Source: a virus. From it: a stretch of DNA of 49,714 nucleotides. Under the pieces are notes generated by a model. That model saw only the letters and a list, made by a program, of their open reading frames with translations. It did no database searches and was not told where the DNA came from. Positions within the stretch are counted from its first letter, which is position 1; every line of letters begins with the position of its first letter. A program made the translations under genes and the position numbers. Below, one piece after another: positions 1 through 49,714 of this stretch. Location: IMG/VR virus record IMGVR_UViG_3300033052_000132, positions 1 to 49,714 of that record, one strand, 5' to 3'.

Positions 1-597
1 TTACTTGCCGGCTGGCTTGGTCGCCGCCGCGCTTGCGCTCTGGTCTGCGCTCTTGGTTGCGTCAGCAAAGGCTTCTGCCGTCATGCCGATCATCAGGCCC
101 GAAGCGCCCTTGGCAACCGAAGTCTTCGGCAGCTTCACCCGAACGGTGCCCGTATCGAGGACGAATTCCGTCTCGGTCACCTCGCCGATCTTGCCCAGCT
201 GCGTGGTGCCGTCCGAGGCATAGACCGGCGTGTCAGCGACGATCGCTGCCGCAGTGTCGGCCTTTGCCGCTGCACCGGCCTTTTCCGCAGCAGTGTCGAG
301 TTCGGCTTTCGTCATACCAAGGACCGGGCCCTTGGGGCCATTGCCAAGCGCCGTAAGCGCAAGCGTCGCCATATTCTTGCCCGTGTCGATAACGAAGTTC
401 GGCGCGGTGATGCTCTTGATGGTTCCGACCTCTGCGCCAGCCGTGTCATAGACAGTTGCACCCACGGTCGGCGTAGCAGCAGTTGCCGATGCGGTGGCGG
501 TGGTGTCCGCAGCCGCCTCTTGTGCGTTTGCTGCGATCGAAAACGGGGCAGTTGCGACGAGAAGGGCTGCAGTTAGATGGCGAATTTTCACAAGCAT
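1..597 (-). CDS. exported protein with two PRC-barrel-like repeats (host gene)
   Basis: A 198-residue protein with a typical Sec signal peptide (hydrophobic core LTAALLVATAPF, cleavage after ANAQ). The mature part contains two similar units of about 55 residues. Each opens with a 'VYD..G..(L/V)G.I' strand, continues with '(F/V)V(I/L)DTG' and closes with '(V)LGMT' or '(L)MIGMT'. This looks like a duplicated PRC-barrel-like fold and suggests a periplasmic or envelope protein of unknown role. A reading frame extends 14 codons further upstream, but the ATG at 597 begins the signal peptide and has AGGA just before it, so it is preferred. The gene lies outside the prophage, on the chromosomal side of the tRNA fragment. 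Confidence 0.75.
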   Translation of the reverse strand: MLVKIRHLTAALLVATAPFSIAANAQEAAADTTATASATAATPTVGATVYDTAGAEVGTIKSITAPNFVIDTGKNMATLALTALGNGPKGPVLGMTKAELDTAAEKAGAAAKADTAAAIVADTPVYASDGTTQLGKIGEVTETEFVLDTGTVRVKLPKTSVAKGASGLMIGMTAEAFADATKSADQSASAAATKPAGK

Positions 598-743
598 TTT
601 CCTGTGCTGTTTTCGGAATAACAGCAGCAAGGTCGCCATTACTGTTCCATTGCGGAAGGCTTGTTGCGACCTCCGGAGCAGCTTTTTCTGATGAAATGAA
701 AGACTTGTGCCTCACGGACGACGAAGCGAGCATGCCCGGCAAA

Positions 744-774
744 CGAAAAGGGCGACCCGAGGGCCGCCCTTTCG
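744..774 (-). terminator. rho-independent terminator of the interrupted tRNA gene
   Basis: The stem AAAGGGCG/CGCCCTTT has further CCC/GGG pairing in its loop. Read on the minus strand it is followed by TTTTCGTTTG. It lies just downstream of the tRNA-Pro 3' fragment in the direction of that tRNA, so it is best explained as the original terminator of the tRNA gene, left on the chromosome side after integration. Confidence 0.75.
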
Positions 775-793
775 ATCATCTCGAACGATGAAG

Positions 794-839
794 TGGTCGG
801 GGAAAGAGGATTCGAACCTCCGGCCCCTGCCTCCCGAAG
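794..839 (-). tRNA. 3' half of tRNA-Pro(CGG); prophage attachment-site core
   Basis: On the minus strand this reads from the anticodon loop TTCGGGA (anticodon CGG, proline) through the 3' anticodon stem GGCAG, a five-base variable loop, a T arm with loop TTCGAAT, the acceptor strand TTCCCCG, the discriminator A and CCA. The matching 5' half (acceptor CGGGGAA, D arm, 5' anticodon stem CTGCC) is absent. Sequence upstream of the anticodon loop is unrelated. A tRNA cut at the anticodon loop is the classic scar of tyrosine-recombinase integration. The intact, phage-restored tRNA should sit at the far prophage end, to the right of this window. The exact boundary of the crossover core cannot be set without that end. 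Confidence 0.85.
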
Positions 840-840
840 A

Positions 841-902
841 CGATGCACCTGACAGCATATGGCGCTTTTTCGCTGTTTTCCGTGCATCGCAGGTATCACC
901 TG
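841..902. repeat. inverted repeats at the prophage end (possible recombinase arm sites)
   Basis: CGATGCAC (841-848) is perfectly inverted as GTGCATCG (882-889). Immediately after it lies CAGGT-ATC-ACCTG (890-902), a second perfect dyad, and the heptamer CACCTGA occurs at 846-852 and 898-904 or within one base of those positions. These adjoin the tRNA fragment inside the prophage, where integrase and excisionase arm sites usually lie. That role is inferred from position only. Confidence 0.45.
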
Positions 903-1005
903 ATGGCATGTTTTCACGGCTTGTTCCCACTCTGAGGTTCAAGTCGTGGCTGCAACCCCTGTCCATCGCCCTTGGAGACGCATCCTCATCAACGGAGGCG
1001 GTGTG

Positions 1006-1269
1006 ATGGCCTACGGAGACTACAGCGGCCCGGACAAGCCGAATAAGGGCCATGAGGGCGGGGCGTGCAATCGCAGCCGCTGCCAAGCCGAACCAGCGGA
1101 CTGGTACAATCACGGCAGCTACTCTTGGTACTGCGATGATTGCGCCCGCGACATTGGGCAGGACGTAGTTAACCTGCGTCATTGGAGCCGCGATTGGGAG
1201 CCGAAGCTAGGCCACCCGCAATTCGAAACGCGCGCCATGATTGATGCTCGCGAAGGAGACGCATCATGA
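1006..1269 (+). CDS. small protein with two Cys pairs, function unknown
   Basis: An 87-residue protein. It has one pair of cysteines in 'CNRSRC' and another in 'YCDDC', spaced about 25 residues apart, which suggests a small zinc-binding fold. The ATG at 1006 is preferred over an upstream in-frame start at 946 because GGAGG lies about nine bases before it (992-996). It is the first gene of the rightward chain, directly inside the prophage end. Its last bases overlap the next start in the form ATGA. I do not recognise a family. Confidence 0.65.
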   Translation: MAYGDYSGPDKPNKGHEGGACNRSRCQAEPADWYNHGSYSWYCDDCARDIGQDVVNLRHWSRDWEPKLGHPQFETRAMIDAREGDAS

Positions 1270-1417
1270 GCGCAGAAGAGATTGCGGCGACGATAACCTG
1301 AAAGCCATGTGTCAGCGGTGCCATAACCGATACGACGCGCCGATGCGCCGTGCTGGCATTCGTGAGCGCGCCTTTGCTGATCAAGGCATCCTCTTTGCAA
1401 CGGAGCAACCCGCATGA
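1266..1417 (+). pseudogene. remnant of an HNH-like small protein gene (C-terminal part only)
   Basis: An ATG at 1266 with a good GGAGA leader opens an 11-codon frame (MSAEEIAA...) that soon stops. From about 1289 a different frame encodes 42 residues, including 'DNLKAMCQRCHNRYD' and 'MRRAGIRERA', and ends in a TGA overlapping the next ATG. The 'NL.AMCQRCH..YD' element is the usual C-terminal part of small HNH-like phage proteins. The likeliest reading is that an internal deletion or frameshift removed the middle of the gene and left its start signal and its tail. An alternative is that the C-terminal frame is chance coding. Confidence 0.55.
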
Positions 1418-1851
1418 CCGACAATCAAACCGCTAGCGCAGGGGTGACGGTGGAAAACGGATGCGTGGCCTTCCGTCTGCTTGTCTGTGGCGGTCGCGCT
1501 TATAGCGACGAGCGGGCGATGGCTTGGGAACTGTCACGCTGGGCCATGCGGTACGATGGCCTAGAGATCATCACCGGATACGATCCTGACAACGTGCGCT
1601 TTCAGGGTGCTGACCAGTTGGCCCACGAATGGGCGCTGTCGAACGGCATCCCTGCATTTCCGTTTCCCGCGCCGTGGCGGTTGAAAGGCAACTACGCGGG
1701 ACCGTTCCGCAATCAGCGCATGTTGGACTTTGGCAAGCCGCATGGCGTTGTCGCGTTCCCCGGAGGTCGTGGCACTGCCGATATGTGCACGCGCGCCGAG
1801 AGGGCAGGCATCAAGCCTATCCGCATCCCCACACCCCCGGAGGCCGTATGA
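1414..1851 (+). CDS. DUF2493 / SLOG-superfamily nucleotide-binding protein
   Basis: A 145-residue protein of the DUF2493 (YspA/cpYpsA-related SLOG) type. The strand-loop 'LLVCGGRAYSD' near residue 22 is followed by 'GADQLAHEWA' near residue 65, and 'GPFRNQRMLD' and 'GVVAFPGGRGTADMC' follow near residues 97 and 112. The glycine-rich 'PGGRGT' is the nucleotide- or ligand-binding loop of this Rossmann-like fold. SLOG proteins bind nucleotide-derived ligands and are common phage cargo, but their substrate is generally unknown. The gene starts ATGA over the stop of the preceding remnant, and its own stop overlaps the next ATG, so it is translated as part of the chain. Confidence 0.8.
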   Translation: MTDNQTASAGVTVENGCVAFRLLVCGGRAYSDERAMAWELSRWAMRYDGLEIITGYDPDNVRFQGADQLAHEWALSNGIPAFPFPAPWRLKGNYAGPFRNQRMLDFGKPHGVVAFPGGRGTADMCTRAERAGIKPIRIPTPPEAV

Positions 1852-2174
1852 CCGATACAACGCCTAAAGCCTGCCCCTTCTGTGGTGGGGAGGCAAATAC
1901 CGAAATTCGGCACAGTCGCATTGATGGCGTCAAAGACCGTCACTTCCCGTCTTGCCTGAATGGCGATTGCCCAGCGTTCATAGTTGAGCCCTACGTCACT
2001 TACTCAACGAAGCGCGAAGCCCTCACAGCCTGGAACACCAGAGCCAACGCAGACGCGCGACTTGTGGAGGCGTTGAGGGCTGTGGACGCATTGCTGCACG
2101 AGCACGGATATGAGCCAGAAGGCACCATGCGCCACACTATCCGCGCTGCTCTCTCAGAGGTGAGCCATGGATAA
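1848..2174 (+). CDS. Lar-type (restriction alleviation-like) zinc protein
   Basis: A 108-residue protein. The N-terminal 'KACPFCGGEA', a second cysteine pair around 'CLNGDCPAF', and 'TKREALTAWNTRA' form the signature of the Lar restriction-alleviation family (zinc ribbon followed by 'A...WN.R'). In the Rac prophage, Lar modulates type I restriction. Many phage paralogues are untested, so an anti-restriction role is only suggested. The C-terminal half (about residues 55-108) is helical and resembles other phage small-protein tails. GGAGG lies at 1839-1843, just before the ATG at 1848, which overlaps the preceding stop. Confidence 0.75.
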   Translation: MTDTTPKACPFCGGEANTEIRHSRIDGVKDRHFPSCLNGDCPAFIVEPYVTYSTKREALTAWNTRANADARLVEALRAVDALLHEHGYEPEGTMRHTIRAALSEVSHG

Positions 2175-2192
2175 GACCTGTGGAGGGCAGGC

Positions 2193-2801
2193 ATGATGGC
2201 ACTGCTCGACAATGGGCAGGACTTGAACGCCTGCGAAGCGGAGATCGGCGCGAAGGTCGGCCAGTTGCTGACCCCGCTGACCCGCTACAAGTTGCGCGAC
2301 CCATCCCGACCATGGGCCATCGACAACGGCGGGTTTAAGCAGCTCGACATTCCCGGCCTGCTTTCGCTGCTGAAGCGGGAAGCGCACCATCGGGATAACT
2401 GCCTGTTCGTCGCCGTGCCTGACATCGTGGGCAATGCGCAGCGGACGCGCGAACTGTTCGACCACTTCGCGCCGATGATGGATGGCTGGCGCTTGGCGCT
2501 GGTGTGTCAGGACGGTCAAGAGCACCTGCCTATTCCGTGGGATCAGATCGCAGCCGTTTTTATCGGCGGATCGACCAACTGGAAATACAGCGGGCACGTC
2601 GAGGCCATCGTCAAGACCGCCAAGATACTCGGCAAGCATGTCCACATCGGGCGCGTAAACCATCCTGATCGATGGAGCCATTTCGAGGCCATGGGCGCAG
2701 ACACCTGCGATGGCACCGGGATAGCCCGCTATTCACACATGCGCCGCGCCATTGCCGAGCGCGGACAGGTTGCAACCCTTTTTGATGGAGAAGCCGCGTG
2801 A
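2193..2801 (+). CDS. tRNA-guanine transglycosylase / DpdA-like protein
   Basis: A 202-residue protein with the core of the tRNA-guanine transglycosylase (TGT) fold, much shorter than bacterial TGT. 'WAIDNGGFK' (Asp about residue 44) matches the TGT 'DSGGFQ' substrate-binding loop. 'VFIGGSTNWK' matches the glycine loop that holds the base. 'GADTCDGTG' (Asp about residue 173) lies where TGT has its nucleophilic Asp. Phage and DpdA relatives insert 7-deazaguanine bases into DNA rather than tRNA. The zinc-site cysteines of bacterial TGT are not evident. GGAGG at 2182-2186 precedes the ATG; a second ATG follows at 2196. Its stop overlaps the start of the QueD-like gene, which supports a shared pathway. 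DNA versus tRNA as the target is inferred. Confidence 0.75.
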   Translation: MMALLDNGQDLNACEAEIGAKVGQLLTPLTRYKLRDPSRPWAIDNGGFKQLDIPGLLSLLKREAHHRDNCLFVAVPDIVGNAQRTRELFDHFAPMMDGWRLALVCQDGQEHLPIPWDQIAAVFIGGSTNWKYSGHVEAIVKTAKILGKHVHIGRVNHPDRWSHFEAMGADTCDGTGIARYSHMRRAIAERGQVATLFDGEAA

Positions 2802-3109
2802 TGCTGACCGGAGCAGGCGCAATCCTGCAAGTCGCCCACACTGGCCCCGATGGTAGGCTGCACGGCCACACCTACGAGGTCATTGGCTGGTGGGAAGGTG
2901 AACCCTGCGCTGTAGAGATGCAGGGCAAACTGGAGGCGTGGATTGCCAAGTTCGACCACCAGTCACTTCCACCGCGCATGAGCCGCGCTGAGGACATCGC
3001 GCGTCAATGCAAGATGGCGCTGGGCTGTGCCGAGGTCCAAGTGAACCGCCCCCTTGAGCGCCTTTATGCGCGCACCACTCACCAACCCAAGGAACCCAGC
3101 CATGGATAA
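2801..3109 (+). CDS. QueD/PTPS-like protein lacking the usual catalytic Cys
   Basis: A 102-residue protein of the 6-pyruvoyl-tetrahydropterin synthase / 6-carboxytetrahydropterin synthase (QueD) fold. The zinc ligands are clear: His13 in 'VAH', then His21 and His23 in 'LHGHTYEV'. The catalytic Asp-His pair appears as 'FDH' (about 52-53) and the conserved Glu as 'RPLER' (about 86). The nucleophilic Cys expected four residues before the HGH motif is replaced (Asp17 in my numbering), so normal QueD chemistry is doubtful. QueD makes a precursor of 7-deazaguanines. The ATG overlaps the stop of the DpdA-like gene by one base; a GTG at 2798 is an alternative start. Confidence 0.7.
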   Translation: MLTGAGAILQVAHTGPDGRLHGHTYEVIGWWEGEPCAVEMQGKLEAWIAKFDHQSLPPRMSRAEDIARQCKMALGCAEVQVNRPLERLYARTTHQPKEPSHG

Positions 3110-3869
3110 TGCGCAAGTGACGATTACTCAGGCCGACCGCGAGGCCGCTGCGGATTTGATCGAAGCCTATTGGTTCGGGGCGGGGGATGCTCATGACGAT
3201 ATGCGCAGGCTCGCCCAAAGCTACCGGAACGGGCATAATCAAGGGGTCTGGGCCTTGGCCTTCGCCCGCCACCGCCTTGAGAATGCGGACGATGAAGAAG
3301 AAACGCACAAGATTGGCGTCGACGAGGGCCGTCAGGAAATGGTCCGCGAGATTGATCTAGCGACAGGCGGAGACGGTGAGTTTCGCTACTGCATGAATGG
3401 CGATCCTGACCGCCACTGCCCTGACGCTGAGGCGATGAAGGCTCGCGTGCTGGATAGGTTCGCCGCCCGCCACCGCCTTGAGCGCTCTGAGCCTGTGGGG
3501 TGGATGGGGATCGAAAGCGCGCCGAAGGATGGTAGTGTATTCTTTGCGTGGTGCCCAAATGTTGGCCGGGTAATCATGAACATCGACGGCGTTCACCGTA
3601 ACACGTGGGCTGTTGATAGGACTTACCGTCTTGGTTGCAATCCAACCCACTGGATGCCCCTACCTTCCGCACCCGACACCACCCCTCCCGAGCCTGTGGC
3701 AGAGATAGAGAGGTTACGGGGTGCTTTGAGGCGCCTGACGGACGAACGAACGTTGCAGACCACGATACCAGAAGGTCCGTGGACGCCTGAGATGGTGGCT
3801 GAATTCCAGAGCAAAGAGGTCGGCCACATGCGCGATCTCGCCCGCGCCGCCCTTGGAGACGCATCATGA
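3102..3869 (+). CDS. DUF551-like phage protein
   Basis: A 255-residue acidic protein. Around residues 135-190 it has 'GWMGIESAPKDGSVFFAW' and, further on, 'THWMPLPSAP', the typical ends of a DUF551-like domain often found in phage early proteins of unknown role. The N-terminal half carries 'ITQADREAAADLIEAYW' and two copies of an 'ARHRLE' element about 80 residues apart, as in other alphaproteobacterial phage hypothetical proteins. The C-terminal region looks like a coiled coil. It starts within the stop of the QueD-like gene (sequence ATGGATAA), with AAGGAA upstream. Function unknown. Confidence 0.7.
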   Translation: MDNAQVTITQADREAAADLIEAYWFGAGDAHDDMRRLAQSYRNGHNQGVWALAFARHRLENADDEEETHKIGVDEGRQEMVREIDLATGGDGEFRYCMNGDPDRHCPDAEAMKARVLDRFAARHRLERSEPVGWMGIESAPKDGSVFFAWCPNVGRVIMNIDGVHRNTWAVDRTYRLGCNPTHWMPLPSAPDTTPPEPVAEIERLRGALRRLTDERTLQTTIPEGPWTPEMVAEFQSKEVGHMRDLARAALGDAS

Positions 3870-4186
3870 CCGCAGAACCGGAACAGTGGGCGGTGGAGTT
3901 GTGGGCAGAAATGTACGCTGCTGTCTACGGCTGCGAACCTACACACCCTGCACACATGTATGGCAACGCGCACCGAATACTCCAACGCGCCTTTGAGGAA
4001 CGCACCGGGCAGCTTATCCCTGCCCCTAGCGTGGAGACAGTGGTTGTCCCGAGAAAACTGACCTTGGAAATGGAAACGGCAGGGATCGACGCGAGCCTAG
4101 ATCATTTCATCATGGACCGCGTCACGGTTGAGGGCCTGCACAAGTTCTATGAAGCCGCAATATCAGCCATGGGGGTGAAGCCGTGA
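3866..4186 (+). CDS. hypothetical early protein
   Basis: A 106-residue protein of unrecognised family. Residues 1-60 are acidic and helical ('WAVELWAEMYAAVYGCEP'), and the end is '...AISAMGVKP'. The start overlaps the preceding stop (ATGA) behind a GGAGACGCATC leader that is also found at 1255. The last codons and the following start form the repeated sequence GGGGTGAAGCCGTGAC, also present at the end of the next gene. Its place in the overlapping chain makes it credible, but nothing shows its function. Confidence 0.6.
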   Translation: MTAEPEQWAVELWAEMYAAVYGCEPTHPAHMYGNAHRILQRAFEERTGQLIPAPSVETVVVPRKLTLEMETAGIDASLDHFIMDRVTVEGLHKFYEAAISAMGVKP

Positions 4187-4494
4187 CGTTCACACCATAC
4201 AGCTACACGCCAAGGCTGGTCCCCGGCGTGCAGATCACCGTGAGCGATCTTGCCTTGAAAGACAGCGATGAACGCTTGTTCCCCGCCAGCAAGAACCGCT
4301 CTGCCCGCATCCGCAAGAAGCTGCTCAAGCGCTTTGGCGGGGAGTTCCGCAAGGTGCCTTGTGTGTGGCGCATGGGGGACAAGATTATCATGCACCCGAC
4401 GCTGTATGCCGAGATGCAACGGACGATGGCAGATCGCGTCAACAAGAAGATCGAGGACGCCGTTCTTGGCACGATCACAGGGGTGAAGCCGTGA
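4183..4494 (+). CDS. basic hypothetical early protein
   Basis: A 103-residue basic protein beginning at GTG (4183), which overlaps the previous TGA. A lysine/arginine-rich stretch ('SKNRSARIRKKLLKRFGGEF') is followed by 'VWRMGDKIIMHPTLYAEM'. This arrangement suggests nucleic-acid binding, but no family is recognised. It ends in the same 'GVKP' residues as the gene before it because the two gene ends share a 16-base repeat. Confidence 0.6.
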   Translation: MTFTPYSYTPRLVPGVQITVSDLALKDSDERLFPASKNRSARIRKKLLKRFGGEFRKVPCVWRMGDKIIMHPTLYAEMQRTMADRVNKKIEDAVLGTITGVKP

Positions 4495-4865
4495 CAGACA
4501 TCCGACAGGCGCTGGAAGAGGCGTGGGACAAGATCCACCCACTGCCTGAACTGTCAGACATGGTAAGCCGGGACGAGTTCCTTAAGGCAATGGAGGTGTC
4601 TTGGCCAGCGCGCCTCCGCTTCCGCCGCTTCCTCGACGCAGAAGCATGGACAGATGCGGCGATGTGTCTGGTGCCGGAAGGGTGGGGGTGGAATGTCTCG
4701 CAGCCCAACGCAAAGGCAATCGCAAGCGGGCTTCTCAAAGAGCATACGCCAGTTCGTGGCGAGGTCGAAAACGGCTCTGAGCAGAGGTTCATTGTCGCAG
4801 GTGAAACCCCCGCCTATGCCCTTCTCGCCGCCTGCTTAAAGGCAAAGGAACAAGCCGATGGATAA
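4491..4865 (+). CDS. hypothetical phage protein with GTG start
   Basis: A 124-residue protein. A GTG at 4491 overlapping the previous stop gives an N-terminus 'VTDIRQALEEAW' that fits the chain better than any upstream ATG. Residues 30-55 are basic-aromatic and the end is 'GETPAYALLAACLKA', a pattern that recurs at the C-termini of many phage small proteins ('P..AL..A.L.A'). Function unknown. Its last codons overlap the next ATG in the sequence ATGGATAA. Confidence 0.6.
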   Translation: MTDIRQALEEAWDKIHPLPELSDMVSRDEFLKAMEVSWPARLRFRRFLDAEAWTDAAMCLVPEGWGWNVSQPNAKAIASGLLKEHTPVRGEVENGSEQRFIVAGETPAYALLAACLKAKEQADG

Positions 4866-5181
4866 TCTGGTGGATCTAAACAGCAGCGCAGAGTTCCTTC
4901 GCACCGTCAAAGCAGCAACCGGTCAAGACGATGCGCAATTCAGCCTTGCCAGCGTTCGGATCAATCGCGCAATCGCCCGCATCACAGCCCTAGAAGCCTC
5001 GCTTGCAGAGGCAGAGGGGCGGGTTGTTGCAGTGCGCCGACAAGCGCTTGAGGAAGCGGCGAAGGTGGCGGAACAATGGCTTGAGCCGATTATGGCAACG
5101 CCACACGAAAACGCGACATACCGATCCATCGCCAAAGCCATCCGCGCTTTGAAGGATTCCCCACCACCCCCGACTGTGTAG
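4858..5181 (+). CDS. hypothetical coiled-coil early protein
   Basis: A 107-residue protein. The middle (about 38-70) is a heptad-rich helix ('ITALEASLAEAEGRVVAVRRQALEEAA' in two blocks), followed by 'KVAEQWLEP' and 'AIAKAIRALKDS'-like residues near the end. 'ALEEAAKVAE...AIRALKD' is a frequent ending of alphaproteobacterial phage proteins of unknown role. It is the last gene of the first rightward chain; a terminator follows about 90 bases later. Confidence 0.65.
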   Translation: MDNLVDLNSSAEFLRTVKAATGQDDAQFSLASVRINRAIARITALEASLAEAEGRVVAVRRQALEEAAKVAEQWLEPIMATPHENATYRSIAKAIRALKDSPPPPTV

Positions 5182-5267
5182 CAGATCCCCACACGGGGAG
5201 GGCTCGGTGGGAATTGGCCGGCCTGAAGCCTTAGACCCACTCCGGACAGGTTGCACCGAACCCAGAT

Positions 5268-5297
5268 AGGCCGCTCGTGATCCGGGCGGCCTTTTTC
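5268..5297 (+). terminator. rho-independent terminator of the first rightward operon
   Basis: AGGCCGC (5268-5274) pairs with GCGGCCT (5286-5292) and is followed directly by a run of five T (5292-5296). It is the cleanest terminator on the plus strand of the window. Confidence 0.85.
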
Positions 5298-5332
5298 GTG
5301 TCCGCAGCAAGTAAAACTCAAACCCGAAACTG

Positions 5333-5344
5333 TTACGTTCGTAA
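5333..5344. promoter_or_regulatory. short dyad in AT-richer promoter-like tract
   Basis: TTACG and CGTAA arms are separated by TT, followed by an A/T-rich run (GTAAAAAATT). It lies between a terminator and a downstream operon, where an operator would be expected. The dyad is short and could be chance. Confidence 0.3.
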
Positions 5345-5480
5345 AAAATTGGGGGTCGAATGAAAAAAGCGGTCCTCATGCGCATCGGATATTGATTGGG
5401 CCAAGGTAGGACCCGCGGTTTTCTTGCGCTTTTAGGCATTTTGCCTCTTGCAATTACTTCGCCGATGCATATTGCTAAGG

Positions 5481-5505
5481 ACGTGGCGGTTGACCGGCGC
5501 CACGT
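5481..5505. promoter_or_regulatory. hairpin in the leader of the second operon
   Basis: ACGTGGCG (5481-5488) pairs perfectly with CGCCACGT (5498-5505) around a nine-base loop. Only TTT follows on the plus strand, so it is a weak terminator at best and may be a leader structure. Confidence 0.4.
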
Positions 5506-5574
5506 TTCACCAGGTCAAAGCGGCGACTGCCCGGCGCCATATGACATAGGGCACAAGAGATGAAAGGCGGGGGC

Positions 5575-5598
5575 GGGGGAAGCGCTGCAGCTTCCCCC
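5575..5598. promoter_or_regulatory. strong hairpin before the first gene of the second operon
   Basis: GGGGGAAGC (5575-5583) pairs with GCTTCCCCC (5590-5598) around a six-base loop, ending 22 bases before the start at 5621. No T run follows on the plus strand. In this position it could protect the transcript or affect translation initiation. Function inferred. Confidence 0.45.
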
Positions 5599-5620
5599 TT
5601 AACCCGGCAAGGCTTCGCAA

Positions 5621-5998
5621 ATGAAGATTGGACTAGAGCGCCACGCATACGCGCCGGAATTGAACAAGGCGATTATCCTGAACAAGCGCGGCGATATGGT
5701 CGCGACCGTTCCGGCGCCGGGGTGCACCACGATTGCACAAGCGCGCGCCCATTGCTTTCCCCGATATGAAGCCCGGCGCGTTGTCACCGCTTCATATGTG
5801 AGAGACGGTGAATTCGCCTCTCTTAATCGCACTATTCGCGCCGCCTATCCTCTCGAGCCTAACACAATGGTTCGCATTGCCTGCCATGCGCGGGGGCTTG
5901 TCGACAAAGGGGGCGCGTTGAATGACGGCCGTATTCTGCCCCCTGCCAAGCTGCAGCTTAATACGCGCCTTGCCTATGTGAAGGCAAAGGCCGCCTAA
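5621..5998 (+). CDS. hypothetical protein, first gene of second rightward operon
   Basis: A 125-residue basic protein with no recognised family. It has 'VVTASYVRDGEF' and 'LNRTIRAAYPLEPNTMVRIACHARGL' near the middle. AAGG lies nine bases before the ATG. A competing frame starting at 5560 would give a Gly- and Arg-rich product with no sensible composition and is rejected. Its stop overlaps the next start as TAATG. The base composition here (frequent GCGC, GGCGCC and GGCCGC) differs from the first operon. Confidence 0.55.
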   Translation: MKIGLERHAYAPELNKAIILNKRGDMVATVPAPGCTTIAQARAHCFPRYEARRVVTASYVRDGEFASLNRTIRAAYPLEPNTMVRIACHARGLVDKGGALNDGRILPPAKLQLNTRLAYVKAKAA

Positions 5999-6144
5999 TG
6001 CTGGCTTCCCTTTCTATCCTTTGCAGCTTGGCAATGGGGGCGGCCGCTTGCCTCTCTCTTGCTAGCTTGGCGCGCGACTTGCGCGCTATCCCTTCACAAT
6101 GGCGCGCCCTTAGGGCGGCCCTGCAGGACATTGACCATGTTTGA
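5998..6144 (+). CDS. 48-residue single-pass membrane protein
   Basis: A short protein whose N-terminal half is hydrophobic ('MLASLSILCSLAMGAAACLS' then 'LASLA'), followed by an amphipathic basic helix ('LRAIPSQWRALRAALQDIDHV'-type residues). One membrane segment is likely. The ATG overlaps the previous TAA and the gene overlaps the next ATG by eight bases, so it is coupled on both sides. That coupling is the main reason to accept so short a gene. Role unknown. Confidence 0.5.
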   Translation: MLASLSILCSLAMGAAACLSLASLARDLRAIPSQWRALRAALQDIDHV

Positions 6145-6352
6145 CGCAACTGCGCGCAATGCGATTCCGGAACAATCCCCCCTATATATCGGCTTCGCAA
6201 GCGCGGGCGCCGCCTTGGCCCATAGGGAAGGCGCGGGGGGATGGGTTTTTGTCCCTAACGATAGCGCGGGCGCGGTATGGTTCGACCCGCAATTCACCGC
6301 AGGCGCGGTTATGCGCCACCATGCAGCAAAGGGAAGCGGCCGCTTGCTTTAA
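6137..6352 (+). CDS. hypothetical small protein
   Basis: A 71-residue protein starting inside the end of the previous gene, with CAGGA nine bases upstream of the ATG. It has 'GGWVFVPNDSAGAVWFDPQFTAGAV' as two beta-like strands around a turn, after an Ala/Gly helix. No family recognised. The open frame continues upstream, but the start at 6137 is the only one with a ribosome binding site. Confidence 0.5.
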   Translation: MFDATARNAIPEQSPLYIGFASAGAALAHREGAGGWVFVPNDSAGAVWFDPQFTAGAVMRHHAAKGSGRLL

Positions 6353-6355
6353 TTG

Positions 6356-6412
6356 CCTGAATTCCGGTTAGGGCAGGGGAAAGCCTATTTCCTGCCCTTC
6401 CCTGAATTCTGG
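6356..6412. repeat. hairpin flanked by a 12-base direct repeat
   Basis: CCTGAATTCYGG occurs at 6356-6367 and 6401-6412. Between the copies, GGGCAGG (6371-6377) pairs with CCTGCCC (6391-6397), extended by an AAA/TTT pairing with a bulge. It lies in the gap after the gene ending at 6352 and could act as a terminator or processing site. The flanking direct repeats are unusual for a plain terminator. Confidence 0.45.
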
Positions 6413-6486
6413 AATTGCCAGGATACGCCAAGCGGATTGCCTGCCCGCTTAGGTGCAATTTAGGGCACAAGAGAGAGGCGCAAGCC

Positions 6487-6669
6487 ATGATTGATCTAGG
6501 CCAATATCGGACGGCGCAAGAGATACGCGATAGCGCGCGCAATGTGCCATTTGCAGGGGTGCAAGAGCGCGCGGCGCGCAATACCATGCTTGCCAGCGAT
6601 TGCCCGATTGCCGAACGGCGATTCCATAGATTGCGCGCCTTGCGCCTTGCGGGAAGGGGGGCGCGCTAA
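6487..6669 (+). CDS. hypothetical 60-residue basic protein
   Basis: A small Arg-rich helical protein ('MIDLGQYRTAQEIRDSARN', then 'GVQERAARNTM' and 'RRFHRLRALRLAGRGAR'). GAGAGAGG upstream of the ATG at 6487 is a good ribosome binding site and belongs to a leader containing the repeated 14-mer TAGGGCACAAGAGA. The stop overlaps the next ATG. Unknown function. Confidence 0.5.
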   Translation: MIDLGQYRTAQEIRDSARNVPFAGVQERAARNTMLASDCPIAERRFHRLRALRLAGRGAR

Positions 6670-6959
6670 TGGTCGCTGCAGACTTCGCCGTTACGGACGG
6701 CTTGCATCTCGCTGAGATAGACGGCGCCCTTTTGACCATATGCCGGGCAAGCGATGGCAAGGCGCTAAACTTTCATGGCCGGGAATTTTGCAAGGCCTTC
6801 CGGGATAGCGTGAAGGGAAGCGGCGCCGCCCAAGCAATCCGCGTCTATATCAAGCTATCGCCATATCAGGCGCAAGGGCGCGATTGGCAGGAATCGCCAT
6901 ACAAGCCCGGCCGCGTCCCTGCCATGATCCGGGCAATGCAAGAGGATGTAGCGGCATGA
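6669..6959 (+). CDS. hypothetical protein
   Basis: A 96-residue protein without recognised family. GGAAGGGGGG lies eight bases before the ATG, and the ATG overlaps the previous TAA. Mixed alpha/beta composition: 'LHLAEIDGALLTICRASDGKAL' (split here) suggests two strands, followed by 'REFCKAFRDSVKGSG' and 'IRVYIKLSPYQAQGRDW'. It ends overlapping the next start (ATGA). Confidence 0.5.
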   Translation: MVAADFAVTDGLHLAEIDGALLTICRASDGKALNFHGREFCKAFRDSVKGSGAAQAIRVYIKLSPYQAQGRDWQESPYKPGRVPAMIRAMQEDVAA

Positions 6960-7195
6960 CGGCGCCGCGAATCAGCCTAGTGGAAGGCTTGCGCCTAACC
7001 GCCACGAATCGCCGCCACCTTGCTCACATAATCGGGCAGGGATGGCGCAAGGGCGAAAGCGGCCGCCTTGCCTATATGGTAGAGCCCATCGAGCAAGAGC
7101 AAGGGCTCTATCGCTACCAAATCGGGCAAATGGAGCGCGACGATTGGGGGCGGCCGCAATACCGCATACGAAAGGGGGTGATCCGGGCAATCTAA
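6956..7195 (+). CDS. hypothetical protein
   Basis: A 79-residue basic protein starting ATGA over the previous stop, with AGAGGA nine bases upstream. It has 'GLRLTATNRRHLAHIIGQGWRKG' in the N-terminal half and a strand-rich end ('GLYRYQIGQMERDDWGRPQYRIRKG', in two segments). Two NotI-type palindromes (7059-7066 and 7150-7157) fall inside it. Unknown function. Confidence 0.5.
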   Translation: MTAPRISLVEGLRLTATNRRHLAHIIGQGWRKGESGRLAYMVEPIEQEQGLYRYQIGQMERDDWGRPQYRIRKGVIRAI

Positions 7196-7213
7196 CCCCT
7201 ACCCCTGTTATCT

Positions 7214-7342
7214 ATGGCGCGCCGGATTGGAGCCCGGCGCCGCCTCTCTTGCCCCCTATCGCGGTTTATGGGGGGCAAGATGGGCGCAAAGCCTCTCGGC
7301 CGTTCCCTGCCCATGGGCGGCCGGTTCATTCATCGGGCATAG
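7214..7342 (+). CDS. possible 42-residue Arg/Gly-rich protein
   Basis: A short frame with 'SRFMGGKMGAKPLGRSLPMGG'-type Gly/Lys repeats. Similar short basic peptides occur in phages, but there is no ribosome binding site before the ATG, and the surrounding composition produces many open frames. It is listed because it fills most of the gap between two better-supported genes. It may not be real. Confidence 0.25.
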   Translation: MARRIGARRRLSCPLSRFMGGKMGAKPLGRSLPMGGRFIHRA

Positions 7343-7355
7343 GAAAGGCAAGGCA

Positions 7356-7529
7356 ATGTTTCGCCAGATTGATCTAGTCGCATGTCACAAGCGCAACCCG
7401 CGCGCCCTTGCGGATATGGCAAAGGCTTTCCGCATCGATTGCGCGGGCAATGCCGATACGTTCCGGCGCGTCTATGGCTGGCGACAAGAGGCGATAGATC
7501 GCGCCCTTAGCGCCGCGCCTGCAGCTTAA
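7356..7529 (+). CDS. hypothetical 57-residue protein
   Basis: A small helical protein ('DLVACHKRNPRALADMAKAFR' in two parts, then 'FRRVYGWRQEAIDRALSA'). The leader GCATAGGAAAGG just before it also precedes the DNA ligase gene at 10583, which supports this start. Unknown function. Confidence 0.5.
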   Translation: MFRQIDLVACHKRNPRALADMAKAFRIDCAGNADTFRRVYGWRQEAIDRALSAAPAA

Positions 7530-7606
7530 CCCTACCGGCATTTAGGCGCGCGGACTGCCCGGCCGCGCGCAAGCTGCAGCACAACGTGATCGGAAGGATA
7601 TTTTAA

Positions 7607-7792
7607 ATGCGGAACGAACTCATTAAGAACGCCATCATCCATGCGAAAATGGCCCGTTACGCGCCAGCTGACCTTGCTTTTCTCTATCGTAATCACGCAC
7701 GGGCACTAATCGCCGAAGCACGCGGCATTCAACTGCGTGGCACAAGAATCGCGTCACATTCCGGCGCTGGGATTATTAACCCCTATCGATGA
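7607..7792 (+). CDS. hypothetical 61-residue protein
   Basis: A basic helical small protein ('NAIIHAKMARYAPADLAFLYRNHARAL', in two parts). GGAAGGA lies 10-15 bases before the ATG in an AT-richer leader (ATATTTTAA). It is followed by a hairpin at 7800-7819. No family recognised. Confidence 0.5.
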   Translation: MRNELIKNAIIHAKMARYAPADLAFLYRNHARALIAEARGIQLRGTRIASHSGAGIINPYR

Positions 7793-7799
7793 ACCGGCG

Positions 7800-7826
7800 C
7801 GCGCCCATGATCGGGCGCGGCCTTTC
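7800..7826 (+). terminator. terminator-like hairpin
   Basis: CGCGCCC (7800-7806) pairs with GGGCGCG (7813-7819), followed by GCCTTTCCC. The T run is weak, so partial termination or transcript protection is more likely than full termination. Confidence 0.4.
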
Positions 7827-7939
7827 CCGCCCCCTACCGGCGTTTAGGTGGGGTGCGAGATAGGCAAGAGCCTAGACCCTATCCGGATTGCCCGAACGGA
7901 TGGGGGGGAGATGCAAGGGCAGAGCGGAAGGAATTGAGC

Positions 7940-8587
7940 ATGGAAGTTTGGAGCAAGGAAACCACCCCCGGCACCACGGGATCGCGCTGCACTATCAGGG
8001 ACGAAACCGGGCTTTTTGTTGCGGAATGCATCGCCTCAGATGCCGCGCGGATTGTGGAAGCGCCCGCCATGGTGGAAGCGCTGCGCTGGGCGCTTAGCAT
8101 GGCCGAAGAGGCTATCTTGGTCCGGGAGAACGGCGACGATCCAGAAGACACGCCGGACATTTGCGAGATGCACCGCGCCGAACTCGAAAGGCATCGCGCC
8201 ATCCTTTCCCGCATTGACGGGGCAGGGGATACCCTACCTGATGCGCCCGCGCTGACTGCCACTTGCCCCCATTGCGGGCGTGACAATACCGGGCACGAGG
8301 TGGAACCATGCGCCGATGATTGCCCGCAATACTGGGAAGGGCAGGGCAGGGCGCACCCCGAACACCCTACCGGCGAAAGCCAAGTGCGCTACGTGTCAAC
8401 GATCATTCGCCGGAATGCCGAGCCGCGTTTTGCCGTATTCGACAGCGAAAAGGATCTTGCCGACGATCTGCGAGAATACGCCCGCGACGTTCTCGACCTG
8501 GAAGTCTCCGACCTCGACGGAATCGCCGAACTTGCCGACAGCATCGGAGAGGAAACGCGGGAAAACGTCTATTGGGGGGAGTGCTAA
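7940..8587 (+). CDS. hypothetical protein with Cys cluster
   Basis: A 215-residue acidic protein. Residues 35-90 form long helices ('MVEALRWALSMAEEA'). Around residues 112-136 a cysteine cluster ('CPHCGRDN', then 'EPCADDCPQYW') looks like a small zinc-binding site. The C-terminal third is Asp/Glu-rich ('YARDVLDLEVSDLDGIAELA' ends near the stop). GGAAGG about ten bases upstream fixes the ATG at 7940 over an in-frame upstream ATG. Family not recognised. It heads a cluster of three closely spaced genes. Confidence 0.6.
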   Translation: MEVWSKETTPGTTGSRCTIRDETGLFVAECIASDAARIVEAPAMVEALRWALSMAEEAILVRENGDDPEDTPDICEMHRAELERHRAILSRIDGAGDTLPDAPALTATCPHCGRDNTGHEVEPCADDCPQYWEGQGRAHPEHPTGESQVRYVSTIIRRNAEPRFAVFDSEKDLADDLREYARDVLDLEVSDLDGIAELADSIGEETRENVYWGEC

Positions 8588-8590
8588 GCC

Positions 8591-8746
8591 ATGGCGCGCA
8601 AGGTCTGGGAAGTGGAAGCGCAACAGGGCGACGGCCCGCGATTCCAATATCTGTTTTCAAGCAAGGCGCGGGCTCAACAGGCGGCCGCCGCGTATCTCAA
8701 TGACGGCAACAAGATAAGCGGGCCGCGCCCTCGCAACGTCTATTGA
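8591..8746 (+). CDS. hypothetical 51-residue protein
   Basis: A short protein three bases after the previous stop, with GGGGAG before the ATG. It begins 'MARKVWEVEAQQGDGPRFQY' and continues with 'LFSSKARAQQAAAAYLNDGN' and a proline/arginine-containing end. It resembles small beta-alpha proteins that phages use in unknown roles. Good coding composition, but no functional clue. Confidence 0.5.
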   Translation: MARKVWEVEAQQGDGPRFQYLFSSKARAQQAAAAYLNDGNKISGPRPRNVY

Positions 8747-8761
8747 GGGGGGCTTCAGGCA

Positions 8762-9016
8762 ATGCCGTTTGCGCTAGATTGGACCGGGCAAAGCGCTGGA
8801 GAGGAAAGCGACCATGTGCGCGCCATCGATGCCGCAACCGACTATTGCGCAACGCATGAGATAGACCCGGCAAGCGCTTGGGTTGAGAACCTGCAAAGCC
8901 TGAAGCAATTCGGGGCGATGTCGGACGATTGGAGCGCGATCGAATGGGCGGCGCTTCAGGCTCTTGCCTTTGGCTGGGCAGAGATGCCGGAAAACGTTTC
9001 TTTGATCTGGAATTGA
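8762..9016 (+). CDS. hypothetical acidic protein
   Basis: An 84-residue acidic protein with tryptophan-rich motifs ('DDWSAIEWAALQALAFGWAE'). GAGGGGGG lies before the ATG. Its charge and size are reminiscent of small phage inhibitor proteins, but no family is recognised and nothing here shows a target. Confidence 0.5.
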   Translation: MPFALDWTGQSAGEESDHVRAIDAATDYCATHEIDPASAWVENLQSLKQFGAMSDDWSAIEWAALQALAFGWAEMPENVSLIWN

Positions 9017-9071
9017 ACGGCGCGCCGGGGGCCTACCCCGGCCGCCTTTTCCGCGCCGGGGCTATCCCGGT

Positions 9072-9129
9072 TCGGTGAAGGCGTAGAGCCTACCCCTTGC
9101 GACCTGCCCGAGCGCAAGCGGCCTACCGG
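9072..9129. repeat. intergenic spacer with paired short motifs and a hairpin
   Basis: The gap 9017-9149 contains TCGGTGAAG (9072-9080), CTTGCG/CGCAAG arms (9096-9101 and 9113-9118) and CCTACCGG (9122-9129). The same two short motifs occur together in the gaps at 10398-10582 and 12194-12290. Confidence 0.4.
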
Positions 9130-9149
9130 GGCACATGAAGGAATGCACG

Positions 9150-10397
9150 ATGAACCTGTTTGACGTTACGCCCGGATTCCAGACGTTCTATGGCCCGCGG
9201 GGCAAGGAAAAGCGCAACGATAAGGCGCGGCCTGCCACTAAGCAGGAGATGAAAGCCTATCTGATCTGGCTTGCGGACCAGCGCGGCGTTTGGTTGCCGC
9301 ATGATGCGGAATACTGCCTAGACGGCGTTCATTCCAAGAGCGCGGGCGGCATTGTCTTGGAGATGCCGGGCTACGGGCAGGACCAGCGCGTCACAATGGA
9401 AACGCTCGATGATGCCGGGGAAGTGGTCGCAAGCCAGACTTTGCCCGTGGAGCCCAAGAAGGGCGGGGTGATCTGGGATAAGGCAGCGGTGCGCAAAGCC
9501 TGCGGCCCGGTTGACAAGCCTGCCAAGGGGAAGCGCGCCAAGGTTGCGGACCCTATCCCGGTTGCCGCGCCGGAACCTGTAACGATTGCTGATGAGTTGC
9601 CCGCGCCCGTTGCGGCCGCCGTGGAGACGCAAGAGGCCCTTGCCCCTACCTGCGACAAGCCAGAACCGGCGATTGCGCCCACGGCCGCCCCTGCGGTCGA
9701 TATTGACGCCATAATCGCCCGTCTCGATGCACTGGAGCAAGCCCTTGCCACCCTATCGGCGGTAAGCGTTGACGATCGTGAAATAACAACAAGCCCGGTT
9801 GCCGTTACTGAAGCGGCCTCTTGTGATCATCTACCAAAGCGCACGCCGGCACATGAGCGGGCCATCCGTAGGGCCTGGGCAGAGCGGAAGGCGCGGCGCG
9901 CTGCTGAATCTGCAAACGCCGATTGGGAAGCACTGCAACACCGTACATGGGAGCAGGCAATGGGGCACAAGGTCGCACGCCGCCGCGCCGTCATCGATGC
10001 CCGCAAAAGGATTGCTTATTGGCGCAACCTTTCGCGCATGTGGCAGCAATCATCGGCCGAATATCATGGTCATCTTGAGCGGGACATGGACAAGCGCATT
10101 GCGACTGCCCAGCGAGCGCGCCGCATGATCGCAGCGGCCCGCGCCCAGATCGATCTCAAGACCCGCGCCCTAGACATTACCAACGCGACCGTTGCCCGGC
10201 TCAAGAGCAGCGCGGTCCCCGCAAGTGAGATTGCCCGCCTGGAGCAGGAACGGGATGTAGCCCAGACCGCCCTTGCGGCCATGGTGGCAAGAGCAGAGCG
10301 GGCAGAGCAGGGTATCGAGACTATGGGGGAAAGGTTCGCTTCCCTTGTCGGCCGACTGAGCAAGGCAGAGGCAGCATTGCAGGAACGGGCGGCTTAA
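9150..10397 (+). CDS. large coiled-coil protein, function unknown
   Basis: A 415-residue protein with three parts. Residues 1-120 form a compact N-terminal domain ('MNLFDVTPGFQTFYG', 'YLIWLADQRGVWLP', 'GGIVLEMPGYGQDQRV'). Residues 120-190 are a Pro/Ala-rich linker. From about 190 to the end it is predominantly helical with long Arg/Glu/Ala coiled-coil segments. AAGGA nine bases upstream supports ATG 9150 over an in-frame ATG at 9135. It is by far the largest gene of this operon. A structural or DNA-organising role is possible, but no homologous family is recognised by eye. Confidence 0.65.
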   Translation: MNLFDVTPGFQTFYGPRGKEKRNDKARPATKQEMKAYLIWLADQRGVWLPHDAEYCLDGVHSKSAGGIVLEMPGYGQDQRVTMETLDDAGEVVASQTLPVEPKKGGVIWDKAAVRKACGPVDKPAKGKRAKVADPIPVAAPEPVTIADELPAPVAAAVETQEALAPTCDKPEPAIAPTAAPAVDIDAIIARLDALEQALATLSAVSVDDREITTSPVAVTEAASCDHLPKRTPAHERAIRRAWAERKARRAAESANADWEALQHRTWEQAMGHKVARRRAVIDARKRIAYWRNLSRMWQQSSAEYHGHLERDMDKRIATAQRARRMIAAARAQIDLKTRALDITNATVARLKSSAVPASEIARLEQERDVAQTALAAMVARAERAEQGIETMGERFASLVGRLSKAEAALQERAA

Positions 10398-10412
10398 CCC
10401 TACCGGCGATAA

Positions 10413-10492
10413 GTGGTCGACCAAGGCAAAAGCCCGCAATATCTGGGCCTAGCGCCTGCAATTGCGGTGGAATCCCGCGTTTAGTCGACCAC
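10413..10492. ncRNA. nested inverted repeats upstream of the ligase gene
   Basis: GTGGTCGAC (10413-10421) is perfectly inverted as GTCGACCAC (10484-10492). Inside it CCGCAAT (10434-10440) is inverted as ATTGCGG (10461-10467), with a short GC hairpin within that. The whole 80-base element could fold into one long branched stem. It lies in the 185-base gap before the ligase gene, between CCCTACCGG (10398) and TCGGTGAAG (10498). It might be a structured leader, a small RNA or a protein-binding DNA site. Confidence 0.4.
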
Positions 10493-10582
10493 CCCTTTCG
10501 GTGAAGCCGCGCGTGCGATATGAACGACGCGCCGGGAGTGCTCACCCCGGCCACGCAACAGAGCATAGGAAAGGATCGGACA

Positions 10583-11239
10583 ATGCAGCTTGCACAACTG
10601 GCTTCCGATTGGCGCGGGAACGTCCTGCCCTATGGGATGATGGCAGAATTGAAGCATGACGGATTCAGATGCCTACGCTTCCGGGACATTGAGGGCCGCA
10701 ATCGGCTTTGGACCCGTAACGGAATGCCGATTGAGGGATGCGACCATATCGCCCACCGCCTGGACCTGATCGAGCAGGAAGCCGGGGAACCGCTCTTCAT
10801 TGATGGCGAGTTGGTGGTCGATGGCTCTCTTGCCGCCACAAAGCGCTGGGTCGAAACGGATTGGCGCATGGGCGGGGAGAAGGGCACATTCTACGCCTTC
10901 GACGTTCTACCCTACCGTGAGTGGCAGAAGGGCGGGACCAATCGCCCGCTGTGTGAGCGCAAGGCCATGCTCAAGAAGCTGATCGATGCGGTCGGAGAAC
11001 CTTGGGAATGGCGCCCGCGCAGCCATGGGCGAGACGAGGGGGCTACCCCGGTTGTCTATGTCGATGATGAGTGGGTTTTCACGCCGGAGCAGGCCCTATC
11101 CGTGGCGCGCGGTAAGTGGGCGCAGGATCTTGAGGGCGCGATGCTCAAGGACCCCGAGGCCGGATATGTCCGGGGCCGCAATGGGCACTGGCTCAAGGTA
11201 AAGCAGGCCAACGCCCACAAGTGGAGCATGGCAGCGTGA
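10583..11239 (+). CDS. minimal ATP-dependent DNA ligase
   Basis: A 218-residue phage-type ATP-dependent DNA ligase, which seals nicks through a lysyl-AMP intermediate. The motifs occur in order: I 'ELKHDGFR' (adenylated Lys24), Ia/II 'WTRNGMPI', III 'FIDGELVV' (about residue 75), IIIa 'TFYAFDVLP', IV 'LEGAMLKD', V 'WLKVKQ'. It comprises the nucleotidyltransferase core only, with no room for a full OB-fold domain or added DNA-binding domain. AGGAAAGGA lies before ATG 10583; in-frame upstream starts lack a site. It is followed by a GTG start overlapping its stop. It may act in phage replication or repair. Confidence 0.9.
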   Translation: MQLAQLASDWRGNVLPYGMMAELKHDGFRCLRFRDIEGRNRLWTRNGMPIEGCDHIAHRLDLIEQEAGEPLFIDGELVVDGSLAATKRWVETDWRMGGEKGTFYAFDVLPYREWQKGGTNRPLCERKAMLKKLIDAVGEPWEWRPRSHGRDEGATPVVYVDDEWVFTPEQALSVARGKWAQDLEGAMLKDPEAGYVRGRNGHWLKVKQANAHKWSMAA

Positions 11240-11490
11240 GCCGCCTGATTGTGGTCGGGCATACCTCGCCCGAGGACTTCGCGGACTTTTCGAGTCCCGC
11301 CGAGGATGAAGCGGCCCGTCAAATGGGGCAGGCCATTGAAGCAGGGCGCTCCAAGAAAGGCGGATGGAATCGGACCCAGTTCGCCAAGTGGGGCCTGCCT
11401 TGGCCGCCACAAAAAGGCTGGAAACAGCAGTTGATTGATCGCGCCAAGGCCGAGGCAAGAGCCTCTACCGAGGCACAGAAAGGGAAATGA
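11236..11490 (+). CDS. hypothetical protein coupled to the ligase gene
   Basis: An 84-residue protein beginning at GTG 11236, which overlaps the ligase TGA; GGAG lies nine bases before it. Residues 35-65 read 'GWNRTQFAKWGLPWPPQKGWKQQLI' in two segments, a Trp/Lys-rich stretch, followed by a short Ala/Glu helix. Tight coupling suggests expression with the ligase. No family recognised. Confidence 0.55.
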   Translation: MSRLIVVGHTSPEDFADFSSPAEDEAARQMGQAIEAGRSKKGGWNRTQFAKWGLPWPPQKGWKQQLIDRAKAEARASTEAQKGK

Positions 11491-11492
11491 CG

Positions 11493-12002
11493 ATGACCAC
11501 CAACGTTCACACGCGGGACCTTACCCCAGTCGCAACAGACAAGGGCATTGAAGGCTTCGCGGAGATCGCGCAGCAGGCCCTATCGGTGGACTTCGGCCAG
11601 GCAAAAGGCGCAATCGCAGACGCCCAGGCGGCGCTCAAGCGCATCATCAAGCGGGCGGAGGCTACCGTGGATGGGCGGTGGGAGATCAATGTCAGCCGTG
11701 GTCCGAGGCTCGAGTTTTCGGGCAAGCTGCTCTGCTCTGATCGGTTCACCACCAAGGGGCGCGACCCGCTCGAGATCACGCTCGAGATCTACCAGACCGA
11801 GGCCGGCGCGCTGATCGGTGTTTCGTCTGCAGTGCCGGCAGAGCGCCAAGGTCATGAGACGATCGATGCTACCGTGGTAGAGCCCTCAGACGATGTGCAG
11901 GCGATGCGCTTCGCGATCATGGACGGCTTTGATTGGACGCTCCATGCAAGGTCCATGGTGACGAAGCAACTTAAGTGGAGCCTTCGGAGGGAAGTGGCAT
12001 GA
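11493..12002 (+). CDS. hypothetical protein
   Basis: A 169-residue protein. An N-terminal helix region (to about residue 50) is followed by beta-rich blocks ('GRWEINVSRGPRLEFSG', 'LEITLEIYQTEAGALIGVSS') and 'FDWTLHARSMVTKQLKW'. AAAGGGA sits seven bases before ATG 11493; an ATG two codons upstream (11487) overlaps the previous stop and is an alternative. The base composition returns to that of the flanking phage genes. Function unknown. Confidence 0.6.
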   Translation: MTTNVHTRDLTPVATDKGIEGFAEIAQQALSVDFGQAKGAIADAQAALKRIIKRAEATVDGRWEINVSRGPRLEFSGKLLCSDRFTTKGRDPLEITLEIYQTEAGALIGVSSAVPAERQGHETIDATVVEPSDDVQAMRFAIMDGFDWTLHARSMVTKQLKWSLRREVA

Positions 12003-12193
12003 TCATCCAGGAAGGGACCGACCTTCGCGGGATGCTGCTCGACATGTTAGAGGGCTGGGCAGTCACGCAGATCTCTGTGACCAACGAAATCCCGTCTTAC
12101 GATGGGCAGCAGACGATTGTTCTGAAGGTGGCGAAGAAGCGCGCTGAAACTCAAACTGCAACTGCCTCAAGAGAGACAGGTTCAAGTTCCTAA
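11999..12193 (+). CDS. hypothetical 64-residue protein, last gene of the rightward operon
   Basis: A small protein starting ATGA over the previous stop, with GGAGG seven bases before the ATG. The body is 'GMLLDMLEGWAVTQISVTNEI' followed by 'QQTIVLKVAKKRAE' and a Ser/Thr-rich tail. Its pattern of helix then strands ending in 'IVLKVAKK' suggests a small alpha/beta fold. No function assigned. Confidence 0.5.
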   Translation: MIIQEGTDLRGMLLDMLEGWAVTQISVTNEIPSYDGQQTIVLKVAKKRAETQTATASRETGSSS

Positions 12194-12467
12194 AAACGGT
12201 AGATTTCCGCCCCTTTCGGTGAAGTCGGACTCGTACCAGCTTACCCCCTACCGATGATGTTCGGGCATCCTATCGGTGAAGTTTGCGAGCAGGTTGGAGT
12301 TCGGGTAAAAGGCAGGCGCTGCGGCGGCGGGTTTCCACCCCGTCATCAAGAACCGACCGGGCGTGTGGAACGGCTGAAGTCGGCTAGGCGAGAGCAAAGT
12401 CTGCGAAGTGGTGCAGACGCCTTTACGGTCCCGCTGGCGCATCCGCTGGCAGCACTCAAGACCGGGT

Positions 12468-12494
12468 GAGGGGTGGGGCCCGTTGCCACCTCTC
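12468..12494. terminator. hairpin in the convergent region
   Basis: GAGGGGTGG (12468-12476) pairs with CCACCTCTC (12486-12494) with one G-T wobble around a nine-base loop. It could contribute to ending the rightward transcript. No clear T tract. Confidence 0.35.
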
Positions 12495-12550
12495 CCCGGC
12501 ACCTTCCGGGAACCGGGGTGACAGTGTGCCCTCCTGCCACCCCGACCCTC

Positions 12551-12566
12551 TGCCGGCGAACCGGCA
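12551..12566. terminator. tetraloop hairpin just after the leftward operon
   Basis: TGCCGG-CGAA-CCGGCA is a perfect six-pair hairpin seven bases downstream of the last leftward stop (12573). It may end or protect that transcript. No T run follows on the minus strand. Confidence 0.4.
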
Positions 12567-12572
12567 AAGCGA

Positions 12573-13367
12573 TCAGATGAAGGACAGGATCTCGAAATCG
12601 AGTTGATAGGTCTGGGGCTTGCGGACGCCGCGGGCGAACGGGGCCTTGCGCATGATGCCCATGAAGGTCTTGGCCTGCCGGTACGTGGTCGCGTCCGGGT
12701 CGAACACGCAATACACGATGCCCTTCCTGCCCAGCTTCTCGATCATCGGCCGGAAGTTCGTTTCGAACTCGGCTTCCGTGACCCATGCCAGCGTGAAAGC
12801 GGCGGTTCGCATGACGATGCCGGGCTCTTCGTTCATCACCCCGAAGCGCGTCACTTCCATGCCGCCCATGTCCTCGACACCAAATTCGAAGTCGAGATTG
12901 TAGAAGCGAGAGGGCTCCACCTCCTTGCCGAGAACAAGGTCTGCGGCTTGGAAGTCTCCGGTATGGCCGGTGATGTCGATCCGCCACCATGTCGCATTCT
13001 GCACCGAGGGCAATTCAAGGTGGGAGTGGTACAGGCCATCCTCGCGCGAGATGGCGGGAGAGATGAACGTCAGCGCGCCGCTGTCGTATGGGGCCGTGCC
13101 GTCGACCTGTGCCTGAGTTGTTCCGAGGCGAAGGCGGTATTGCGTGCCTGGTTGAGCATTCGCTGAAACGATGGCGCAGAAGTCAATTGCTCGTGTCGTG
13201 GAAAGCTGCCCGCGTGCCCAGATGTTGCCCGCACCTGAAGCCCGCCAAGTAAGGCCAATAGCTTTGTGGCGGTTTAGGTTCGTTACGGGATAGCCAGTTT
13301 GCGCATTGCCTGCGGTCATGGTGCCGAGATCCAAGGGCACAATGAAAAGCGGCTTCCTGATCGGCAT
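12573..13367 (-). CDS. putative tail-associated protein
   Basis: A 264-residue beta-rich protein, the last leftward gene. It begins 'PIRKPLFIVPLDLGTMTAGN' and has 'IGLTWRASGAGNIWARGQL' and 'NATWWRIDITGHTG', which look like a carbohydrate-binding or discoidin-type sandwich. The second half contains 'GGMEVTRFGVMNEEPGIVMR' and 'FTLAWVTEAEFE'. Proteins of this shape are found among tail genes of sphingomonad phages, so a tail or adsorption role is likely. It lies downstream of the spanin genes rather than with the tail-tip genes. Confidence 0.55.
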   Translation of the reverse strand: MPIRKPLFIVPLDLGTMTAGNAQTGYPVTNLNRHKAIGLTWRASGAGNIWARGQLSTTRAIDFCAIVSANAQPGTQYRLRLGTTQAQVDGTAPYDSGALTFISPAISREDGLYHSHLELPSVQNATWWRIDITGHTGDFQAADLVLGKEVEPSRFYNLDFEFGVEDMGGMEVTRFGVMNEEPGIVMRTAAFTLAWVTEAEFETNFRPMIEKLGRKGIVYCVFDPDATTYRQAKTFMGIMRKAPFARGVRKPQTYQLDFEILSFI

Positions 13368-13370
13368 TGA

Positions 13371-13742
13371 TTATCCCCAGACGGTGAAGGCGGCATTGAG
13401 CCGGGAAAGGTCGACGGTGATCTCGCTCACCAAGACGGGCAGGTTCGCATTGCGCTCGCTGTCCACGTAGCGGCCCTTGGGAACGGCTCCGATGTATGAA
13501 AGGGCGAGGGCTTCCTCGACCGTGGAGACGCCAACGCGGAAGCGGCGCCGCTCGGCCGACATCAGCGTTTGCCGAGCATCGGCCACGGCCTGAGCATCAG
13601 CGACGTTGTCGAAGAACGTGACCACCGGGTCATCGCTTTGCCGGGCCAGCGCGCCATATCGGGTCTGCACCGAAGCCGTGACCGATGTAGCGCGCCGGAA
13701 TTCCGACTGCACAAATCCGATGCGGGAAGGGGTGGCGGGCAT
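13371..13742 (-). CDS. hypothetical phage protein
   Basis: A 123-residue protein between the spanin genes and the last leftward gene. The start overlaps the Rz stop as TGATG. It has 'GFVQSEFRRATSVTASVQTRYG', split around residue 18, and an acidic-helical centre ('NVADAQAVADARQTLMSAERRRF'). It ends in strands ('VLVSEITVDLSRLNAAFTVWG', split). Together with the following gene it may form a tail-related pair. Not recognised. Confidence 0.5.
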   Translation of the reverse strand: MPATPSRIGFVQSEFRRATSVTASVQTRYGALARQSDDPVVTFFDNVADAQAVADARQTLMSAERRRFRVGVSTVEEALALSYIGAVPKGRYVDSERNANLPVLVSEITVDLSRLNAAFTVWG

Positions 13743-14278
13743 CAGTTGTTCACCTTCACCTTGGTCTGGGCGTCAACCCAAGAGATCAGTTCGTCAAGCT
13801 GGAGGGCTGTGACGCTGCACTCGTAGCGCTCGGAGAGAGATAGTCCGTCCGCGCCGGCCTCTGCATCAGTGCCGAAGGCGGGCTCGGGAAGGGCGGGCAT
13901 TGGCTCTGCGCCGGCTGCACTCGCAACACCGGCTCTACCTTGGGCCCGCAGGCGCTCGTAGCGAGTGCGCAGGTCAGCAACGCGGCGATCGTAACTCTCT
14001 TGGGCACGTTCGTTGATCCTTTCCTGTTCGGCCCGGACACGGGCGAGGCGGGCCTGCTCAAGGCGCTGAGCCTCCGCCATGGCGTTCCGGAAGTTCTGCT
14101 TGGTCTGGCGGTGGGCGGCGACATTCTGGGCGTTGAGATCAGCCAGGCGGTCGACCTTGGCGAGCAGCCCACCTCCGATCAGAGGTAGGCCGAAGATCCA
14201 CATCAGAAGGGAGATGCAGACGCCAGCCAAGGCCAGCGCGAGGGAGCGCCAGAGGTTCGCGCCAAGGAAGGGGATCAC
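13742..14278 (-). CDS. Rz: Rz-like inner-membrane spanin (i-spanin)
   Basis: A 178-residue protein with one N-terminal membrane segment ('LALALAGVCISLLMWIFGLPL', split) and a long periplasmic coiled coil rich in Arg, Glu and Gln (about residues 45-110), as in Rz. Rz binds its lipoprotein partner and fuses the inner and outer membranes at lysis. It starts ATGA over the endolysin stop. An Rz1-type lipoprotein is encoded inside it in another frame, the arrangement known from lambda, which strongly supports the assignment. Confidence 0.8.
   Translation of the reverse strand: MIPFLGANLWRSLALALAGVCISLLMWIFGLPLIGGGLLAKVDRLADLNAQNVAAHRQTKQNFRNAMAEAQRLEQARLARVRAEQERINERAQESYDRRVADLRTRYERLRAQGRAGVASAAGAEPMPALPEPAFGTDAEAGADGLSLSERYECSVTALQLDELISWVDAQTKVKVNN
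13786..14007 (-). CDS. Rz1: Rz1-like outer-membrane spanin lipoprotein embedded in Rz
   Basis: A 73-residue protein read in a different frame, wholly within the Rz gene. It starts at GTG (14007-14005) with AGGAAAGGA about nine bases before it. The N-terminus has a lipoprotein signal peptide ('VTIAALLTCALATSAC', lipobox ATSAC) and the mature part is proline- and serine-rich ('PPFPSPPSAL'), as expected for an o-spanin. The in-frame ORF runs further upstream without a start of comparable quality. Embedded Rz1 genes are known, but this start is GTG and easy to miss. Confidence 0.8.
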   Translation of the reverse strand: MPKRVTIAALLTCALATSACGPKVEPVLRVQPAQSQCPPFPSPPSALMQRPARTDYLSPSATSAASQPSSLTN

Positions 14279-14880
14279 AAGCCCCTCCCGCAGCTATCGC
14301 GAGGCACGTTGCCTACGCGGTTGTTCTTCCATCCGCGCAGGAAGCGATTGAGCGTGGGGTTGTTCCGTACAAGCCGGTCGTACTCGGCCGACTGCTTTGC
14401 ATCGAGGCGGTCAAGAACGCGGATGCAGAGCGACCGGCCACCCATACGAAGCTGGCAAGCACGGTAGGCCGAGATCGTGCCGGGCCCCACCTTACCATCA
14501 ACCGCGATGCCGCTGGCGCAGACCTCATTCAGCGATTGCTGGAACCAGCGGGAAGGGCGAGCAGGCCCCATGTTGACTCCTGTATCAACTAGTTCCTCCG
14601 CTACGGCAGGTTCAATCTCAACCAAGGGCATAAAGCCGGGCTTCTTGATGTACGTCTCAACGTAGATCTCGCCAGCCTTGTCCTTCGGCAGCGACCGCAT
14701 CGGGCCGGTGTAGCCATGCTCGCGAGCAACCTGCTTGGTGATGCCGTAGTTCGTCTCACCACCTGGGTCCTTGGGGTCATTCACATACCCCCCCTCAACC
14801 GCGAAGATTGACGCAAGGATGATGGCGATCGTCGCGGCCGTGCCCTTCTTGGCCGGCGATAGCTGCTTATCCTTCGCCAT
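14275..14880 (-). CDS. endolysin, GH108-type muramidase
   Basis: A 201-residue peptidoglycan hydrolase. 'EGGYVNDPKDPGGETNYGIT' (starting near residue 29) is the catalytic-region signature of glycoside hydrolase family 108; its Glu is the general acid. The middle ('VDTGVNMGP', 'WFQQSLN', 'VDGKVGPGT') resembles the peptidoglycan-binding half. A hydrophobic stretch ('ATIAIILASIFAV') lies directly before the catalytic Glu and may act as a signal-anchor-release segment or simply be the first helix. It overlaps the holin-like gene upstream and the Rz gene downstream. Confidence 0.85.
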   Translation of the reverse strand: MAKDKQLSPAKKGTAATIAIILASIFAVEGGYVNDPKDPGGETNYGITKQVAREHGYTGPMRSLPKDKAGEIYVETYIKKPGFMPLVEIEPAVAEELVDTGVNMGPARPSRWFQQSLNEVCASGIAVDGKVGPGTISAYRACQLRMGGRSLCIRVLDRLDAKQSAEYDRLVRNNPTLNRFLRGWKNNRVGNVPRDSCGRGL

Positions 14881-15094
14881 CGATCAGCCCCTTCTGCTTC
14901 TTGAGGCGGCTGTAGATGGCCGAACCAGCGACCAGCACGCCGACCAGCGGGCGGATCTCTTCGGGCAGGCTGTCCATCAGCTTTGCGAAGCTGTGCGGAT
15001 CAGTTGCCGCCCAGCCCGAAACTACGCCTGCTACGATCGCAAGGCGCACGGATGCGAACCGCCAAGCCTGGCGGCATTCGTCTATCAGATGCAT
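14867..15094 (-). CDS. putative holin (DUF7940-like)
   Basis: A 75-residue membrane protein just before the endolysin gene. 'LIDECRQAWRFASVRLAIVA' leads into a first hydrophobic segment; a second lies around 'IRPLVGVLVAGSAIY', and the end is charged ('RLKKQKGLIDGEG'). The layout, with an N-terminal 'L.D..R.AWR..SVR' and two membrane passes, is that of small holin-like proteins found beside endolysins in sphingomonad phages. It overlaps the endolysin start by 14 bases. Confidence 0.65.
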   Translation of the reverse strand: MHLIDECRQAWRFASVRLAIVAGVVSGWAATDPHSFAKLMDSLPEEIRPLVGVLVAGSAIYSRLKKQKGLIDGEG

Positions 15095-15124
15095 GTGAAT
15101 CCCTTCCGGGGGTTTACCTGTCCC

Positions 15125-15301
15125 TCAGGGGAGCAGGAGACGATCCAGTTGCGCCGCTAGGGACGCGAGTGTCTTGGGTGTTCGGGTTGGCGGAAAGACA
15201 GCCCTCAGGGCCTCGCCAATGGGAGAAACTGCCCGGCATTTAGCGAGCAGTTCGGTTGCTGCCTTTTCGCGGGCAGTTGCCGCATCGCATTCACGACACA
15301 T
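15125..15301 (-). CDS. hypothetical 58-residue protein in the lysis region
   Basis: A short open frame with 'MCRECDAATAREKAATELLAK' at the N-terminus (21 residues; only its start is firm) and a basic/proline centre. The first four residues include Cys-x-x-Cys. It fills an otherwise empty gap between two membrane protein genes and overlaps the preceding gene by 11 bases, which supports it. No ribosome binding site of note. Unknown function. Confidence 0.45.
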   Translation of the reverse strand: MCRECDAATAREKAATELLAKCRAVSPIGEALRAVFPPTRTPKTLASLAAQLDRLLLP

Positions 15302-15479
15302 GACGCAAGCCCTGCACAGCGGCAGTCAGCAGCGTCATCGCCTCAGTCATTTTTAGATCGGCGGCGATGCGCTTTTCGGAGATTTCGTCCTGCCGCTTTT
15401 CGCGCCACAGCAGGTAGGCGATCATCAAGCCCATAGGACCGAATTGCCCGGTCAATGCCAAGAGGTCACTGTCCATCAC
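15291..15479 (-). CDS. small membrane protein, possible second holin
   Basis: A 62-residue protein with one N-terminal membrane segment ('FGPMGLMIAYLLW') followed by a charged amphipathic helix ('REKRQDEISEKRIAADLKM'). This shape matches BhlA-like or accessory holins. It sits in the lysis region between other membrane protein genes. The first two codons are both ATG, so the start could be 15479 or 15476. Confidence 0.5.
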   Translation of the reverse strand: MMDSDLLALTGQFGPMGLMIAYLLWREKRQDEISEKRIAADLKMTEAMTLLTAAVQGLRHVS

Positions 15480-15761
15480 TCAATCGTCCTGTACGCCATA
15501 GTTGATGAATGCCCGATGGCAATGCTGCGGCTTATCTCCCAAGAGCAGGAATGCCCGGTCAATAACGGCGGCGAGGACTATCCCCCACCGATGCCCGTTG
15601 AAGGCCGCCTCACCAACGAACGAGGAAGTCATGCGCCGGCCGCTCGGCTTGCTTGCCAGACCGAACGGATAGAGCACGCCCTGCCAGATCGTGCAGAGCG
15701 CGATGGTCAGCGTGACCAGCAGGGCAAAGATACTCTGCCGGATGCGAAGAAAGAAATTCAT
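15480..15761 (-). CDS. two-segment membrane protein in the lysis region
   Basis: A 93-residue protein with hydrophobic segments near residues 10-30 ('FALLVTLTIALCTIWQGVLY') and 60-75 ('WGIVLAAVIDRAFLLLG'). The ATG at 15761 overlaps the stop of the upstream gene (ATGA), which fixes it over an in-frame start at 15806. Similar two-pass proteins accompany lysis genes in alphaproteobacterial phages. The function is unproven. Confidence 0.55.
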   Translation of the reverse strand: MNFFLRIRQSIFALLVTLTIALCTIWQGVLYPFGLASKPSGRRMTSSFVGEAAFNGHRWGIVLAAVIDRAFLLLGDKPQHCHRAFINYGVQDD

Positions 15762-16036
15762 GCCAGTGCCCCCATGATACAGACGGCAACCAGCGGCATG
15801 ATCCAATCAAGCCACTGATCTGCCTTCGTCCAAACCCGACGATCGAATGGACCCCACCAAGGCATGTTGGCGCGAAGGCCGCGGCCAACGGTGTTGATCC
15901 AGCGGTACTCGGCCTGGGCGATCTCTCGGCCCATAAAAAAAGCGGCTCCGAAAGCCGCTCCTGCCCACCAGTTGCCTGTCGCCAGCCCTATGCTTGCCTG
16001 AGCAATCAAGGCCGCTATCGGATGCGATAAAGTCAT
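15758..16036 (-). CDS. membrane-associated phage protein
   Basis: A 92-residue protein. A Gly/Ala-rich hydrophobic stretch ('WWAGAAFGAAFFMGREIAQAE') occupies residues 23-43, followed by an aromatic region ('NMPWWGPFDRRVWTKADQWLDW') and a C-terminal hydrophobic tail. It starts ATGA over the tail-fibre stop. It lies between tail-fibre and lysis genes and is likely inner-membrane. Role unknown. Confidence 0.55.
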   Translation of the reverse strand: MTLSHPIAALIAQASIGLATGNWWAGAAFGAAFFMGREIAQAEYRWINTVGRGLRANMPWWGPFDRRVWTKADQWLDWIMPLVAVCIMGALA

Positions 16037-16941
16037 AGAGCGGCCTCCAGTGCCAGTAGGCGCTGCTCCTGCGCAGCGACTAGAAATAGCGTCAGTTGGT
16101 CGACCCGGAGGCCGAAGCGATTGCCTGCCGGAACTGCGGGGACGGCGAGTTGCGCAGGCGCAATGATTGAGCCATCCTCGCCGCGCTGGGCAGGCCGAGG
16201 TGGTATCGCGGGCGTCTCATCCCACTGATCAAAGCAGAGAAAGGCGTACGGCGTCACACCGGGCAGGCCGTCAACGATTGGATCGACAAGACCCTCATCG
16301 GCCATGATCTCCCACACCTTCTGCGCCCTGGCACCGAAGTGGTAGCGAGCGGCATCGCCCTTTTCGGCTATCGCATCGAGCCAGCGGTAGAAGCCGAGTT
16401 CGCCAGCAATGCGCCGCGCAGCACGCAGTTCGGCATCCGTCAGGGCACCGCGCCATTCCTTTTCACGCTCGTCTGAGGTGTTGATCGTGCCGGTAGTGGC
16501 AAAGACAGTGGACCAGCGGAATGATGAAGTGCCGATCGTTTGCGCGTTGTCGGCCCCCGGACGGACAGCGCCAATGTTCGTGATGCGCAGCTTTTCAGTT
16601 GGAGCCGCACCGTTGGCAGTCAGAAAGGACAGATCAATGGCATTGGAGCCATTATTGATTGCGCGGATCTGGCCGTCGCGACTGTTTACCCCGTTGTTGC
16701 CAGGGTCCAAAGAAATCGCTGCAAAGCTATTGGCGGCGCTCGAGCCATTGGAGAACCGAAGATAGACGCCATCTCCCGACGCTGTGCCGCCAGCGGAGAA
16801 GACACCATCACCGCGCTTTGCGAGAAACTGGTCGCCCGGAATCTCCACCCCAGCGCCTGCCGAGGTGCGAGCGAGAAACGTGTCGCCCGTCCCTACCGAA
16901 GTCTGATTTGCGTAGGCCGCCCAATCCTGTTCGGTCGCCAT
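16033..16941 (-). CDS. tail spike/fibre protein with C-terminal S74 chaperone domain
   Basis: A 302-residue protein. The N-terminal half is beta-rich ('AYANQTSVGTGDTFLART', 'DGVYLRFSNGSSAANSFAAI'). From about residue 130, 'GADNAQTIGTSSFRW', 'TINTSDEREKEW' and the helical 'FYRWLDAI' and 'HFGARAQKVWEI' stretches form an S74-type intramolecular chaperone of the endosialidase class. 'SDEREK' corresponds to the self-cleavage Ser-Asp region. The domain drives trimer folding and is then cleaved in related phages. It follows the tail-tip genes and precedes the lysis cassette, as in other siphoviruses. Confidence 0.8.
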   Translation of the reverse strand: MATEQDWAAYANQTSVGTGDTFLARTSAGAGVEIPGDQFLAKRGDGVFSAGGTASGDGVYLRFSNGSSAANSFAAISLDPGNNGVNSRDGQIRAINNGSNAIDLSFLTANGAAPTEKLRITNIGAVRPGADNAQTIGTSSFRWSTVFATTGTINTSDEREKEWRGALTDAELRAARRIAGELGFYRWLDAIAEKGDAARYHFGARAQKVWEIMADEGLVDPIVDGLPGVTPYAFLCFDQWDETPAIPPRPAQRGEDGSIIAPAQLAVPAVPAGNRFGLRVDQLTLFLVAAQEQRLLALEAAL

Positions 16942-16943
16942 AA

Positions 16944-17462
16944 TCAGTCCTCCGTTTCAAGGCTGGGCCAGCCAGCGGTTACGTCGATGCTGAGAAGTTC
17001 GGCCATGTCTGCGGCGCCCTCGATCGCAGCGCGCAACTGGCGGGCGCGGTCATGGCAGGCGTCAACATGCGCCAGAACAGCCAAGCCCAGAGCAATCATC
17101 TGGTCGGCGTTGAGAGGGGCCGCCGAGTTGTCGAGCATGGTCCAGGTGATCGAGTAAGGCGCACCGGCCTGCTTTGCGACCAAGGCCCCGATGACTGCCC
17201 CTGAGATGTTGGACCTTGCCTCGCTGTCACTGTCGACCGGTCCTGATGGCGTCATTGCGCCACCATCGATATGCAGGTCGCGTTGATCCTTCGCGGCATT
17301 CCAAATTACGTAGCGATTGCCATCAACGGTCAGTGCAGAAGTCTGCAGAACGATTTCACCTTCGCCGGCTTGCGCCTCGAAGACTTCCTCTTGGCAGCTA
17401 CCTGAGCGTAAAGCTTCGCCCGTGGTCGAGTTAAAAACGGTGTACGGGACAATCATTGTCAC
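16944..17462 (-). CDS. DUF4376-domain tail-fibre-associated protein
   Basis: A 172-residue protein. The C-terminal half ('SEARSNISGAVIGALVAKQ', 'ITWTMLDNSAAPLNADQM', 'LAVLAHVDACHDRARQLRAA') matches the DUF4376 pattern found at the ends of phage tail-fibre or assembly proteins. The N-terminal half is a small beta domain ('YTVFNSTTGEALRSGSC'). It lies between the tail-tip protein and the spike and overlaps the tail-tip gene start by a few bases. A role in fibre assembly or attachment is inferred. Confidence 0.65.
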   Translation of the reverse strand: MTMIVPYTVFNSTTGEALRSGSCQEEVFEAQAGEGEIVLQTSALTVDGNRYVIWNAAKDQRDLHIDGGAMTPSGPVDSDSEARSNISGAVIGALVAKQAGAPYSITWTMLDNSAAPLNADQMIALGLAVLAHVDACHDRARQLRAAIEGAADMAELLSIDVTAGWPSLETED

Positions 17463-20218
17463 CTCTTGGTTTCGATGGCGATGAGGGAGCGGTAGGAGAC
17501 ATCGCAGGACCCACCGGAGCCGGTCTGAAGGAATGCCTGCACCTTGTATGTGCGCGTTCCTGAGGACGGCGTGTCAGTGATGCTGAGCGAGAAGCTGCGG
17601 CTTTCGTCCTGGTACGACCAGTTCTCGACCGGGCCGTAGATCACCGTTGCATCGCGCAGGATGCGGAAACGGAGAATGTTGTAGATCCCGCTTGCGATCT
17701 GAGCCGCCTGCCCATTGAAAAGTAGCAGGATCGGTGCGCCAGACGCCGAGACAGTGATGCTCTGGACGTCAACCCAAGAGCCTGAGGTCAGCGCAACAGA
17801 GGTTGTAGTGTAGGCGTTGCTGGTGACGCTGACGGCATTAGGCTGGATGGCAGGCGTGGGGACTTGATTGCTTGCCACACCGCCGCCAGCGTTGATCGTA
17901 CCCGATACGTCCCCCGCCGTGATTGTTCCGACTGGAGTTCCTGAAGGTGCGCCGACCGTCGCCCCAGCCTGTATGCCAGACAACTTCGACGATTCAGTGG
18001 TGTTGATGTCAGCAAGCGCAATCGGCTTTCCACTCAGCGCATTGTAGGCCGAAAGCGCATTTGCGCCAGTGACCCAGGCACCTCCCGAGCGGAGTTTGAA
18101 AACGGCGAACGTTCCTGAAGTATCGACCCACAGATCGCCGTCGATCGGCGATGAGGGGGCGGTGCTGCTATACGTCACCACATTGCGCGTTGCATTGTCT
18201 GCGGGGCGCCCCGAACCAGATACGCCTGCCCATGTGGATACAGTTGCGGCTTGGGCCTTGATCGCCCGGTCAAGGTCATACAGCGCATTGTCGTAGGTAT
18301 CGCGAGCAGAGTTAAACGAAGCGCGCGCTACTACCGTATCTTGCGTGGTGTCGTTCCAAGCCGGGGAGATCCCAGCGAGAAAACTGATCCAAGCCGTGCG
18401 TGCCGAAGACGCTGCTGCTGTGCTGACCGAAAGCGATGCTGCAACGCTAGATAGCGCCGTCCACTTGTCCTCAAGCCGCGTGTTTTCTGGAATGAGTTTG
18501 GTGATCTTCTCGTTGCGAGTGATCAGGTTGTCGTCAGCAAGGCCAATAAGCTGATCGATCGCATCGTTTGCGCTAGTGTAAGCGGCATCGGCTTGGATCA
18601 GAGTGTCCCGCAACGCCTGATTTGCGGAAAGCGTCCATGCTATCCGAGGGCGAAATCCGGCAAGTGTGATCGCAAACCCGTCGAGAAGAATGCCGCCTTC
18701 GTTGACGCGATCATAGAAAGTCCCATCGGGCGCAATCCACGTATCTCCTACGTTGCTTTCCGCAACCGAAGGCATTGACAGCCCGGTCCAAACCTTACCT
18801 CTCGAAAGCGCGAGTGCGTACGCAGCCGCAACATCAGCGGAAGTAGCAGCGCCGATGCTTGCTGGGGCGATGGGAGGCGTCCGGTTCGACCAGTAGGCAT
18901 TGCTTGTGGTCGGCCAAGTAGGAGGAGCATTCCCGGATGAAGCCGTGGCATTGATGTATACCCAGGTCGAGCCGTCTGCCAGATCGACAATATTGCCTTC
19001 GCGATAGGTTGTCCCGGCAGCGTAAAGGCCCAGTGGCACCAACTCGGCAGTGAACGCGATCTCATCCGAGGTCTGCGTTCTCCAGCAGCGATTGGCCCCG
19101 AAGATGGTCTGGTAGTACGGGAGGCTGACATCTGCCTCATCGGAGGCGATGACTTGCGGCATGGCCGCGCCCTGCGCATTGAGGGTGATGACCTCGCTAC
19201 CTGAAAGCGTGACAGCCAGCGTGAACCATTTGCCTGGTAGGGTGATGCCGCTCTGCCAGTTGCAAGCCAGCGCCAATTGGGCGGCCATCTCTCGCCATTG
19301 CACCTGCTCGGTCAGAACCAGGTTGATGGGGTAGGGCACTGCCGTATCGAGAGAGGTGAGCGTAGCCGTTTCGATATTGGCCGTGCTTACCCCTGCAATT
19401 GTGGCGAGAGCCGAGATGACCGCGCCACTGAGGCGAGGGGTGGTGCCTCCGACGCGATGGCCGCGCACATCGCCCGTGATGACACCAGCAGCAGGAGCGC
19501 CCAGACGCACCATGCCCGCAGCCAAGCAGGTTCCCCAACGGCCTGCCGGGATGGTGGCAGCAACCAGCGCGGCATACGTGGCATAGTCGCCGACTGAAGC
19601 GCCAAAGCTGGCCGCACGCTCATAAAGGACCGAGACGGCCTCGATCGCACCATATCCTGAGAACTGATAAACGCTGTTCACTGCGTCGACCAGGATGGGC
19701 TCAACGTTCTGCGCCCAACCGACAACCAGCGGTTTCAGTCGCCCCTTGAGGTCCGCGCCGCCTTCCGCCCCACCAGTACCGGCATAGGTCGCGGTGAGAA
19801 TGTTCTTGTCGAACAACTCGGTTTCGATGCTCGCATTGATCGTGAGCACATCGCTGCGCCGGCTGTAGCTGGCGACCCGCCCTTTGAAGCGCGTCGACCA
19901 TGGCCATGCAGTGCCGGGCTCTTCCGCATAGATCTCGACCGGAGCGCCAGACCAATTGTACGCATCGCACCCGGCATAGGTCATCTTCAGGACGCCCATG
20001 TTCACTGAGAACGAAGCGCCGCCCGTGTCGATCGGCTCACGGAAATCGCCCTGCCAAAGGTTGATCGACAATGTGGGAGATGCCGCCATAGCAGGTTCCC
20101 ACACCTGCCCGTTTAAGCCAGTGACGGCACGATTTTGCGCAGACGAGATGTAGAGATCGACCCGGTTTCCCGTTGATGGATTGAGAGGGGAAACCTTCGC
20201 GAGGCAGACAATCGGCAT
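17459..20218 (-). CDS. large tail-tip / host-specificity protein
   Basis: A 919-residue protein directly downstream of the tape measure gene. N-terminal residues 1-340 have mixed beta motifs ('FKGRVASYSRRSDVLTINAS', 'GWAQNVEPILVDAVNSVYQF') like tail-tip baseplate hub proteins. Residues 400-640 have a carbohydrate-binding-like 'YAAGTTYREGNIVDLADGSTW' (split) and helical repeats. The C-terminal 250 residues are Thr/Ser/Gly-rich fibre-like. The reading frame extends six bases further to a TTG, but the ATG at 20218 overlaps the tape measure stop as TAATG and is preferred. Likely receptor-facing tail protein. Confidence 0.7.
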   Translation of the reverse strand: MPIVCLAKVSPLNPSTGNRVDLYISSAQNRAVTGLNGQVWEPAMAASPTLSINLWQGDFREPIDTGGASFSVNMGVLKMTYAGCDAYNWSGAPVEIYAEEPGTAWPWSTRFKGRVASYSRRSDVLTINASIETELFDKNILTATYAGTGGAEGGADLKGRLKPLVVGWAQNVEPILVDAVNSVYQFSGYGAIEAVSVLYERAASFGASVGDYATYAALVAATIPAGRWGTCLAAGMVRLGAPAAGVITGDVRGHRVGGTTPRLSGAVISALATIAGVSTANIETATLTSLDTAVPYPINLVLTEQVQWREMAAQLALACNWQSGITLPGKWFTLAVTLSGSEVITLNAQGAAMPQVIASDEADVSLPYYQTIFGANRCWRTQTSDEIAFTAELVPLGLYAAGTTYREGNIVDLADGSTWVYINATASSGNAPPTWPTTSNAYWSNRTPPIAPASIGAATSADVAAAYALALSRGKVWTGLSMPSVAESNVGDTWIAPDGTFYDRVNEGGILLDGFAITLAGFRPRIAWTLSANQALRDTLIQADAAYTSANDAIDQLIGLADDNLITRNEKITKLIPENTRLEDKWTALSSVAASLSVSTAAASSARTAWISFLAGISPAWNDTTQDTVVARASFNSARDTYDNALYDLDRAIKAQAATVSTWAGVSGSGRPADNATRNVVTYSSTAPSSPIDGDLWVDTSGTFAVFKLRSGGAWVTGANALSAYNALSGKPIALADINTTESSKLSGIQAGATVGAPSGTPVGTITAGDVSGTINAGGGVASNQVPTPAIQPNAVSVTSNAYTTTSVALTSGSWVDVQSITVSASGAPILLLFNGQAAQIASGIYNILRFRILRDATVIYGPVENWSYQDESRSFSLSITDTPSSGTRTYKVQAFLQTGSGGSCDVSYRSLIAIETKR

Positions 20219-23200
20219 TACCAAGCACCTCGCGAAGACAGGAGCGAGGTCACGTCGACGCCAGAGTTGTTGTTCGCCACCTTGATCTGCAGCGCAGCCA
20301 CAAGGTTTTCGTTGATGCCGCCCAGCGCTGCGACGATTGCAGCCGTCTGCGCATCGATCGCGCTCGTGGTCGCCTGCTGTTGCGTAGCCAGATCCTTGAA
20401 CGGGCTGTCGCTCACGTTCGCGGCGTCAATCTTGGCCTGCTCGGAGGTGAGGGCGCCATTGGAAAGGTCCGTTACTTCCTTGAGCAGGTCGAAGAACGGT
20501 GAAGTCGAACCAAAGATTTGCCGTTGAATATCAAGCAGGCTTTGTGCCGCATCTGAAAACTCAGAGAACGCCGAGGTGTCACCTGCTGCTACGCGCGCCT
20601 TGAGCGGGTTGTAAATCGCCTGCGCCGATGCCTGACGATCTCTTAGGCTGTAGAAGTCCGAACCAATCTTCAGACTTTGCTGCAGAGACTTTAGGGGGCC
20701 AAGCGTTGCCTCCTGAGCCTGCTTGACCGCATCCTTCCTCTTCAGGCCATACAGTTCTTCAAGGCTCCCCAATTCCTCAGCAGACGCGCCGGCCTCCTTG
20801 AAGATGTCGATCAGGTCGGAGAACTGGCTGTTGAGATCATCCAGCGCTGCACCCACCGGGTCTTTGATCGCCTTCAATTGCTTGAATACGTCGCCGAACT
20901 TCACCGCCTTCTCGACTTGAGACTGAAGGTTGCCATTCGCCATGATGAGGCGCTTTTGGGCATCCTTCATTCCGAGGAATGCTCCATCAGCTACCGCCTC
21001 GCGCACCGCGAACTCCGCCGCCTGCTGCTCGTTCTCAAAGGTGAAAACACCGCGAGCACCCGTATTTACGACATAACGATCATTTCGTTTGCCAAAGTCG
21101 AAGTCGTAGTTTCCGAGCCGGGTGCCGAGAGTCTTGGCGAGGCTCGCAATTGTATCAACCAAGCCGCCAGCGGCCTCAGATGCATCGTTCTGCAGATCCT
21201 TTGTGCGACCATAAGTGCCGACCACAGATCCATTGCGGACCTGCGCGTAGCCAGAGTTTACCTTCTTGCCGAACAGGTTGCCGAGCAGACCACCCGCGAT
21301 TGATCCGATGATCTGCCCGCCAGGGATTGGAATGAAGGAGCCGATAGCGCCGCCGATCTGCGAACCGGTCTTCGACATCTTCAGCCCTAGGGCATTACTG
21401 ATATCGGAGATCATCGATCCGGTTTGGGCACCACCTAACGCTTTATCGAATTTGCCGAGAATCTTGTCTCCAAGCTTCTCGCCAAAGAGATCCTTGCCGT
21501 AGTCAAATGCCAAACCGCGCGCTGCACCGAGGCCTGCTCCAAATTTGGTGCCAAGCGCTGCATAGCCCCCAATTGCACCGCCGATTGTGTTTGTGAATTT
21601 GGACAGGAACGTGCGCCCGCCCAAGGCACCCTCTAGCGCCGCGATCAATTTTGAGCCGATCGAGTTCCCCATTCGCATGAAGAAATCTGCCGGAGTAAGA
21701 TCATTCACGGTGGTCTTAACAGGCTTGTTTGCCTTTGCGCCGGCAACAGTGATCGGGTTCGGATCGCCATCGTAAGCCGGGTTCCGAATGGATGCTGGAA
21801 TCGACAACGAAGCGGGCCAACCCCAAGAGGTTGTTGCATTTGGCCCTGAAACCAGCCCGGCTGAAGGCGTTCCGATACCAGAAATACGGCGTGTTGCGTC
21901 GGCTAGTGCGTCGGCCATGAGGCCAGCAGCAGAACCAGCCCGTTCTGTCTCTGACGTCAAGATATCCACGCTATCCTTGATGCCGGTCTCCTTTTTCACC
22001 CAGCGATCAAGGTCACGGAACATATCCCCAAATAGTTGCTCAGTGAGCACCTTGCCCTGAACGTTTTGGAACTGACGTTTGATAACCGACCCAAGACTGG
22101 CGAGGCTTCCATAGCCACCAAGTACGCCTTCGACCTCCTGACGTATTGAGCGAGTCGCATCGAGGTACGAGGATTGCACTTCGGCTGCGCGCTGCATTTC
22201 CTCGCTAATGCGTTGATACGCGACCGCCGTCGCCGTGACCTCTTTCTTCTGCGCTTCAGTTAAAGTGATGCGGCTGCGCTCTAGTTGGGTGATTTGCTGA
22301 AGAGCCTGTGCCTCACCATCGCGGCCTTGCAGCAGAAGCATTTGGTACTGGATCTGCTGCTGCGTTTCTTTCGTGATATCGCGAAGAGGTCGAAGCAGTG
22401 CGTCTTGGATGACGCCCTTTGCAGCCTCTGCATCTGCAATCATCTGCTTGAAACCTGCCGGCTGCTGCTCATTCAATTCAGCAATCGTCCGATCCAGTTC
22501 GCGTGTAGCTGCAGCGGCTTGATCGACCAGGCGAGGCTGCTCATTGAAGCGCTCGTTGATCCGGGCAATTGTTTCAGCAGCCGACTTGCCGAAGTTATCA
22601 ATCTGCTCGATTTCCCGCAGAACTTTATCCGCGCCAGAAGTGCTCCACTCCACATGGAAATGGCCGCGCTCCTTGAAGACCTTCGTAAGCCGAACCCCCT
22701 CATCAGCAAAAGCCTTGCGAATAGAGGCCGGGGTCACGCCCTGCCCGAACTGGATGTCCAACGCATTTCCACGTTCGTGAGCACTGGTTCCAGGCTTCGC
22801 GACAGGATTGTCAGACGGGCGGCCAGCCGCGACCCACTGATCATACAACGCCTTCTGCTTACTGAAGGATCGGTCTGCGGAGTTGACCTGAAATCCGGCT
22901 TTCCGCGCGATCGAAGACGCTTCAGAAGAACTGATCTCGCGACCACTCATCCCGCTGCTCGAGGCCCGCGAAGGGGTCAGCGCATCAAGCGCCGCTTTCT
23001 TCTGACGCTCCAAGGCTTTGACTTGGCGCTCGAGAGATTCACCAACCTTGCCTTCAGCAACCGCACGTCGCCGCGCCTGTTCAATCAGTCTCTTGTAACG
23101 ATCCTCGATCACTTGCACGGGATCGGCTGCACGCCGTCCCCGCTCCACGTCGAAGAACGATTGGGCTCGACCAAAATTGCCCTGCGCCACCTTAACAGCT

Positions 23201-24369
23201 TCGGTCGCCTTACGCAGGCGCTCCTCTAAAGCCGAGGCTTGCCGCGTTGAGTTTTCAAAACCAAAGGTGGCGTTTTCACCCCTTTGCCCTGGAGCTTGGG
23301 CACGAATGCGCTGGATCTCCTGCTCTGCTAAAGCTTGCTGGAGCAGGGCCTCAGTGGTTCGTCGAATCTGAATTTCCCGATCAAGATTTGCCTTTGCATC
23401 ATCACGCGCACGCTGAGCCGAGCTAACAAGTGACTTTTCCTGCTGATCGAGAGCCTCCCTCTGATCAAGTATGGCCTTTCGGACCCCCTCTTCTGTTTTC
23501 TTGAATAGTTCTTTCGCAAGCCGCGCCTTTTCGGTTTCCTCTGCATCCTTTTTGAGTTTTGCAACAAGCTCATCGAGAGCATTACCAGAGTTCAGCAACT
23601 CCGAAATGAAGGGTGCAAGAACAGCAGTTGCTGCAAAGATCGCCGCACCCCAAGGTCCTGCAAGGAACTGGGCAGCTTTGCCGATCCGAGCCTGAAATTT
23701 GTTCGTGCTTTCGGTCAGACCGGAAAGCGCGAATGCCATTTGGGGGACCTGCTGCACGAAGATCGTTGTCGCGTTGGTGCCCGCTTGGGTTTGCACCACC
23801 ACGTCCTGCAACTGTTGACCTAATTGCGTGAAAGCTACACGCTGGGCACGAATGCCGTTGATAACGTTGCCCATTTCGGAGGTGCCGCGCCTTGTTGCTG
23901 CGACCACAGCATCCGTTGCCGAAGCCTGGCGATTTAATCGCTCTTGCACCTGCTCTGCGGCCTGAGCATGAGCACGAGCCTGTGCGGCGGCGCGCTCTTC
24001 TTCTATTGCTAGCGCTTGTGTTGCCGCGACAGCGAGGCGTGTTTTTTGCGAATAGTCTCCCTCTTCCTTGGCAGCGAGCGCGGTGGCGGCGGCGACTTCC
24101 CGCGCAGCAATTGCGCGAGCATTTTGCGCAGCCGCTGCGGCGCGCAATTCATCCACGCCGAGGTCCAAGGAACCAGCGCTGTTGCGCTTAACAGAAAGCG
24201 CCGCGTCTAGTTGGGTCCGGGCCTCATTGCTGAAGTCCTTGAACAGCTTGCCCGCATCGTTCGTCATCTTTGCGACTTCGGCAAGGAAAGACGATTTGGC
24301 GCTACCATCGTTCTGATAGACCGCACGCACGTTCAGCGGTGCGAACTTGTATCCACCTGCCACGTTCAC
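20218..24369 (-). CDS. tail tape measure protein with built-in M15-type peptidase domain
   Basis: A 1383-residue tape measure protein that sets tail length and crosses the envelope during DNA entry. Residues 1-180 and 290-470 are alpha-helical coiled coils; hydrophobic stretches occur near 235-260 and about 1000-1060 ('GSFIPIPGGQIIGSIAGGLL'). Around residues 480-577 lies a peptidase M15/VanY-like domain: 'SAHERGNALD' (about 529-538) supplies the first zinc ligands and 'HFHVEW' (about 570-575) the last ones. That should cut peptidoglycan peptides as DNA is injected. The start overlaps the stop of the DUF6441-like gene (ATGA). Confidence 0.85.
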   Translation of the reverse strand: MNVAGGYKFAPLNVRAVYQNDGSAKSSFLAEVAKMTNDAGKLFKDFSNEARTQLDAALSVKRNSAGSLDLGVDELRAAAAAQNARAIAAREVAAATALAAKEEGDYSQKTRLAVAATQALAIEEERAAAQARAHAQAAEQVQERLNRQASATDAVVAATRRGTSEMGNVINGIRAQRVAFTQLGQQLQDVVVQTQAGTNATTIFVQQVPQMAFALSGLTESTNKFQARIGKAAQFLAGPWGAAIFAATAVLAPFISELLNSGNALDELVAKLKKDAEETEKARLAKELFKKTEEGVRKAILDQREALDQQEKSLVSSAQRARDDAKANLDREIQIRRTTEALLQQALAEQEIQRIRAQAPGQRGENATFGFENSTRQASALEERLRKATEAVKVAQGNFGRAQSFFDVERGRRAADPVQVIEDRYKRLIEQARRRAVAEGKVGESLERQVKALERQKKAALDALTPSRASSSGMSGREISSSEASSIARKAGFQVNSADRSFSKQKALYDQWVAAGRPSDNPVAKPGTSAHERGNALDIQFGQGVTPASIRKAFADEGVRLTKVFKERGHFHVEWSTSGADKVLREIEQIDNFGKSAAETIARINERFNEQPRLVDQAAAATRELDRTIAELNEQQPAGFKQMIADAEAAKGVIQDALLRPLRDITKETQQQIQYQMLLLQGRDGEAQALQQITQLERSRITLTEAQKKEVTATAVAYQRISEEMQRAAEVQSSYLDATRSIRQEVEGVLGGYGSLASLGSVIKRQFQNVQGKVLTEQLFGDMFRDLDRWVKKETGIKDSVDILTSETERAGSAAGLMADALADATRRISGIGTPSAGLVSGPNATTSWGWPASLSIPASIRNPAYDGDPNPITVAGAKANKPVKTTVNDLTPADFFMRMGNSIGSKLIAALEGALGGRTFLSKFTNTIGGAIGGYAALGTKFGAGLGAARGLAFDYGKDLFGEKLGDKILGKFDKALGGAQTGSMISDISNALGLKMSKTGSQIGGAIGSFIPIPGGQIIGSIAGGLLGNLFGKKVNSGYAQVRNGSVVGTYGRTKDLQNDASEAAGGLVDTIASLAKTLGTRLGNYDFDFGKRNDRYVVNTGARGVFTFENEQQAAEFAVREAVADGAFLGMKDAQKRLIMANGNLQSQVEKAVKFGDVFKQLKAIKDPVGAALDDLNSQFSDLIDIFKEAGASAEELGSLEELYGLKRKDAVKQAQEATLGPLKSLQQSLKIGSDFYSLRDRQASAQAIYNPLKARVAAGDTSAFSEFSDAAQSLLDIQRQIFGSTSPFFDLLKEVTDLSNGALTSEQAKIDAANVSDSPFKDLATQQQATTSAIDAQTAAIVAALGGINENLVAALQIKVANNNSGVDVTSLLSSRGAW

Positions 24370-25091
24370 ACCTTCCTGAGTTCATTGCCGATCAAGGCCG
24401 GCAGTTCCTTCGCCACTTCGCTCAGCAGCGCTTGAATATTGATGCGCGCGGAGCGCGAGGTTCTCGGAATTGCGATGAAGCAAACAAGCAGTTGCTTTCG
24501 AATTTGCCCTTTGCGAGCCACGCCCCTCTTGGTCAGGCCACGGGCTGACCGAGCGGCACCGGTTGCAGAAACACCAACGTTCTCTACCGCCGCCAGAGGC
24601 CAGCCATTGGCTGACTTGAGGTAACGCAGAGGCCCCAACTTGGCCTCCATGCCCAACTCCGCCCAATTGCCAGGCGTGAGACGGCGCTTGTTCTTGCCTT
24701 TCCCGGCAACCCGCTGCATCGCGTCTGTCGGAATCCACAGCCAGCGTCCGCGGACTGGGGCGATAGTCGATCCTTCCACATAGGATTGGATCGCCCCCAA
24801 GGTGCGCTCAGACTTCGACCGGACATAGACGGTGCCCGATGCGCTGAACCCGCCATTGCTGTAGCGCCGCTGGATGCCACCACGCTCTTCATCTGAGGTA
24901 GAGCCAAAAGCATTGCCAAGACGGCCAAGGCCAGCACCGGCCATGGCTTGGCGGATGCCGTTCTTCAGCCGCTTCGCCCCCCGATCGGTTGCGCGCAGCA
25001 TGGCGCCTTCCAAAACCACACCGGTATCTTTGAAGAAGCTGTCAACGTAGGCGTCAATGCCATCCGCATTCAGCGTAACAGTCAGCTTCAT
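24366..25091 (-). CDS. DUF6441-like tail-region protein
   Basis: A 241-residue basic protein upstream of the tape measure gene. It has 'RGAKRLKNGIRQAMAGAGLG', 'GSTIAPVRGRWLWIPTDA' and 'GKGKNKRRLTPGNW', consistent with the DUF6441 family found beside tape measure genes in alphaproteobacterial phages, where it takes the place of minor tail proteins. The stop overlaps the tape measure start. Family assignment is by pattern only. Confidence 0.65.
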   Translation of the reverse strand: MKLTVTLNADGIDAYVDSFFKDTGVVLEGAMLRATDRGAKRLKNGIRQAMAGAGLGRLGNAFGSTSDEERGGIQRRYSNGGFSASGTVYVRSKSERTLGAIQSYVEGSTIAPVRGRWLWIPTDAMQRVAGKGKNKRRLTPGNWAELGMEAKLGPLRYLKSANGWPLAAVENVGVSATGAARSARGLTKRGVARKGQIRKQLLVCFIAIPRTSRSARINIQALLSEVAKELPALIGNELRKV

Positions 25092-25106
25092 TCAATGCTC
25101 CAATGA

Positions 25107-25134
25107 AAAAGGGGAGCCGTTTCCGACTCCCCTT
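25107..25134 (-). terminator. rho-independent terminator after the antirepressor gene
   Basis: On the minus strand AAGGGGAG and CTCCCCTT pair, with extra CG pairs in the loop, followed by TTTTTC. It lies between the antirepressor stop (25160) and the next leftward gene (25091), so the antirepressor unit appears to be transcribed separately from the tail genes below it. Confidence 0.75.
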
Positions 25135-25159
25135 CGTTGGGTCAGTGCTCTTGATGGAT

Positions 25160-25738
25160 TTAGGCGACTTCGGTTTGACCTTCGCCAGCATGATTGATCA
25201 TAGAATAATTGAACAGGTCGTTTTGCGAGGGCGTGACCATGCTCGGAACAATCGGCAAGCCCTGCCGGAACCACATTTCGCGCGCAGCCACTTGACTGAA
25301 CGTCTGCCGCGCCTCCGTCACCAAACGAAGCCGTTCCGCTGTTGTCGGCAATTCATCAGGCGCGGTATCGAACTGCCGCGGGCGCATATTGCCTGCGAAA
25401 TGATCGTGCAGCACCTGATAGCACTCGCGCTGGTACAGGATGACCCGCTCGCGCACAGTTTCATCCTTGATCCGGCCACTGTCGATGCCGAACAGCCACC
25501 CGTTGACCAGTTCAAGTTTGATGCAAAGGGCATCTTGGGCGCCACCACGACCGAAAGGTATATGCATGACACATATACCTTCGCTCAAAACGGGGTCACG
25601 TTTGACACGTTGCTCTTGCCCAGACCAATTCAAACCCATGGCTTCCACCATAGGCTTGAGGGCTAAGAACGTGCCATCATCCTGCTTGAACCCGTAGAGT
25701 TCATCTCCACGGAAGTTGACAGTAACAATTTCGCCCAT
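25160..25738 (-). CDS. phage antirepressor (P22_AR N-terminal domain)
   Basis: A 192-residue protein with the N-terminal domain of P22-type antirepressors: 'YGFKQDDGTFLALKPMVEAMG', split over residues 15-35, and 'LVNGWLFGIDSGRIKDE' with 'RERVILYQRECYQVLHDHF' later on. In P22 such proteins bind and inactivate the prophage repressor and are silenced by Arc and Mnt. The C-terminal half here is shorter and different. AAGGAGG lies before the ATG. The 5' leader has striking competing hairpins and a terminator follows. It sits among tail genes, as P22 immI does. Confidence 0.85.
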   Translation of the reverse strand: MGEIVTVNFRGDELYGFKQDDGTFLALKPMVEAMGLNWSGQEQRVKRDPVLSEGICVMHIPFGRGGAQDALCIKLELVNGWLFGIDSGRIKDETVRERVILYQRECYQVLHDHFAGNMRPRQFDTAPDELPTTAERLRLVTEARQTFSQVAAREMWFRQGLPIVPSMVTPSQNDLFNYSMINHAGEGQTEVA

Positions 25739-25759
25739 AAAGGGCCTCCTTGGTTTGGC

Positions 25760-25850
25760 GCTGTGACCGCCATGCTAAAACGGAGCCGCCGCGCTGTATG
25801 GTTTTAGCGGCACACAACGCGGCGGCTCCCCCAAGACCCGTCACAGTCGG
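25760..25850 (-). promoter_or_regulatory. antirepressor leader with competing hairpins
   Basis: On the minus strand the 160-base leader of the antirepressor gene contains two perfect stems whose arms interleave: GGAGCCGCCGCG with CGCGGCGGCTCC (12 pairs), and GCTAAAAC with GTTTTAGC (8 pairs). Both lie inside a closing pair CTGTGAC/GTCACAG. The two stems cannot both form easily because no loop separates the adjacent arms, so the leader may switch between two folds. That suggests control of antirepressor translation or transcription, for example by a small RNA or protein. Confidence 0.55.
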
Positions 25851-25902
25851 GCCTCGATCTCGGTATCTGGTGTAATTTTCTGATTTGGATCTGTTACCGC
25901 CC

Positions 25903-26265
25903 TCAGGCGGCGGTCAGCCTGCGGATATCGCTGGCAAGCACCTTCATCACGTCGCTCACTTCCTCGCCGTTCTCGAAGAAACTCACAGTCATGCCGATGT
26001 CGATTTTTTCGGCAATCGCACTCAGATGCGGGGCTGGAGTCTCAAGCAATGCCTTGACCGCATCGTAGTGAGCCGCCGTGTAAGGTGCCCAACCCTCTTC
26101 AGCAGATCGCGCTTCTTCGTATATCGCCGCACCATCATCAAGTGCGCGATAAACTGGTATCGTGATCTCTTTGCGGTAGCGGTTCATCACAGACCGCGCA
26201 AAGCGTTCTGCCCTGATTGCACCTTCCCATGCGGAAGGCTTGGGCGTATTGGCCATCTCAGCCAT
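25903..26265 (-). CDS. hypothetical protein of the immI-like module
   Basis: A 120-residue protein with AAGGAG nine bases before ATG 26265; an in-frame start 29 codons upstream has no site and would read through the divergent promoter. Helical N-terminal half ('RFARSVMNRYRKEITIPVYRAL', split), then 'IAEKIDIGMTVSFFENGEEV'. It starts next to the divergent ribbon-helix-helix gene and precedes the antirepressor leader. The stop lies within an ACCGCC/GGCGGT hairpin. Not recognised. Context suggests a regulator or accessory immunity protein. Confidence 0.55.
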   Translation of the reverse strand: MAEMANTPKPSAWEGAIRAERFARSVMNRYRKEITIPVYRALDDGAAIYEEARSAEEGWAPYTAAHYDAVKALLETPAPHLSAIAEKIDIGMTVSFFENGEEVSDVMKVLASDIRRLTAA

Positions 26266-26339
26266 GACCTGATCTCCTTGTGATCGGTTGTGGTTAGGAG
26301 CCGGGGCGAGGTTGCACCCTTGCCTCGGCTCTGATTTCG

Positions 26340-26387
26340 TGTTAACGCGCAATCATGAGCACGTCAACTGGTGATAACACGCAATCG
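26340..26387. promoter_or_regulatory. operator-like repeats at the divergent ribbon-helix-helix gene
   Basis: TAACGCGCAATCA (26343-26355) and TAACACGCAATCG (26375-26387) are near-identical direct repeats around the start codon at 26355, and GTGTTA just before the first copy is inverted as TAACAC in the second. Ribbon-helix-helix repressors bind such short tandem or inverted sites. Autoregulation is inferred. Confidence 0.5.
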
Positions 26388-26549
26388 CGAAAAAAGCGCC
26401 CTACTCAGACCGGTGAGCTTATAGGAACCCGATTGCAGCCCGAATTGTTGGCGACACTTGATGCTTGGAGAGCCAAGCAGCCAGATTTGCCAAACAGACC
26501 GGAAGCAATAAGAAGGCTTCTTACGACAGCGCTTAGCTCATTGGTATAG
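26355..26549 (+). CDS. ribbon-helix-helix (Arc/Mnt-like) DNA-binding protein
   Basis: A 64-residue basic protein on the opposite strand to the tail genes. After a Lys/Arg-rich N-terminus it has 'TRLQPELLATLDAWRAKQ' and 'NRPEAIRRLLTTAL', the strand-helix-helix pattern of Arc/MetJ-type repressors. No Shine-Dalgarno sequence precedes the ATG, so translation may be leaderless or weak. It is divergent from the 25903-26265 gene across a short promoter region with repeats, and close to the antirepressor, so a role in repressing it is likely. Confidence 0.75.
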   Translation: MSTSTGDNTQSRKKRPTQTGELIGTRLQPELLATLDAWRAKQPDLPNRPEAIRRLLTTALSSLV

Positions 26550-26774
26550 CTCTTGGTCCTTCAGACATTGGCTTTGTTGTTCGATTGACCAACTTGTATA
26601 CTCTGCAGAATTTCGTTCATCCGCTACAGCATCGATGACTTTTTGAGCTTCAAGGCATAATGTTCTTGCAGAGGCAGATTGCTCTCGCAAGAATTCATAC
26701 CGCTGCTTGGCTCGTTCTGCTTCGGACTGGCATCCGACCAGCAGGAGCGTTCCGAGTATAAAAACCTTACTCAT
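26538..26774 (-). CDS. small lipoprotein
   Basis: A 78-residue protein with a lipoprotein signal peptide ('VFILGTLLLVGC', Cys15) followed by a charged helical domain with two more cysteines ('ARTLCLEAQ' and 'QQSQCLKDQ'). ATG 26774 overlaps the stop of the frameshifted tail chaperone frame (ATGA), which couples it to that product. It overlaps the end of the convergent ribbon-helix-helix gene by 12 bases. It may alter the cell envelope of the lysogen (superinfection exclusion), but that is only a guess from type. Confidence 0.65.
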   Translation of the reverse strand: MSKVFILGTLLLVGCQSEAERAKQRYEFLREQSASARTLCLEAQKVIDAVADERNSAEYTSWSIEQQSQCLKDQELYQ

Positions 26775-27708
26775 TCTGGCCGTCTCACTCTCAGTGCTGC
26801 CTTTGCTGAACTGATGACGGAGAAGGCTTCCAAGAGCAACAAAGGCTGATCAAGAAGCGCGCCCCCATCGGGATATACGAAACCGGCCATGCCGCGATCG
26901 CAGTCCCGATGAATACGCAGCAAACTCCAATGATCTTCCGTTACCCGGTTGCGCGGGTTTTCTTTGAACGTGCCGACGCCTGGGATTTCCCAGCCTTTTC
27001 CGAGGTGATCTTCTCGTTCGAAAGCACCGGGGCAGTCGGCGATTGCGACTGCGATTCGGAGTTTCCCACTTCACTCCGGTCCAAGTACATCCGCCGAGAG
27101 CACGCGACCGTCAGTTCACTCCAAGCATTGCCTTCTTCAAGGCCGTGCTGCGCTTCACATGCAGCTAAGGCATCCTCAATGGATTCGGCAGTTTCCACAG
27201 TAAGGTATCCCCTCTCAAGGCGCGCAGACACGGGAAGGTTGGTGAAACCCTTGACCGTAACCGCAACAAGCATCGGCGCGGCGAGATTCCCATATTCCGA
27301 ATTGTCCGCCAGCATTCGTCTGAGCGGTGGCCATGATTGACGGATGTTATGGAGGAGCCGATTGACAGCTTCTTCAATAGCTTTGTCATAATTCCAGACC
27401 AGCGCTGGATCATCTTTTAATTGCGCATCGTAATCGTCGCGCGCTTCCCAATAGGCCTTCACGACCGGGACTTGCTGCTCAAAAATCTCAGCGTCCCACA
27501 TTTGCTCTAGCCCTTTGAGCACTTCTGCTCGGATGGCTTGGTGATCATGAAAGGCAATGCCTTCTTCCACCAAGAGACGGCGGTGGAATCGCTTGTCGCG
27601 CGAAGAGGGGGCCCGAAGCCGGAATACAGGTGCGTCCTCCAAGGCTTCAAGGCTGGCGGGGGTGAAGGCGAGCACTTCGCTCGCCTCCAAAGGGATGTCC
27701 TGGGGCAC
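26771..27708 (-). CDS. tail assembly chaperone, GT-type product by programmed -1 frameshift
   Basis: The 255-residue G frame (next entry) contains GGGAAAC at minus 27067-27061, with the heptamer phased as G GGA AAC relative to the zero frame, the standard -1 slippery phasing. After a -1 slip the frame stays open from 27061 to a TGA at 26773-26771, adding 96 residues ('LRIAVAIADCPGAFERED', then 'GWEIPGVGTFKENP', then 'PDGGALLDQPLLLLEAF'). The fused protein is 312 residues. Lambda G and GT arise the same way from GGGAAAG. The new stop overlaps the next gene's ATG. The other open frame here (+1) has no such signal. Confidence 0.8.
26941..27708 (-). CDS. tail assembly chaperone, G-type product
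   Basis: A 255-residue protein starting at GTG 27708 with AAAGGA ten bases upstream, which lies where lambda G lies: between the tail tube and the tape measure. Residues 20-60 read 'FTPASLEALEDAPVFRLRAP' and 'RDKRFHRRLLVEEG'. Most of the body is helical, with 'GNLAAPMLVAVTVKGF' near residue 145. The last 40 residues (Ser/Lys/Thr-rich) are replaced when the ribosome shifts frame at residue 215. Role inferred from position and the frameshift. Confidence 0.75.
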   Translation of the reverse strand: MPQDIPLEASEVLAFTPASLEALEDAPVFRLRAPSSRDKRFHRRLLVEEGIAFHDHQAIRAEVLKGLEQMWDAEIFEQQVPVVKAYWEARDDYDAQLKDDPALVWNYDKAIEEAVNRLLHNIRQSWPPLRRMLADNSEYGNLAAPMLVAVTVKGFTNLPVSARLERGYLTVETAESIEDALAACEAQHGLEEGNAWSELTVACSRRMYLDRSEVGNSESQSQSPTAPVLSNEKITSEKAGKSQASARSKKTRATG

Positions 27709-27756
27709 TCAGGATTGTCCTTTCAGATGTGTCCTGCCGTGTGGCAGGCAAGGTTG

Positions 27757-28533
27757 ATGAGAAACTTTTTCCAGATCCTGGAGATTAGGGACCACGGGAA
27801 CCTGATGACCCGTGACGACCTCAAGGAGAGGTTGCGCTCGCACAGTCCTGACAAGCACTACGTCTATGTCATTTGGAGATGCGATAAGCCCCATTGCGAG
27901 CCGATGTATGTCGGCAAGGGTAAGGGCCGAAGGGTATTTAATCACTTCTACGCCAAAGACCGCACGAACCTTCTGAAGAAGGCGATCTGCGACAAAATGC
28001 GCCGCAAAGGTTTCGAGCCCATCTACTCCCTGATCGGCGTTGAGATGACCGATGAAGAGGCGATGGAATTGGAAACGTCCGCCATTCGGAAGGTTGGACG
28101 TATTATTGAACGGAAAGGCCCGCTGACCAATTTCACCGAAGGAGGTGAAGGATCTGCAGTGACCCGAAAGCGAGGCGCGAACCATGGTCGGGCTCGCGCA
28201 GTGGTTGCCGGTGGTGTTCGGTTTGAGATGATGTCACAGGCTGCAAATGCCTTGAACATCTCGCTTTCGAACATCCACCTGCGAATTTCTACCGGTTGGC
28301 AGGGGTACTATTACGTCGATGAGGGGCAGCGTTCCAGAAGTAAACCGCCGAAGGGATCTCCAGAGCATATTTCCCGAATGAGGGCCGTGTGTCGTAATTC
28401 AGCCCAGAAAGTGTCAGTTGACGGGATAATGTTCAAGTCTCTTAGCGCCGCTGCGACACATTTGGGCGTTTCCTACGCTACCGTAAGAAATAGATGTCGC
28501 AGCGGCTACTCTGGATATTCTTTCGTCAACTAG
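27757..28533 (+). CDS. GIY-YIG homing endonuclease with two NUMOD-like repeats
   Basis: A 258-residue protein on the opposite strand, between the tail chaperone and tail tube genes. 'HYVYVIWRC' and 'MYVGKGKGRRVFNHF' form the GIY-YIG catalytic core near residues 32-63 (Tyr and Arg of that motif present), with 'MELETSAIRKVG' following. After a linker there are two similar DNA-binding units, 'GVRFEMMSQAANALNISLSN' and 'GIMFKSLSAAATHLGVSYAT', as in NUMOD modules. The first ATG with usable spacing is 27757; 27727 and 27805 are alternatives. It ends with TAG inside the palindrome CTAG, which also supplies the stop for the tail tube gene on the other strand. Confidence 0.8.
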   Translation: MRNFFQILEIRDHGNLMTRDDLKERLRSHSPDKHYVYVIWRCDKPHCEPMYVGKGKGRRVFNHFYAKDRTNLLKKAICDKMRRKGFEPIYSLIGVEMTDEEAMELETSAIRKVGRIIERKGPLTNFTEGGEGSAVTRKRGANHGRARAVVAGGVRFEMMSQAANALNISLSNIHLRISTGWQGYYYVDEGQRSRSKPPKGSPEHISRMRAVCRNSAQKVSVDGIMFKSLSAAATHLGVSYATVRNRCRSGYSGYSFVN

Positions 28534-29717
28534 AACGTAAAGTTCACACATGTGGACCTGTTGAGCGCGTCGATCAGCAGGTTTCCGTTTTCCATGATCA
28601 GGCCGCCGCCGAGGTCGGGGCTCTGATAGTCGAGGCGGCCGTCCGTCACGACGATCTGCACGAGATTGCCGAGGCCGGTGCCCCACTGTGCGAAGAACGA
28701 CATGTAGCCCTGCGCATCTGCCAGAGCGAGCGGGTCGAACGTCGCGGGCAGGTACTTCTGGCGCGTCATGCTCAGGCTGTGAGTGAGCGCAACGATGTCG
28801 GAGATGTCGCTGCCGTCCGCACGGTTCGGGTTGGGCGCGCTTTCCGTCTGCACGCCAAGATCCAGCGTGAAGTTCTGGAAACCAAGACGGGTCTGGGCGA
28901 GCCAGCCATCGCCATCCTTGTAGAAGGGAACGGCGCCGAGAGCCGGAACCGATGGCGTTGCCTGCGCAGCATGTGTGGAGATCATCGCATCGAGCGTTAC
29001 CTGCACCTCCGGGTAAGCCGCGTTGTCGCGGGTGGAGGTCGGAACGACGATCTGCAGCGAGGTCAGACGGCAGTTCATCAGGTCGAAGCGGTGGCCGTCC
29101 AGCCAGACCGAGTGCGACAGAATGATGGGATCGCTCGCGGTGACATCGCGCATGTACCCAAGCTGCGGCGGGATCTGGTAGTTACCCGTGACAGCCGAAC
29201 CGAAGGTTTCCACGAAGGTTGCGACCTTGGCGGCGGTATAAGCCCGGATCGCCGTCATGCGGGTCTTGTAGTCCGTGCCCATGCTGGCGAGGCTGATTGC
29301 CATCCCCTTGTAGATGTCAGCCGTTGCAGCAGCGCCAGCACCAAGGGTCAGTGCTGTGGTGGTGCCGGCCGAGCCTGCTTCCGCAGCAGCCGGGATGGCC
29401 GTTGCCGTGCGCAGTTCGGTCATCTTCGCAGCTTGGAAGAGGCGGCCGAGCAGGAAGGCGTTTGCAGCAGGAACCACGGTGCCAGCGGGCGGGCGCAGCT
29501 TTACGGTGTAGCCGAGCGTGACGCGCTTGCCGGCGACCTGATCCGCGTTCTTCGCGGGCGAGCCGGTGTATTCGTCGTTGGCGATGTTCACGGATTCGAT
29601 CTGAAGGCTCAGGTTCGAAACCGGCATGAGGTCGGCGGGCTGGGTCGGCGTGGTGAACACGTCCACTACCGACTGGATCGCGATGGCGACCGCCGTGTTG
29701 TTCGACTTAAGGGCCAT
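28530..29717 (-). CDS. major tail tube protein
   Basis: A 395-residue protein beginning 'MALKSNNTAVAIAIQSVVDV' and containing 'VNIANDEYTGSPAKNADQVAGK', split here after residue 42; that opening is typical of siphovirus tail tube subunits of the V type. The rest is beta-rich with repeated domains ('TLDLGVQTESAP', 'VQIVVTDGRLDYQSP'). It lies after the tail terminator gene and before the chaperone gene, as in lambda. The stop is a TAG shared in CTAG with the convergent homing endonuclease. Confidence 0.8.
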   Translation of the reverse strand: MALKSNNTAVAIAIQSVVDVFTTPTQPADLMPVSNLSLQIESVNIANDEYTGSPAKNADQVAGKRVTLGYTVKLRPPAGTVVPAANAFLLGRLFQAAKMTELRTATAIPAAAEAGSAGTTTALTLGAGAAATADIYKGMAISLASMGTDYKTRMTAIRAYTAAKVATFVETFGSAVTGNYQIPPQLGYMRDVTASDPIILSHSVWLDGHRFDLMNCRLTSLQIVVPTSTRDNAAYPEVQVTLDAMISTHAAQATPSVPALGAVPFYKDGDGWLAQTRLGFQNFTLDLGVQTESAPNPNRADGSDISDIVALTHSLSMTRQKYLPATFDPLALADAQGYMSFFAQWGTGLGNLVQIVVTDGRLDYQSPDLGGGLIMENGNLLIDALNRSTCVNFTF

Positions 29718-29741
29718 TGAGGCGTCCTTTCTTTACGAGGG

Positions 29742-29918
29742 TCAGGCCGGGTCCGCGGCAGCGGCAGGCGTGTCCGGAGCGGCCTCTTCGGCGGCAACGG
29801 TGGTGGTGGCCGATGCAATCACCTTGTCATCGATCGGCTTGTTCTTCTTTGCGACATCGTGGAGCGCGTTCATGTCGACGCTCCCCGTGCCCAGAGGCGG
29901 GCAAACGAGTTCGGCCAT
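29742..29918 (-). CDS. hypothetical small protein in the head-tail region
   Basis: A 58-residue acidic protein with AAAGGA before ATG 29918; an upstream in-frame start at 30062 overlaps the tail terminator gene and has a low-complexity leader, so it is not preferred. 'MAELVCPPLGTGSVDMNALHDVA' (split after residue 15) is followed by an Ala/Pro-rich tail. Position between tail terminator and tail tube genes suggests a structural accessory. Function unknown. Confidence 0.5.
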   Translation of the reverse strand: MAELVCPPLGTGSVDMNALHDVAKKNKPIDDKVIASATTTVAAEEAAPDTPAAAADPA

Positions 29919-29937
29919 GGTCTGTCCTTTCGGGGGT

Positions 29938-30408
29938 TTAGAAGGTCTGCCCGCCCATCCCGAGGATGGTGAACCAGTCATTGCGGGGGGTGAAAAACTG
30001 GACGGTGGTTTGCAGAGAGGCGGAGTCTGCGTCCCTGCCGGTTGCTCCGGCAGAGGCGACATCGACCTCTTGAATGTCCTGAAGCCGTTGGCCCACCGAT
30101 CGGTCGGAGGCGATGGCGGCGACGATGTGGGCGATGGTTTCTTGGCAGGCCCGGCTGATCGAGCCCGCTGCCTGTGTGATGCCTATCGCCTCAAATTCGA
30201 TTGTGGCGCTGTGCAGCGTTTGATTCTGCTCATCTGCCTGGTCCATTGTCCAAGCCACGGTGTAAACGCGGATGACCTTATCCATCTCGGCAGGGACGGC
30301 GACATCATCGCTCTCATCAACGAGCACGGTGTAGGAGGCGAGCGCCGGCCACGCGCGAATTTGCGCAGCCAGAGCGTTCTCGATCTTGGCGAGGGCGGTG
30401 TCAGGCAT
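29938..30408 (-). CDS. tail terminator-like protein
   Basis: A 156-residue alpha/beta protein ('ALAAQIRAWPALASYTVLVDE', split) with 'VIRVYTVAWTMDQAD' and a C-terminal 'TTVQFFTPRNDWFTILGMGG'. It lies between the head-tail joining gene and the tail tube gene, where siphoviruses encode the tail terminator (lambda U/Z equivalents) that caps the tail before it joins the head. It overlaps the previous gene by eight bases. Confidence 0.65.
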   Translation of the reverse strand: MPDTALAKIENALAAQIRAWPALASYTVLVDESDDVAVPAEMDKVIRVYTVAWTMDQADEQNQTLHSATIEFEAIGITQAAGSISRACQETIAHIVAAIASDRSVGQRLQDIQEVDVASAGATGRDADSASLQTTVQFFTPRNDWFTILGMGGQTF

Positions 30409-30742
30409 TGACCTTCACCAGTTCGAACTCCCAGTGCTTGCCATCTTGAGAGCGGCGCACGTTGGTCGGCTTGTAGATCGATGCCCCAAGGCGCGAGATG
30501 CGCACGCGGTCGGATTCGATGGGGCGGCGCGGAAGATCTGTGGCGAGCATCTGCAGAGAAATGTCCTGCGAGATCACCGTACCGGTCGACAGATCCCGAA
30601 TTGCATCAGCGAAATCGCCGTATGCCTTCATCGGGACATAAGAACCGCCTGCGAGTTTGAACTCCAGACTGTCACCAAGCACATCCATGCAGGTGCGGTT
30701 GAGGAATTGATCCTCCAGATCTTCCAACGCCGGGAACGTCAT
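30401..30742 (-). CDS. head-tail joining protein (FII-like)
   Basis: A 113-residue protein with 'MTFPALEDLEDQFLNRTCMDVLGD' (split) and 'GDSLEFKLAGGSYVPM', plus 'KHWEFELVKV' at the end. The length, position after the FI-like gene, and barrel-like strand pattern fit the phage head-tail joining family of lambda FII. It probably completes the connector so that tails attach. Confidence 0.65.
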   Translation of the reverse strand: MTFPALEDLEDQFLNRTCMDVLGDSLEFKLAGGSYVPMKAYGDFADAIRDLSTGTVISQDISLQMLATDLPRRPIESDRVRISRLGASIYKPTNVRRSQDGKHWEFELVKVNA

Positions 30743-31011
30743 ACGGGAGCGCCTTGCTCGCCTTCGCCTTCACCCTCAGCGGGAGGGCCATTTTCGCCAA
30801 CCGGCGCGCCCGGAAGAACGATTTCGACTGTGGGAGCCTCATAGCCCTTCGGGGGCTTTACGAAGCCTTCGTCAATGAAGCTCTGTACCGAGTGCTCGGG
30901 TACGTTGACCTTCTTGGCCTTGCTGTTGTCCGGATCGCCATGGATGATGCCATGGCCGGAAACGAAGCGCGAGAATGGCATCAGTGCGATGCAAGTGATG
31001 AGTTCCGACAT
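30739..31011 (-). CDS. FI-position head accessory protein
   Basis: A 90-residue protein. The C-terminal third is Pro/Glu/Gly-rich ('GEGEGEQ'), the N-terminal half compact ('GHGIIHGDPDNSKAKKVNVP'). It lies between the major capsid gene and FII-like gene, so it takes the position of lambda FI, although the sequence does not allow a confident match. It overlaps the next gene by four bases. Confidence 0.45.
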   Translation of the reverse strand: MSELITCIALMPFSRFVSGHGIIHGDPDNSKAKKVNVPEHSVQSFIDEGFVKPPKGYEAPTVEIVLPGAPVGENGPPAEGEGEGEQGAPV

Positions 31012-31044
31012 GAGCCGGTTCCTTTGTTTGGAATGGGAAAGGGA

Positions 31045-31070
31045 AGGGCCGCCCCGGCAGAAGCGGCCCT
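31045..31070 (-). terminator. hairpin after the major capsid gene
   Basis: AGGGCCGC (31045-31052) pairs with GCGGCCCT (31063-31070), and TCCCTTTCC follows on the minus strand. This weak terminator may lower expression of genes after the capsid, as is common below very highly expressed capsid genes. Confidence 0.55.
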
Positions 31071-31077
31071 AATTCGA

Positions 31078-32118
31078 TCAGGCGCCCGAACGTCCCTGCA
31101 GGAGTGCCTGCGGTGCAAGGCACATATCGAGGCGGTACGAAGCCACGTCGATTTCCACGAACTCGTTGTAGCCCGAGGGATCGGGAACAACCTTGGAGTA
31201 GAACTCCTGCCCGAGGGTGTTGACCACTTCGAACGATTCACCCGGCGAATAGACCGACTGGAAAACGTCCTGGATGCCGACCGGGATGAAGCGGCACTTG
31301 GTCGAGCCGATCGCCACGGTCGAGTTGTCGTCCGTGCCGCGGTAGTTCACCCATTCGATGTTGCCGAAGGTGAACGAACCGTATGCCTGGCCGATGCCGT
31401 CCGCATTGCCGCGAAGGCCCTGAGCGGCCTGCCAGTTGAGGTAGCTGACGCGGACTTCCGAGTTGGCGATCAGGGCGTCGTAGAAGGCATCGCCGCAGAG
31501 CGCGACGATACGAGCGCCCGGCGTCCAGCGACCACCGAGAGCCTGGATCATCGGGCGGATGACCGTCTGGCGCAGGTAGCCGGTGACATCGGTACGCGAT
31601 GCCCAGTTGAAGCCGATTTCGGTCGGCGGCGTGATGCCGAACTCGGTGTAAAAGTTGCGGATCGTGGTGGTGCCATCCGAGTCCAGCACGATACCGTTGA
31701 TGGCGCCCAGCTTGTGATACTCGCTGGTCAGGCGAAGACGGCGGAGCAGCTTTTCCTGACGCTGGGCCACAACCATCTGCATCGCTTCGGTTTCGGTTTC
31801 GGAACCGAAAGCGCGCACGCCCTGAATTTCCGCCGCCCGAAGCGTGTCGTACTGGCGAAGGCGAACGGTCGAGAAGTCGCGCATGGTGCGGCGATCACGG
31901 CCGATACCAGTGCGGGGCGAACCGCGCTCGGTGGTCGGGATGAGGGCGAGGGTGCCATCGCCGATCATTTCGATTTCAAAACGCTCGGTGGTGATGGGGT
32001 TCGGCGTGAAGATGCCGAGCGTGTCGAGGAACGAGGGGACGGTCTTGATGTCCCGGATCGCGTTCGTCATCTCAATGATGTTGAAAGCGTCCTGACGGAA
32101 AACGTCGAAAGTAGCCAT
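31078..32118 (-). CDS. major capsid protein (lambda E-like)
   Basis: A 346-residue major capsid protein of the lambda gpE family. Beginning 'MATFDVFRQDAFNIIEMTNA', with 'VPSFLDTLGIFTPNP' and 'TTERFEIEMIGDGTLALIP' (19 residues), then 'NEFVEIDVASYRLDMC' near the C-terminus. Usual family length is about 340. It assembles the icosahedral shell with the decoration protein encoded just upstream and is probably not cleaved at its N-terminus. Confidence 0.9.
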   Translation of the reverse strand: MATFDVFRQDAFNIIEMTNAIRDIKTVPSFLDTLGIFTPNPITTERFEIEMIGDGTLALIPTTERGSPRTGIGRDRRTMRDFSTVRLRQYDTLRAAEIQGVRAFGSETETEAMQMVVAQRQEKLLRRLRLTSEYHKLGAINGIVLDSDGTTTIRNFYTEFGITPPTEIGFNWASRTDVTGYLRQTVIRPMIQALGGRWTPGARIVALCGDAFYDALIANSEVRVSYLNWQAAQGLRGNADGIGQAYGSFTFGNIEWVNYRGTDDNSTVAIGSTKCRFIPVGIQDVFQSVYSPGESFEVVNTLGQEFYSKVVPDPSGYNEFVEIDVASYRLDMCLAPQALLQGRSGA

Positions 32119-32201
32119 TGGCTTGTTTCCTTGAGGTATGCAGAGCCGTTCCCGGAAGCGAGGTGCTACCGGGTTGCGGCTTCAGCGAATTTTCGGAGGG
32201 G

Positions 32202-32579
32202 TTAGCGGACCTTGATGCCGAGGGCGGCGAGAGCGGCGATGGCCGCAGTCCGGTTCGGAGCGGAAATGCCGGCAGGCCACACGAGCAGGTTGCCGTTCAC
32301 TTCGACCGAGATGCCAGGGGCTCCAACGATACCAGCGGTGCGCTTGTCACCGCCCGAAGCATCGGTTGCCGGGCCGAGGATGGCAGCGGCGTTCTGCGAA
32401 CCATCAGCGCCAGCGGTGTTGAGGATGGTGTATTTGCCCGAGGCAGTGATCTTGCCGAGGACAGTGCCAGCCTTCAGGTTCTGGCCCGAAATGAGGGTAA
32501 ACGATTCACGGCTGAAGTCGCCGTTGTTTTCCGAAACAAGGAATTCCCAGTTCCGGTTGTTTTCCGTGAGAGTGGTCAT
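32202..32579 (-). CDS. head decoration protein (gpD-like)
   Basis: A 125-residue protein with 'SRESFTLISGQNLKAGTVLG', 'YTILNTAGADGSQNAAAILG' and 'AAIAALAALGIKVR', the pattern of lambda gpD-type decoration proteins that clamp the expanded capsid at its three-fold axes. Position between scaffold and major capsid genes agrees. Confidence 0.85.
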   Translation of the reverse strand: MTTLTENNRNWEFLVSENNGDFSRESFTLISGQNLKAGTVLGKITASGKYTILNTAGADGSQNAAAILGPATDASGGDKRTAGIVGAPGISVEVNGNLLVWPAGISAPNRTAAIAALAALGIKVR

Positions 32580-32608
32580 GGTTGGGTTCCTTCCCTAAGG
32601 ACCGGGGG

Positions 32609-33238
32609 TTACTTGAAGCCGCGCAGGCTGTTCACGCGAGCCGTAGCCCGCGCCCATCCTGCCGAAGGATTGGGCTTGTTGGCGGATGCACCGCCGTTGC
32701 CCGCATCGATGTTCGAATTGCCCGTTTCGTCGATCGCTGCGCGCATCTCAGCACGAGCGGCGGCTTCGGGGTCCACGCCGGCCGCAGCCGAAGCAGAGGT
32801 GGTAGCGGGGGTCTTGCCAAGCAGCTTGACCAGCCCGGAGGCAGAAAGGCCGGCGAAGTCATCATCGGCCAGCATGGAAAGGGCCAGTTCGGCCTTGCCC
32901 TTGCAGTTAGGATTAGTGGCAACGGCGGCGGCCACTGCCTTGACGCGATCGGTGGAGGCGTTGGCGGATGCTCCGTCCTTGCCTTCCATCTTGTCTTCCG
33001 GATCGCTGTCGCCGCCCTTGTCGTCATCGTCGCCGTCCTCGCTGCCCTTTTCCTTGCCTGGCTTCATCTCGGCTTCGGCCGAGGCTGCTGCCGTAGGGGC
33101 GAGGGTGGCTGCGATCGCGGCCTTCTGTTCGTCCGTCATCTCGGCGAGCAGGTCATCGGTCTGCAACTCGGCGATCGTGGTCACGCCGTTTCCAGCGCGC
33201 ACGAACCCCTTAAGCAGCCCCGTGGAGGCTACAGTCAT
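32609..33238 (-). CDS. capsid scaffold-like protein (Nu3 position)
   Basis: A 209-residue protein with a strongly acidic stretch ('GSEDGDDDDKGGDSDPED') near residues 65-83 and a flexible Ala/Ser-rich remainder with a basic C-terminus ('ARATARVNSLRGFK'). It lies directly after the S49 protease gene, in the Nu3 position, where lambda-like phages encode a scaffold that the protease removes. In lambda Nu3 is in-frame with the protease; here it is a separate gene. Sequence conservation is low, so the role rests on position. Confidence 0.65.
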   Translation of the reverse strand: MTVASTGLLKGFVRAGNGVTTIAELQTDDLLAEMTDEQKAAIAATLAPTAAASAEAEMKPGKEKGSEDGDDDDKGGDSDPEDKMEGKDGASANASTDRVKAVAAAVATNPNCKGKAELALSMLADDDFAGLSASGLVKLLGKTPATTSASAAAGVDPEAAARAEMRAAIDETGNSNIDAGNGGASANKPNPSAGWARATARVNSLRGFK

Positions 33239-33260
33239 AGGTAGTCCTTTCTTGTGAAGA

Positions 33261-34157
33261 TCAGCGGGCTAGAGCAGCTACCGCGTCGAAGATGGCCTCA
33301 GGTGTATCCACCCCATCGACGAGGCCAACGTCGAGGGCGTGAGGGCCGGTGTACCAGTCGCCTTCCATGAGACGGACTGCTCCGGGAGAGAGCGGGCGAC
33401 CTTCTGAGACATGCTGGCAAAAAATTCGCCAAGTCTCGTCAACCCATAGTCCCAACTTCGTAACCGTCTCGGCGTCAGCCTTTTCGTATGGTCCGCCGCG
33501 CGCCTTACGCTCGCCGGCACGGATCATCTTCACTTCAATACCGCCCTTCTGCAGCCCTTTGGTCATGTCGACCATGAGGGTATAGACGCCGATTGAGCCG
33601 ACGATGCCGGTTTGTGTAGTGTAGATCCGATCACAAGATGAGGCGATCGCATATGCCGCCGAGCAAGCCATCTCGTTAGCAAACGCAATGATGGGCTTTC
33701 CACCGCCGCGGAGGCCCATCCTACGCAGTTTCTTGGCAAAGTCGAAACAGCCAGCCACTTCGCCGCCGGGGCTATTGATGTCGAGCAAGATGGCGCCGAC
33801 TTCCTTGTTGTTCTGCGCATCCTCAATGACACGCTCAAGGCAATCATAACCGACCATGCCCGACCAAGGAGAGACGCCGCCAAGGCGGTGCACCAAGGTT
33901 CCCTCAATCGGAATGCGGGCAACGCGCTCTTCAATGGTGTATTGGCGGCGAGCAGGGCTCTTAGGCTCCTCTTCCGCCATCCAATCGGATGCCTGAAGGC
34001 GAAGCTGGGCGGCCTCCAATGAAGGCCCGTCAATCGTGTCCAACTTGGCGATGCCGAGGCGGTCGACCAGCGCAGCACAAAGCATCTCCGCCTTTTCGGG
34101 GCGAAGCATCAGCGGGGCGTTGAAAAGGCGGGATGCGACCCGCGCGAACTTGCTCAT
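33261..34157 (-). CDS. S49 family capsid protease (lambda C-like)
   Basis: A 298-residue SppA/ClpP-fold serine protease that matures the prohead. The catalytic Ser is in 'ACSAAYAIAS' (residue 166) and the general-base Lys in 'GERKARGG' (residue 218), the same spacing as the SppA family; 'SPGGEVAG' forms the oxyanion loop. The start overlaps the portal stop (ATGA). It cleaves the scaffold and portal in related phages. Confidence 0.9.
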   Translation of the reverse strand: MSKFARVASRLFNAPLMLRPEKAEMLCAALVDRLGIAKLDTIDGPSLEAAQLRLQASDWMAEEEPKSPARRQYTIEERVARIPIEGTLVHRLGGVSPWSGMVGYDCLERVIEDAQNNKEVGAILLDINSPGGEVAGCFDFAKKLRRMGLRGGGKPIIAFANEMACSAAYAIASSCDRIYTTQTGIVGSIGVYTLMVDMTKGLQKGGIEVKMIRAGERKARGGPYEKADAETVTKLGLWVDETWRIFCQHVSEGRPLSPGAVRLMEGDWYTGPHALDVGLVDGVDTPEAIFDAVAALAR

Positions 34158-35806
34158 GCTGCCACCTTCTTCTTGCGGGCTTCCTCATTGGGCTGGCCGT
34201 CGCCGTCGCGGTCATCTTGCGTGCCGCCAGCACCGCCATCTTCTGACCCGCCAGCATCGGCGGCTTTGACGTTGTGGTTGACGGGATCGAGTTTGTGTGC
34301 CTTGCGAGCGTTGGTGTACCAAGCCTCTTCGGCGAGAACGTCCGAGGGATCTCGGCCACCTTCAAGGATGCATTCGACCGTAGACTTGCGACCAGCAGCC
34401 GTGTCGGCATTGTTCGCGTCCGCTTCCTTCTTGGGATCGACCGAACCACGTCCCGGACCAATCCATTCGGCCATGCAGATCGCCGTCTTCTGGCGGTAGA
34501 AGTTGGCGGGGCCGCCCGGCACCTTCACAGCGCCATTGGCGACTTCGACCTCAAGCCACGCCGCGTAGATCGGGGTGAGGAAGTGCTGGGTGAAATAGAG
34601 GCGGTCTTCCATGAAGGAGCGCCACACTTCGTTGAGCAACGCGCGGGCGGAGGAATAATTGATCCCCGCCCAATCCTGCGAAAGCTGCGGGTAGCTGATC
34701 CCGAGCGAGCCAGCGATCTTCTGGAGGACGAAGCGGGCGAAGTCGGGATAGTTGCTGTTCGGGTGGTTCGACGGCCCGGCAACAACGTCTTCGTCCGGGA
34801 GCAGATGGCCGATCGATGCCCCATCCATTCGGATCGGGGTTTCACCGCGGTACTTCGCGTAAGCCTCAACCCAAGGGTCGACCTGGGCGTCATTGCTGTC
34901 CGGTGCCAGCATCCCCTTCACGTCTTCGGTTGTGCCCGGAGACTTGATGAAGAAGGACATGATTGCCGCCTTGAGAGCGGCTTCGACCTCTGCCCGATCC
35001 ACACGGTCGAGCATCTTGGAGGGGATCATCACCTCAGCGAGGCGGCTGATTCCACGGTTCTGCTCTGCACGGCGGGGCGAGTAGATGTGCAGGAACTTGG
35101 CGCGACCAGTGCGGCCCTTGGCCGGGATGTAATCCCAGCGAAGGTTGCGACCGTCCGGGGTCGGATCTTGAGGGTGGCCCGAGCGGACCCAGTAACCAAT
35201 CGGAGCGCCGTTTCCATCCATTGCCACGCCATTGCGGAGCAGCGGCCCCTCCATCGCCATGCGGTCGGCAGGGGTGGAAATCCGTTCCGGCTCAACCAGA
35301 AGGACGTTGGTGGTGTTGGACAGGCCACGCGCGTTGTCGCGGACCTCAGCAGCGGCTTCGCCGTCCCGCAGATAGCCGAGGTAAGCCAGCTTCGCTTGCG
35401 CTCCGAAAGTCAGGCGTTGGCGGGCGTCGTTCCGGTGGTCGATGTCGTTCGCCCAGACCTTGAAACGGTCCTGCACATCGGCAGTCCACTTCATGCGCCA
35501 TTCGAAGTCGCGGTTAAGCAGCGTGTGGACGGGCTGAGCCGAGAGCCGGATGTTGATGCCAATGACAGATTCAACGCGGCGATCCAGACCGCCATTGATC
35601 CAGCCATTGTTTTCATCCAGATCGCGAGCGCGACCTGCGATGACATCCCAGTCCCGGCCGTAAGTTGTGCCAGCAAAGCGAATGCCGGGATTCCAACCCG
35701 AGAACTCCGACAGGTCATGGCGTGCCGCATCGCGCGTATTCTGCCCAATCGCGAGCGCGTCTGCAGAAGGGCTGAAAAAGCCCTTGATGCGGTCCATCAT
35801 TCCCAT
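34154..35806 (-). CDS. portal protein (lambda B-like)
   Basis: A 550-residue lambda-family portal protein, the ring at one capsid vertex through which DNA enters and leaves. 'NNGWINGGLDRRVESVIG' near residue 50, 'FKVWANDIDHRNDARQRL', 'FLHIYSPRRAEQNRGISRLA' (20 residues) and 'LSQDWAGINYSSARALLNE' are typical. Length is close to the family norm (about 530). The C-terminal 40 residues are Gly/Asp-rich and basic at the end. Confidence 0.9.
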   Translation of the reverse strand: MGMMDRIKGFFSPSADALAIGQNTRDAARHDLSEFSGWNPGIRFAGTTYGRDWDVIAGRARDLDENNGWINGGLDRRVESVIGINIRLSAQPVHTLLNRDFEWRMKWTADVQDRFKVWANDIDHRNDARQRLTFGAQAKLAYLGYLRDGEAAAEVRDNARGLSNTTNVLLVEPERISTPADRMAMEGPLLRNGVAMDGNGAPIGYWVRSGHPQDPTPDGRNLRWDYIPAKGRTGRAKFLHIYSPRRAEQNRGISRLAEVMIPSKMLDRVDRAEVEAALKAAIMSFFIKSPGTTEDVKGMLAPDSNDAQVDPWVEAYAKYRGETPIRMDGASIGHLLPDEDVVAGPSNHPNSNYPDFARFVLQKIAGSLGISYPQLSQDWAGINYSSARALLNEVWRSFMEDRLYFTQHFLTPIYAAWLEVEVANGAVKVPGGPANFYRQKTAICMAEWIGPGRGSVDPKKEADANNADTAAGRKSTVECILEGGRDPSDVLAEEAWYTNARKAHKLDPVNHNVKAADAGGSEDGGAGGTQDDRDGDGQPNEEARKKKVAA

Positions 35807-35810
35807 GCGA

Positions 35811-36059
35811 TCAGTTCCTGTAAGCGAGGCTGATGGCGCTGCGGCGCCGGGTTGGCGTCAAGCCTTCTGCGATCTGCGCTTCCACCAATTCGGAGCGAAG
35901 CGTCTGAAGGTACTTTTCGAGATCGGGCAGGCCAGTGACCTCCACCGTTACGCGGCGGCCATCACGCCAGATGTCGACAAAGGCTTGGCCCAAAGCGACC
36001 TTCTGGCGCTGAGCCTCAACCTCTGAGATCCATGTCGTGATCTGCGAAGATGTCGCCAT
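35811..36059 (-). CDS. gpW-like head-completion protein
   Basis: An 82-residue protein. 'AFVDIWRDGRRVTVEVTGLP' (about 30-49) and 'EKYLQTLRSELVEAQ' match the beta-hairpin/helix core of gpW, which closes the connector and is needed before the tail joins. AGGGA upstream of ATG 36059 fixes the start. It lies directly before the portal gene, in lambda order, and downstream of a terminator. Confidence 0.75.
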   Translation of the reverse strand: MATSSQITTWISEVEAQRQKVALGQAFVDIWRDGRRVTVEVTGLPDLEKYLQTLRSELVEAQIAEGLTPTRRRSAISLAYRN

Positions 36060-36073
36060 TGGTTTCCCTAAAC

Positions 36074-36099
36074 GAAAAACGCCGCCCATTTGGACGGCG
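36074..36099 (-). terminator. rho-independent terminator after the fibre cassette
   Basis: On the minus strand CGCCG and CGGCG pair around a loop that has two further G-C pairs, then TTTTTCG follows. It lies between the fibre-associated gene (stop 36122) and gpW, so terminase/fibre transcription and head transcription appear to be separated here. Confidence 0.75.
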
Positions 36100-36121
36100 C
36101 GGAGTGACTGGTCGGAAGCCT

Positions 36122-36454
36122 TTAAGCTACGACTTGGAGCCCATGCTCAGCCAGGACGCCGGCCCAGTGCCCGGTGGAGTCTGTCTGGATCGAAACGGTC
36201 AAGGCGGAAGTGACCTCCACCACTTCAGCCGGCGTCATGCCGGGGACCGGAGGCACATTTCCCGAGCCCACCGCCGCCATCATTTCCACGAAGTCCTGCG
36301 TTACCCAAGCATGGAGGCCAAAGTGGGTTGCGGGCTCGGTTCCCGATGGCGACAGGGGAACGCTGTAGTTGTTCGGCCCCCAGCCCATTGCCTCGCCAAG
36401 CTGGTCGGCAAGAGCGTGCTGGGTGAGGGGAACAATCAAGACTGCACTTTGCAT
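36122..36454 (-). CDS. fibre-associated small protein
   Basis: A 110-residue protein just after the giant fibre-like gene. 'LGEAMGWGPNNYSVPLSPSG' (20 residues) and 'ATHFGLHAWVTQDFVEMMAA' (20 residues) resemble proteins that sit beside tail-fibre genes in alphaproteobacterial phages, where an assembly role is suspected. ATG 36454, with GAGGG upstream, starts next to the stop of the large gene. A terminator follows. Confidence 0.55.
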   Translation of the reverse strand: MQSAVLIVPLTQHALADQLGEAMGWGPNNYSVPLSPSGTEPATHFGLHAWVTQDFVEMMAAVGSGNVPPVPGMTPAEVVEVTSALTVSIQTDSTGHWAGVLAEHGLQVVA

Positions 36455-36455
36455 G

Positions 36456-39400
36456 TCAATATGCCCTCGTTTTTTCATCCACGTGTCGTTCCGCGCCCTC
36501 GATCTGCAAGTTGGTGAGGTTAGGGCCGAAGCGACAGATCAGGCTGTGGATGCGACCGTTGAACGGGCGAGCGGAACCAGTGCGTCGACCGATGTAGCAG
36601 ACGCTCGCAATGAACTGACCAGTACCCTGATCAGTTAGCGTCTGGGCAACCTGGACACCATTTACCCGAAGGCTTGCGCTGTCTCCGGAAATGTCTCCTA
36701 GGCCGGCCAGCACTGTAGTGAGAGGAGATGGGAATGTAGCCGGGGAGATAGCATTGACCGCCACGCTTCCTCTGCTTGTAAACCCAAGGTCAGGTGCGTC
36801 AGCGTTTCGGGGGGCTTCAAGTGATAGCGATCCAGCGCCTGTGCCTGTCTCGAACACGCAGCCAGTGGTGCCAGCATCGCTCAGCTTGCGAACACCCGCA
36901 AACACCTGGGCCTTGTCCGTTCCCGGCGTGACTGTGCCGGTGAGAAGGAAGTCGTCCACGCCATCGAACGCGAGGTAATAGAGATCGGGGACGCCTGCCT
37001 CGGTGATGTCGATCGAGGCCCCGACTCTCTGGTAGTTCGTGGCAACAGCCCCGAACTCAGCCTGTGGGTGCCAGACGAGGATATCTGCGGCACCGGGAGT
37101 ACCCCAGATGTCCCGCTTGGCAATGCGTATCTCATGGTTGCCAGGAGTCACCCCTGTTCGGGGATAGGTGACCCTCTGCCACTCACTGGTGACGTTGAAG
37201 TTCTGTACCGCTCCGCAGGAGAGAATGGTCACCAGTACGTCCCCCGCCAGCGAGCGCAGCCAGACTGATGCCACCGTGTTCGGCTGACCGGATGGTACGT
37301 TGAACTGTGATGAGGCGACCTGAGAGTTTCCCACTCCCCCAGAGGGTCCTCCGTCTAGCTGAAAGCGTGTTGCTGTGGGGGTTCCATCGGGAGCCACGCC
37401 GTAGTTTGGGGTCACCACCGGCATGGCTCCAGGCGCAGCCGTTCCCTTTATCCAGACAGAATTCGTGAGTTCCTCGGTGAACGTGAGGAGGTTGCGAATT
37501 CCTGTGGCTGGGTTCCTTCCAAGGATCGGGCGACTTGCAGTGGTGGGCTGTGTCGCGTGGTTCCCGAACAGGCGAGAAAGAGAGTAGAGCCTGTAGGTGG
37601 CAGTGCTGTTGTTGTCGTTGTTGCAGATCGTGATGCTGGCAGACAGCACGGAGAGGAGGACTGTCCGACGCTGACCCGCCGTGAGTGTGGCGATGGGGTT
37701 GCCTGTGCCACCTGTCCGCACGGAGATGGACGCCGTGCCTGTGTTCTCCACATCAACGGCATACCACGCTCCGGTGATGGCGGCGAACAGTGGGTAGCCC
37801 ATGTTGCTCACGTCTGTTCGCGGGGCGGTCCCCACACCAGTAACCGGGTCGTATGTAGCGGGTGAGGGTGGCGTCCCGTTCTGCGATACCACGCCTGTCC
37901 CAAGCAGTTCCGGTCCACGTGCCAGCCCCTGCGACTTGTCGAGCATGATGGCGACTGACTGCCCTGGGGCGGTCACTGGGACAAATCCTCCAGTGTCCTG
38001 GAACATCGTTGAGAAGTCGGATGGATCGAGCCAGATGCCCTGCTCGCCAGAGGAGAAGAGCGATGCGGGGAGGAACGCCTGCCACGCCCCCGTCTTGCTG
38101 TTCACCCAGTCCTCGATCTGGTTGAGCGTCCAGTTGGAGAGGTTCGGGCCGAAGCGAAGGATGAGGCTGTAGATGCGTCCGTTGAAGGGCTGTGCTGTCC
38201 CCTGACTGCGCCCAATGTATGCCGGCAGAGCAGCGTAATTCCCCGAGCCCTGATCGCCAGTTCCGGTTGCGACCTGCACACCATTGGCGCGAAGAAGCAC
38301 GGAGTCCGCAGAAACATCACCAAGACCTGCCAGAACCAACGTCTGCGGTGCATTAAAGTCAGCCGTAGTGACATTTGCGGGGATAATGGTGGTGGCACCC
38401 GACTGAAACGAGTAGCCATTGTTGAGGCCGTTCGGTGCCTCTAGCTTCACCCTCGTGTTGCCATTGTCTATCTCTGCCACCGAGGCACGAGCAGCATCGC
38501 TCAGCTTGCGAATGCCCGCAAACATCTGAGCCTTGTCCGTGCCCGGCGTGAGGGTGTTGGTGACAAGGAAGTCGTCCACACCATCGAACGCGAGGAAGTA
38601 GCAGTCTGCGACACCTGGCTCGCTGATGTTGTTGCTGGAGTAGTTGAACTGGAAGGCCGTTCTCGCGGCCCCCAGTTCAAGTTGAATGCCCTTGATGCGA
38701 TAGGTCACATCGATTGCGGCACCGTTCACCATCTGGAGAATAATCTCCGTGCGAACTTGGTTTCCTGTCGAAAATGTGCGCGATGCAGTGAGGAAAGTAT
38801 CCGTCTCTCCCGCCACATTCGAACTGCTTTGGCCGATGTAGGTGGAGGGCGCTGTCTCTTCGACGACTGCTACGCGAAGGTTGGGATTGTTCGTCGTACC
38901 GCTGATCATTCTGGAATAAGCTGACGCGGTGTAAGTCAGGCCCACGCTGGCAGGATTGCGGCTTATTGCGCTGCCGTAGGTGGTGCTGTGAAAGGTATTG
39001 GTTGCCGTCCCTTGGTAGCGATAGTCCACATAGGGCAGGCCGTCAGTGTCGATGCCGCTCCCAATCTTTGTTGCGGTCACACCATTGTGGACGACCGACG
39101 CTGGCCAGATTGATGTGTTTCCGACGTCCGCACTACCGTTCGCCAGATTGCGCACCCCGGAAGCGGGATTCCGCCCAAGAACCGGTCGGCTCGCAGCGGT
39201 AGCCTGGTAGGCATGGTTGCCAAGCACCTCCCTGACGGAGATGTCAGTGACTTCTAGGATGCTCCCAGTAGCGGTGCCCGAGAGGCCAATGTCAAAGTTG
39301 GCGTTGCTCGCCCCCCGTATCGTTGTGATGGTCACCCACTCAGCCCCAACCACCGGAAGGAGAGTGTTCGGCACGAGAAACATGGTGGCCGTCCCCACCA

Positions 39401-39815
39401 GTCGCCGGACGCGGAGGGAGATCTGGTAGATCTTCCCCACGGTCAGGATGCCTGAGCGACGAATACCCGGAGCGGTGTCGCCCTGTATCTGTGCCGCACC
39501 ACCGTTGAAGGTTGTCGTGTTGCCAACCCCCAGCAGCGCCCACCCTGAATTGCCGCTCGCGAAAGATCCGTTGGCAACAAGCTCAGGACCGAGTGCGCGA
39601 TTCTGCGACTTGTCCATTGCTAGGCCGACAGTCTGCCCAACTGCGGTTACCGGAGTAGCGCCGAGGTTGTCCTGAAACAGTGTCGAAAGGTCGGAGGGAT
39701 CGAGCCAAATGCCCGGCTCATTCGCCGCAAACACGGCCGCAGGGCTAAAGCCCCGGTTCCTGCGTAGGCGCGGGCCTAAGCCGAAGGGTCGGAAGCCGAA
39801 CGAGCGAAGAGACAT
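36456..39815 (-). CDS. 1119-residue internally duplicated fibre-like protein between terminase and gpW
   Basis: A very large beta-rich protein of two tandem units of about 500-550 residues. Each unit has 'GIWLDPSD(L/F)ST(L/M)FQD', '(V/I)LGRNPA(S/T)G(V/I)RNL', 'YYLAFDGVDDF' (or YFLAFDGVDDF), 'PGTDKAQ(M/V)FAG(I/V)RKLSDA' and 'PFNGRI(Y/H)SLI.RFGPNL'. This is characteristic of concanavalin/LamG-like carbohydrate-binding regions used as fibres or adhesins. The location, between the terminase and gpW genes, is unusual. It may be a head fibre, a tail-fibre added by recombination, or a lysogeny factor. Confidence 0.7.
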   Translation of the reverse strand: MSLRSFGFRPFGLGPRLRRNRGFSPAAVFAANEPGIWLDPSDLSTLFQDNLGATPVTAVGQTVGLAMDKSQNRALGPELVANGSFASGNSGWALLGVGNTTTFNGGAAQIQGDTAPGIRRSGILTVGKIYQISLRVRRLVGTATMFLVPNTLLPVVGAEWVTITTIRGASNANFDIGLSGTATGSILEVTDISVREVLGNHAYQATAASRPVLGRNPASGVRNLANGSADVGNTSIWPASVVHNGVTATKIGSGIDTDGLPYVDYRYQGTATNTFHSTTYGSAISRNPASVGLTYTASAYSRMISGTTNNPNLRVAVVEETAPSTYIGQSSSNVAGETDTFLTASRTFSTGNQVRTEIILQMVNGAAIDVTYRIKGIQLELGAARTAFQFNYSSNNISEPGVADCYFLAFDGVDDFLVTNTLTPGTDKAQMFAGIRKLSDAARASVAEIDNGNTRVKLEAPNGLNNGYSFQSGATTIIPANVTTADFNAPQTLVLAGLGDVSADSVLLRANGVQVATGTGDQGSGNYAALPAYIGRSQGTAQPFNGRIYSLILRFGPNLSNWTLNQIEDWVNSKTGAWQAFLPASLFSSGEQGIWLDPSDFSTMFQDTGGFVPVTAPGQSVAIMLDKSQGLARGPELLGTGVVSQNGTPPSPATYDPVTGVGTAPRTDVSNMGYPLFAAITGAWYAVDVENTGTASISVRTGGTGNPIATLTAGQRRTVLLSVLSASITICNNDNNSTATYRLYSLSRLFGNHATQPTTASRPILGRNPATGIRNLLTFTEELTNSVWIKGTAAPGAMPVVTPNYGVAPDGTPTATRFQLDGGPSGGVGNSQVASSQFNVPSGQPNTVASVWLRSLAGDVLVTILSCGAVQNFNVTSEWQRVTYPRTGVTPGNHEIRIAKRDIWGTPGAADILVWHPQAEFGAVATNYQRVGASIDITEAGVPDLYYLAFDGVDDFLLTGTVTPGTDKAQVFAGVRKLSDAGTTGCVFETGTGAGSLSLEAPRNADAPDLGFTSRGSVAVNAISPATFPSPLTTVLAGLGDISGDSASLRVNGVQVAQTLTDQGTGQFIASVCYIGRRTGSARPFNGRIHSLICRFGPNLTNLQIEGAERHVDEKTRAY

Positions 39816-40123
39816 CAGAGCAGCCGCGCCGCCAGCACATGACCGCCAGACACAAGGAAGGTGCGTTCGCCGCCCGCTTCAATCTGGTAATCGTTCACCG
39901 CTGCCACGGGTGAATCTGCGCTCGCGCCAGTGCGGACAGCGATCTTCTCATCCGACTGAACAACGATCACGCGGGTTGTACCAGCAAAAGGCAAAGATCG
40001 CGCCGTGCCATCTCCCAGCGCAGTAAGTGCGGGCTGTACCACATTGAAGGGCAGGGAGATCATCAGCATCCCATGCGGTTGCGGGATGTTCCGATGTTCC
40101 ATCTCGAAAATGCGAACGGGCAT
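39815..40123 (-). CDS. small beta-rich protein beside the fibre-like gene
   Basis: A 102-residue protein with strands 'TTRVIVVQSDEKIAVRTGAS', 'DYQIEAGGERTFLV' and 'GHVLAARLL'. It resembles small capsid-fibre base or decoration proteins, but no family is clear. GGAG seven bases before ATG 40123 gives the start. It lies directly downstream of the large terminase gene and precedes the giant fibre-like gene, overlapping it in the form TGATG. Confidence 0.55.
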   Translation of the reverse strand: MPVRIFEMEHRNIPQPHGMLMISLPFNVVQPALTALGDGTARSLPFAGTTRVIVVQSDEKIAVRTGASADSPVAAVNDYQIEAGGERTFLVSGGHVLAARLL

Positions 40124-40137
40124 GTCGGTACTCCGGT

Positions 40138-42330
40138 TTAGCGGTTGAGCGCGCTGAAGCGATCGAGAGCCGACCGCTTAGGTTGCGCTTTCGCAGCGGG
40201 CTTTGCCGCCACATGTTCTTCGTCCTCATCTTCCTCACTCTCCGTTTCCGGAGCGAGGCTGACAGGTTTGGCCCAGACCGGCCGCTTTGCGGGGTCTGAC
40301 CAGATGATTGATGAGCGGTCGGGCTGGAGCATCAGCCTGGCCGCTTCGGTGTATCCGTAGAGGTCGAGCGTTTCGTTCGGCCCGTTGCGGACCCATTTCC
40401 CTTCGATCAGCGGTTCGTTGAAGAATTCTTCGAACGCCTTGTCAGGAGTATTCGAGGCGAAGAAGCACTGACCCGGCGACCCGTCTGAGATCGCCAGATC
40501 CTCAAGAACCTGCTCTTTCAGCTTGTGGACCCCGAGGATGTGGAGCGTCACCACCGGCTCAACTGGCTTGCCCTCGTGATCCTTCGAAATCTTGGTTGGC
40601 GCTGGCGGGAGCGGTTCCGCTTTTGCTGAGGTAGAGCCCTTGGTGCAGCGGACCTTTCGCCACGTTCCCCAGCGCTTACCGTCCATCCTGCGCGCGAACT
40701 CGTAGCCGTCCCAAGTCACGTTGCCGTCCGAAACGTCGATTGTTGTGACCGCCACCGGCAACGCCTTGGTCGGGTCCGATTGCAAGGGGTAAACCCGGTC
40801 GATCTCTTCAATCAGGACATTCCAGTCCTCTTGCACCTTGGCAGGCGCGATGTCCCGCAAGATGCCGTCTCGGTGCCGCCGCTGGCGAATGGTCCTGCGG
40901 TCGATCAGCCAAGAGCGCCGTTGCGCATCCCAGCCTCTCACCAGCAAGTCGAACTTGTTTCCGCCCACGTCGATCGACTGGGTTAGGTAGAGCACTCCAT
41001 CCGGAACCTCGCCCATCCGATAGGAGAGCGGGCTTTCCTCTTCGCGAGGCTCTGCCAGTTCCTTCGTCCGCTTCTTAAGCGCTCGAGCGTCCAGACCCTC
41101 GGCATCGCCAGCGCCTTCGAAGGCTTCGCCGAACATGCGGATCATGACCTGCTTCAGCTTGTCGCTTTTGCCGGTGCGCTCCTTGTGCTCGATCGCGCCT
41201 TCCAACGCCTTTGCCAGATCGCCAAGGCCGACCTGCTTTGACATCAGGACGTGTATCCAGAAGCCCCAGGTCTTGTTCTTGTCAGGCACGCCAAGGATGC
41301 CCGCCTGAATATCGAGATCCTGCCCCTTGTGCATGTAGGAGCCCTCTTCGATCATCTGCCCCCGCTGGACCTCATCCAGCACCACTCCGCAGTGTGGGCA
41401 ACCGATGCCGGCCGATTCCTCAGCCTTCGCAAGCCTTGCGTTGAGTGGCGTACCCTCAGGGCTCTTGTCGTAAACCAGCCTGAAGCGTGGAACTTCAGGC
41501 CAAAACTTCGTCGGGTAGGGCGACCCATGGCCACCGCACTCCGGGCACTGCATCACGAAGATGCCTTGCGTCGACAGCGCCCAAGCCGCAGCGATCCCGC
41601 CCGACCAGCCCACGTCCGGGTGAGCGCAGGCGTAGATCTTGCGATCGTTGCCCAGCATCGTCTGGCGGTTGCGTGCCTGCTCGAGGAAGTTGGATCTGAA
41701 GTTCCGGCTATAGCTGTCCGGTTCGTCCAGAACGATGAAAGCAAACTGGCGGTTTGTCGTGGTCGAGCCAGACATTACCAGCAATTCGAATACTTGGCTC
41801 CCGACCCGTTTGAACGTGGCCGTGTTACCCTTGGAGCCAGCACGCGGAAGGCGTGAGCCAATCGCCTCGTGGTCTTCAAACATCGGCGCCAGAACGCGGT
41901 CGGCGTAAGAGCGAACTTCGGTAGGGCCTGCGAGATACCAGCCAATGTCCCCGGCCGGTCCATTCTCGAGGCGCTTGAGCGCGTGGTTCTCCGCGCCCAC
42001 CGTTCCGCCGCAACGGCCCGGCTTTGCCACGATGACCTCAGGGATGTCTGGATTGTCCAGCGCATCCATGATCGGAACCATGTAAGGCGTCAGATCTCGC
42101 GACCAGTGTGTCTTGGTGCCGTCTGGCTTGCGGAATACGCGCTTGGTTTCAGCGTACTCCAGCGTCGACATTGACTCCTTCGGCAAGAGCCGGGGGAGGG
42201 CCGCGCGGGCAATTTCAGCAGGGTCTTGGCAGTACGAGTGGCTGGCTATGAGCGTGGCTTGCTCAGCCAGTTCCTCCCTGCCGTATGCCCGCACTTTCGA
42301 ATTCTCCAATGAAGCGAGCGGCCCGACCAT
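40138..42330 (-). CDS. terminase large subunit (lambda gpA family)
   Basis: A 730-residue terminase that cuts concatemeric DNA and packages it. The Walker A-like loop 'VAKPGRCGGT' lies near residues 101-110, Walker B 'IVLDEPDSY' near 199-207, and the nuclease-domain 'QSIDVGGNKFDLLV' near residue 478. Two Cys-x-x-Cys pairs ('CPECGG', 'CPHCGV') are as in other GpA proteins. GpA-type enzymes usually cut at cos sites. It overlaps the small subunit gene by 68 bases; later internal starts are possible. Confidence 0.9.
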   Translation of the reverse strand: MVGPLASLENSKVRAYGREELAEQATLIASHSYCQDPAEIARAALPRLLPKESMSTLEYAETKRVFRKPDGTKTHWSRDLTPYMVPIMDALDNPDIPEVIVAKPGRCGGTVGAENHALKRLENGPAGDIGWYLAGPTEVRSYADRVLAPMFEDHEAIGSRLPRAGSKGNTATFKRVGSQVFELLVMSGSTTTNRQFAFIVLDEPDSYSRNFRSNFLEQARNRQTMLGNDRKIYACAHPDVGWSGGIAAAWALSTQGIFVMQCPECGGHGSPYPTKFWPEVPRFRLVYDKSPEGTPLNARLAKAEESAGIGCPHCGVVLDEVQRGQMIEEGSYMHKGQDLDIQAGILGVPDKNKTWGFWIHVLMSKQVGLGDLAKALEGAIEHKERTGKSDKLKQVMIRMFGEAFEGAGDAEGLDARALKKRTKELAEPREEESPLSYRMGEVPDGVLYLTQSIDVGGNKFDLLVRGWDAQRRSWLIDRRTIRQRRHRDGILRDIAPAKVQEDWNVLIEEIDRVYPLQSDPTKALPVAVTTIDVSDGNVTWDGYEFARRMDGKRWGTWRKVRCTKGSTSAKAEPLPPAPTKISKDHEGKPVEPVVTLHILGVHKLKEQVLEDLAISDGSPGQCFFASNTPDKAFEEFFNEPLIEGKWVRNGPNETLDLYGYTEAARLMLQPDRSSIIWSDPAKRPVWAKPVSLAPETESEEDEDEEHVAAKPAAKAQPKRSALDRFSALNR

Positions 42331-42910
42331 GGACCGCAGTTGCCACCTTTCTCAGGTGGTCATCCATCGCCGCCCTCACATGCGCCGGCAGGTTGCCGTT
42401 CGGATCAACCAAGGTTCGAATGCCGAGGATCGCGTCCACAACCTCTTGATTGTACCCCGAGATGAACCGGACCATCTCGTCAGCCAGGACATACCGGCCT
42501 TGGTCCTCAGCGGCCTTCGTTACCGAAAGCGTGAGGTTCACCAGATCCTTTGTCTCAGCCAGTGAGGGCGCTTCCCCGGCAGGAAGCGACACCCCGACCG
42601 AGGCGGCGACCTCTCGGCTCTTTCGAGCCTGCTTGTCCTGCACGCCCTTGAAGTGCTCGATCAGAACCTTGACCGTGCGTTTTGGCTCGAATGACCATTC
42701 GACACCGTTGCCGCCACGCTGCACCGCGCCGGATGTCTCCAGCTTGGCGATCTCATCACACCAATCCTTGAGAGACTTCCACGTGACCCCAAGCAGGTCT
42801 GCCATGGGTTTCGCGGAGTACCGTGTCCCACGCTTCAGCTTGTCGGCGCGGGCCTGCGCTGCCTCCAATTTCTGAAGGCGACCGGTGAGGCTTGATTTGG
42901 GAGCAGCCAT
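42263..42910 (-). CDS. terminase small subunit-like protein (Nu1-like winged helix)
   Basis: A 215-residue protein with a winged-helix DNA-binding segment: 'RYSAKPMADLLGVTWKSLKDW' (residues 30-50, split). It sits before the terminase large subunit gene. Nu1-type proteins recognise the cos region and hand it to gpA. The C-terminal half is helical ('VRFISGYNQEVVDAI'). The ATG at 42910 is preferred over one 13 codons upstream. Function inferred from position and DNA-binding shape. Confidence 0.7.
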   Translation of the reverse strand: MAAPKSSLTGRLQKLEAAQARADKLKRGTRYSAKPMADLLGVTWKSLKDWCDEIAKLETSGAVQRGGNGVEWSFEPKRTVKVLIEHFKGVQDKQARKSREVAASVGVSLPAGEAPSLAETKDLVNLTLSVTKAAEDQGRYVLADEMVRFISGYNQEVVDAILGIRTLVDPNGNLPAHVRAAMDDHLRKVATAVHGRAARFIGEFESAGIRQGGTG

Positions 42911-42950
42911 CAGAAAACCGCTGATTTCATTGGGTTTCCAGAAGCACAAA

Positions 42951-42970
42951 GCCCCGCTCGAAAGCGGGGC
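42951..42970 (-). terminator. hairpin upstream of the terminase genes
   Basis: GCCCCGCT-CGAA-AGCGGGGC is a perfect eight-pair stem followed on the minus strand by TTTGTG. It lies between the gene ending at 43035 and the small terminase gene. It may terminate or attenuate upstream transcription. The 42911-43034 gap is also the most lambda-like place for cos. Confidence 0.65.
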
Positions 42971-43034
42971 GCTAAAGGTTGGTCACAATTCCTAACCCAT
43001 GGCGTTTTTCTCATATAAAATGCCCCGCCGTCAA

Positions 43035-43736
43035 TCATGCATAATCCACAGGCTTGGAAAGGTCGATTTTCGTTTTTTCACAATACCTTACGAGCGCATT
43101 TGCACACTGCCTGAAATGATGCCCAGCGCGCTCCTTGCGGCACCGTGCAAACTTTGCGGCGCGATGCAGGGGGATGTCATCGACCGCTACGGCATCGAGG
43201 AAGCGGCGCAGGCCAGGCTCAACCTCTTCACGGGCCGCGCGGAACTGTTGCCGGGCGTATGCCTCGTACTCGGTCTTCGCCATGTGGCCGAACGCACCGG
43301 ACGGACTCTTGGAGATGCCGCTTGTCAGGCTGATGCCGGCAGAGGCGCAATTCCCCTCGATCCCAGAGGCATCGTACATCTCGCGATACCAGAGCGCGGC
43401 GCGGGCCTGATCCTCGGTGATCTTCCCGTCGCGCTCCAGCTTGACCACAACCGGCGTAAGTACCCGGCGATGGGCGCGAACGGTCTTGACCGTGCCGTCC
43501 TCCAACTTTGGAACGAACGAGCGCGTCTCTCCCTTTTCCAGCCACTCGGGCGTGGGCTCGACCACCGCAGCGTCAATGCTGACGGTCTTGCCGTTCTCAA
43601 GGTCGATCTCGGCGGCCTTGCGGTCCTTCTCCTTGGTCCGGTAGTTCTTGTCCCGCTTGATCAGCGCGGCAACGCGGTCCTCTTCCTCCTGCTTGAAGCG
43701 AGCAAGGCGATCGATGGGGTTTTCGTACTGGGTCAT
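43035..43736 (-). CDS. DUF6456-like phage protein, possible regulator
   Basis: A 233-residue protein. The C-terminal half ('YREMYDASGIEGN', 'LRRFLDAVAVDDIPLHRA', 'GHHFRQCANALVRYC') has the helical layout of DUF6456-type proteins, several of which are located near late genes in alphaproteobacterial phages, and a role in late gene expression is possible. ATG 43736 overlaps the upstream stop. Family resemblance is weak. Confidence 0.5.
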   Translation of the reverse strand: MTQYENPIDRLARFKQEEEDRVAALIKRDKNYRTKEKDRKAAEIDLENGKTVSIDAAVVEPTPEWLEKGETRSFVPKLEDGTVKTVRAHRRVLTPVVVKLERDGKITEDQARAALWYREMYDASGIEGNCASAGISLTSGISKSPSGAFGHMAKTEYEAYARQQFRAAREEVEPGLRRFLDAVAVDDIPLHRAAKFARCRKERAGHHFRQCANALVRYCEKTKIDLSKPVDYA

Positions 43737-43936
43737 TTCGCTTCCCGCTTTCCGTAGAGTTTCGCCGCAATGGCATTCAAGAGTTCCCGGTCGAGAGGAT
43801 CGAGCCGCTGGATGCTGCCAGGCAGAAGGATAATCGAGCCATCCTCGTGCCACTTCCGAGCGGCCATCTTCTTCGGCCCGTCTTCGTCAGGTTCGCGCAT
43901 CAGAGGCGCGTATCGGGTGAGGGAGGTTCGGCTCAT
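43733..43936 (-). CDS. hypothetical 67-residue protein
   Basis: A small protein with 'HEDGSIILLPGSIQRLDPLD' (20 residues) followed by 'LLNAIAAKLYGKREAK'. Overlaps both neighbours by four bases (ATGA), so it belongs to a tightly coupled chain. No function assigned. Confidence 0.55.
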   Translation of the reverse strand: MSRTSLTRYAPLMREPDEDGPKKMAARKWHEDGSIILLPGSIQRLDPLDRELLNAIAAKLYGKREAK

Positions 43937-44115
43937 ACCGCCCTTCGCCGCGGCCTACGCGCGCCCTTGATCTTCACCGGCTTCTCAGCCCGGCATCCGA
44001 TGACCCTCCCCGAAATCTCAGCCAGAAGTTCTTGGCAGAGCCTTCCAACCCCGATCCTGTCAGGGTGCTTCGACAGCGCGAATGCTATCGCTCGATCCCG
44101 ATCCCCCCGTGCCAT
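43933..44115 (-). CDS. hypothetical 60-residue basic protein
   Basis: Arg/Lys-rich C-terminal half ('KPVKIKGARRPRRRAV') after a helical 'DRIGVGRLCQELLAEISGR' segment. Possibly nucleic-acid binding. It starts TGATG over the preceding replication-region gene and ends over the next start. Nothing more can be said. Confidence 0.5.
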   Translation of the reverse strand: MARGDRDRAIAFALSKHPDRIGVGRLCQELLAEISGRVIGCRAEKPVKIKGARRPRRRAV

Positions 44116-44873
44116 CAGAGCAGTCCGTCCTCGCGCAGCTTGGCGCAGCGTTCGAGGTGCGCGGCCCGTTCTTCTTCGGAGAGGTTCAAGACTTCCGGCC
44201 AGACCCGGTGCGTGTCGTCCTTCAGCTTACGAAGGTAGCCCTTCTCGACTGCGACCCGCTTCCAGAACTCGGGCAGAGCGTTGGCCTGCTCATCGGTGAG
44301 TTGGCGTTGCTCCAGCTTGCGCATGGTGTCGTCCATGCGAGCATTGAGTTCACGCTGGTACAGGTGCCCAGCTTTCTCTTGGCGCTCGGCATCGCGGTTG
44401 CGGTTCGGCCATGCCTTCAGGATGTCGAGGCATTCGGCGATCGACGGATAGAAGTGGCAGGTCGAGGTCGCCTGCTCAGCGAGGTAGCTGAGCGCTTCGT
44501 TCGAATAGCCCTCGAGATGGCGCTTGTAGAGGCTGAAGCGCATCTTGCCGCCCAACTGGTCATCCTGCCGGCGTGGCAGAATATCCATCACCTTCATGCA
44601 CTGGGCGAACCAGACTTCATCGGATGACGCGGGCGCGGGCAGCGCGGAGTCCCTGATCTCCCGCAGCATGGTCATCATCCCATCGTCCAGACGGGCCGGA
44701 AGCAAAGCCAGATCCACTTCGGGCCAGGGCATCGTTGATGGCATCGGTGAAGCCATCGGTGCGCGGCCGTGGTTGGCGATCCCCGGCAAAAGTGCCCCGA
44801 CCTGCGTTCCCGTATCCGTTTCGGTTTCCATGTCTTTCGTCCGCTTTCCCGATCCACATTCTGAAGGCTGCAT
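44115..44873 (-). CDS. replication-region protein, possible helicase loader
   Basis: A 252-residue protein. 'GGKMRFSLYKRHLEGYSNEA' (20 residues) then 'LSYLAEQATSTCHFYPSIAE' (20 residues) recall the N-terminal domain of phage helicase-loader proteins of the G39P type ('Y...V..A...Y......PSI.E'). The first 45 residues are low complexity. AAGGA just before ATG 44873 favours this start, which makes the gene overlap the DUF1376 gene by 257 bases; internal ATGs at 44831, 44756 and 44732 would shorten the overlap. Role inferred. Confidence 0.55.
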   Translation of the reverse strand: MQPSECGSGKRTKDMETETDTGTQVGALLPGIANHGRAPMASPMPSTMPWPEVDLALLPARLDDGMMTMLREIRDSALPAPASSDEVWFAQCMKVMDILPRRQDDQLGGKMRFSLYKRHLEGYSNEALSYLAEQATSTCHFYPSIAECLDILKAWPNRNRDAERQEKAGHLYQRELNARMDDTMRKLEQRQLTDEQANALPEFWKRVAVEKGYLRKLKDDTHRVWPEVLNLSEEERAAHLERCAKLREDGLL

Positions 44874-45555
44874 CCCAGTCCTTCGCCTTCCGCCCGTTCG
44901 CTATCGCGTGGTTGCGGAACTGAAATTCCTCGCGATCAAGCGCTCCGGGAGGCCATCCATCGACCATCGCTCGCGCTGCTGGTGTAAGGGTAGGCTCCCA
45001 GTCCTCGGGCAAGGGGATGTCGACGCCGACCGAGCGCTTGGGCTTTGCACCACGCTTCGGAGCGACAGGCAGAGCATCAGTGGCGAACAATCCGTCGCCG
45101 CTCTCGCCCGCGTTTTGAGAAGAAGGACCGATAGGTTCTTCTTCTCTATGTGCAGTGGCAGTGGCAGTGGAGGCATCTTCCGGGCATTCCACCGGCATTG
45201 CCGCGGCATTACTTTTTTTCGTTTCTTTCCAGCGTTTTGTCGCTTTATCGCTTTGCGACCGGCTTCGAACACGTGCCTTATCACGCTCATTCAAGAGACG
45301 TTTTTGCGTCCATGTTTTGCTGCGACCGTCACGCTTCCAAAATGACATCACGGCGTCCTTCACCTCGCCCCACTCAGGCAAAGAAAGGCCGGCAAGCCGC
45401 GACAGGATCTTGTCGTCATCGGGCAGGTCGCAGTGCGGCCGCCGCCATGCTTCCATGAGCAGCAGCAGGTAGGCACCATGCTCGAGCGTGCTGAGGTGGC
45501 GCGTGTCGGACAGGTAGGCGTCCGTCCAAAGGGTGAGCGCCGGAAACTCGGCCAT
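44617..45555 (-). CDS. DUF1376 replication protein
   Basis: A 312-residue protein. The N-terminal 'WTDAYLSDTRHLSTLEHGAY', 'LLLLMEAWRRPHCDLPDDD' and 'ILSRLAGLSLPEW' are the DUF1376 (YdaU) signature found in phage replication initiators of the lambda O position. The C-terminal half is low complexity and Gly/Asp/Arg-rich. It overlaps the next gene by a long stretch. It probably binds the phage origin or helps recruit the replisome. Confidence 0.85.
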   Translation of the reverse strand: MAEFPALTLWTDAYLSDTRHLSTLEHGAYLLLLMEAWRRPHCDLPDDDKILSRLAGLSLPEWGEVKDAVMSFWKRDGRSKTWTQKRLLNERDKARVRSRSQSDKATKRWKETKKSNAAAMPVECPEDASTATATAHREEEPIGPSSQNAGESGDGLFATDALPVAPKRGAKPKRSVGVDIPLPEDWEPTLTPAARAMVDGWPPGALDREEFQFRNHAIANGRKAKDWDAAFRMWIGKADERHGNRNGYGNAGRGTFAGDRQPRPRTDGFTDAINDALARSGSGFASGPSGRWDDDHAAGDQGLRAARARVIR

Positions 45556-45800
45556 TACCGGATCGCCTTCCCAATATCGAAAGGATGATCCGCGCCCTTG
45601 GACAGCTTCCCGCCTTCGACCCAGAACATGACCCGCTGGCGGATGCTTCCGTGATGGCCCTCAAGGACCACTCCCCGGTACAGACCCTTGTGCTCGTGCA
45701 GGTCCGTGATGGGGTGGCCGTTGACGGTCTTGTATCCCATGTGCCGGTCCTCGAAAGGGCAGCAGGCGGGGTTGAGGTCGCGATCGTACTCGGTCACCAC
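45555..45800 (-). CDS. hypothetical 81-residue protein
   Basis: A small protein with 'CCPFEDRHMGYKTVNGHPIT' (20 residues) near residue 13, then 'GLYRGVVLEGHHGSIRQRV'. It begins at GTG 45800 with GGGAG upstream; the next codon is another GTG. Overlaps both neighbours. A Cys-Cys pair and His residues could bind metal, but no family is clear. Confidence 0.5.
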   Translation of the reverse strand: MVTEYDRDLNPACCPFEDRHMGYKTVNGHPITDLHEHKGLYRGVVLEGHHGSIRQRVMFWVEGGKLSKGADHPFDIGKAIR

Positions 45801-45970
45801 AGCGGCTCCCGGTTGATCGGGCAGGCCCGGTATGCGCAGGAAAAGCCCTTCTCTGCAGGGTCGACATCATCTCCGCAGGTCTGGCAGCGGATGACGCTAT
45901 CGATCTCAGCCAGCGTCCGGTGATCCGGAAACGGGAAGATCGGCGGGGCGGGGGTGGCGCGCTCGGTCAT
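45794..45970 (-). CDS. small zinc-ribbon-like protein
   Basis: A 58-residue protein. 'RCQTCGDDVDPAEKGFSC' plus 'ACP' gives four or more cysteines in a ribbon-like layout after a proline-rich N-terminus. ATG 45970 overlaps the upstream stop (ATGA). Small zinc proteins of this type are frequent in phage early operons. Function unknown. Confidence 0.55.
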   Translation of the reverse strand: MTERATPAPPIFPFPDHRTLAEIDSVIRCQTCGDDVDPAEKGFSCAYRACPINREPLW

Positions 45971-46272
45971 ACGCGCTCCTTCCAAGGATTGCCCTGCTTG
46001 AAGCGCTGGCGCTCGATCTCCGCACCGTGGATCTCAGTGCCTGGGGCAATTTTGCGGAACATGGATTCCGGCCACCCGCTGTTGGGCTGGCGAGGTTTGC
46101 ACTCGCACAATCCAAGAGGGCGCTCCCCATCAACTTTAGAGTTGGGCCGTCCGACACGCTCGACCGTGTAGACACGAAGGAGCACCAAGCGGGTCGCAAT
46201 TTCGCCGGGATAGGCGGGATGGGTGCGCTTGATGCACAAGGCGAGATCGCCAGGTTGCCAATCATCGCTCAT
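45967..46272 (-). CDS. hypothetical phage protein
   Basis: A 101-residue protein with 'DDWQPGDLALCIKRTHPAYP' (20 residues) at the N-terminus and 'FRKIAPGTEIHGAEIER' near the end. The 'W.PGDLALC' opening and 'FRKI' ending are seen in many alphaproteobacterial phage proteins, probably SH3-like. It starts ATGA over the upstream stop. Function unknown. Confidence 0.6.
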   Translation of the reverse strand: MSDDWQPGDLALCIKRTHPAYPGEIATRLVLLRVYTVERVGRPNSKVDGERPLGLCECKPRQPNSGWPESMFRKIAPGTEIHGAEIERQRFKQGNPWKERV

Positions 46273-46613
46273 GACTTGTTGCTCCACATGGCCTCAGCGC
46301 GCTCGCGATCGGTCATCGGGCGCTGGGCTTCGGGTTGCTTGGGGAAGTGCTTGCACCCGATGTCCTTGCGGGTGTTGCAGCGGGGGCAGGGGTCGCGGTC
46401 GACCCGGGGAAGTTCAGGCCGCTTCGGAATCACTACGTTCCGCGGGACCGGCTTCATCGAACGGCTTTCAGGGTCGCGATAAAGCAGCCCCTCACTGCAA
46501 AGGCAGCGAACAACCGTGTCGTAGTGGCAGGAAGCGGCCCGCTGGGCTTTGCTGATGCTCCCTGTAGCCTTGTAGGTTTCGATGATGATCTGATCGCGGA
46601 GGGCGCTGTTCAC
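46269..46613 (-). CDS. HTH-like protein with C-terminal zinc knuckle
   Basis: A 114-residue protein starting at GTG 46613. The N-terminal helices ('IIETYKATGSISKAQRAAS' then 'HYDTVVRCLCSEGL') look like a helix-turn-helix of the Cro/MarR-like sort. 'CPRCNTRKDIGCKHF' near residue 76 adds a Cys/His metal site. It may be a DNA-binding regulator of the replication region. Confidence 0.6.
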   Translation of the reverse strand: MNSALRDQIIIETYKATGSISKAQRAASCHYDTVVRCLCSEGLLYRDPESRSMKPVPRNVVIPKRPELPRVDRDPCPRCNTRKDIGCKHFPKQPEAQRPMTDRERAEAMWSNKS

Positions 46614-47158
46614 TTTGCACCTCCGAGGATCGGGCGGAGGACTTCATCCGCGACCCACGGGGCTTTGATGCCCTGCAGATCTAAAGCATAATCCAACAGG
46701 CCAAGCGCGTCGGCTTCGTCGTGCGTCTTTGGCTTCCACCCATAATGACGACACCGCTCAATGGCATAATCCTTGAGCGCCTTCGTCTTGGTTCCACGAG
46801 GCATTGAGCCAAGGAAATGGCGGCGCCAAGACTTCATGTTGACGCCCATGCAGATACGAATGTTGTACGCTTCCGCGAAACTCTCGGCGTGCCCCACTAG
46901 CTTCAACTGTACATCGTTGGCGGGGTTAGACGCGCCACCACGTTCCACCTGGGTCAGAGGCTTTTCATAGTAGATCGAGGTGAAGGGCATGACCTGATGC
47001 AGATCAGCCAATACGCGATGCAGCTTCAGGCACGTTCGACCATCAGTGGTGAACTCAGAGCCTAGCTGGATTGCAGCGTATCGCGGCGACTCCCAGCCTT
47101 CTGACCAGACAGCCCAGCCAGTTGAACGCTTTGACAAATCTAGGGCGAGGGTTGTCAT
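46610..47158 (-). CDS. RuvC-like Holliday junction resolvase
   Basis: A 182-residue RNase H-fold nuclease of the RuvC type, which resolves branched DNA during packaging or recombination. Catalytic acids are visible: Asp7 in 'LALDLSKRSTGWAV', Glu65 in 'YYEKPL' and the pair in 'HDEADALGLL' (Asp147/Asp150). It lies in the replication region after a homing-type HNH nuclease gene. The length fits the family (about 175). Confidence 0.85.
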   Translation of the reverse strand: MTTLALDLSKRSTGWAVWSEGWESPRYAAIQLGSEFTTDGRTCLKLHRVLADLHQVMPFTSIYYEKPLTQVERGGASNPANDVQLKLVGHAESFAEAYNIRICMGVNMKSWRRHFLGSMPRGTKTKALKDYAIERCRHYGWKPKTHDEADALGLLDYALDLQGIKAPWVADEVLRPILGGAK

Positions 47159-47694
47159 GCGCGCCGCCCGTGGTTGGGATGGAAATCACTTTCCTTGAGC
47201 GCCGCCTCGCGCGCCGCGATTGCATCGGCCTTCTTCTCGAATATGCCGATGTATTGGCAGCGACCGGGCGACTTAAGCTGAGCGACCCATCTTCCATTCT
47301 GATGGCGAGAGACACCCATGACGCCGCTTGTGTTGCGGATTGAGACACGGAGATTCCGAGAATTTCCTCGGTTATCAGTATTCCGCAGATTGCAGATGCG
47401 GTTGTCTTTGGTGTCACCGTTCACATGGTCGATTACATTGGGCCATTCACCGAAGTGCAGAGCCCATGCTACGCGATGAGCAAGATATTGCTTGTTCGCT
47501 ATTGAACCGACGCGATAACCAACGCCATTGTCCGCAGTGAGTGCTGGGCGTCCTGCGTATCGAGCATTCCAAGTGGAACATGCACGCTTGGTTGCGAACC
47601 ACTCACGCCCTCGGGTTTTCCATGTCAGAATCCCTGTTTCCGGGTCATAGGCGAGCAGGGTTCGAATGTCTTTGATGGGAATTTCGCGGTTCAT
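47155..47694 (-). CDS. HNH homing endonuclease with AP2-type DNA-binding domain
   Basis: A 179-residue protein. 'HRVAWALHFGEWPNVIDHVN' (20 residues) followed by 'GDTKDNRICNLRNTDNRGN' forms the HNH nuclease; 'SGVMGVSRHQNGRWVAQL' and 'FEKKADAIAAREAAL' form an AP2-like domain, a usual pairing in phage homing nucleases. ATG 47694 is preferred over an upstream in-frame start. Stop overlaps the RuvC start. It inserts next to essential genes without disrupting them. Confidence 0.85.
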   Translation of the reverse strand: MNREIPIKDIRTLLAYDPETGILTWKTRGREWFATKRACSTWNARYAGRPALTADNGVGYRVGSIANKQYLAHRVAWALHFGEWPNVIDHVNGDTKDNRICNLRNTDNRGNSRNLRVSIRNTSGVMGVSRHQNGRWVAQLKSPGRCQYIGIFEKKADAIAAREAALKESDFHPNHGRRA

Positions 47695-47744
47695 AACGGC
47701 TCCGCAAGGCCGGGTGGCGAGGGGCACCTCACCACCCGTAACCT

Positions 47745-48212
47745 TCAGTTCAACTTCAGATCGGTCGGAGTCTCGCCAGCAGCGTTGGCAAGATTGGCAT
47801 CATCAAAGTCGTCGCCGACCGTCACCAACTTCGGACGTTCGCGCGCTCCTGCCTGGACGATCGGATCATTTGCCGATCCACCTTCTGCCAAGGAAACCAG
47901 ATCGAGCGGTCGGCGATAGTTGCGATACTCAAGGCCAAGATGCAGGGCCGTCAGGACGTGATCGCGCTTGGCATCTTCCATGCCGTCGAGACGGCTGATG
48001 AAGTCCAGCACATCACGAGGATAGTTGCAGTCGTCTTTGATCCGCTTGTAAGGGTCGGAGAGGTCGCCGCGCTTCTCCGCGATGAATGCCAGTCGCGGCT
48101 TGATCTCGCTATCAAGGATCTTAAAAGCCGCTGCCGCATCTGGCTTTTTGTAGATGCCGCCAACGCCTTCTTCGTCTTTTTCGGCCTTAGGGGCCGCTTT
48201 TCCTCGGGCCAT
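47745..48212 (-). CDS. hypothetical replication-region protein
   Basis: A 155-residue protein with an N-terminal Lys/Ala-rich tail, then helices with 'SDPYKRIKDDCNYPRDVLDF' (20 residues) and 'RLDGMEDAKRDHVLTAL', and an acidic C-terminus. The helical centre is reminiscent of small DNA-associated phage proteins (GapR-like in general shape), but the likeness is weak. Function unknown. Confidence 0.5.
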   Translation of the reverse strand: MARGKAAPKAEKDEEGVGGIYKKPDAAAAFKILDSEIKPRLAFIAEKRGDLSDPYKRIKDDCNYPRDVLDFISRLDGMEDAKRDHVLTALHLGLEYRNYRRPLDLVSLAEGGSANDPIVQAGARERPKLVTVGDDFDDANLANAAGETPTDLKLN

Positions 48213-48359
48213 AACGCCCTCCTGTTGCTTGGTTGAAAATTGAGGCGGGGAGCGCTTAACGCCGGCCGTTTGGTGTGGGGTCGATGAGGATACCCCCGGC
48301 TCCAGTCGGCGCCTGCTCAGGAGCCAGTGAATCCTGAGCGCCCCTCTTTCGCGGCCGCC

Positions 48360-48785
48360 TTATCCCGCGCTGGAAACTGCCTGAGCCGCCTTGCTGCTGC
48401 GGATGCTGGCAACCACTTCCTCACGGGGACGGAGAGGGGCTGCCTTGAGTGCCGAGAAGGTCTTGACCGTAGCCTCAGCCTTCACTGCGGCCTTGGTTTC
48501 GTTCGCAGCCCGGTTCTTCTCATGAGCCTTGCGGAGAGCGCGGTTGCGCTGGTCGTGGACCTTGGTGACGATCTCATTCAATTCGTCGCGCTGGCGGATA
48601 AGCTGAGCGTTCTCGACGCTGATCTTGTGCAGCATCTCCTGCAGGTCGGAGACGTGTTCGCGGGCCTGACGCCGACCCATCTGCGCCTCATCCCGCTCAT
48701 TGATCAGCGAGCGCAGTTTGAACGCGAGTGCCACAGAGGCGGGAGCAAGAATCCCGGTCGTTGCTACAAAGAAGTCCATTGCCAT
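48360..48785 (-). CDS. membrane-anchored coiled-coil protein
   Basis: A 141-residue protein with one N-terminal membrane segment ('FVATTGILAPASVALAFKL', 19 residues) and a long coiled coil ('HVSDLQEMLHKISVENAQLI', 20 residues, then 'RQRDELNEIVTKVHDQRNRA'). The C-terminus is basic and Ala-rich. GGGAGA lies before ATG 48785; an upstream in-frame extension is low complexity and rejected. It might organise phage replication at the membrane. No family recognised. Confidence 0.6.
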   Translation of the reverse strand: MAMDFFVATTGILAPASVALAFKLRSLINERDEAQMGRRQAREHVSDLQEMLHKISVENAQLIRQRDELNEIVTKVHDQRNRALRKAHEKNRAANETKAAVKAEATVKTFSALKAAPLRPREEVVASIRSSKAAQAVSSAG

Positions 48786-48798
48786 TGCACGTCTCCCT

Positions 48799-49251
48799 TC
48801 AGTTTTGCGCCCGAAGCGGCGCGAATGCGCGGTCAAGTTCGTCTTCCTCAACCGGGGCAAATTCGGTCCCGCAGGGGCTCTCACGGCGGCGGGCCTTGGT
48901 CGCGATGGCGACGTAGTTGATCGCGTGCTCGACCATCTTTTCGTGGTCGACCTTCGCAGGATCATGGGCCGCGAAGCTGGTCGGGGTCAGCCAAGCGGTA
49001 ATGAAGTCCGGTCCAAGGAAGGACATCAGCGAGTGAAGCGCGCCGCTGCTGAGAGGGCGCCAGTCCGTGTTATCCGGGCCAGCCATCGCGCATTCGATCA
49101 CGCGATCCTTCACACCCGATCCATTGGATGCCTCTTTCACCGAGTAGCGCTTGCCACGGCCAATGAAGAGGCGAAGCGCGCGGGCTTCCGCCTCGCCCGC
49201 TAAGGTGCGGGAAATGATGAGAGAATTATCCGCAGATGGATTGCTCGCCAT
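48799..49251 (-). CDS. hypothetical protein
   Basis: A 150-residue protein. 'SGALHSLMSFLGPDFITAWL' (20 residues) sits in the middle, and 'DHEKMVEHAINYVAIATKARR' spans two helices. Not recognised. It heads the visible leftward replication chain after a hairpin-containing gap. Confidence 0.5.
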   Translation of the reverse strand: MASNPSADNSLIISRTLAGEAEARALRLFIGRGKRYSVKEASNGSGVKDRVIECAMAGPDNTDWRPLSSGALHSLMSFLGPDFITAWLTPTSFAAHDPAKVDHEKMVEHAINYVAIATKARRRESPCGTEFAPVEEDELDRAFAPLRAQN

Positions 49252-49307
49252 GACTTATACGGGCCTCATGTCAGAAAGGAGGTTCGAAACGTTGACTTGG
49301 GGAAAGG

Positions 49308-49337
49308 CCCCCGGCTCTTTTGGGGAGATGCCGGGGG
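49308..49337. terminator. hairpin between the HNH gene and the next leftward gene
   Basis: CCCCCGGC (49308-49315) and GCCGGGGG (49330-49337) pair around a 14-base loop. On the minus strand CCTTTCCCC follows, so it is only a moderate terminator for the HNH gene upstream. Confidence 0.5.
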
Positions 49338-49375
49338 AAGTGACCCGCACAGCGGGCAGGGGAAATCAGGGAAAG

Positions 49376-49714
49376 TTAGGGCGACCGTTCACGCGCAATG
49401 CGGAGGTCACCAGCAGTCCTGAGATTGCAGATCCCGATGGTCGCGAAGTTGAGAACCGCGCGACCGTGGCCATCGCCATTCAACTCAGACAGCATCTCAA
49501 TCAGGTTCTCGGTGGATTCGACCCGCTTGGCCAAATACTGCGACAACACCAAATGCACTGCGGCGTGGTGGGTCGGACAAAGCCACACGTACTTGTGGCA
49601 AGGGGTAGCAAAGCCGTTTTCGTACTGAGCCGCCAAGGGCGTGATATGGTGCGCCTGTGTAAGAGCCTTAAACTTACCACAAACGATGCAAGCCAGTCGC
49701 GCGCCGGGAATGAA
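49376..49714 (-). CDS. HNH endonuclease, 5' end beyond the window
   Basis: The frame is open to the window edge and encodes 112 visible residues. 'CIVCGKFKALTQAHHITPLA' (20 residues) and 'CPTHHAAVHLVLSQ' are the paired Cys and His-His/His motifs of an HNH nuclease with a structural zinc. An internal TTG start at 49636 would remove the first Cys pair and the HH, so the true start must be further upstream. In lambda-like phages HNH nucleases near the terminase assist DNA packaging, but this one is over 6 kb from it; a homing role is equally possible. Confidence 0.75.
   Translation of the reverse strand, partial: FIPGARLACIVCGKFKALTQAHHITPLAAQYENGFATPCHKYVWLCPTHHAAVHLVLSQYLAKRVESTENLIEMLSELNGDGHGRAVLNFATIGICNLRTAGDLRIARERSP

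Follow-up and report, generated by a model that had tools for sequence, protein, structure and literature searches.

The window analysed here (49,714 bases) covers one virus record from its first base to its last. It contains two open reading frames on the same strand, at 2193-2801 and 2801-3109, which we call gene A and gene B and which lie where an earlier note on this DNA had placed them. The features at and around this locus are the following:

1-639, minus strand: flanking host gene, PRC-barrel-like (70% DNA match to Novosphingobium G001)
791-846, minus strand: 3' half of a tRNA gene, probable attachment site with host DNA to its left (95-100% match)
1414-1851, plus strand: neighbouring gene for a YspA/cpYpsA-related SLOG protein (PF10686, E 2.3e-9)
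1848-2174, plus strand: neighbouring gene for a Lar-like protein (PF14354, 29.9 bits against a cut-off of 28.6)
2193-2801, plus strand: gene A, minimal TIM-barrel protein of the TGT superfamily, phrog_15826 family, proposed 7-deazaguanine transglycosylase, 202 aa
2799-2803, plus strand: TGATG, stop of A and start of B with one base shared
2801-3109, plus strand: gene B, T-fold protein, QueD-like without the catalytic Cys, proposed base-supply or tailoring protein, 102 aa

The one-base overlap described in the earlier note was recovered, with the stop codon of A (TGA, 2799-2801) running into the start codon of B (ATG, 2801-2803). Gene A starts with ATG behind a plausible GGAG-type ribosome-binding site; gene B is also preceded by a plausible ribosome-binding site and has an alternative in-frame start, GTG at 2798. 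When compared with the copies in a Novosphingobium genome (L155), gene A showed a dN of 0.12 and a dS of 1.27 and gene B a dN of 0.13 and a dS of 1.51, giving dN/dS values of about 0.10 and 0.08, respectively. Both genes are under purifying selection. Among the A-B loci compared with the window, DNA similarity was confined to the two-gene cassette, which therefore seems to be mobile as a unit.

Gene A had been described as TGT-like from two motifs, and both of these (DNGGF at residues 44-48 and GADTCDG at 168-174) are present. The conserved positions of A are:

2322-2330, plus strand: DNG, residues 44-46, matching in order and sequence the D-S-G-G-F motif with the base-binding Asp of TGT (at least 90% conserved over 50 sequences)
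2418-2423, plus strand: PD, residues 76-77 (invariant in 50 sequences)
2508-2516, plus strand: QDG, residues 106-108 (invariant in 50 sequences)
2565-2570, plus strand: GG, residues 125-126 (invariant in 50 sequences)
2643-2660, plus strand: HxGRxN, residues 151-156, a family-specific motif (H, G, R and N invariant)
2709-2714, plus strand: DG, residues 173-174, with the candidate nucleophilic Asp (invariant; assigned by order to the TGT M-F-D position)

The TGT-type active-site motifs thus occur in the right order (D-x-G, D, Q, GG, D), an equivalence by order and not by superposition. DNG 44-46 was also invariant in a set of 15 diverse sequences, and K131 was invariant in an alignment of 50 IMG/VR sequences. 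The AlphaFold2 model (mean pLDDT 94.6, pTM 0.90) predicts a complete eight-strand barrel within 202 residues, the eighth strand being short. The best Foldseek match in the PDB was a tRNA-guanine transglycosylase (E 3.9e-5, TM 0.51), in agreement with the fold that the earlier note had expected. This match scored just slightly above transaldolase and other TIM barrels, so the assignment to TGT leans on motifs and neighbouring genes as much as on the fold. Single-sequence searches with A matched no TGT model in Pfam and no solved structure, their sole match being phrog_15826 of unknown function (E 1e-33), and profile searches against the PDB returned nothing usable.

Relatives of A were found in 24 records of isolated phages, several of them annotated as 'DpdA-like'. 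They include those of Synechococcus phages JY42 and Yong-M4-211 (67%); other carriers are the E. coli phages phiG7 and SHIN8, Vibrio phage R29Z and phages of Arthrobacter, Rhodococcus, Mycobacterium and Erythrobacter. In phiG7, a Seuratvirus (L004:7932-8524), and in SHIN8 the homologue of A is split into two overlapping frames, which suggests, as far as can be read from the sequences, either a decayed gene or a programmed frameshift. Two A-family members, Mycobacterium phage Phegasus gp54 and Arthrobacter phage Sonali gp81 (31-38% identity), carry the SEA-PHAGES name 'DpdA-like tRNA-guanine transglycosylase', an annotation made by similarity; unlike in the window, neither is directly adjoined by a QueD-like partner. 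In Phegasus, as in Rhodococcus phage ReqiPine5, the gene adjoining A is YhhQ.

DpdA inserts 7-deazaguanine into phage DNA and thereby protects it, and the DNA of Salmonella phage 7-11 contains dADG (PMC6884629). The earlier note had called A DpdA/TGT-like, and a reading of A as such a DpdA was not supported. A profile of the family (A4) found nothing in CAjan, 9g, Salmonella phage 7-11, nt-1, CP220 or phi38:2, so that no DpdA of a reference phage was recovered and the simple equation of A with DpdA was rejected. By its profile, A belongs to none of the characterised DpdA families. The profile does match A in Sonali, phiG7 and R29Z, three isolates which possess a full DpdA with preQ0 genes as well, and the role of A in these phages may therefore differ. 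The full preQ0 clusters of Sonali and phiG7, like those of CAjan and 9g, share the metabolic theme of the window; they encode FolE, QueD, QueE, QueC and a full DpdA, whereas the window has none of these, and the B family is absent from them.

A more distant kinship may exist: in profile-profile comparison with hhalign, A aligned moderately with the 7-11-type DpdA family (77%, E 2e-5) and with full DpdA1 (17.6%, E 1.4e-3); DpdA2 gave nothing, and the DpdA2 of nt-1 reached 0.1%. The nearest known arrangement is the DpdA1 singleton type of phage 7-11, in which DpdA occurs without preQ0 genes: in both cases a TGT-superfamily protein is encoded by a phage without the preQ0 pathway, which would need precursors from the host, and the 7-11-type family pairs with B too. 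In contrast to that type, A is shorter, forms a separate profile family, has its own HxGRxN motif and is accompanied by a varying 7-deazaguanine gene.

The AlphaFold2 model of B had a mean pLDDT of 92.8, and its 16 best Foldseek matches in the PDB were all QueD/PTPS proteins (best E 3.7e-6, TM 0.71-0.79; TM 0.75-0.79 against E. coli QueD, 4ntk), whereas a single-sequence Pfam search placed PTPS below the cut-off (17.1 against 22.4 bits). The residues which decide how this T-fold is to be read are:

2837-2839, plus strand: His13, zinc-type ligand (invariant in 23 homologues)
2849-2851, plus strand: Asp17, at the position of the cysteine in the QueD motif CxxxHGH (Cys in 0 of 23 B sequences against 10 of 10 true QueDs)
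2861-2869, plus strand: HGH, residues 21-23, zinc-type ligands (invariant in 23 homologues)
2954-2959, plus strand: Asp52-His53, retained QueD-type DH pair (invariant in 23 homologues)
3047-3058, plus strand: RPLE, residues 83-86, with an invariant Arg at the alignment position of the pterin-anchoring Glu of QueD

B therefore resembles QueD (6-carboxytetrahydropterin synthase, PTPS-I) in its T-fold, in the HGH and upstream His ligands, which are as the earlier note wrote them (H13, H21, H23), and in the DH pair. Invariant in the 23 homologues were G4, H13, H21, G22, H23, D52, H53, E64 and R83. In QueD the cysteine is required for the chemistry, and the glutamate whose place is taken by Arg in B anchors the pterin. 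Both the catalytic Cys and the anchoring Glu are missing in all 23 aligned B homologues: the residue four positions before HGH is D, R, T, S, E or I and never C, and in a wider B set the cysteine was found in 0 of 36. The true QueDs used for comparison, taken from beside A or from phage pathways, had the Cys and the anchoring Glu (ET motif) in all 10 cases. Likewise, none of the 23 B homologues contained the signature motif of PTPS-I (CxxxHGH), PTPS-II (CxxxxxHGH) or PTPS-III (ExxHGH) (PMC5041015). A view of B, named QueD-like in the earlier note, as simply a QueD was rejected on these residues, and as B is without residues that the QueD enzyme needs, it probably does something new.

Genes of the B family are rare. 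By tblastn the sole real relative among 50,697 phage records was in Caulobacter phage DMCA, and 1 of 398 genomes of the family of Novosphingobium had one. In DMCA a B homologue (gp035, 42%) precedes a DpdA-type gene (gp034), and here too the two genes share one base. Unlike in the window, this partner is a 7-11-type DpdA and not A, and the B homologue is annotated as 6-carboxytetrahydropterin synthase, which, judged by its sequence, it probably is not. Cellulophaga phage phi38:2, considered as a carrier of a second, B-like QueD, was rejected, having a single PTPS gene and no match to B. Just upstream of A in Synechococcus phage Ssp-JY42 (L001:7639-8001) there is a match to the B profile with a degenerate HGH (HEH) and without the Asp-His pair. 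Within the papers available, a literature search for a cysteine-less QueD paralogue or for DpdL returned nothing relevant.

For A we examined gene neighbourhoods in the best 80 of at least 565 matching loci together with earlier matches, giving 83 distinct A genes; due to this sampling, the following partner counts are not natural frequencies. A 7-deazaguanine gene was located within 450 bases of A in 57 of the 83, namely QueC (22), QueD (12), YhhQ (11), B (8), QueE (3) or QueD with QueE (1), and 4 more A genes were at contig edges. Genes of this pathway near but not adjacent to A occurred just in isolates with the full pathway; environmental contigs had none farther from A within the flanks examined. 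On a tree of 63 A proteins, at least 12 changes of partner label were needed. A further partner of A was an 82-aa protein with conserved Cys, Asp and Glu arranged as in QueF, found beside A alone, with QueD or with YhhQ (loci L018:6603-6854, L053:5615-5860, L084:5600-5851, L098:5510-5827 and L157:5744-6001). Its best PDB profile match was a QueF-like archaeosine synthase (E 0.0034); no Pfam model matches the family, and one member matches NCBIfam QueF-II weakly (0.0084). A reductase or an amidotransferase for the inserted base is a possible function of this small family. With the family included, A genes with enough flank and no recognised partner fell from 22 of 83 to 17 of 79.

The B neighbourhoods were more uniform. 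A TGT-like gene adjoined B in 35 of 36 distinct B genes, 27 times a DpdA-type gene of the DMCA gp034 family and 8 times A, and in 5 of the 35 QueE preceded B, which then lay between QueE and the DpdA-type gene. With the profile of the DMCA gp034 family, the DpdA of Salmonella phage 7-11 was found at 1e-49, and weaker matches were the DpdAs of CAjan, 9g, phi38:2, Sonali, phiG7 and R29Z. Two transglycosylase-like families thus share B as a partner in an equivalent position, and no other finding argues as strongly for a DpdA-like action of A. Genome context ties the predicted products of A and B to 7-deazaguanine metabolism, and the two-gene 7-deazaguanine module proposed in the earlier note is supported. 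We also observed a recurrent family of proteins of about 80 aa, with an N-terminal TTGG-type motif and the ending AWPAQHD or AQHRYA, whose genes adjoin the cassette genes or lie between them in cassettes with either type of transglycosylase (L010:4379-4627, L155:3737-3985, L015:6530-6832, L128:6974-7237 and L002:8992-9246).

Elsewhere in the window, a virus record which may be a fragment, no FolE, QueC, QueD, QueE, YhhQ or QueF-like gene was found, as the earlier note had stated for part of this set. Its suggestion that the phage draws on host precursors also appears likely, since a Novosphingobium genome in which A, a small protein and B follow one another also encodes its own TGT and, side by side, its own QueD and QueC. 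In Longispora albida A sits with YhhQ, and no QueC, PTPS or TGT was found there. This case matches that of the mycobacteriophages, which combine YhhQ and A with a host without the pathway (PMC6884629). Both situations fit a companion gene that would act in salvage in hosts that produce no precursor, and in boosting or tailoring in those that do.

The left end of the window points to a related host. The tRNA half at 791-846 has counterparts of 95-100% identity in most of the genomes that were sampled from the family to which the Novosphingobium MAG G001 belongs. Bases 47-467 also have a match in G001 (70%), which lies about 0.9 kb from the copy of this tRNA half in that genome. The tRNA identity was read from the sequence (TTCGAATCC loop, CCA end), and ARAGORN reported no whole tRNA. 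From the tRNA half and the flanking match, host DNA makes up the left 0.8 kb, and a tRNA gene of a sphingomonad-type host is the probable integration site of the phage. The window contains genes for portal and terminase. No tyrosine integrase was found in it, so that the temperate lifestyle given in the earlier note is inferred from the junction in the tRNA 3' half. The Lar-type neighbour named in the same note passed the Pfam cut-off but fell below that of NCBIfam (28.2 against 39.6).

We propose, with slightly better than even confidence, that A and B together make up a compact cassette for 7-deazaguanine which relies on host precursors, A being a transglycosylase and B supplying or tailoring the base by a chemistry other than that of QueD. 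For the substrate, the target polynucleotide, the reaction of B and the protection from nucleases we infer the following steps. The host pathway would supply a 7-deazaguanine precursor to the cassette, and A, as a stripped-down transglycosylase, would put a 7-deazaguanine base in the place of guanine in a polynucleotide, which is most likely phage DNA. B, with its T-fold and intact metal-type ligands, would supply or tailor this base for A by acting on a 7-deazaguanine or pterin intermediate, for example 7-carboxy-7-deazaguanine, the product of QueE. The modified phage DNA might then evade host nucleases. The reaction of B is a guess bounded by the residues that were lost. A 2023 NAR study reportedly describes DpdL as a predicted 7-carboxy-7-deazaguanine decarboxylase. 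More tentatively, and with doubts outweighing confidence, B could be a new T-fold enzyme whose product, made from a 7-deazaguanine intermediate of the host (7-carboxy-7-deazaguanine, for instance), is a base so far unseen in DNA. Two distantly related transglycosylase families, A and the 7-11-type DpdA, would both use this enzyme, in which case a two-gene cassette would replace the usual five-gene pathway.

It is unlikely, in our estimation, that B is instead a divergent QueD which makes 6-carboxytetrahydropterin with another residue in place of the Cys and so boosts the supply of host precursor for A. The retained fold, zinc ligands and DH pair would agree with this, as would the slot beside A, which otherwise holds a true QueD, QueC, QueE or YhhQ, and the QueE-B pairs, which fit consecutive steps; but the PTPS-I, -II and -III motifs (PMC5041015) are absent from all 23 homologues, an invariant Arg replaces the anchoring Glu, and a QueD is already present in the host with the same cassette. 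Still less probable is a non-catalytic B, a subunit binding base or nucleic acid and setting the specificity of its transglycosylase partner. Loss of the catalytic cysteine and the nearly constant position beside a transglycosylase-like gene of either of two families speak for such a subunit, whereas metal ligands and a DH pair that are invariant in 23 homologues suggest that chemistry was retained, and other phages have A without B.

We give an equally small chance to a role of A on tRNA, where it would tune translation in a queuosine-like manner rather than modify DNA. The nearest solved fold is indeed TGT, and Hutinet et al. raised a tRNA role for phages with preQ0 genes and without DpdA (PMC6884629). 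However, A has 202 aa compared with about 370 for TGT, its sequence has no cysteine after the active-site Asp for the TGT zinc site, and B is common to A and the DpdA-type family. It is very improbable that A is a TIM-barrel enzyme of another kind, e.g. a hydrolase of bases or nucleotides that is retained next to deazaguanine genes. The near-equal Foldseek E-values for transaldolases and KDPGal aldolase and the missing Pfam TGT match speak for this, whereas the correct order of the TGT-type motifs, the recurrence of 7-deazaguanine partners and the hhalign matches to DpdA-type families speak against it.

A cassette of A and B with host precursors, the reading we prefer, bears on phages with DpdA and without preQ0 genes, which a 2019 survey found to be the largest group and whose modification status it called hard to predict (PMC6884629). 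In our census, a distinct, small TGT-like family seems as a rule to be accompanied by no more than one or two pathway genes, which were swapped many times. The pattern of companion genes would predict the step at which base supply is limiting in a given host, as well as the base that may be inserted. The same survey saw no correlation of YhhQ with any group (PMC6884629), whereas the census ties YhhQ to a single family of transglycosylase-like proteins. A further addition is B, an uncharacterised relative of QueD that has lost the cysteine.

Some further features of the window were observed. The YspA/cpYpsA-type SLOG gene lies two genes upstream of A here, and a gene of this type is found directly downstream of A in Vibrio phage R29Z (L003:5333-5698). 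An ATP-dependent DNA ligase domain is encoded at 10520-11239 (PF01068, E 4.9e-14), and a 138-base direct repeat with 85% identity (36872-37009 and 38492-38629) lies inside a long minus-strand open reading frame at 36456-39815.

Follow-up and report, generated by a model that had tools for sequence, protein, structure and literature searches.

A P22_AR-type antirepressor module with an apparent C4-type leader RNA in a phage tail gene block

Gene content and setting of the antirepressor module

The window analyzed here is the whole of a single virus contig (IMG/VR record IMGVR_UViG_3300033052_000132; 49,714 bp), and the features of interest are collected in Table 1. On the minus strand, the module is ordered as an ORF designated MID, a leader RNA, the antirepressor gene ant and a terminator, and a gene for a ribbon-helix-helix (RHH) protein is transcribed divergently. 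The ant product carries the domain by which P22_AR antirepressors are defined, matching Pfam P22_AR_N (PF10547) over residues 6-115 (E 1.2e-26; 93.6 bits against a cut-off of 30.7) and PHROG 524, annotated as "anti-repressor Ant" (1.7e-37). Its relatives share 52-81% identity with it. The ORF is intact, and it is 80% identical in locus L002, where ant occupies the same place. Downstream of ant, two 11-nt inverted arms (25109-25119 and 25124-25134) are followed by TTTTT on the minus strand; this terminator is absent from the list of a consensus terminator scan.

The original prediction described these parts (P22_AR-type antirepressor, divergent RHH protein, operator-like repeats, an intervening protein of no known family, a structured leader and a downstream terminator) and placed them between tail chaperone and tape measure genes. 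Each part is borne out by the searches reported here, and the tail-gene setting also holds, with the chaperone identified by position, the tape measure by a TMP_2 match below the cut-off, and one further tail-block gene lying between ant and the putative tape measure gene. The ORF in the chaperone position has no family match in Pfam or PHROGs, and a PHROG search with the putative tape measure protein gave no match either; the latter contains a VanY-type peptidase domain (PF02557, 1.6e-5). The head genes of the window (major head protein, portal and terminase) are firmly identified. No DNA-level relatives of positions 24300-27800 were found in the phage collection. Locus L082 has a collinear tail block without the module, with the chaperone-position gene extending to 8759 and its neighbor beginning at 8916, so the module can be regarded as an insertion in late genes, as is P22 immI.

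Table 1. Features of the antirepressor module and its surroundings, in window coordinates unless a locus is given
Feature	Position	Strand	Description or basis
Putative tape measure gene	20218-24369	-	1383 aa; Pfam TMP_2 E 0.0013, below cut-off
Tail-block gene	24366-25091		between module and 1383-aa ORF
Intrinsic terminator 3' of ant	25109-25134	-	inverted arms and T tract
ant	25160-25738	-	P22_AR-type antirepressor, 192 aa; PF10547 and phrog_524
Shine-Dalgarno sequence of ant	25745-25751	-	read from sequence
ant leader RNA	25756-25855	-	C4-type architecture, without tetraloop hairpin P1 in the window; covariance model and covariation
Hairpin P4	25756-25772	-	loop shows target a (TCACAG, 25761-25766); 17 nt from ant start codon
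Target b	25774-25781	-	GTTTTAGC; immediately 3' of P3, complementary to b'
Hairpin P3	25782-25829	-	loop bears b' (GCTAAAAC, 25801-25808)
Hairpin P2	25833-25855	-	loop (25841-25847) bears a' (CTGTGA)
MID	25903-26265	-	120-aa ORF, upstream of leader RNA and ant, same strand
Hairpin in MID 5' leader	26297-26332		15 bp; similar sequence in L010
Palindromic operator candidate	26333-26354		abuts RHH start codon
RHH (CopG-type) protein gene	26355-26549	+	64 aa, putative repressor; PHROG 4738, weak RHH_1
Second operator half-site (candidate)	26371-26386		inside RHH 5' coding region, 32 nt on
Small lipoprotein-like ORF	26538-26774	-	between tail-chaperone position and module; conserved in L002 (31%, 4.6e-11)
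ORF in tail-chaperone position	26941-27708		named by position alone
sRNA-Xcc1 before ant, examples	L016:547-631; L017:5661-5745; L174:2376-2459; L083:6845-6931		further examples, among others, in L020, L022, L023 and L033

Several other features of the window deserve mention. A second-frame extension (26771-26923, minus strand; ..DRGMAGFVYPDGGALLDQPLLL..) follows the chaperone-position gene and finds its match in an overlapping frame of L002; it probably represents a programmed frameshift of the tail chaperone. A gene resembling GIY-YIG homing endonucleases (27538-28533, plus strand; I-TevI DNA-binding domain, 6.6e-10) lies, in opposite orientation, between the genes for the putative tail tube and chaperone, and the corresponding gap in L002 and L082 is too small to hold it. 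Lipoprotein-like small ORFs recur near ant modules (the window, L002:7381-7599, L007:2494-2838, L115 and L096). In P22, sieA is located in the ant region, according to the part of the source consulted (PMC2629481), and by analogy these ORFs may be superinfection-exclusion genes. Elsewhere, the window encodes an HNH endonuclease (HNH_3; 47155-47694, minus strand) and a SLOG-family YAcAr protein (1414-1848, plus strand). At its left end (about 787-840), a stretch read by eye resembles the 3' half of a tRNA gene and adjoins host-like DNA; ARAGORN found no tRNA in the window. Such a sequence would fit a prophage end, possibly an attachment-site remnant.

The record yielded neither an integrase gene nor a repressor on which Ant could act, and it lacks a second attachment site; among ten ORFs scanned, no CI-like repressor was recognized. 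Antirepressors that target other prophages are known, and together with the lack of a CI-like repressor among the scanned ORFs this lends something to the idea that Ant acts on other prophages of the host rather than on its own induction, or that it is a remnant. Such a role is nevertheless unlikely, given the intact ORF and its conservation in L002, and the record may have been cut before its own repressor and integrase genes.

The divergent RHH gene, its operator candidate and MID

The RHH protein matches PHROG 4738, annotated as "transcriptional repressor" (2.2e-7), and Pfam RHH_1 at an E value below the cut-off (0.044); its homolog in L010 passes RHH_1. An RPEAxRRL core is conserved with three relatives, and a structure model (mean pLDDT 71.8) has helices at residues 29-41 and 48-63, placed correctly for an RHH fold. 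At the start codon of the gene lies a 22-nt palindrome in which 18 of 22 positions match, a score reached by 10 of the 49,693 22-mers of the window, and one arm of a direct repeat (26339-26354) recurs at 26371-26386. The corresponding site is a perfect 18-nt palindrome in L007 and matches at 14 of 16 positions in L010, each with a downstream half-site, so that the three loci share a two-site layout with different sequences; weaker operator palindromes are present in L005 and L110. Such variation is expected of an autoregulator whose specificity changes. No RHH gene was found beside either of the two ants closest to that of the window (L002 by tblastn, L090 by eye), and the RHH gene is thus not obligate to the module.

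No family in Pfam, PHROGs or NCBIfam matches MID, a tblastn search of IMG/VR found no relative of it, and the pLDDT of its single-sequence structure model (44.7) is too low for interpretation. The ORFs found in its place in L110, L007 and L005 are unrelated to it, while RHH and ant stay together. The motif of the hairpin in the MID 5' leader (GAGGCAAGGG..GCAACC) was considered as a second conserved RNA and rejected: it is present in 35 IMG/VR stretches, two of which have an adjoining RHH gene of the window type.

RHH proteins are common antitoxins, and toxin-antitoxin-like genes lie near ants in L011 and ABMM1. RHH and MID could accordingly be a toxin-antitoxin pair inserted beside ant, with the operator serving the pair. 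We consider this highly improbable: the two genes are divergent rather than co-transcribed, MID lacks IMG/VR relatives, and it is replaced by unrelated ORFs in other loci.

A structured leader RNA with complementary loops

When the DNA 5' of the ants is aligned, a shared structured stretch emerges that ends just before the ribosome-binding site (RBS). The window leader folds with -61.9 kcal/mol (z -4.2), a value that none of 200 shuffles equaled, and the nine sequences tested fold into separate hairpins in each member, with z scores from -2.6 to -6.1. Thirteen distinct leaders were parsed into hairpins P1, P2, P3 and P4, and L005 was left out. The helices pair in all 13 in a parse allowing gaps, and the end of P4 is located 17-22 nt from the ant start codon in every one. 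The tetraloop hairpin P1 is present in 11 of 13, being missing from the window and L110. A short CCC/GGG hairpin that spans the start codon of ant was set aside; it is mostly 3-4 bp long and is present in loci with an Arc-like ORF as well.

The loops of P2 and P4 are complementary to each other, as are the P3 loop and the strand 3' of P3. Between the P2 and P4 loops, a Watson-Crick run of at least 6 (6-7 nt) is found in 13/13 leaders with their own partner and in 12/156 swapped pairs; between the P3 loop and the 3' strand, a run of at least 5 (5-8 nt) is found in 12/13 (L004 fails) and in 23/156 swapped pairs. The observed pairing sums were reached by none of 100,000 permutations. The pairing segments were picked with the folds in view, and the P3/3' pairing partly by seeking complementarity, and for this reason the comparison was repeated with a broader target: when the P2 loop is set against the 50-nt stretch spanning -70 to -20, a run of at least 6 occurs in all 13 own pairs and in 17 of 156 swapped ones.

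Covariation was assessed in A13, an alignment of nine sequences made with a covariance model that excludes the loop pairs (pseudoknots are not represented in such models). In A13, 90.6% of cells pair and 39 of 46 pairs are changed on both sides, a number that none of 500 shuffles reached. In the kissing helix between the P2 and P4 loops, 92.3% of cells pair and 6/6 pairs are changed on both sides; in the P3/3' helix, only 64.5% of cells pair and 5/8 pairs are changed on both sides. P2 and P3 are misplaced in MAFFT alignments A3-A5 and A7-A8, which were excluded from the counts, and covariance-model alignments A9, A11 and A12, which contained antisense echoes of palindromic stems, were replaced by A13. 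Loops vary in sequence among members, and what is conserved is mainly the pairings.

Covariance models recover the leader from limited training. R1, built from L002 and L090 only, recovers the leaders of the window (E 1.2e-9) and of L007 (2e-8). With filters off, R2 ranks six of seven further leaders as the six best matches in 65.6 kb and finds rhizobial leaders. R3 finds L095, L110 and L116, which lie outside its training, at E 5e-4, 0.008 and 0.03, before ants. In 49 loci, the sense-strand matches of R3 lie just 5' of an ant; weak antisense matches are taken as echoes of palindromic stems. Among 385 sampled alphaproteobacterial genomes, R3 found a single ant leader, from the center genome itself, and two weak matches (E 0.03 and 0.04), neither near an ant. 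From these comparisons, the leader appears to be a conserved RNA of a new family in alphaproteobacterial phages, C4-type by its architecture.

Leader RNA and Arc-like genes among close ant relatives

The distribution of the leader was surveyed among 23 distinct ants (the window, L002-L007, L010, L011, L090-L096, L109, L110, L113 and L115-L118). Loci holding the same stretch were counted once, and L008 and L009 were taken as copies of L007 (identical match values). Carriers of such a module include Brevundimonas naejangsanensis DSM 23858 (L010/L097) and Sphingopyxis flava (L090). Genes in the loci were called with a codon-usage script, and where no search is cited their names reflect our own sequence reading. 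Seven of the 23 ants (window, L002, L003, L007, L010, L011 and L109) have a tape measure gene on one side and a tail tube or chaperone-position gene on the other, which makes the space just ahead of the tape measure gene a recurrent landing site of ant modules. PHROG matches confirm the tape measure in L003, L007, L010, L011 and L109; for the chaperone they do so in just two loci, L011 and L109. The ants of L006 and L092 follow a chaperone-position gene, and there the contig or the viewed stretch ends first; the setting in L115 is like that in L010. Of the remaining ants, those of L005 and L113 are among baseplate genes, those of L004, L091, L093, L094, L095 and L116 are close to lysis or tail-fiber genes, that of L110 is within the head-tail joining genes, and those of L090, L096, L117 and L118 are at other places.

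The leader RNA is immediately 5' of ant in 16 of 23 (R3 E values from 1.8e-17 to 0.029). In four others (L003, L006, L011 and L096) an Arc-like ORF replaces it, with zero overlap between the two groups. Against the Arc-family model PF03869, the Arc-like ORF passes in L003 and L006, falls short of the cut-off in L096 (E 0.009) and gives no match in L011; a divergent Mnt-like gene passes PF03869 in L003, L011 and L096. L115 has the RNA directly upstream of ant and an Arc-family gene farther upstream, neither the RNA nor an Arc gene is present in L117 or L118, and the L005 leader fits partly, with P1-like, P3-like and b'/b elements only. By eye, no comparable leader precedes the more distant ants of L012, L013, L014, L015 and L019, and a possible b'/b pair was seen in L038 and L077. 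L006 is a myophage whose first ant is of the Arc type; it has a second ant-like gene (9971-10774) with a weak R3 match (9827-9938, E 0.01) directly 5'.

Comparison with the immI regions of P22 and P1

P22 immI (mnt, arc, ant and sar) is an insertion in late genes that has been named an "ant moron" in the part of the source available (PMC2629481). It shares with the window a P22_AR-type ant among late genes, a divergent RHH gene and an RNA that pairs, or in the window is predicted to pair, with ant mRNA. It differs in carrying an Arc-family protein and sar; the window RNA, unlike sar, is on the sense strand within the leader, and the insertion lies before the tape measure gene rather than before the tailspike gene. 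PF03869, which scores above its cut-off in L003, L006, L011, L096 and L115, matches neither RHH nor MID, and Rfam gives no match in the window, sar included, although it detects sar in all three P22-group controls (CUS-3, N7 and UPF_BP1). Of the original description as P22 immI-like, therefore, the ant module inserted in late genes with a divergent RHH gene stands, whereas the Arc gene and sar are missing. The further label Arc/Mnt-like for the RHH protein did not survive, since in family terms the protein matches RHH_1 only, and Arc-family proteins are instead found beside other ants. The module could still be P22 immI proper, in which RHH plays the part of Mnt, Arc is represented by MID or by an overlooked ORF, and the leader is a plain untranslated region. 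The gene order is alike in outline, and the sets beside ant in L003, L011 and L096, all close relatives, are Mnt-Arc-Ant-like. This is quite improbable, however, as the RHH proteins of the window, L007 and L010 match RHH_1 and not Arc, MID has no RHH match, sar is lacking, and the RNA and the Arc-like ORF precede different ants.

The window leader resembles the immI of P1 rather than that of P22, as judged from sequence. According to the portions of two sources consulted, P1 C4 is an antisense RNA in the leader of the ant operon with three stem-loops (tetraloop, a' and b'); RNase P cleaves it, and its pairing targets precede the RBS (PMC5320573; PMC8198154). The cleavage is at the end of the RNA that bears the tetraloop hairpin (PMC5320573, in part). 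In the c4 region of the P1 record (L131), the tetraloop stem is followed in turn by a' (TTTCACTAAC) and b' (CTGTCAA), and these by the targets b (TTTGACAG) and a (GTTAGTGA), with the RBS last. The immI of P1 and P7 (C4, RF01695; icd; ant) and the family described here have in common the order a'-b', then b-a-RBS, within the leader of the ant operon, with the tetraloop hairpin ahead of a' in P1 and in 11 of the 13 leaders parsed, and as in C4, a' and b' of the window are complementary to targets a and b 5' of the RBS. They differ in that P3 of the window family is a long stem-loop, target a lies in a hairpin of its own, the window leader and L110 have no tetraloop hairpin, and the window ant is of the P22_AR type and immediately downstream, with no intervening icd. 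The Rfam C4 model scores P1 at 68.8 bits in L131, and none of the 13 other phage records (the one match, of 16.2 bits and E 0.03, is in that of L010) and no alphaproteobacterial leader exceeds its cut-off. As this model does not match, the likeness to C4 is claimed for architecture rather than for descent, and it may be convergent.

Alternatively, the leader may be confined to action in cis, serving as attenuator, thermometer or ligand-sensing riboswitch, with the kissing loop as a tertiary contact and not an antisense interaction. This would suit the placement of a'/a and b'/b within about 90 nt of one transcript, the display of a in a hairpin loop and the lack of P1 in two members. A ligand pocket, however, would conserve sequence, and here the loops differ while the pairings persist; the order of the elements and the position of the targets also match C4 in P1. 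A leader confined to cis action is hence somewhat unlikely, and the C4-type reading is preferred.

A model for the control of ant

The module is probably an "ant moron" under the control of a new C4-type RNA and an autoregulated RHH protein, silenced at two levels and inserted before the tape measure gene. At the level of transcription, RHH would bind the sites at 26333-26386 and repress its own expression as well as the promoter from which the MID-RNA-ant operon is transcribed. At the level of RNA, leader loops a' and b' would pair with a (in the P4 loop) and b (after P3), in cis or in trans; in the latter case, by analogy with P1 C4, a processed leader RNA could be the acting species. The loop pairing would fold the region before the RBS and thereby block translation of ant. 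If repression fails, Ant would be made and would neutralize the prophage repressor, leading to phage induction, as in the P22 family. A second immunity region controlling induction, as had been proposed for this stretch, is thus plausible by analogy.

sRNA-Xcc1 upstream of gammaproteobacterial ants

Another RNA is found at a comparable place. sRNA-Xcc1 was described, as a bacterial sRNA, in 2010, and the word "antirepressor" does not occur in the text available of that source (PMC2996969). Its Rfam model (RF02221) matches 34 of 45 ant-bearing gammaproteobacterial records, 32 of them above the cut-off, and 0/14 control genomes, and in 33 of the 34 records the RNA is located 34-85 nt 5' of the matched P22_AR-type ant. 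Among 28 distinct examples, the mean complementary run between its loop and the pre-ant region is 7.2 for own and 5.4 for swapped pairs; a run of at least 6 is present in 27/28 own and 329/756 swapped pairs, the high swapped rate arising because sequences near the RBS are shared (permutation 0/20,000). Like the window leader, sRNA-Xcc1 lies directly 5' of a P22_AR-type ant with a loop complementary to the pre-ant region, but it differs in fold and sequence, and RF02221 has no match in the window or in nine loci scanned that carry the alphaproteobacterial type of leader. The pre-ant region is a likely native target of sRNA-Xcc1, on the strength of this complementarity. No paper joining these RNAs to P22_AR ants was found in the open-access literature searched.

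Implications for antirepressor control

How ants are controlled in P22-like phages that lack Arc was a question raised in 2008, in the part of the source at hand (PMC2629481). The module bears on this silencing of P22-type antirepressors without Arc; CUS-3, one of the 2008 cases, carries sar. C4-type leader RNAs could be the default control of P22_AR ants outside the P22 group, the window representing a new alphaproteobacterial kissing-loop family and sRNA-Xcc1 a gammaproteobacterial one that targets the ribosome-binding region of ant. This generalization is offered tentatively, and we lean slightly against it; if it were true, solitary copies in bacterial chromosomes would represent relics of immunity, or decoys that counter the ants of incoming phages. 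The module itself is a candidate model for RNA-controlled lysogeny in alphaproteobacterial phages.

Follow-up and report, generated by a model that had tools for sequence, protein, structure and literature searches.

The minus strand of the window, by which we mean the whole 49,714-nt stretch of viral DNA analysed (IMG/VR record IMGVR_UViG_3300033052_000132), carries what is very probably a tail assembly chaperone gene of the lambda type, expressed through programmed -1 ribosomal frameshifting. An earlier note, made from the letters of the window, had proposed that this gene gives G and GT products as in lambda, and that interpretation is supported by the slippery heptamer and the open -1 frame in relatives and by the position of the gene. 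Most ribosomes would finish gene G at 26941, which gives a chaperone of 255 aa, while a minority would slip back one base on G_GGA_AAC (P site GGA to GGG, A site AAC to AAA) and go on in the -1 frame, so that a folded T domain of 96 aa is appended. By analogy with lambda, G would coat the tape measure protein and T would recruit the major tail protein, the slip rate setting the G:GT ratio needed in tail assembly. What the analysis shows is the anatomy of the sequence, its conservation, the synteny and the predicted folding of T; the occurrence and frequency of slippage and the functions of G and T are inferred.

Reading the frames of the window bore out the anatomy that the earlier note had described (Table 1). 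The note had given the heptamer the correct phase for -1 slippage, and GGGAAAC indeed falls in X_XXY_YYZ phase (GTG GGA AAC; minus 27067-27061) within the 255 codons of G, read as G_GGA_AAC in the 0 frame from the GTG start. The end of the 0 frame at 26941 was likewise correct, a TAA being found there, and so was the claim that the -1 frame stays open for 96 codons past the heptamer. From GGG to its TGA this frame comprises 98 codons, that is, 96 beyond the two slipped codons; its upstream stop is the TGA at 27073-27071, so that it opens at 27070, one codon before the heptamer, and it holds no ATG, GTG or TTG before codon 48. The predicted GT product has 312 aa. The note had also placed the T stop over the next ATG: the overlap itself stands, since the ATG at 26774 shares ATGA with the TGA, but the overlapped gene encodes a small lipoprotein in an inserted block of cargo and is not the next tail gene.

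Table 1. Features of the G/T locus and its neighbours, in window coordinates
Feature	Position	Strand	Remarks
Gene G, putative tail assembly chaperone	26941..27708	-	0 frame, GTG start at 27708, 255 aa
Slippery heptamer G_GGA_AAC	27061..27067	-	Canonical in-phase heptamer at homologous place in 39/40 loci
T extension, -1 frame	26771..27061	-	96 codons from CTC 27061-27059, plus TGA 26773-26771; open in 40/40 loci
Possible stimulatory hairpin	27032..27052	-	8 nt 3' of heptamer, ~8 bp; common to window and sister L013
Putative major tail protein	28530..29717	-	By position and length; homologue upstream of G/T in 26/26 loci (tblastn)
p24366, conserved tail-region gene, phrog_6367	24366..25091	-	Downstream of T in 25/26 loci; L009 ends there
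Putative tape measure protein, 1383 aa	20218..24369	-	By length, position and sub-threshold TMP_2 match; same position in 22/26 loci

Taken singly, the window offers weak evidence, because the heptamer is not rare and the -1 frame is often open in shuffled sequence. GGGAAAC occurs six times in the window against 6.6 copies expected, which makes the heptamer alone unremarkable, and gene G holds two other in-phase X_XXY_YYZ strings (CCCTTTG at 27694 and GGGTTTC at 27250). Synonymous shuffling kept the -1 frame open to the 0-frame stop in 347 of 5000 trials, and dinucleotide shuffling of the 98-codon stretch left it open in 179 of 2000; the openness of this frame is thus, by itself, only moderately unlikely by chance. 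The case therefore rests on relatives, and it is their conservation that makes the locus more than a chance arrangement.

Relatives were found by searches with G and T in IMG/VR, Altericroceibacterium indicum, Croceibacterium xixiisoli (S36, L003) and other genomes of the same family group, 15 of 397 of which gave a match, at 16 places; L053, one of these, was a false match and was left out. Also left out were duplicates (L001, L003 and L040, all three of them the L032 locus, and L039, which is L002), L042, whose T and 0-frame tail are identical to those of L018, and L005-L012, whose contigs are shared with rows within L013-L035. The final set comprised the window and 39 loci, 40 in all, and a thinned set of 37 additionally omitted L027 and L051, as near-duplicates, and L054, as the second of two copies in a single genome. 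The earlier note had named homologues with a closed -1 frame or an unconserved heptamer as evidence that would tell against it: the frame is closed in none of the 39 relatives, running for 93-103 codons from the heptamer, and 38 of the 39 have a canonical in-phase heptamer at the homologous position, mostly AAAAAAC instead of GGGAAAC. Across the 40 loci, the site reads AAAAAAC in 31, GGGAAAC in seven, GGGAAAA in one (L033) and GGATTTT in one (L034). From the encoded amino acids and the frequency with which these genes use each codon (AAA makes up only 20% of Lys codons and GGA 7% of Gly codons), a canonical heptamer would be expected at about 6% per locus, as against the 36 of 37 loci at which it was seen, a calculation that ignores relatedness. 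A single sequence in which a base had been lost or gained, through decay of the gene or an error of sequencing, would also look like a two-frame gene; the identical two-frame layout in 39 relatives from many separate records, all but one with a canonical slippery site, leaves this explanation with next to no probability.

Slipperiness is retained while the letters of the heptamer change. On a T tree built without the first three T residues, the first triplet (in the states AAA, GGG and GGA) has changed at least six times. Such replacement speaks against transcriptional slippage on a run of A as the event that joins the two frames. RNA polymerase could slip on the runs of six or seven A that stand at the site in many relatives, but the window, L013, L033, L045-L048 and L054 carry GGGAAAC or GGGAAAA, with a longest run of four, and the property common to the sites is X_XXY_YYZ rather than a homopolymer; we consider transcriptional slippage extremely unlikely.

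The sole relative without a canonical heptamer, L034 (on the same contig as L011), reads G_GAT_TTT and is followed about 5 nt downstream by a very stable hairpin. The natural retroviral shift site G_GAU_UUA is similar, and on account of this likeness and of the strong hairpin after the site (z -5.9) the L034 site may still work.

The -1 frame was said in the earlier note to encode sensible protein sequence, a judgement confirmed by the conservation of T in relatives and by its AlphaFold model (mean pLDDT 92, from 39 aligned sequences). Identity of T to the window ranges from 27 to 69% over 38 relatives, with P66, Q74, P75 and L78 invariant (alignment A5). The model of G, confident as far as roughly the slip site, reaches a pLDDT of at least 90 at 196 of 255 residues and lies below 50 at residues 217-255; these make up the 0-frame tail after the heptamer, which is predicted to be disordered. 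The alignment of G held the window and 38 homologous G rows. Mean pairwise identity over 24 loci rose from 0.33 in the last 90 codons of G, through 0.41 in the 0-frame tail and 0.46 in the overlapping part of T, to 0.50 in the part of T past the overlap. Per-position entropy (25 loci) was high at third positions before the site and again from about 135 nt past it, and this measure of codon periodicity gave no clean separation of the two frames within the overlap.

In three relatives (L045, L046 and L054), a 0-frame stop TGA lies directly behind GGGAAAC (GGGAAACTGA). These loci have lost the 0-frame tail yet keep T, which indicates that T, and not the tail, is under retention. The AAAAAAC sites of three lambda-type T loci (L085, L090 and L104) likewise have a 0-frame stop directly behind them.

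T could instead be a separate gene translated from an internal start of its own, and in 17 of the 40 loci an ATG, GTG or TTG does lie in the -1 frame between the upstream stop and the heptamer. The other 23 loci, including the window, have no such codon; in these, the first start-like codon of T comes at least 40 codons in and after the conserved KLRIAVA segment. An internal start would moreover leave the retention of the heptamer unexplained, and we judge it very unlikely in comparison with the frameshift.

RNA structure 3' of the heptamer was assessed by folding. The 61-nt stretch holding the possible hairpin of the window (Table 1) gave a z of -1.9, and the corresponding value for L013 was -0.9. 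A stimulatory hairpin common to the family was rejected as a general feature, as the three lengths tried (36, 45 and 60 nt) gave no consistent excess of structure. At these lengths, respectively, mean z was -0.87, -0.37 and -0.78 in the GGG group (n=7) and 0.14, 0.05 and -0.92 in the AAA group (n=29), with Mann-Whitney p values of 0.036, 0.131 and 0.815 between the groups; a separate run on 25 loci gave a mean z of -0.81 at 60 nt. Strong hairpins in single loci at 45 nt (L002, z -5.2; L034, -5.9; L044, -3.7) were picked post hoc.

Except for GGGAAAA (L033) and GGATTTT (L034), the heptamers of the family end in AAC, and none ends in AAG. We considered whether this ending reflects hosts that carry tRNA-Lys(CUU), a tRNA expected to pair tightly with AAG. 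A tRNA-Lys(CTT) was present in all 13 host genomes searched; the idea was contradicted, however, by a comparison survey of the same phylum, in which 20 of 398 genomes had a match to lambda-type T domains (PF06223). The commonest site in the survey was AAAAAAC (12 of 20), and a pattern search of those 12 genomes found tRNA-Lys(TTT) alone in seven and nothing in five. Both AAAAAAG cases (G681 and G773) came from genomes with CTT. The survey also held GGGAAAG in L093 and L099, the former doubtful in that its 0 frame runs for just 20 codons before the site, AAAAAAT/AAATTTT in L088 and CCCAAAA in L091; in L092 and L094 the scanned stretch lacked an in-phase heptamer. Sites that end in AAC are simply common in the phylum.

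The gene order in the window and its relatives (putative major tail protein, G, T, p24366, putative tape measure protein) is that of a lambda-type tail operon. In the tblastn comparison of 26 loci, L009, L036, L037 and L038 gave no tape measure match, and G had no match at E 1e-3 in L036 and L037, both of which have an open 0 frame with a heptamer. The TMP_2 match of the putative tape measure protein (E 0.0013, 18.9 bits) lies under the cut-off of 30.2, and residues 490-556 of this protein form a VanY-like peptidase domain (E 1.6e-5). Other proteins of the window include a lambda-family portal, an S49 protease, a lambda D-type decoration protein and a capsid E protein. In L009, the major capsid protein is 85% identical to that of the window as against 30-49% for the tail genes, suggesting that head and tail modules have been exchanged.

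The putative major tail gene and G are 822 nt apart in the window, against some 25-140 nt in most relatives, and this gap is crossed in antisense by an ORF for a GIY-YIG/I-TevI-type homing endonuclease (27538-28533, plus strand). The true start of the ORF is probably inside the gap, and the last four bases at its 3' end are shared with the end of the major tail gene. About 1.6 kb of non-tail genes (25160-26774) separate T from the next conserved tail gene: a small lipoprotein (minus), a ribbon-helix-helix-like ORF (plus; so called by eye, the ORF having no Pfam match), an ORF without assignment (minus) and a P22-type antirepressor (minus). Homologues of this cargo occur at the same place in L018 (the ribbon-helix-helix-like ORF), L019 (the lipoprotein and an 80% identical antirepressor) and L024 (the lipoprotein and the ribbon-helix-helix-like ORF), so that 25160-26774 looks like a recurrent cargo site. 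The antirepressor and ribbon-helix-helix pair is reminiscent of the immI module of P22.

Searches with the G and T proteins of the window gave no match in Pfam, PHROGs (E 0.1) or NCBIfam, nor any matching INPHARED record among 50,697 phages, and for this reason the G/T protein family of these phages, whose hosts are sphingomonad-type bacteria, looks undescribed. The titles and abstracts listed as matches for tail-chaperone frameshifts in sphingomonad or erythrobacter phages contained no report of this protein family. Some members of the family have marginal PHROG matches, one of them to the tail assembly chaperone family phrog_33372 (E 0.039). No convincing match for G or T was obtained in a sequence search of the PDB. 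In fold searches of BFVD, neither protein had a match below E 0.001 (best for G, 4.5e-3), and T scored a Z of at most 3.1 in the PDB. We hold, with moderate confidence, a wider reading in which this is an undescribed sphingomonad-phage chaperone family whose site has switched repeatedly between AAAAAAC and GGGAAAC types with slipperiness kept, one branch having been cut to a site that the 0-frame stop follows directly (GGGAAACTGA).

The -1 frameshift mechanism itself is textbook and already established, so that the gain here is in annotation and comparative material, not in principle. ORF callers split or miss this tail gene, T having no start of its own in the window, and neither half matches a family library; the annotation is corrected accordingly. 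The 39 relatives add a family with which GT could be annotated in such prophages. If the wider reading is true, the loci provide near-equivalent natural shift sites, a series including GGGAAACTGA that could serve to measure how heptamer, stimulator and G:GT ratio are linked.

The G/GT mechanism is reportedly conserved across long-tailed phages (a finding attributed to Xu, Hendrix and Duda, 2004). Lambda itself uses the heptamer G_GGA_AAG, whereas that of the window ends in C, and the window family has one extra conserved gene between T and the tape measure gene. It also differs in having no detectable sequence relation to lambda-type families: in profile-profile comparison (hhalign), T reached 0.5% probability against a PF06223-type T profile, and G reached 8.2%, over just 31 columns at the slip site. 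The HK97 tail assembly chaperone 2ob9 is a weak match to the G model (Z 4.2, rmsd 4.5, 10% identity), suggestive but not proof, with 92 of its 104 residues aligned over residues 1-215 of the model; it ranks second by Z, tied with unrelated rows. The g-t genes of the haloarchaeal viruses HCTV-1, HCTV-2 and HCTV-5 differ by their archaeal hosts. The window family shares with lambda gpG/gpGT its place before the tape measure gene, a T domain in the -1 frame and, as predicted here, a -1 slip towards the 3' end of G and a rare long form (PMC5009743). In lambda, the tape measure protein is bound by G and the major tail protein by the T part of GT, with a low slip rate setting a G:GT ratio of about 30:1 (PMC5009743). 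Shift rates of 6 and 7% are given for tail chaperone cassettes in E. coli (PMC3711429). The phiCbK-group Caulobacter phages have chaperones before the tape measure gene with AAAAAAC, or GGGAAAC in Colossus (PMC3556154); the CcrColossus chaperone came ninth in the T fold search, at E 3.0. The likeness to this group lies in the same two heptamers, an alphaproteobacterial host and the same genomic role (PMC3556154).
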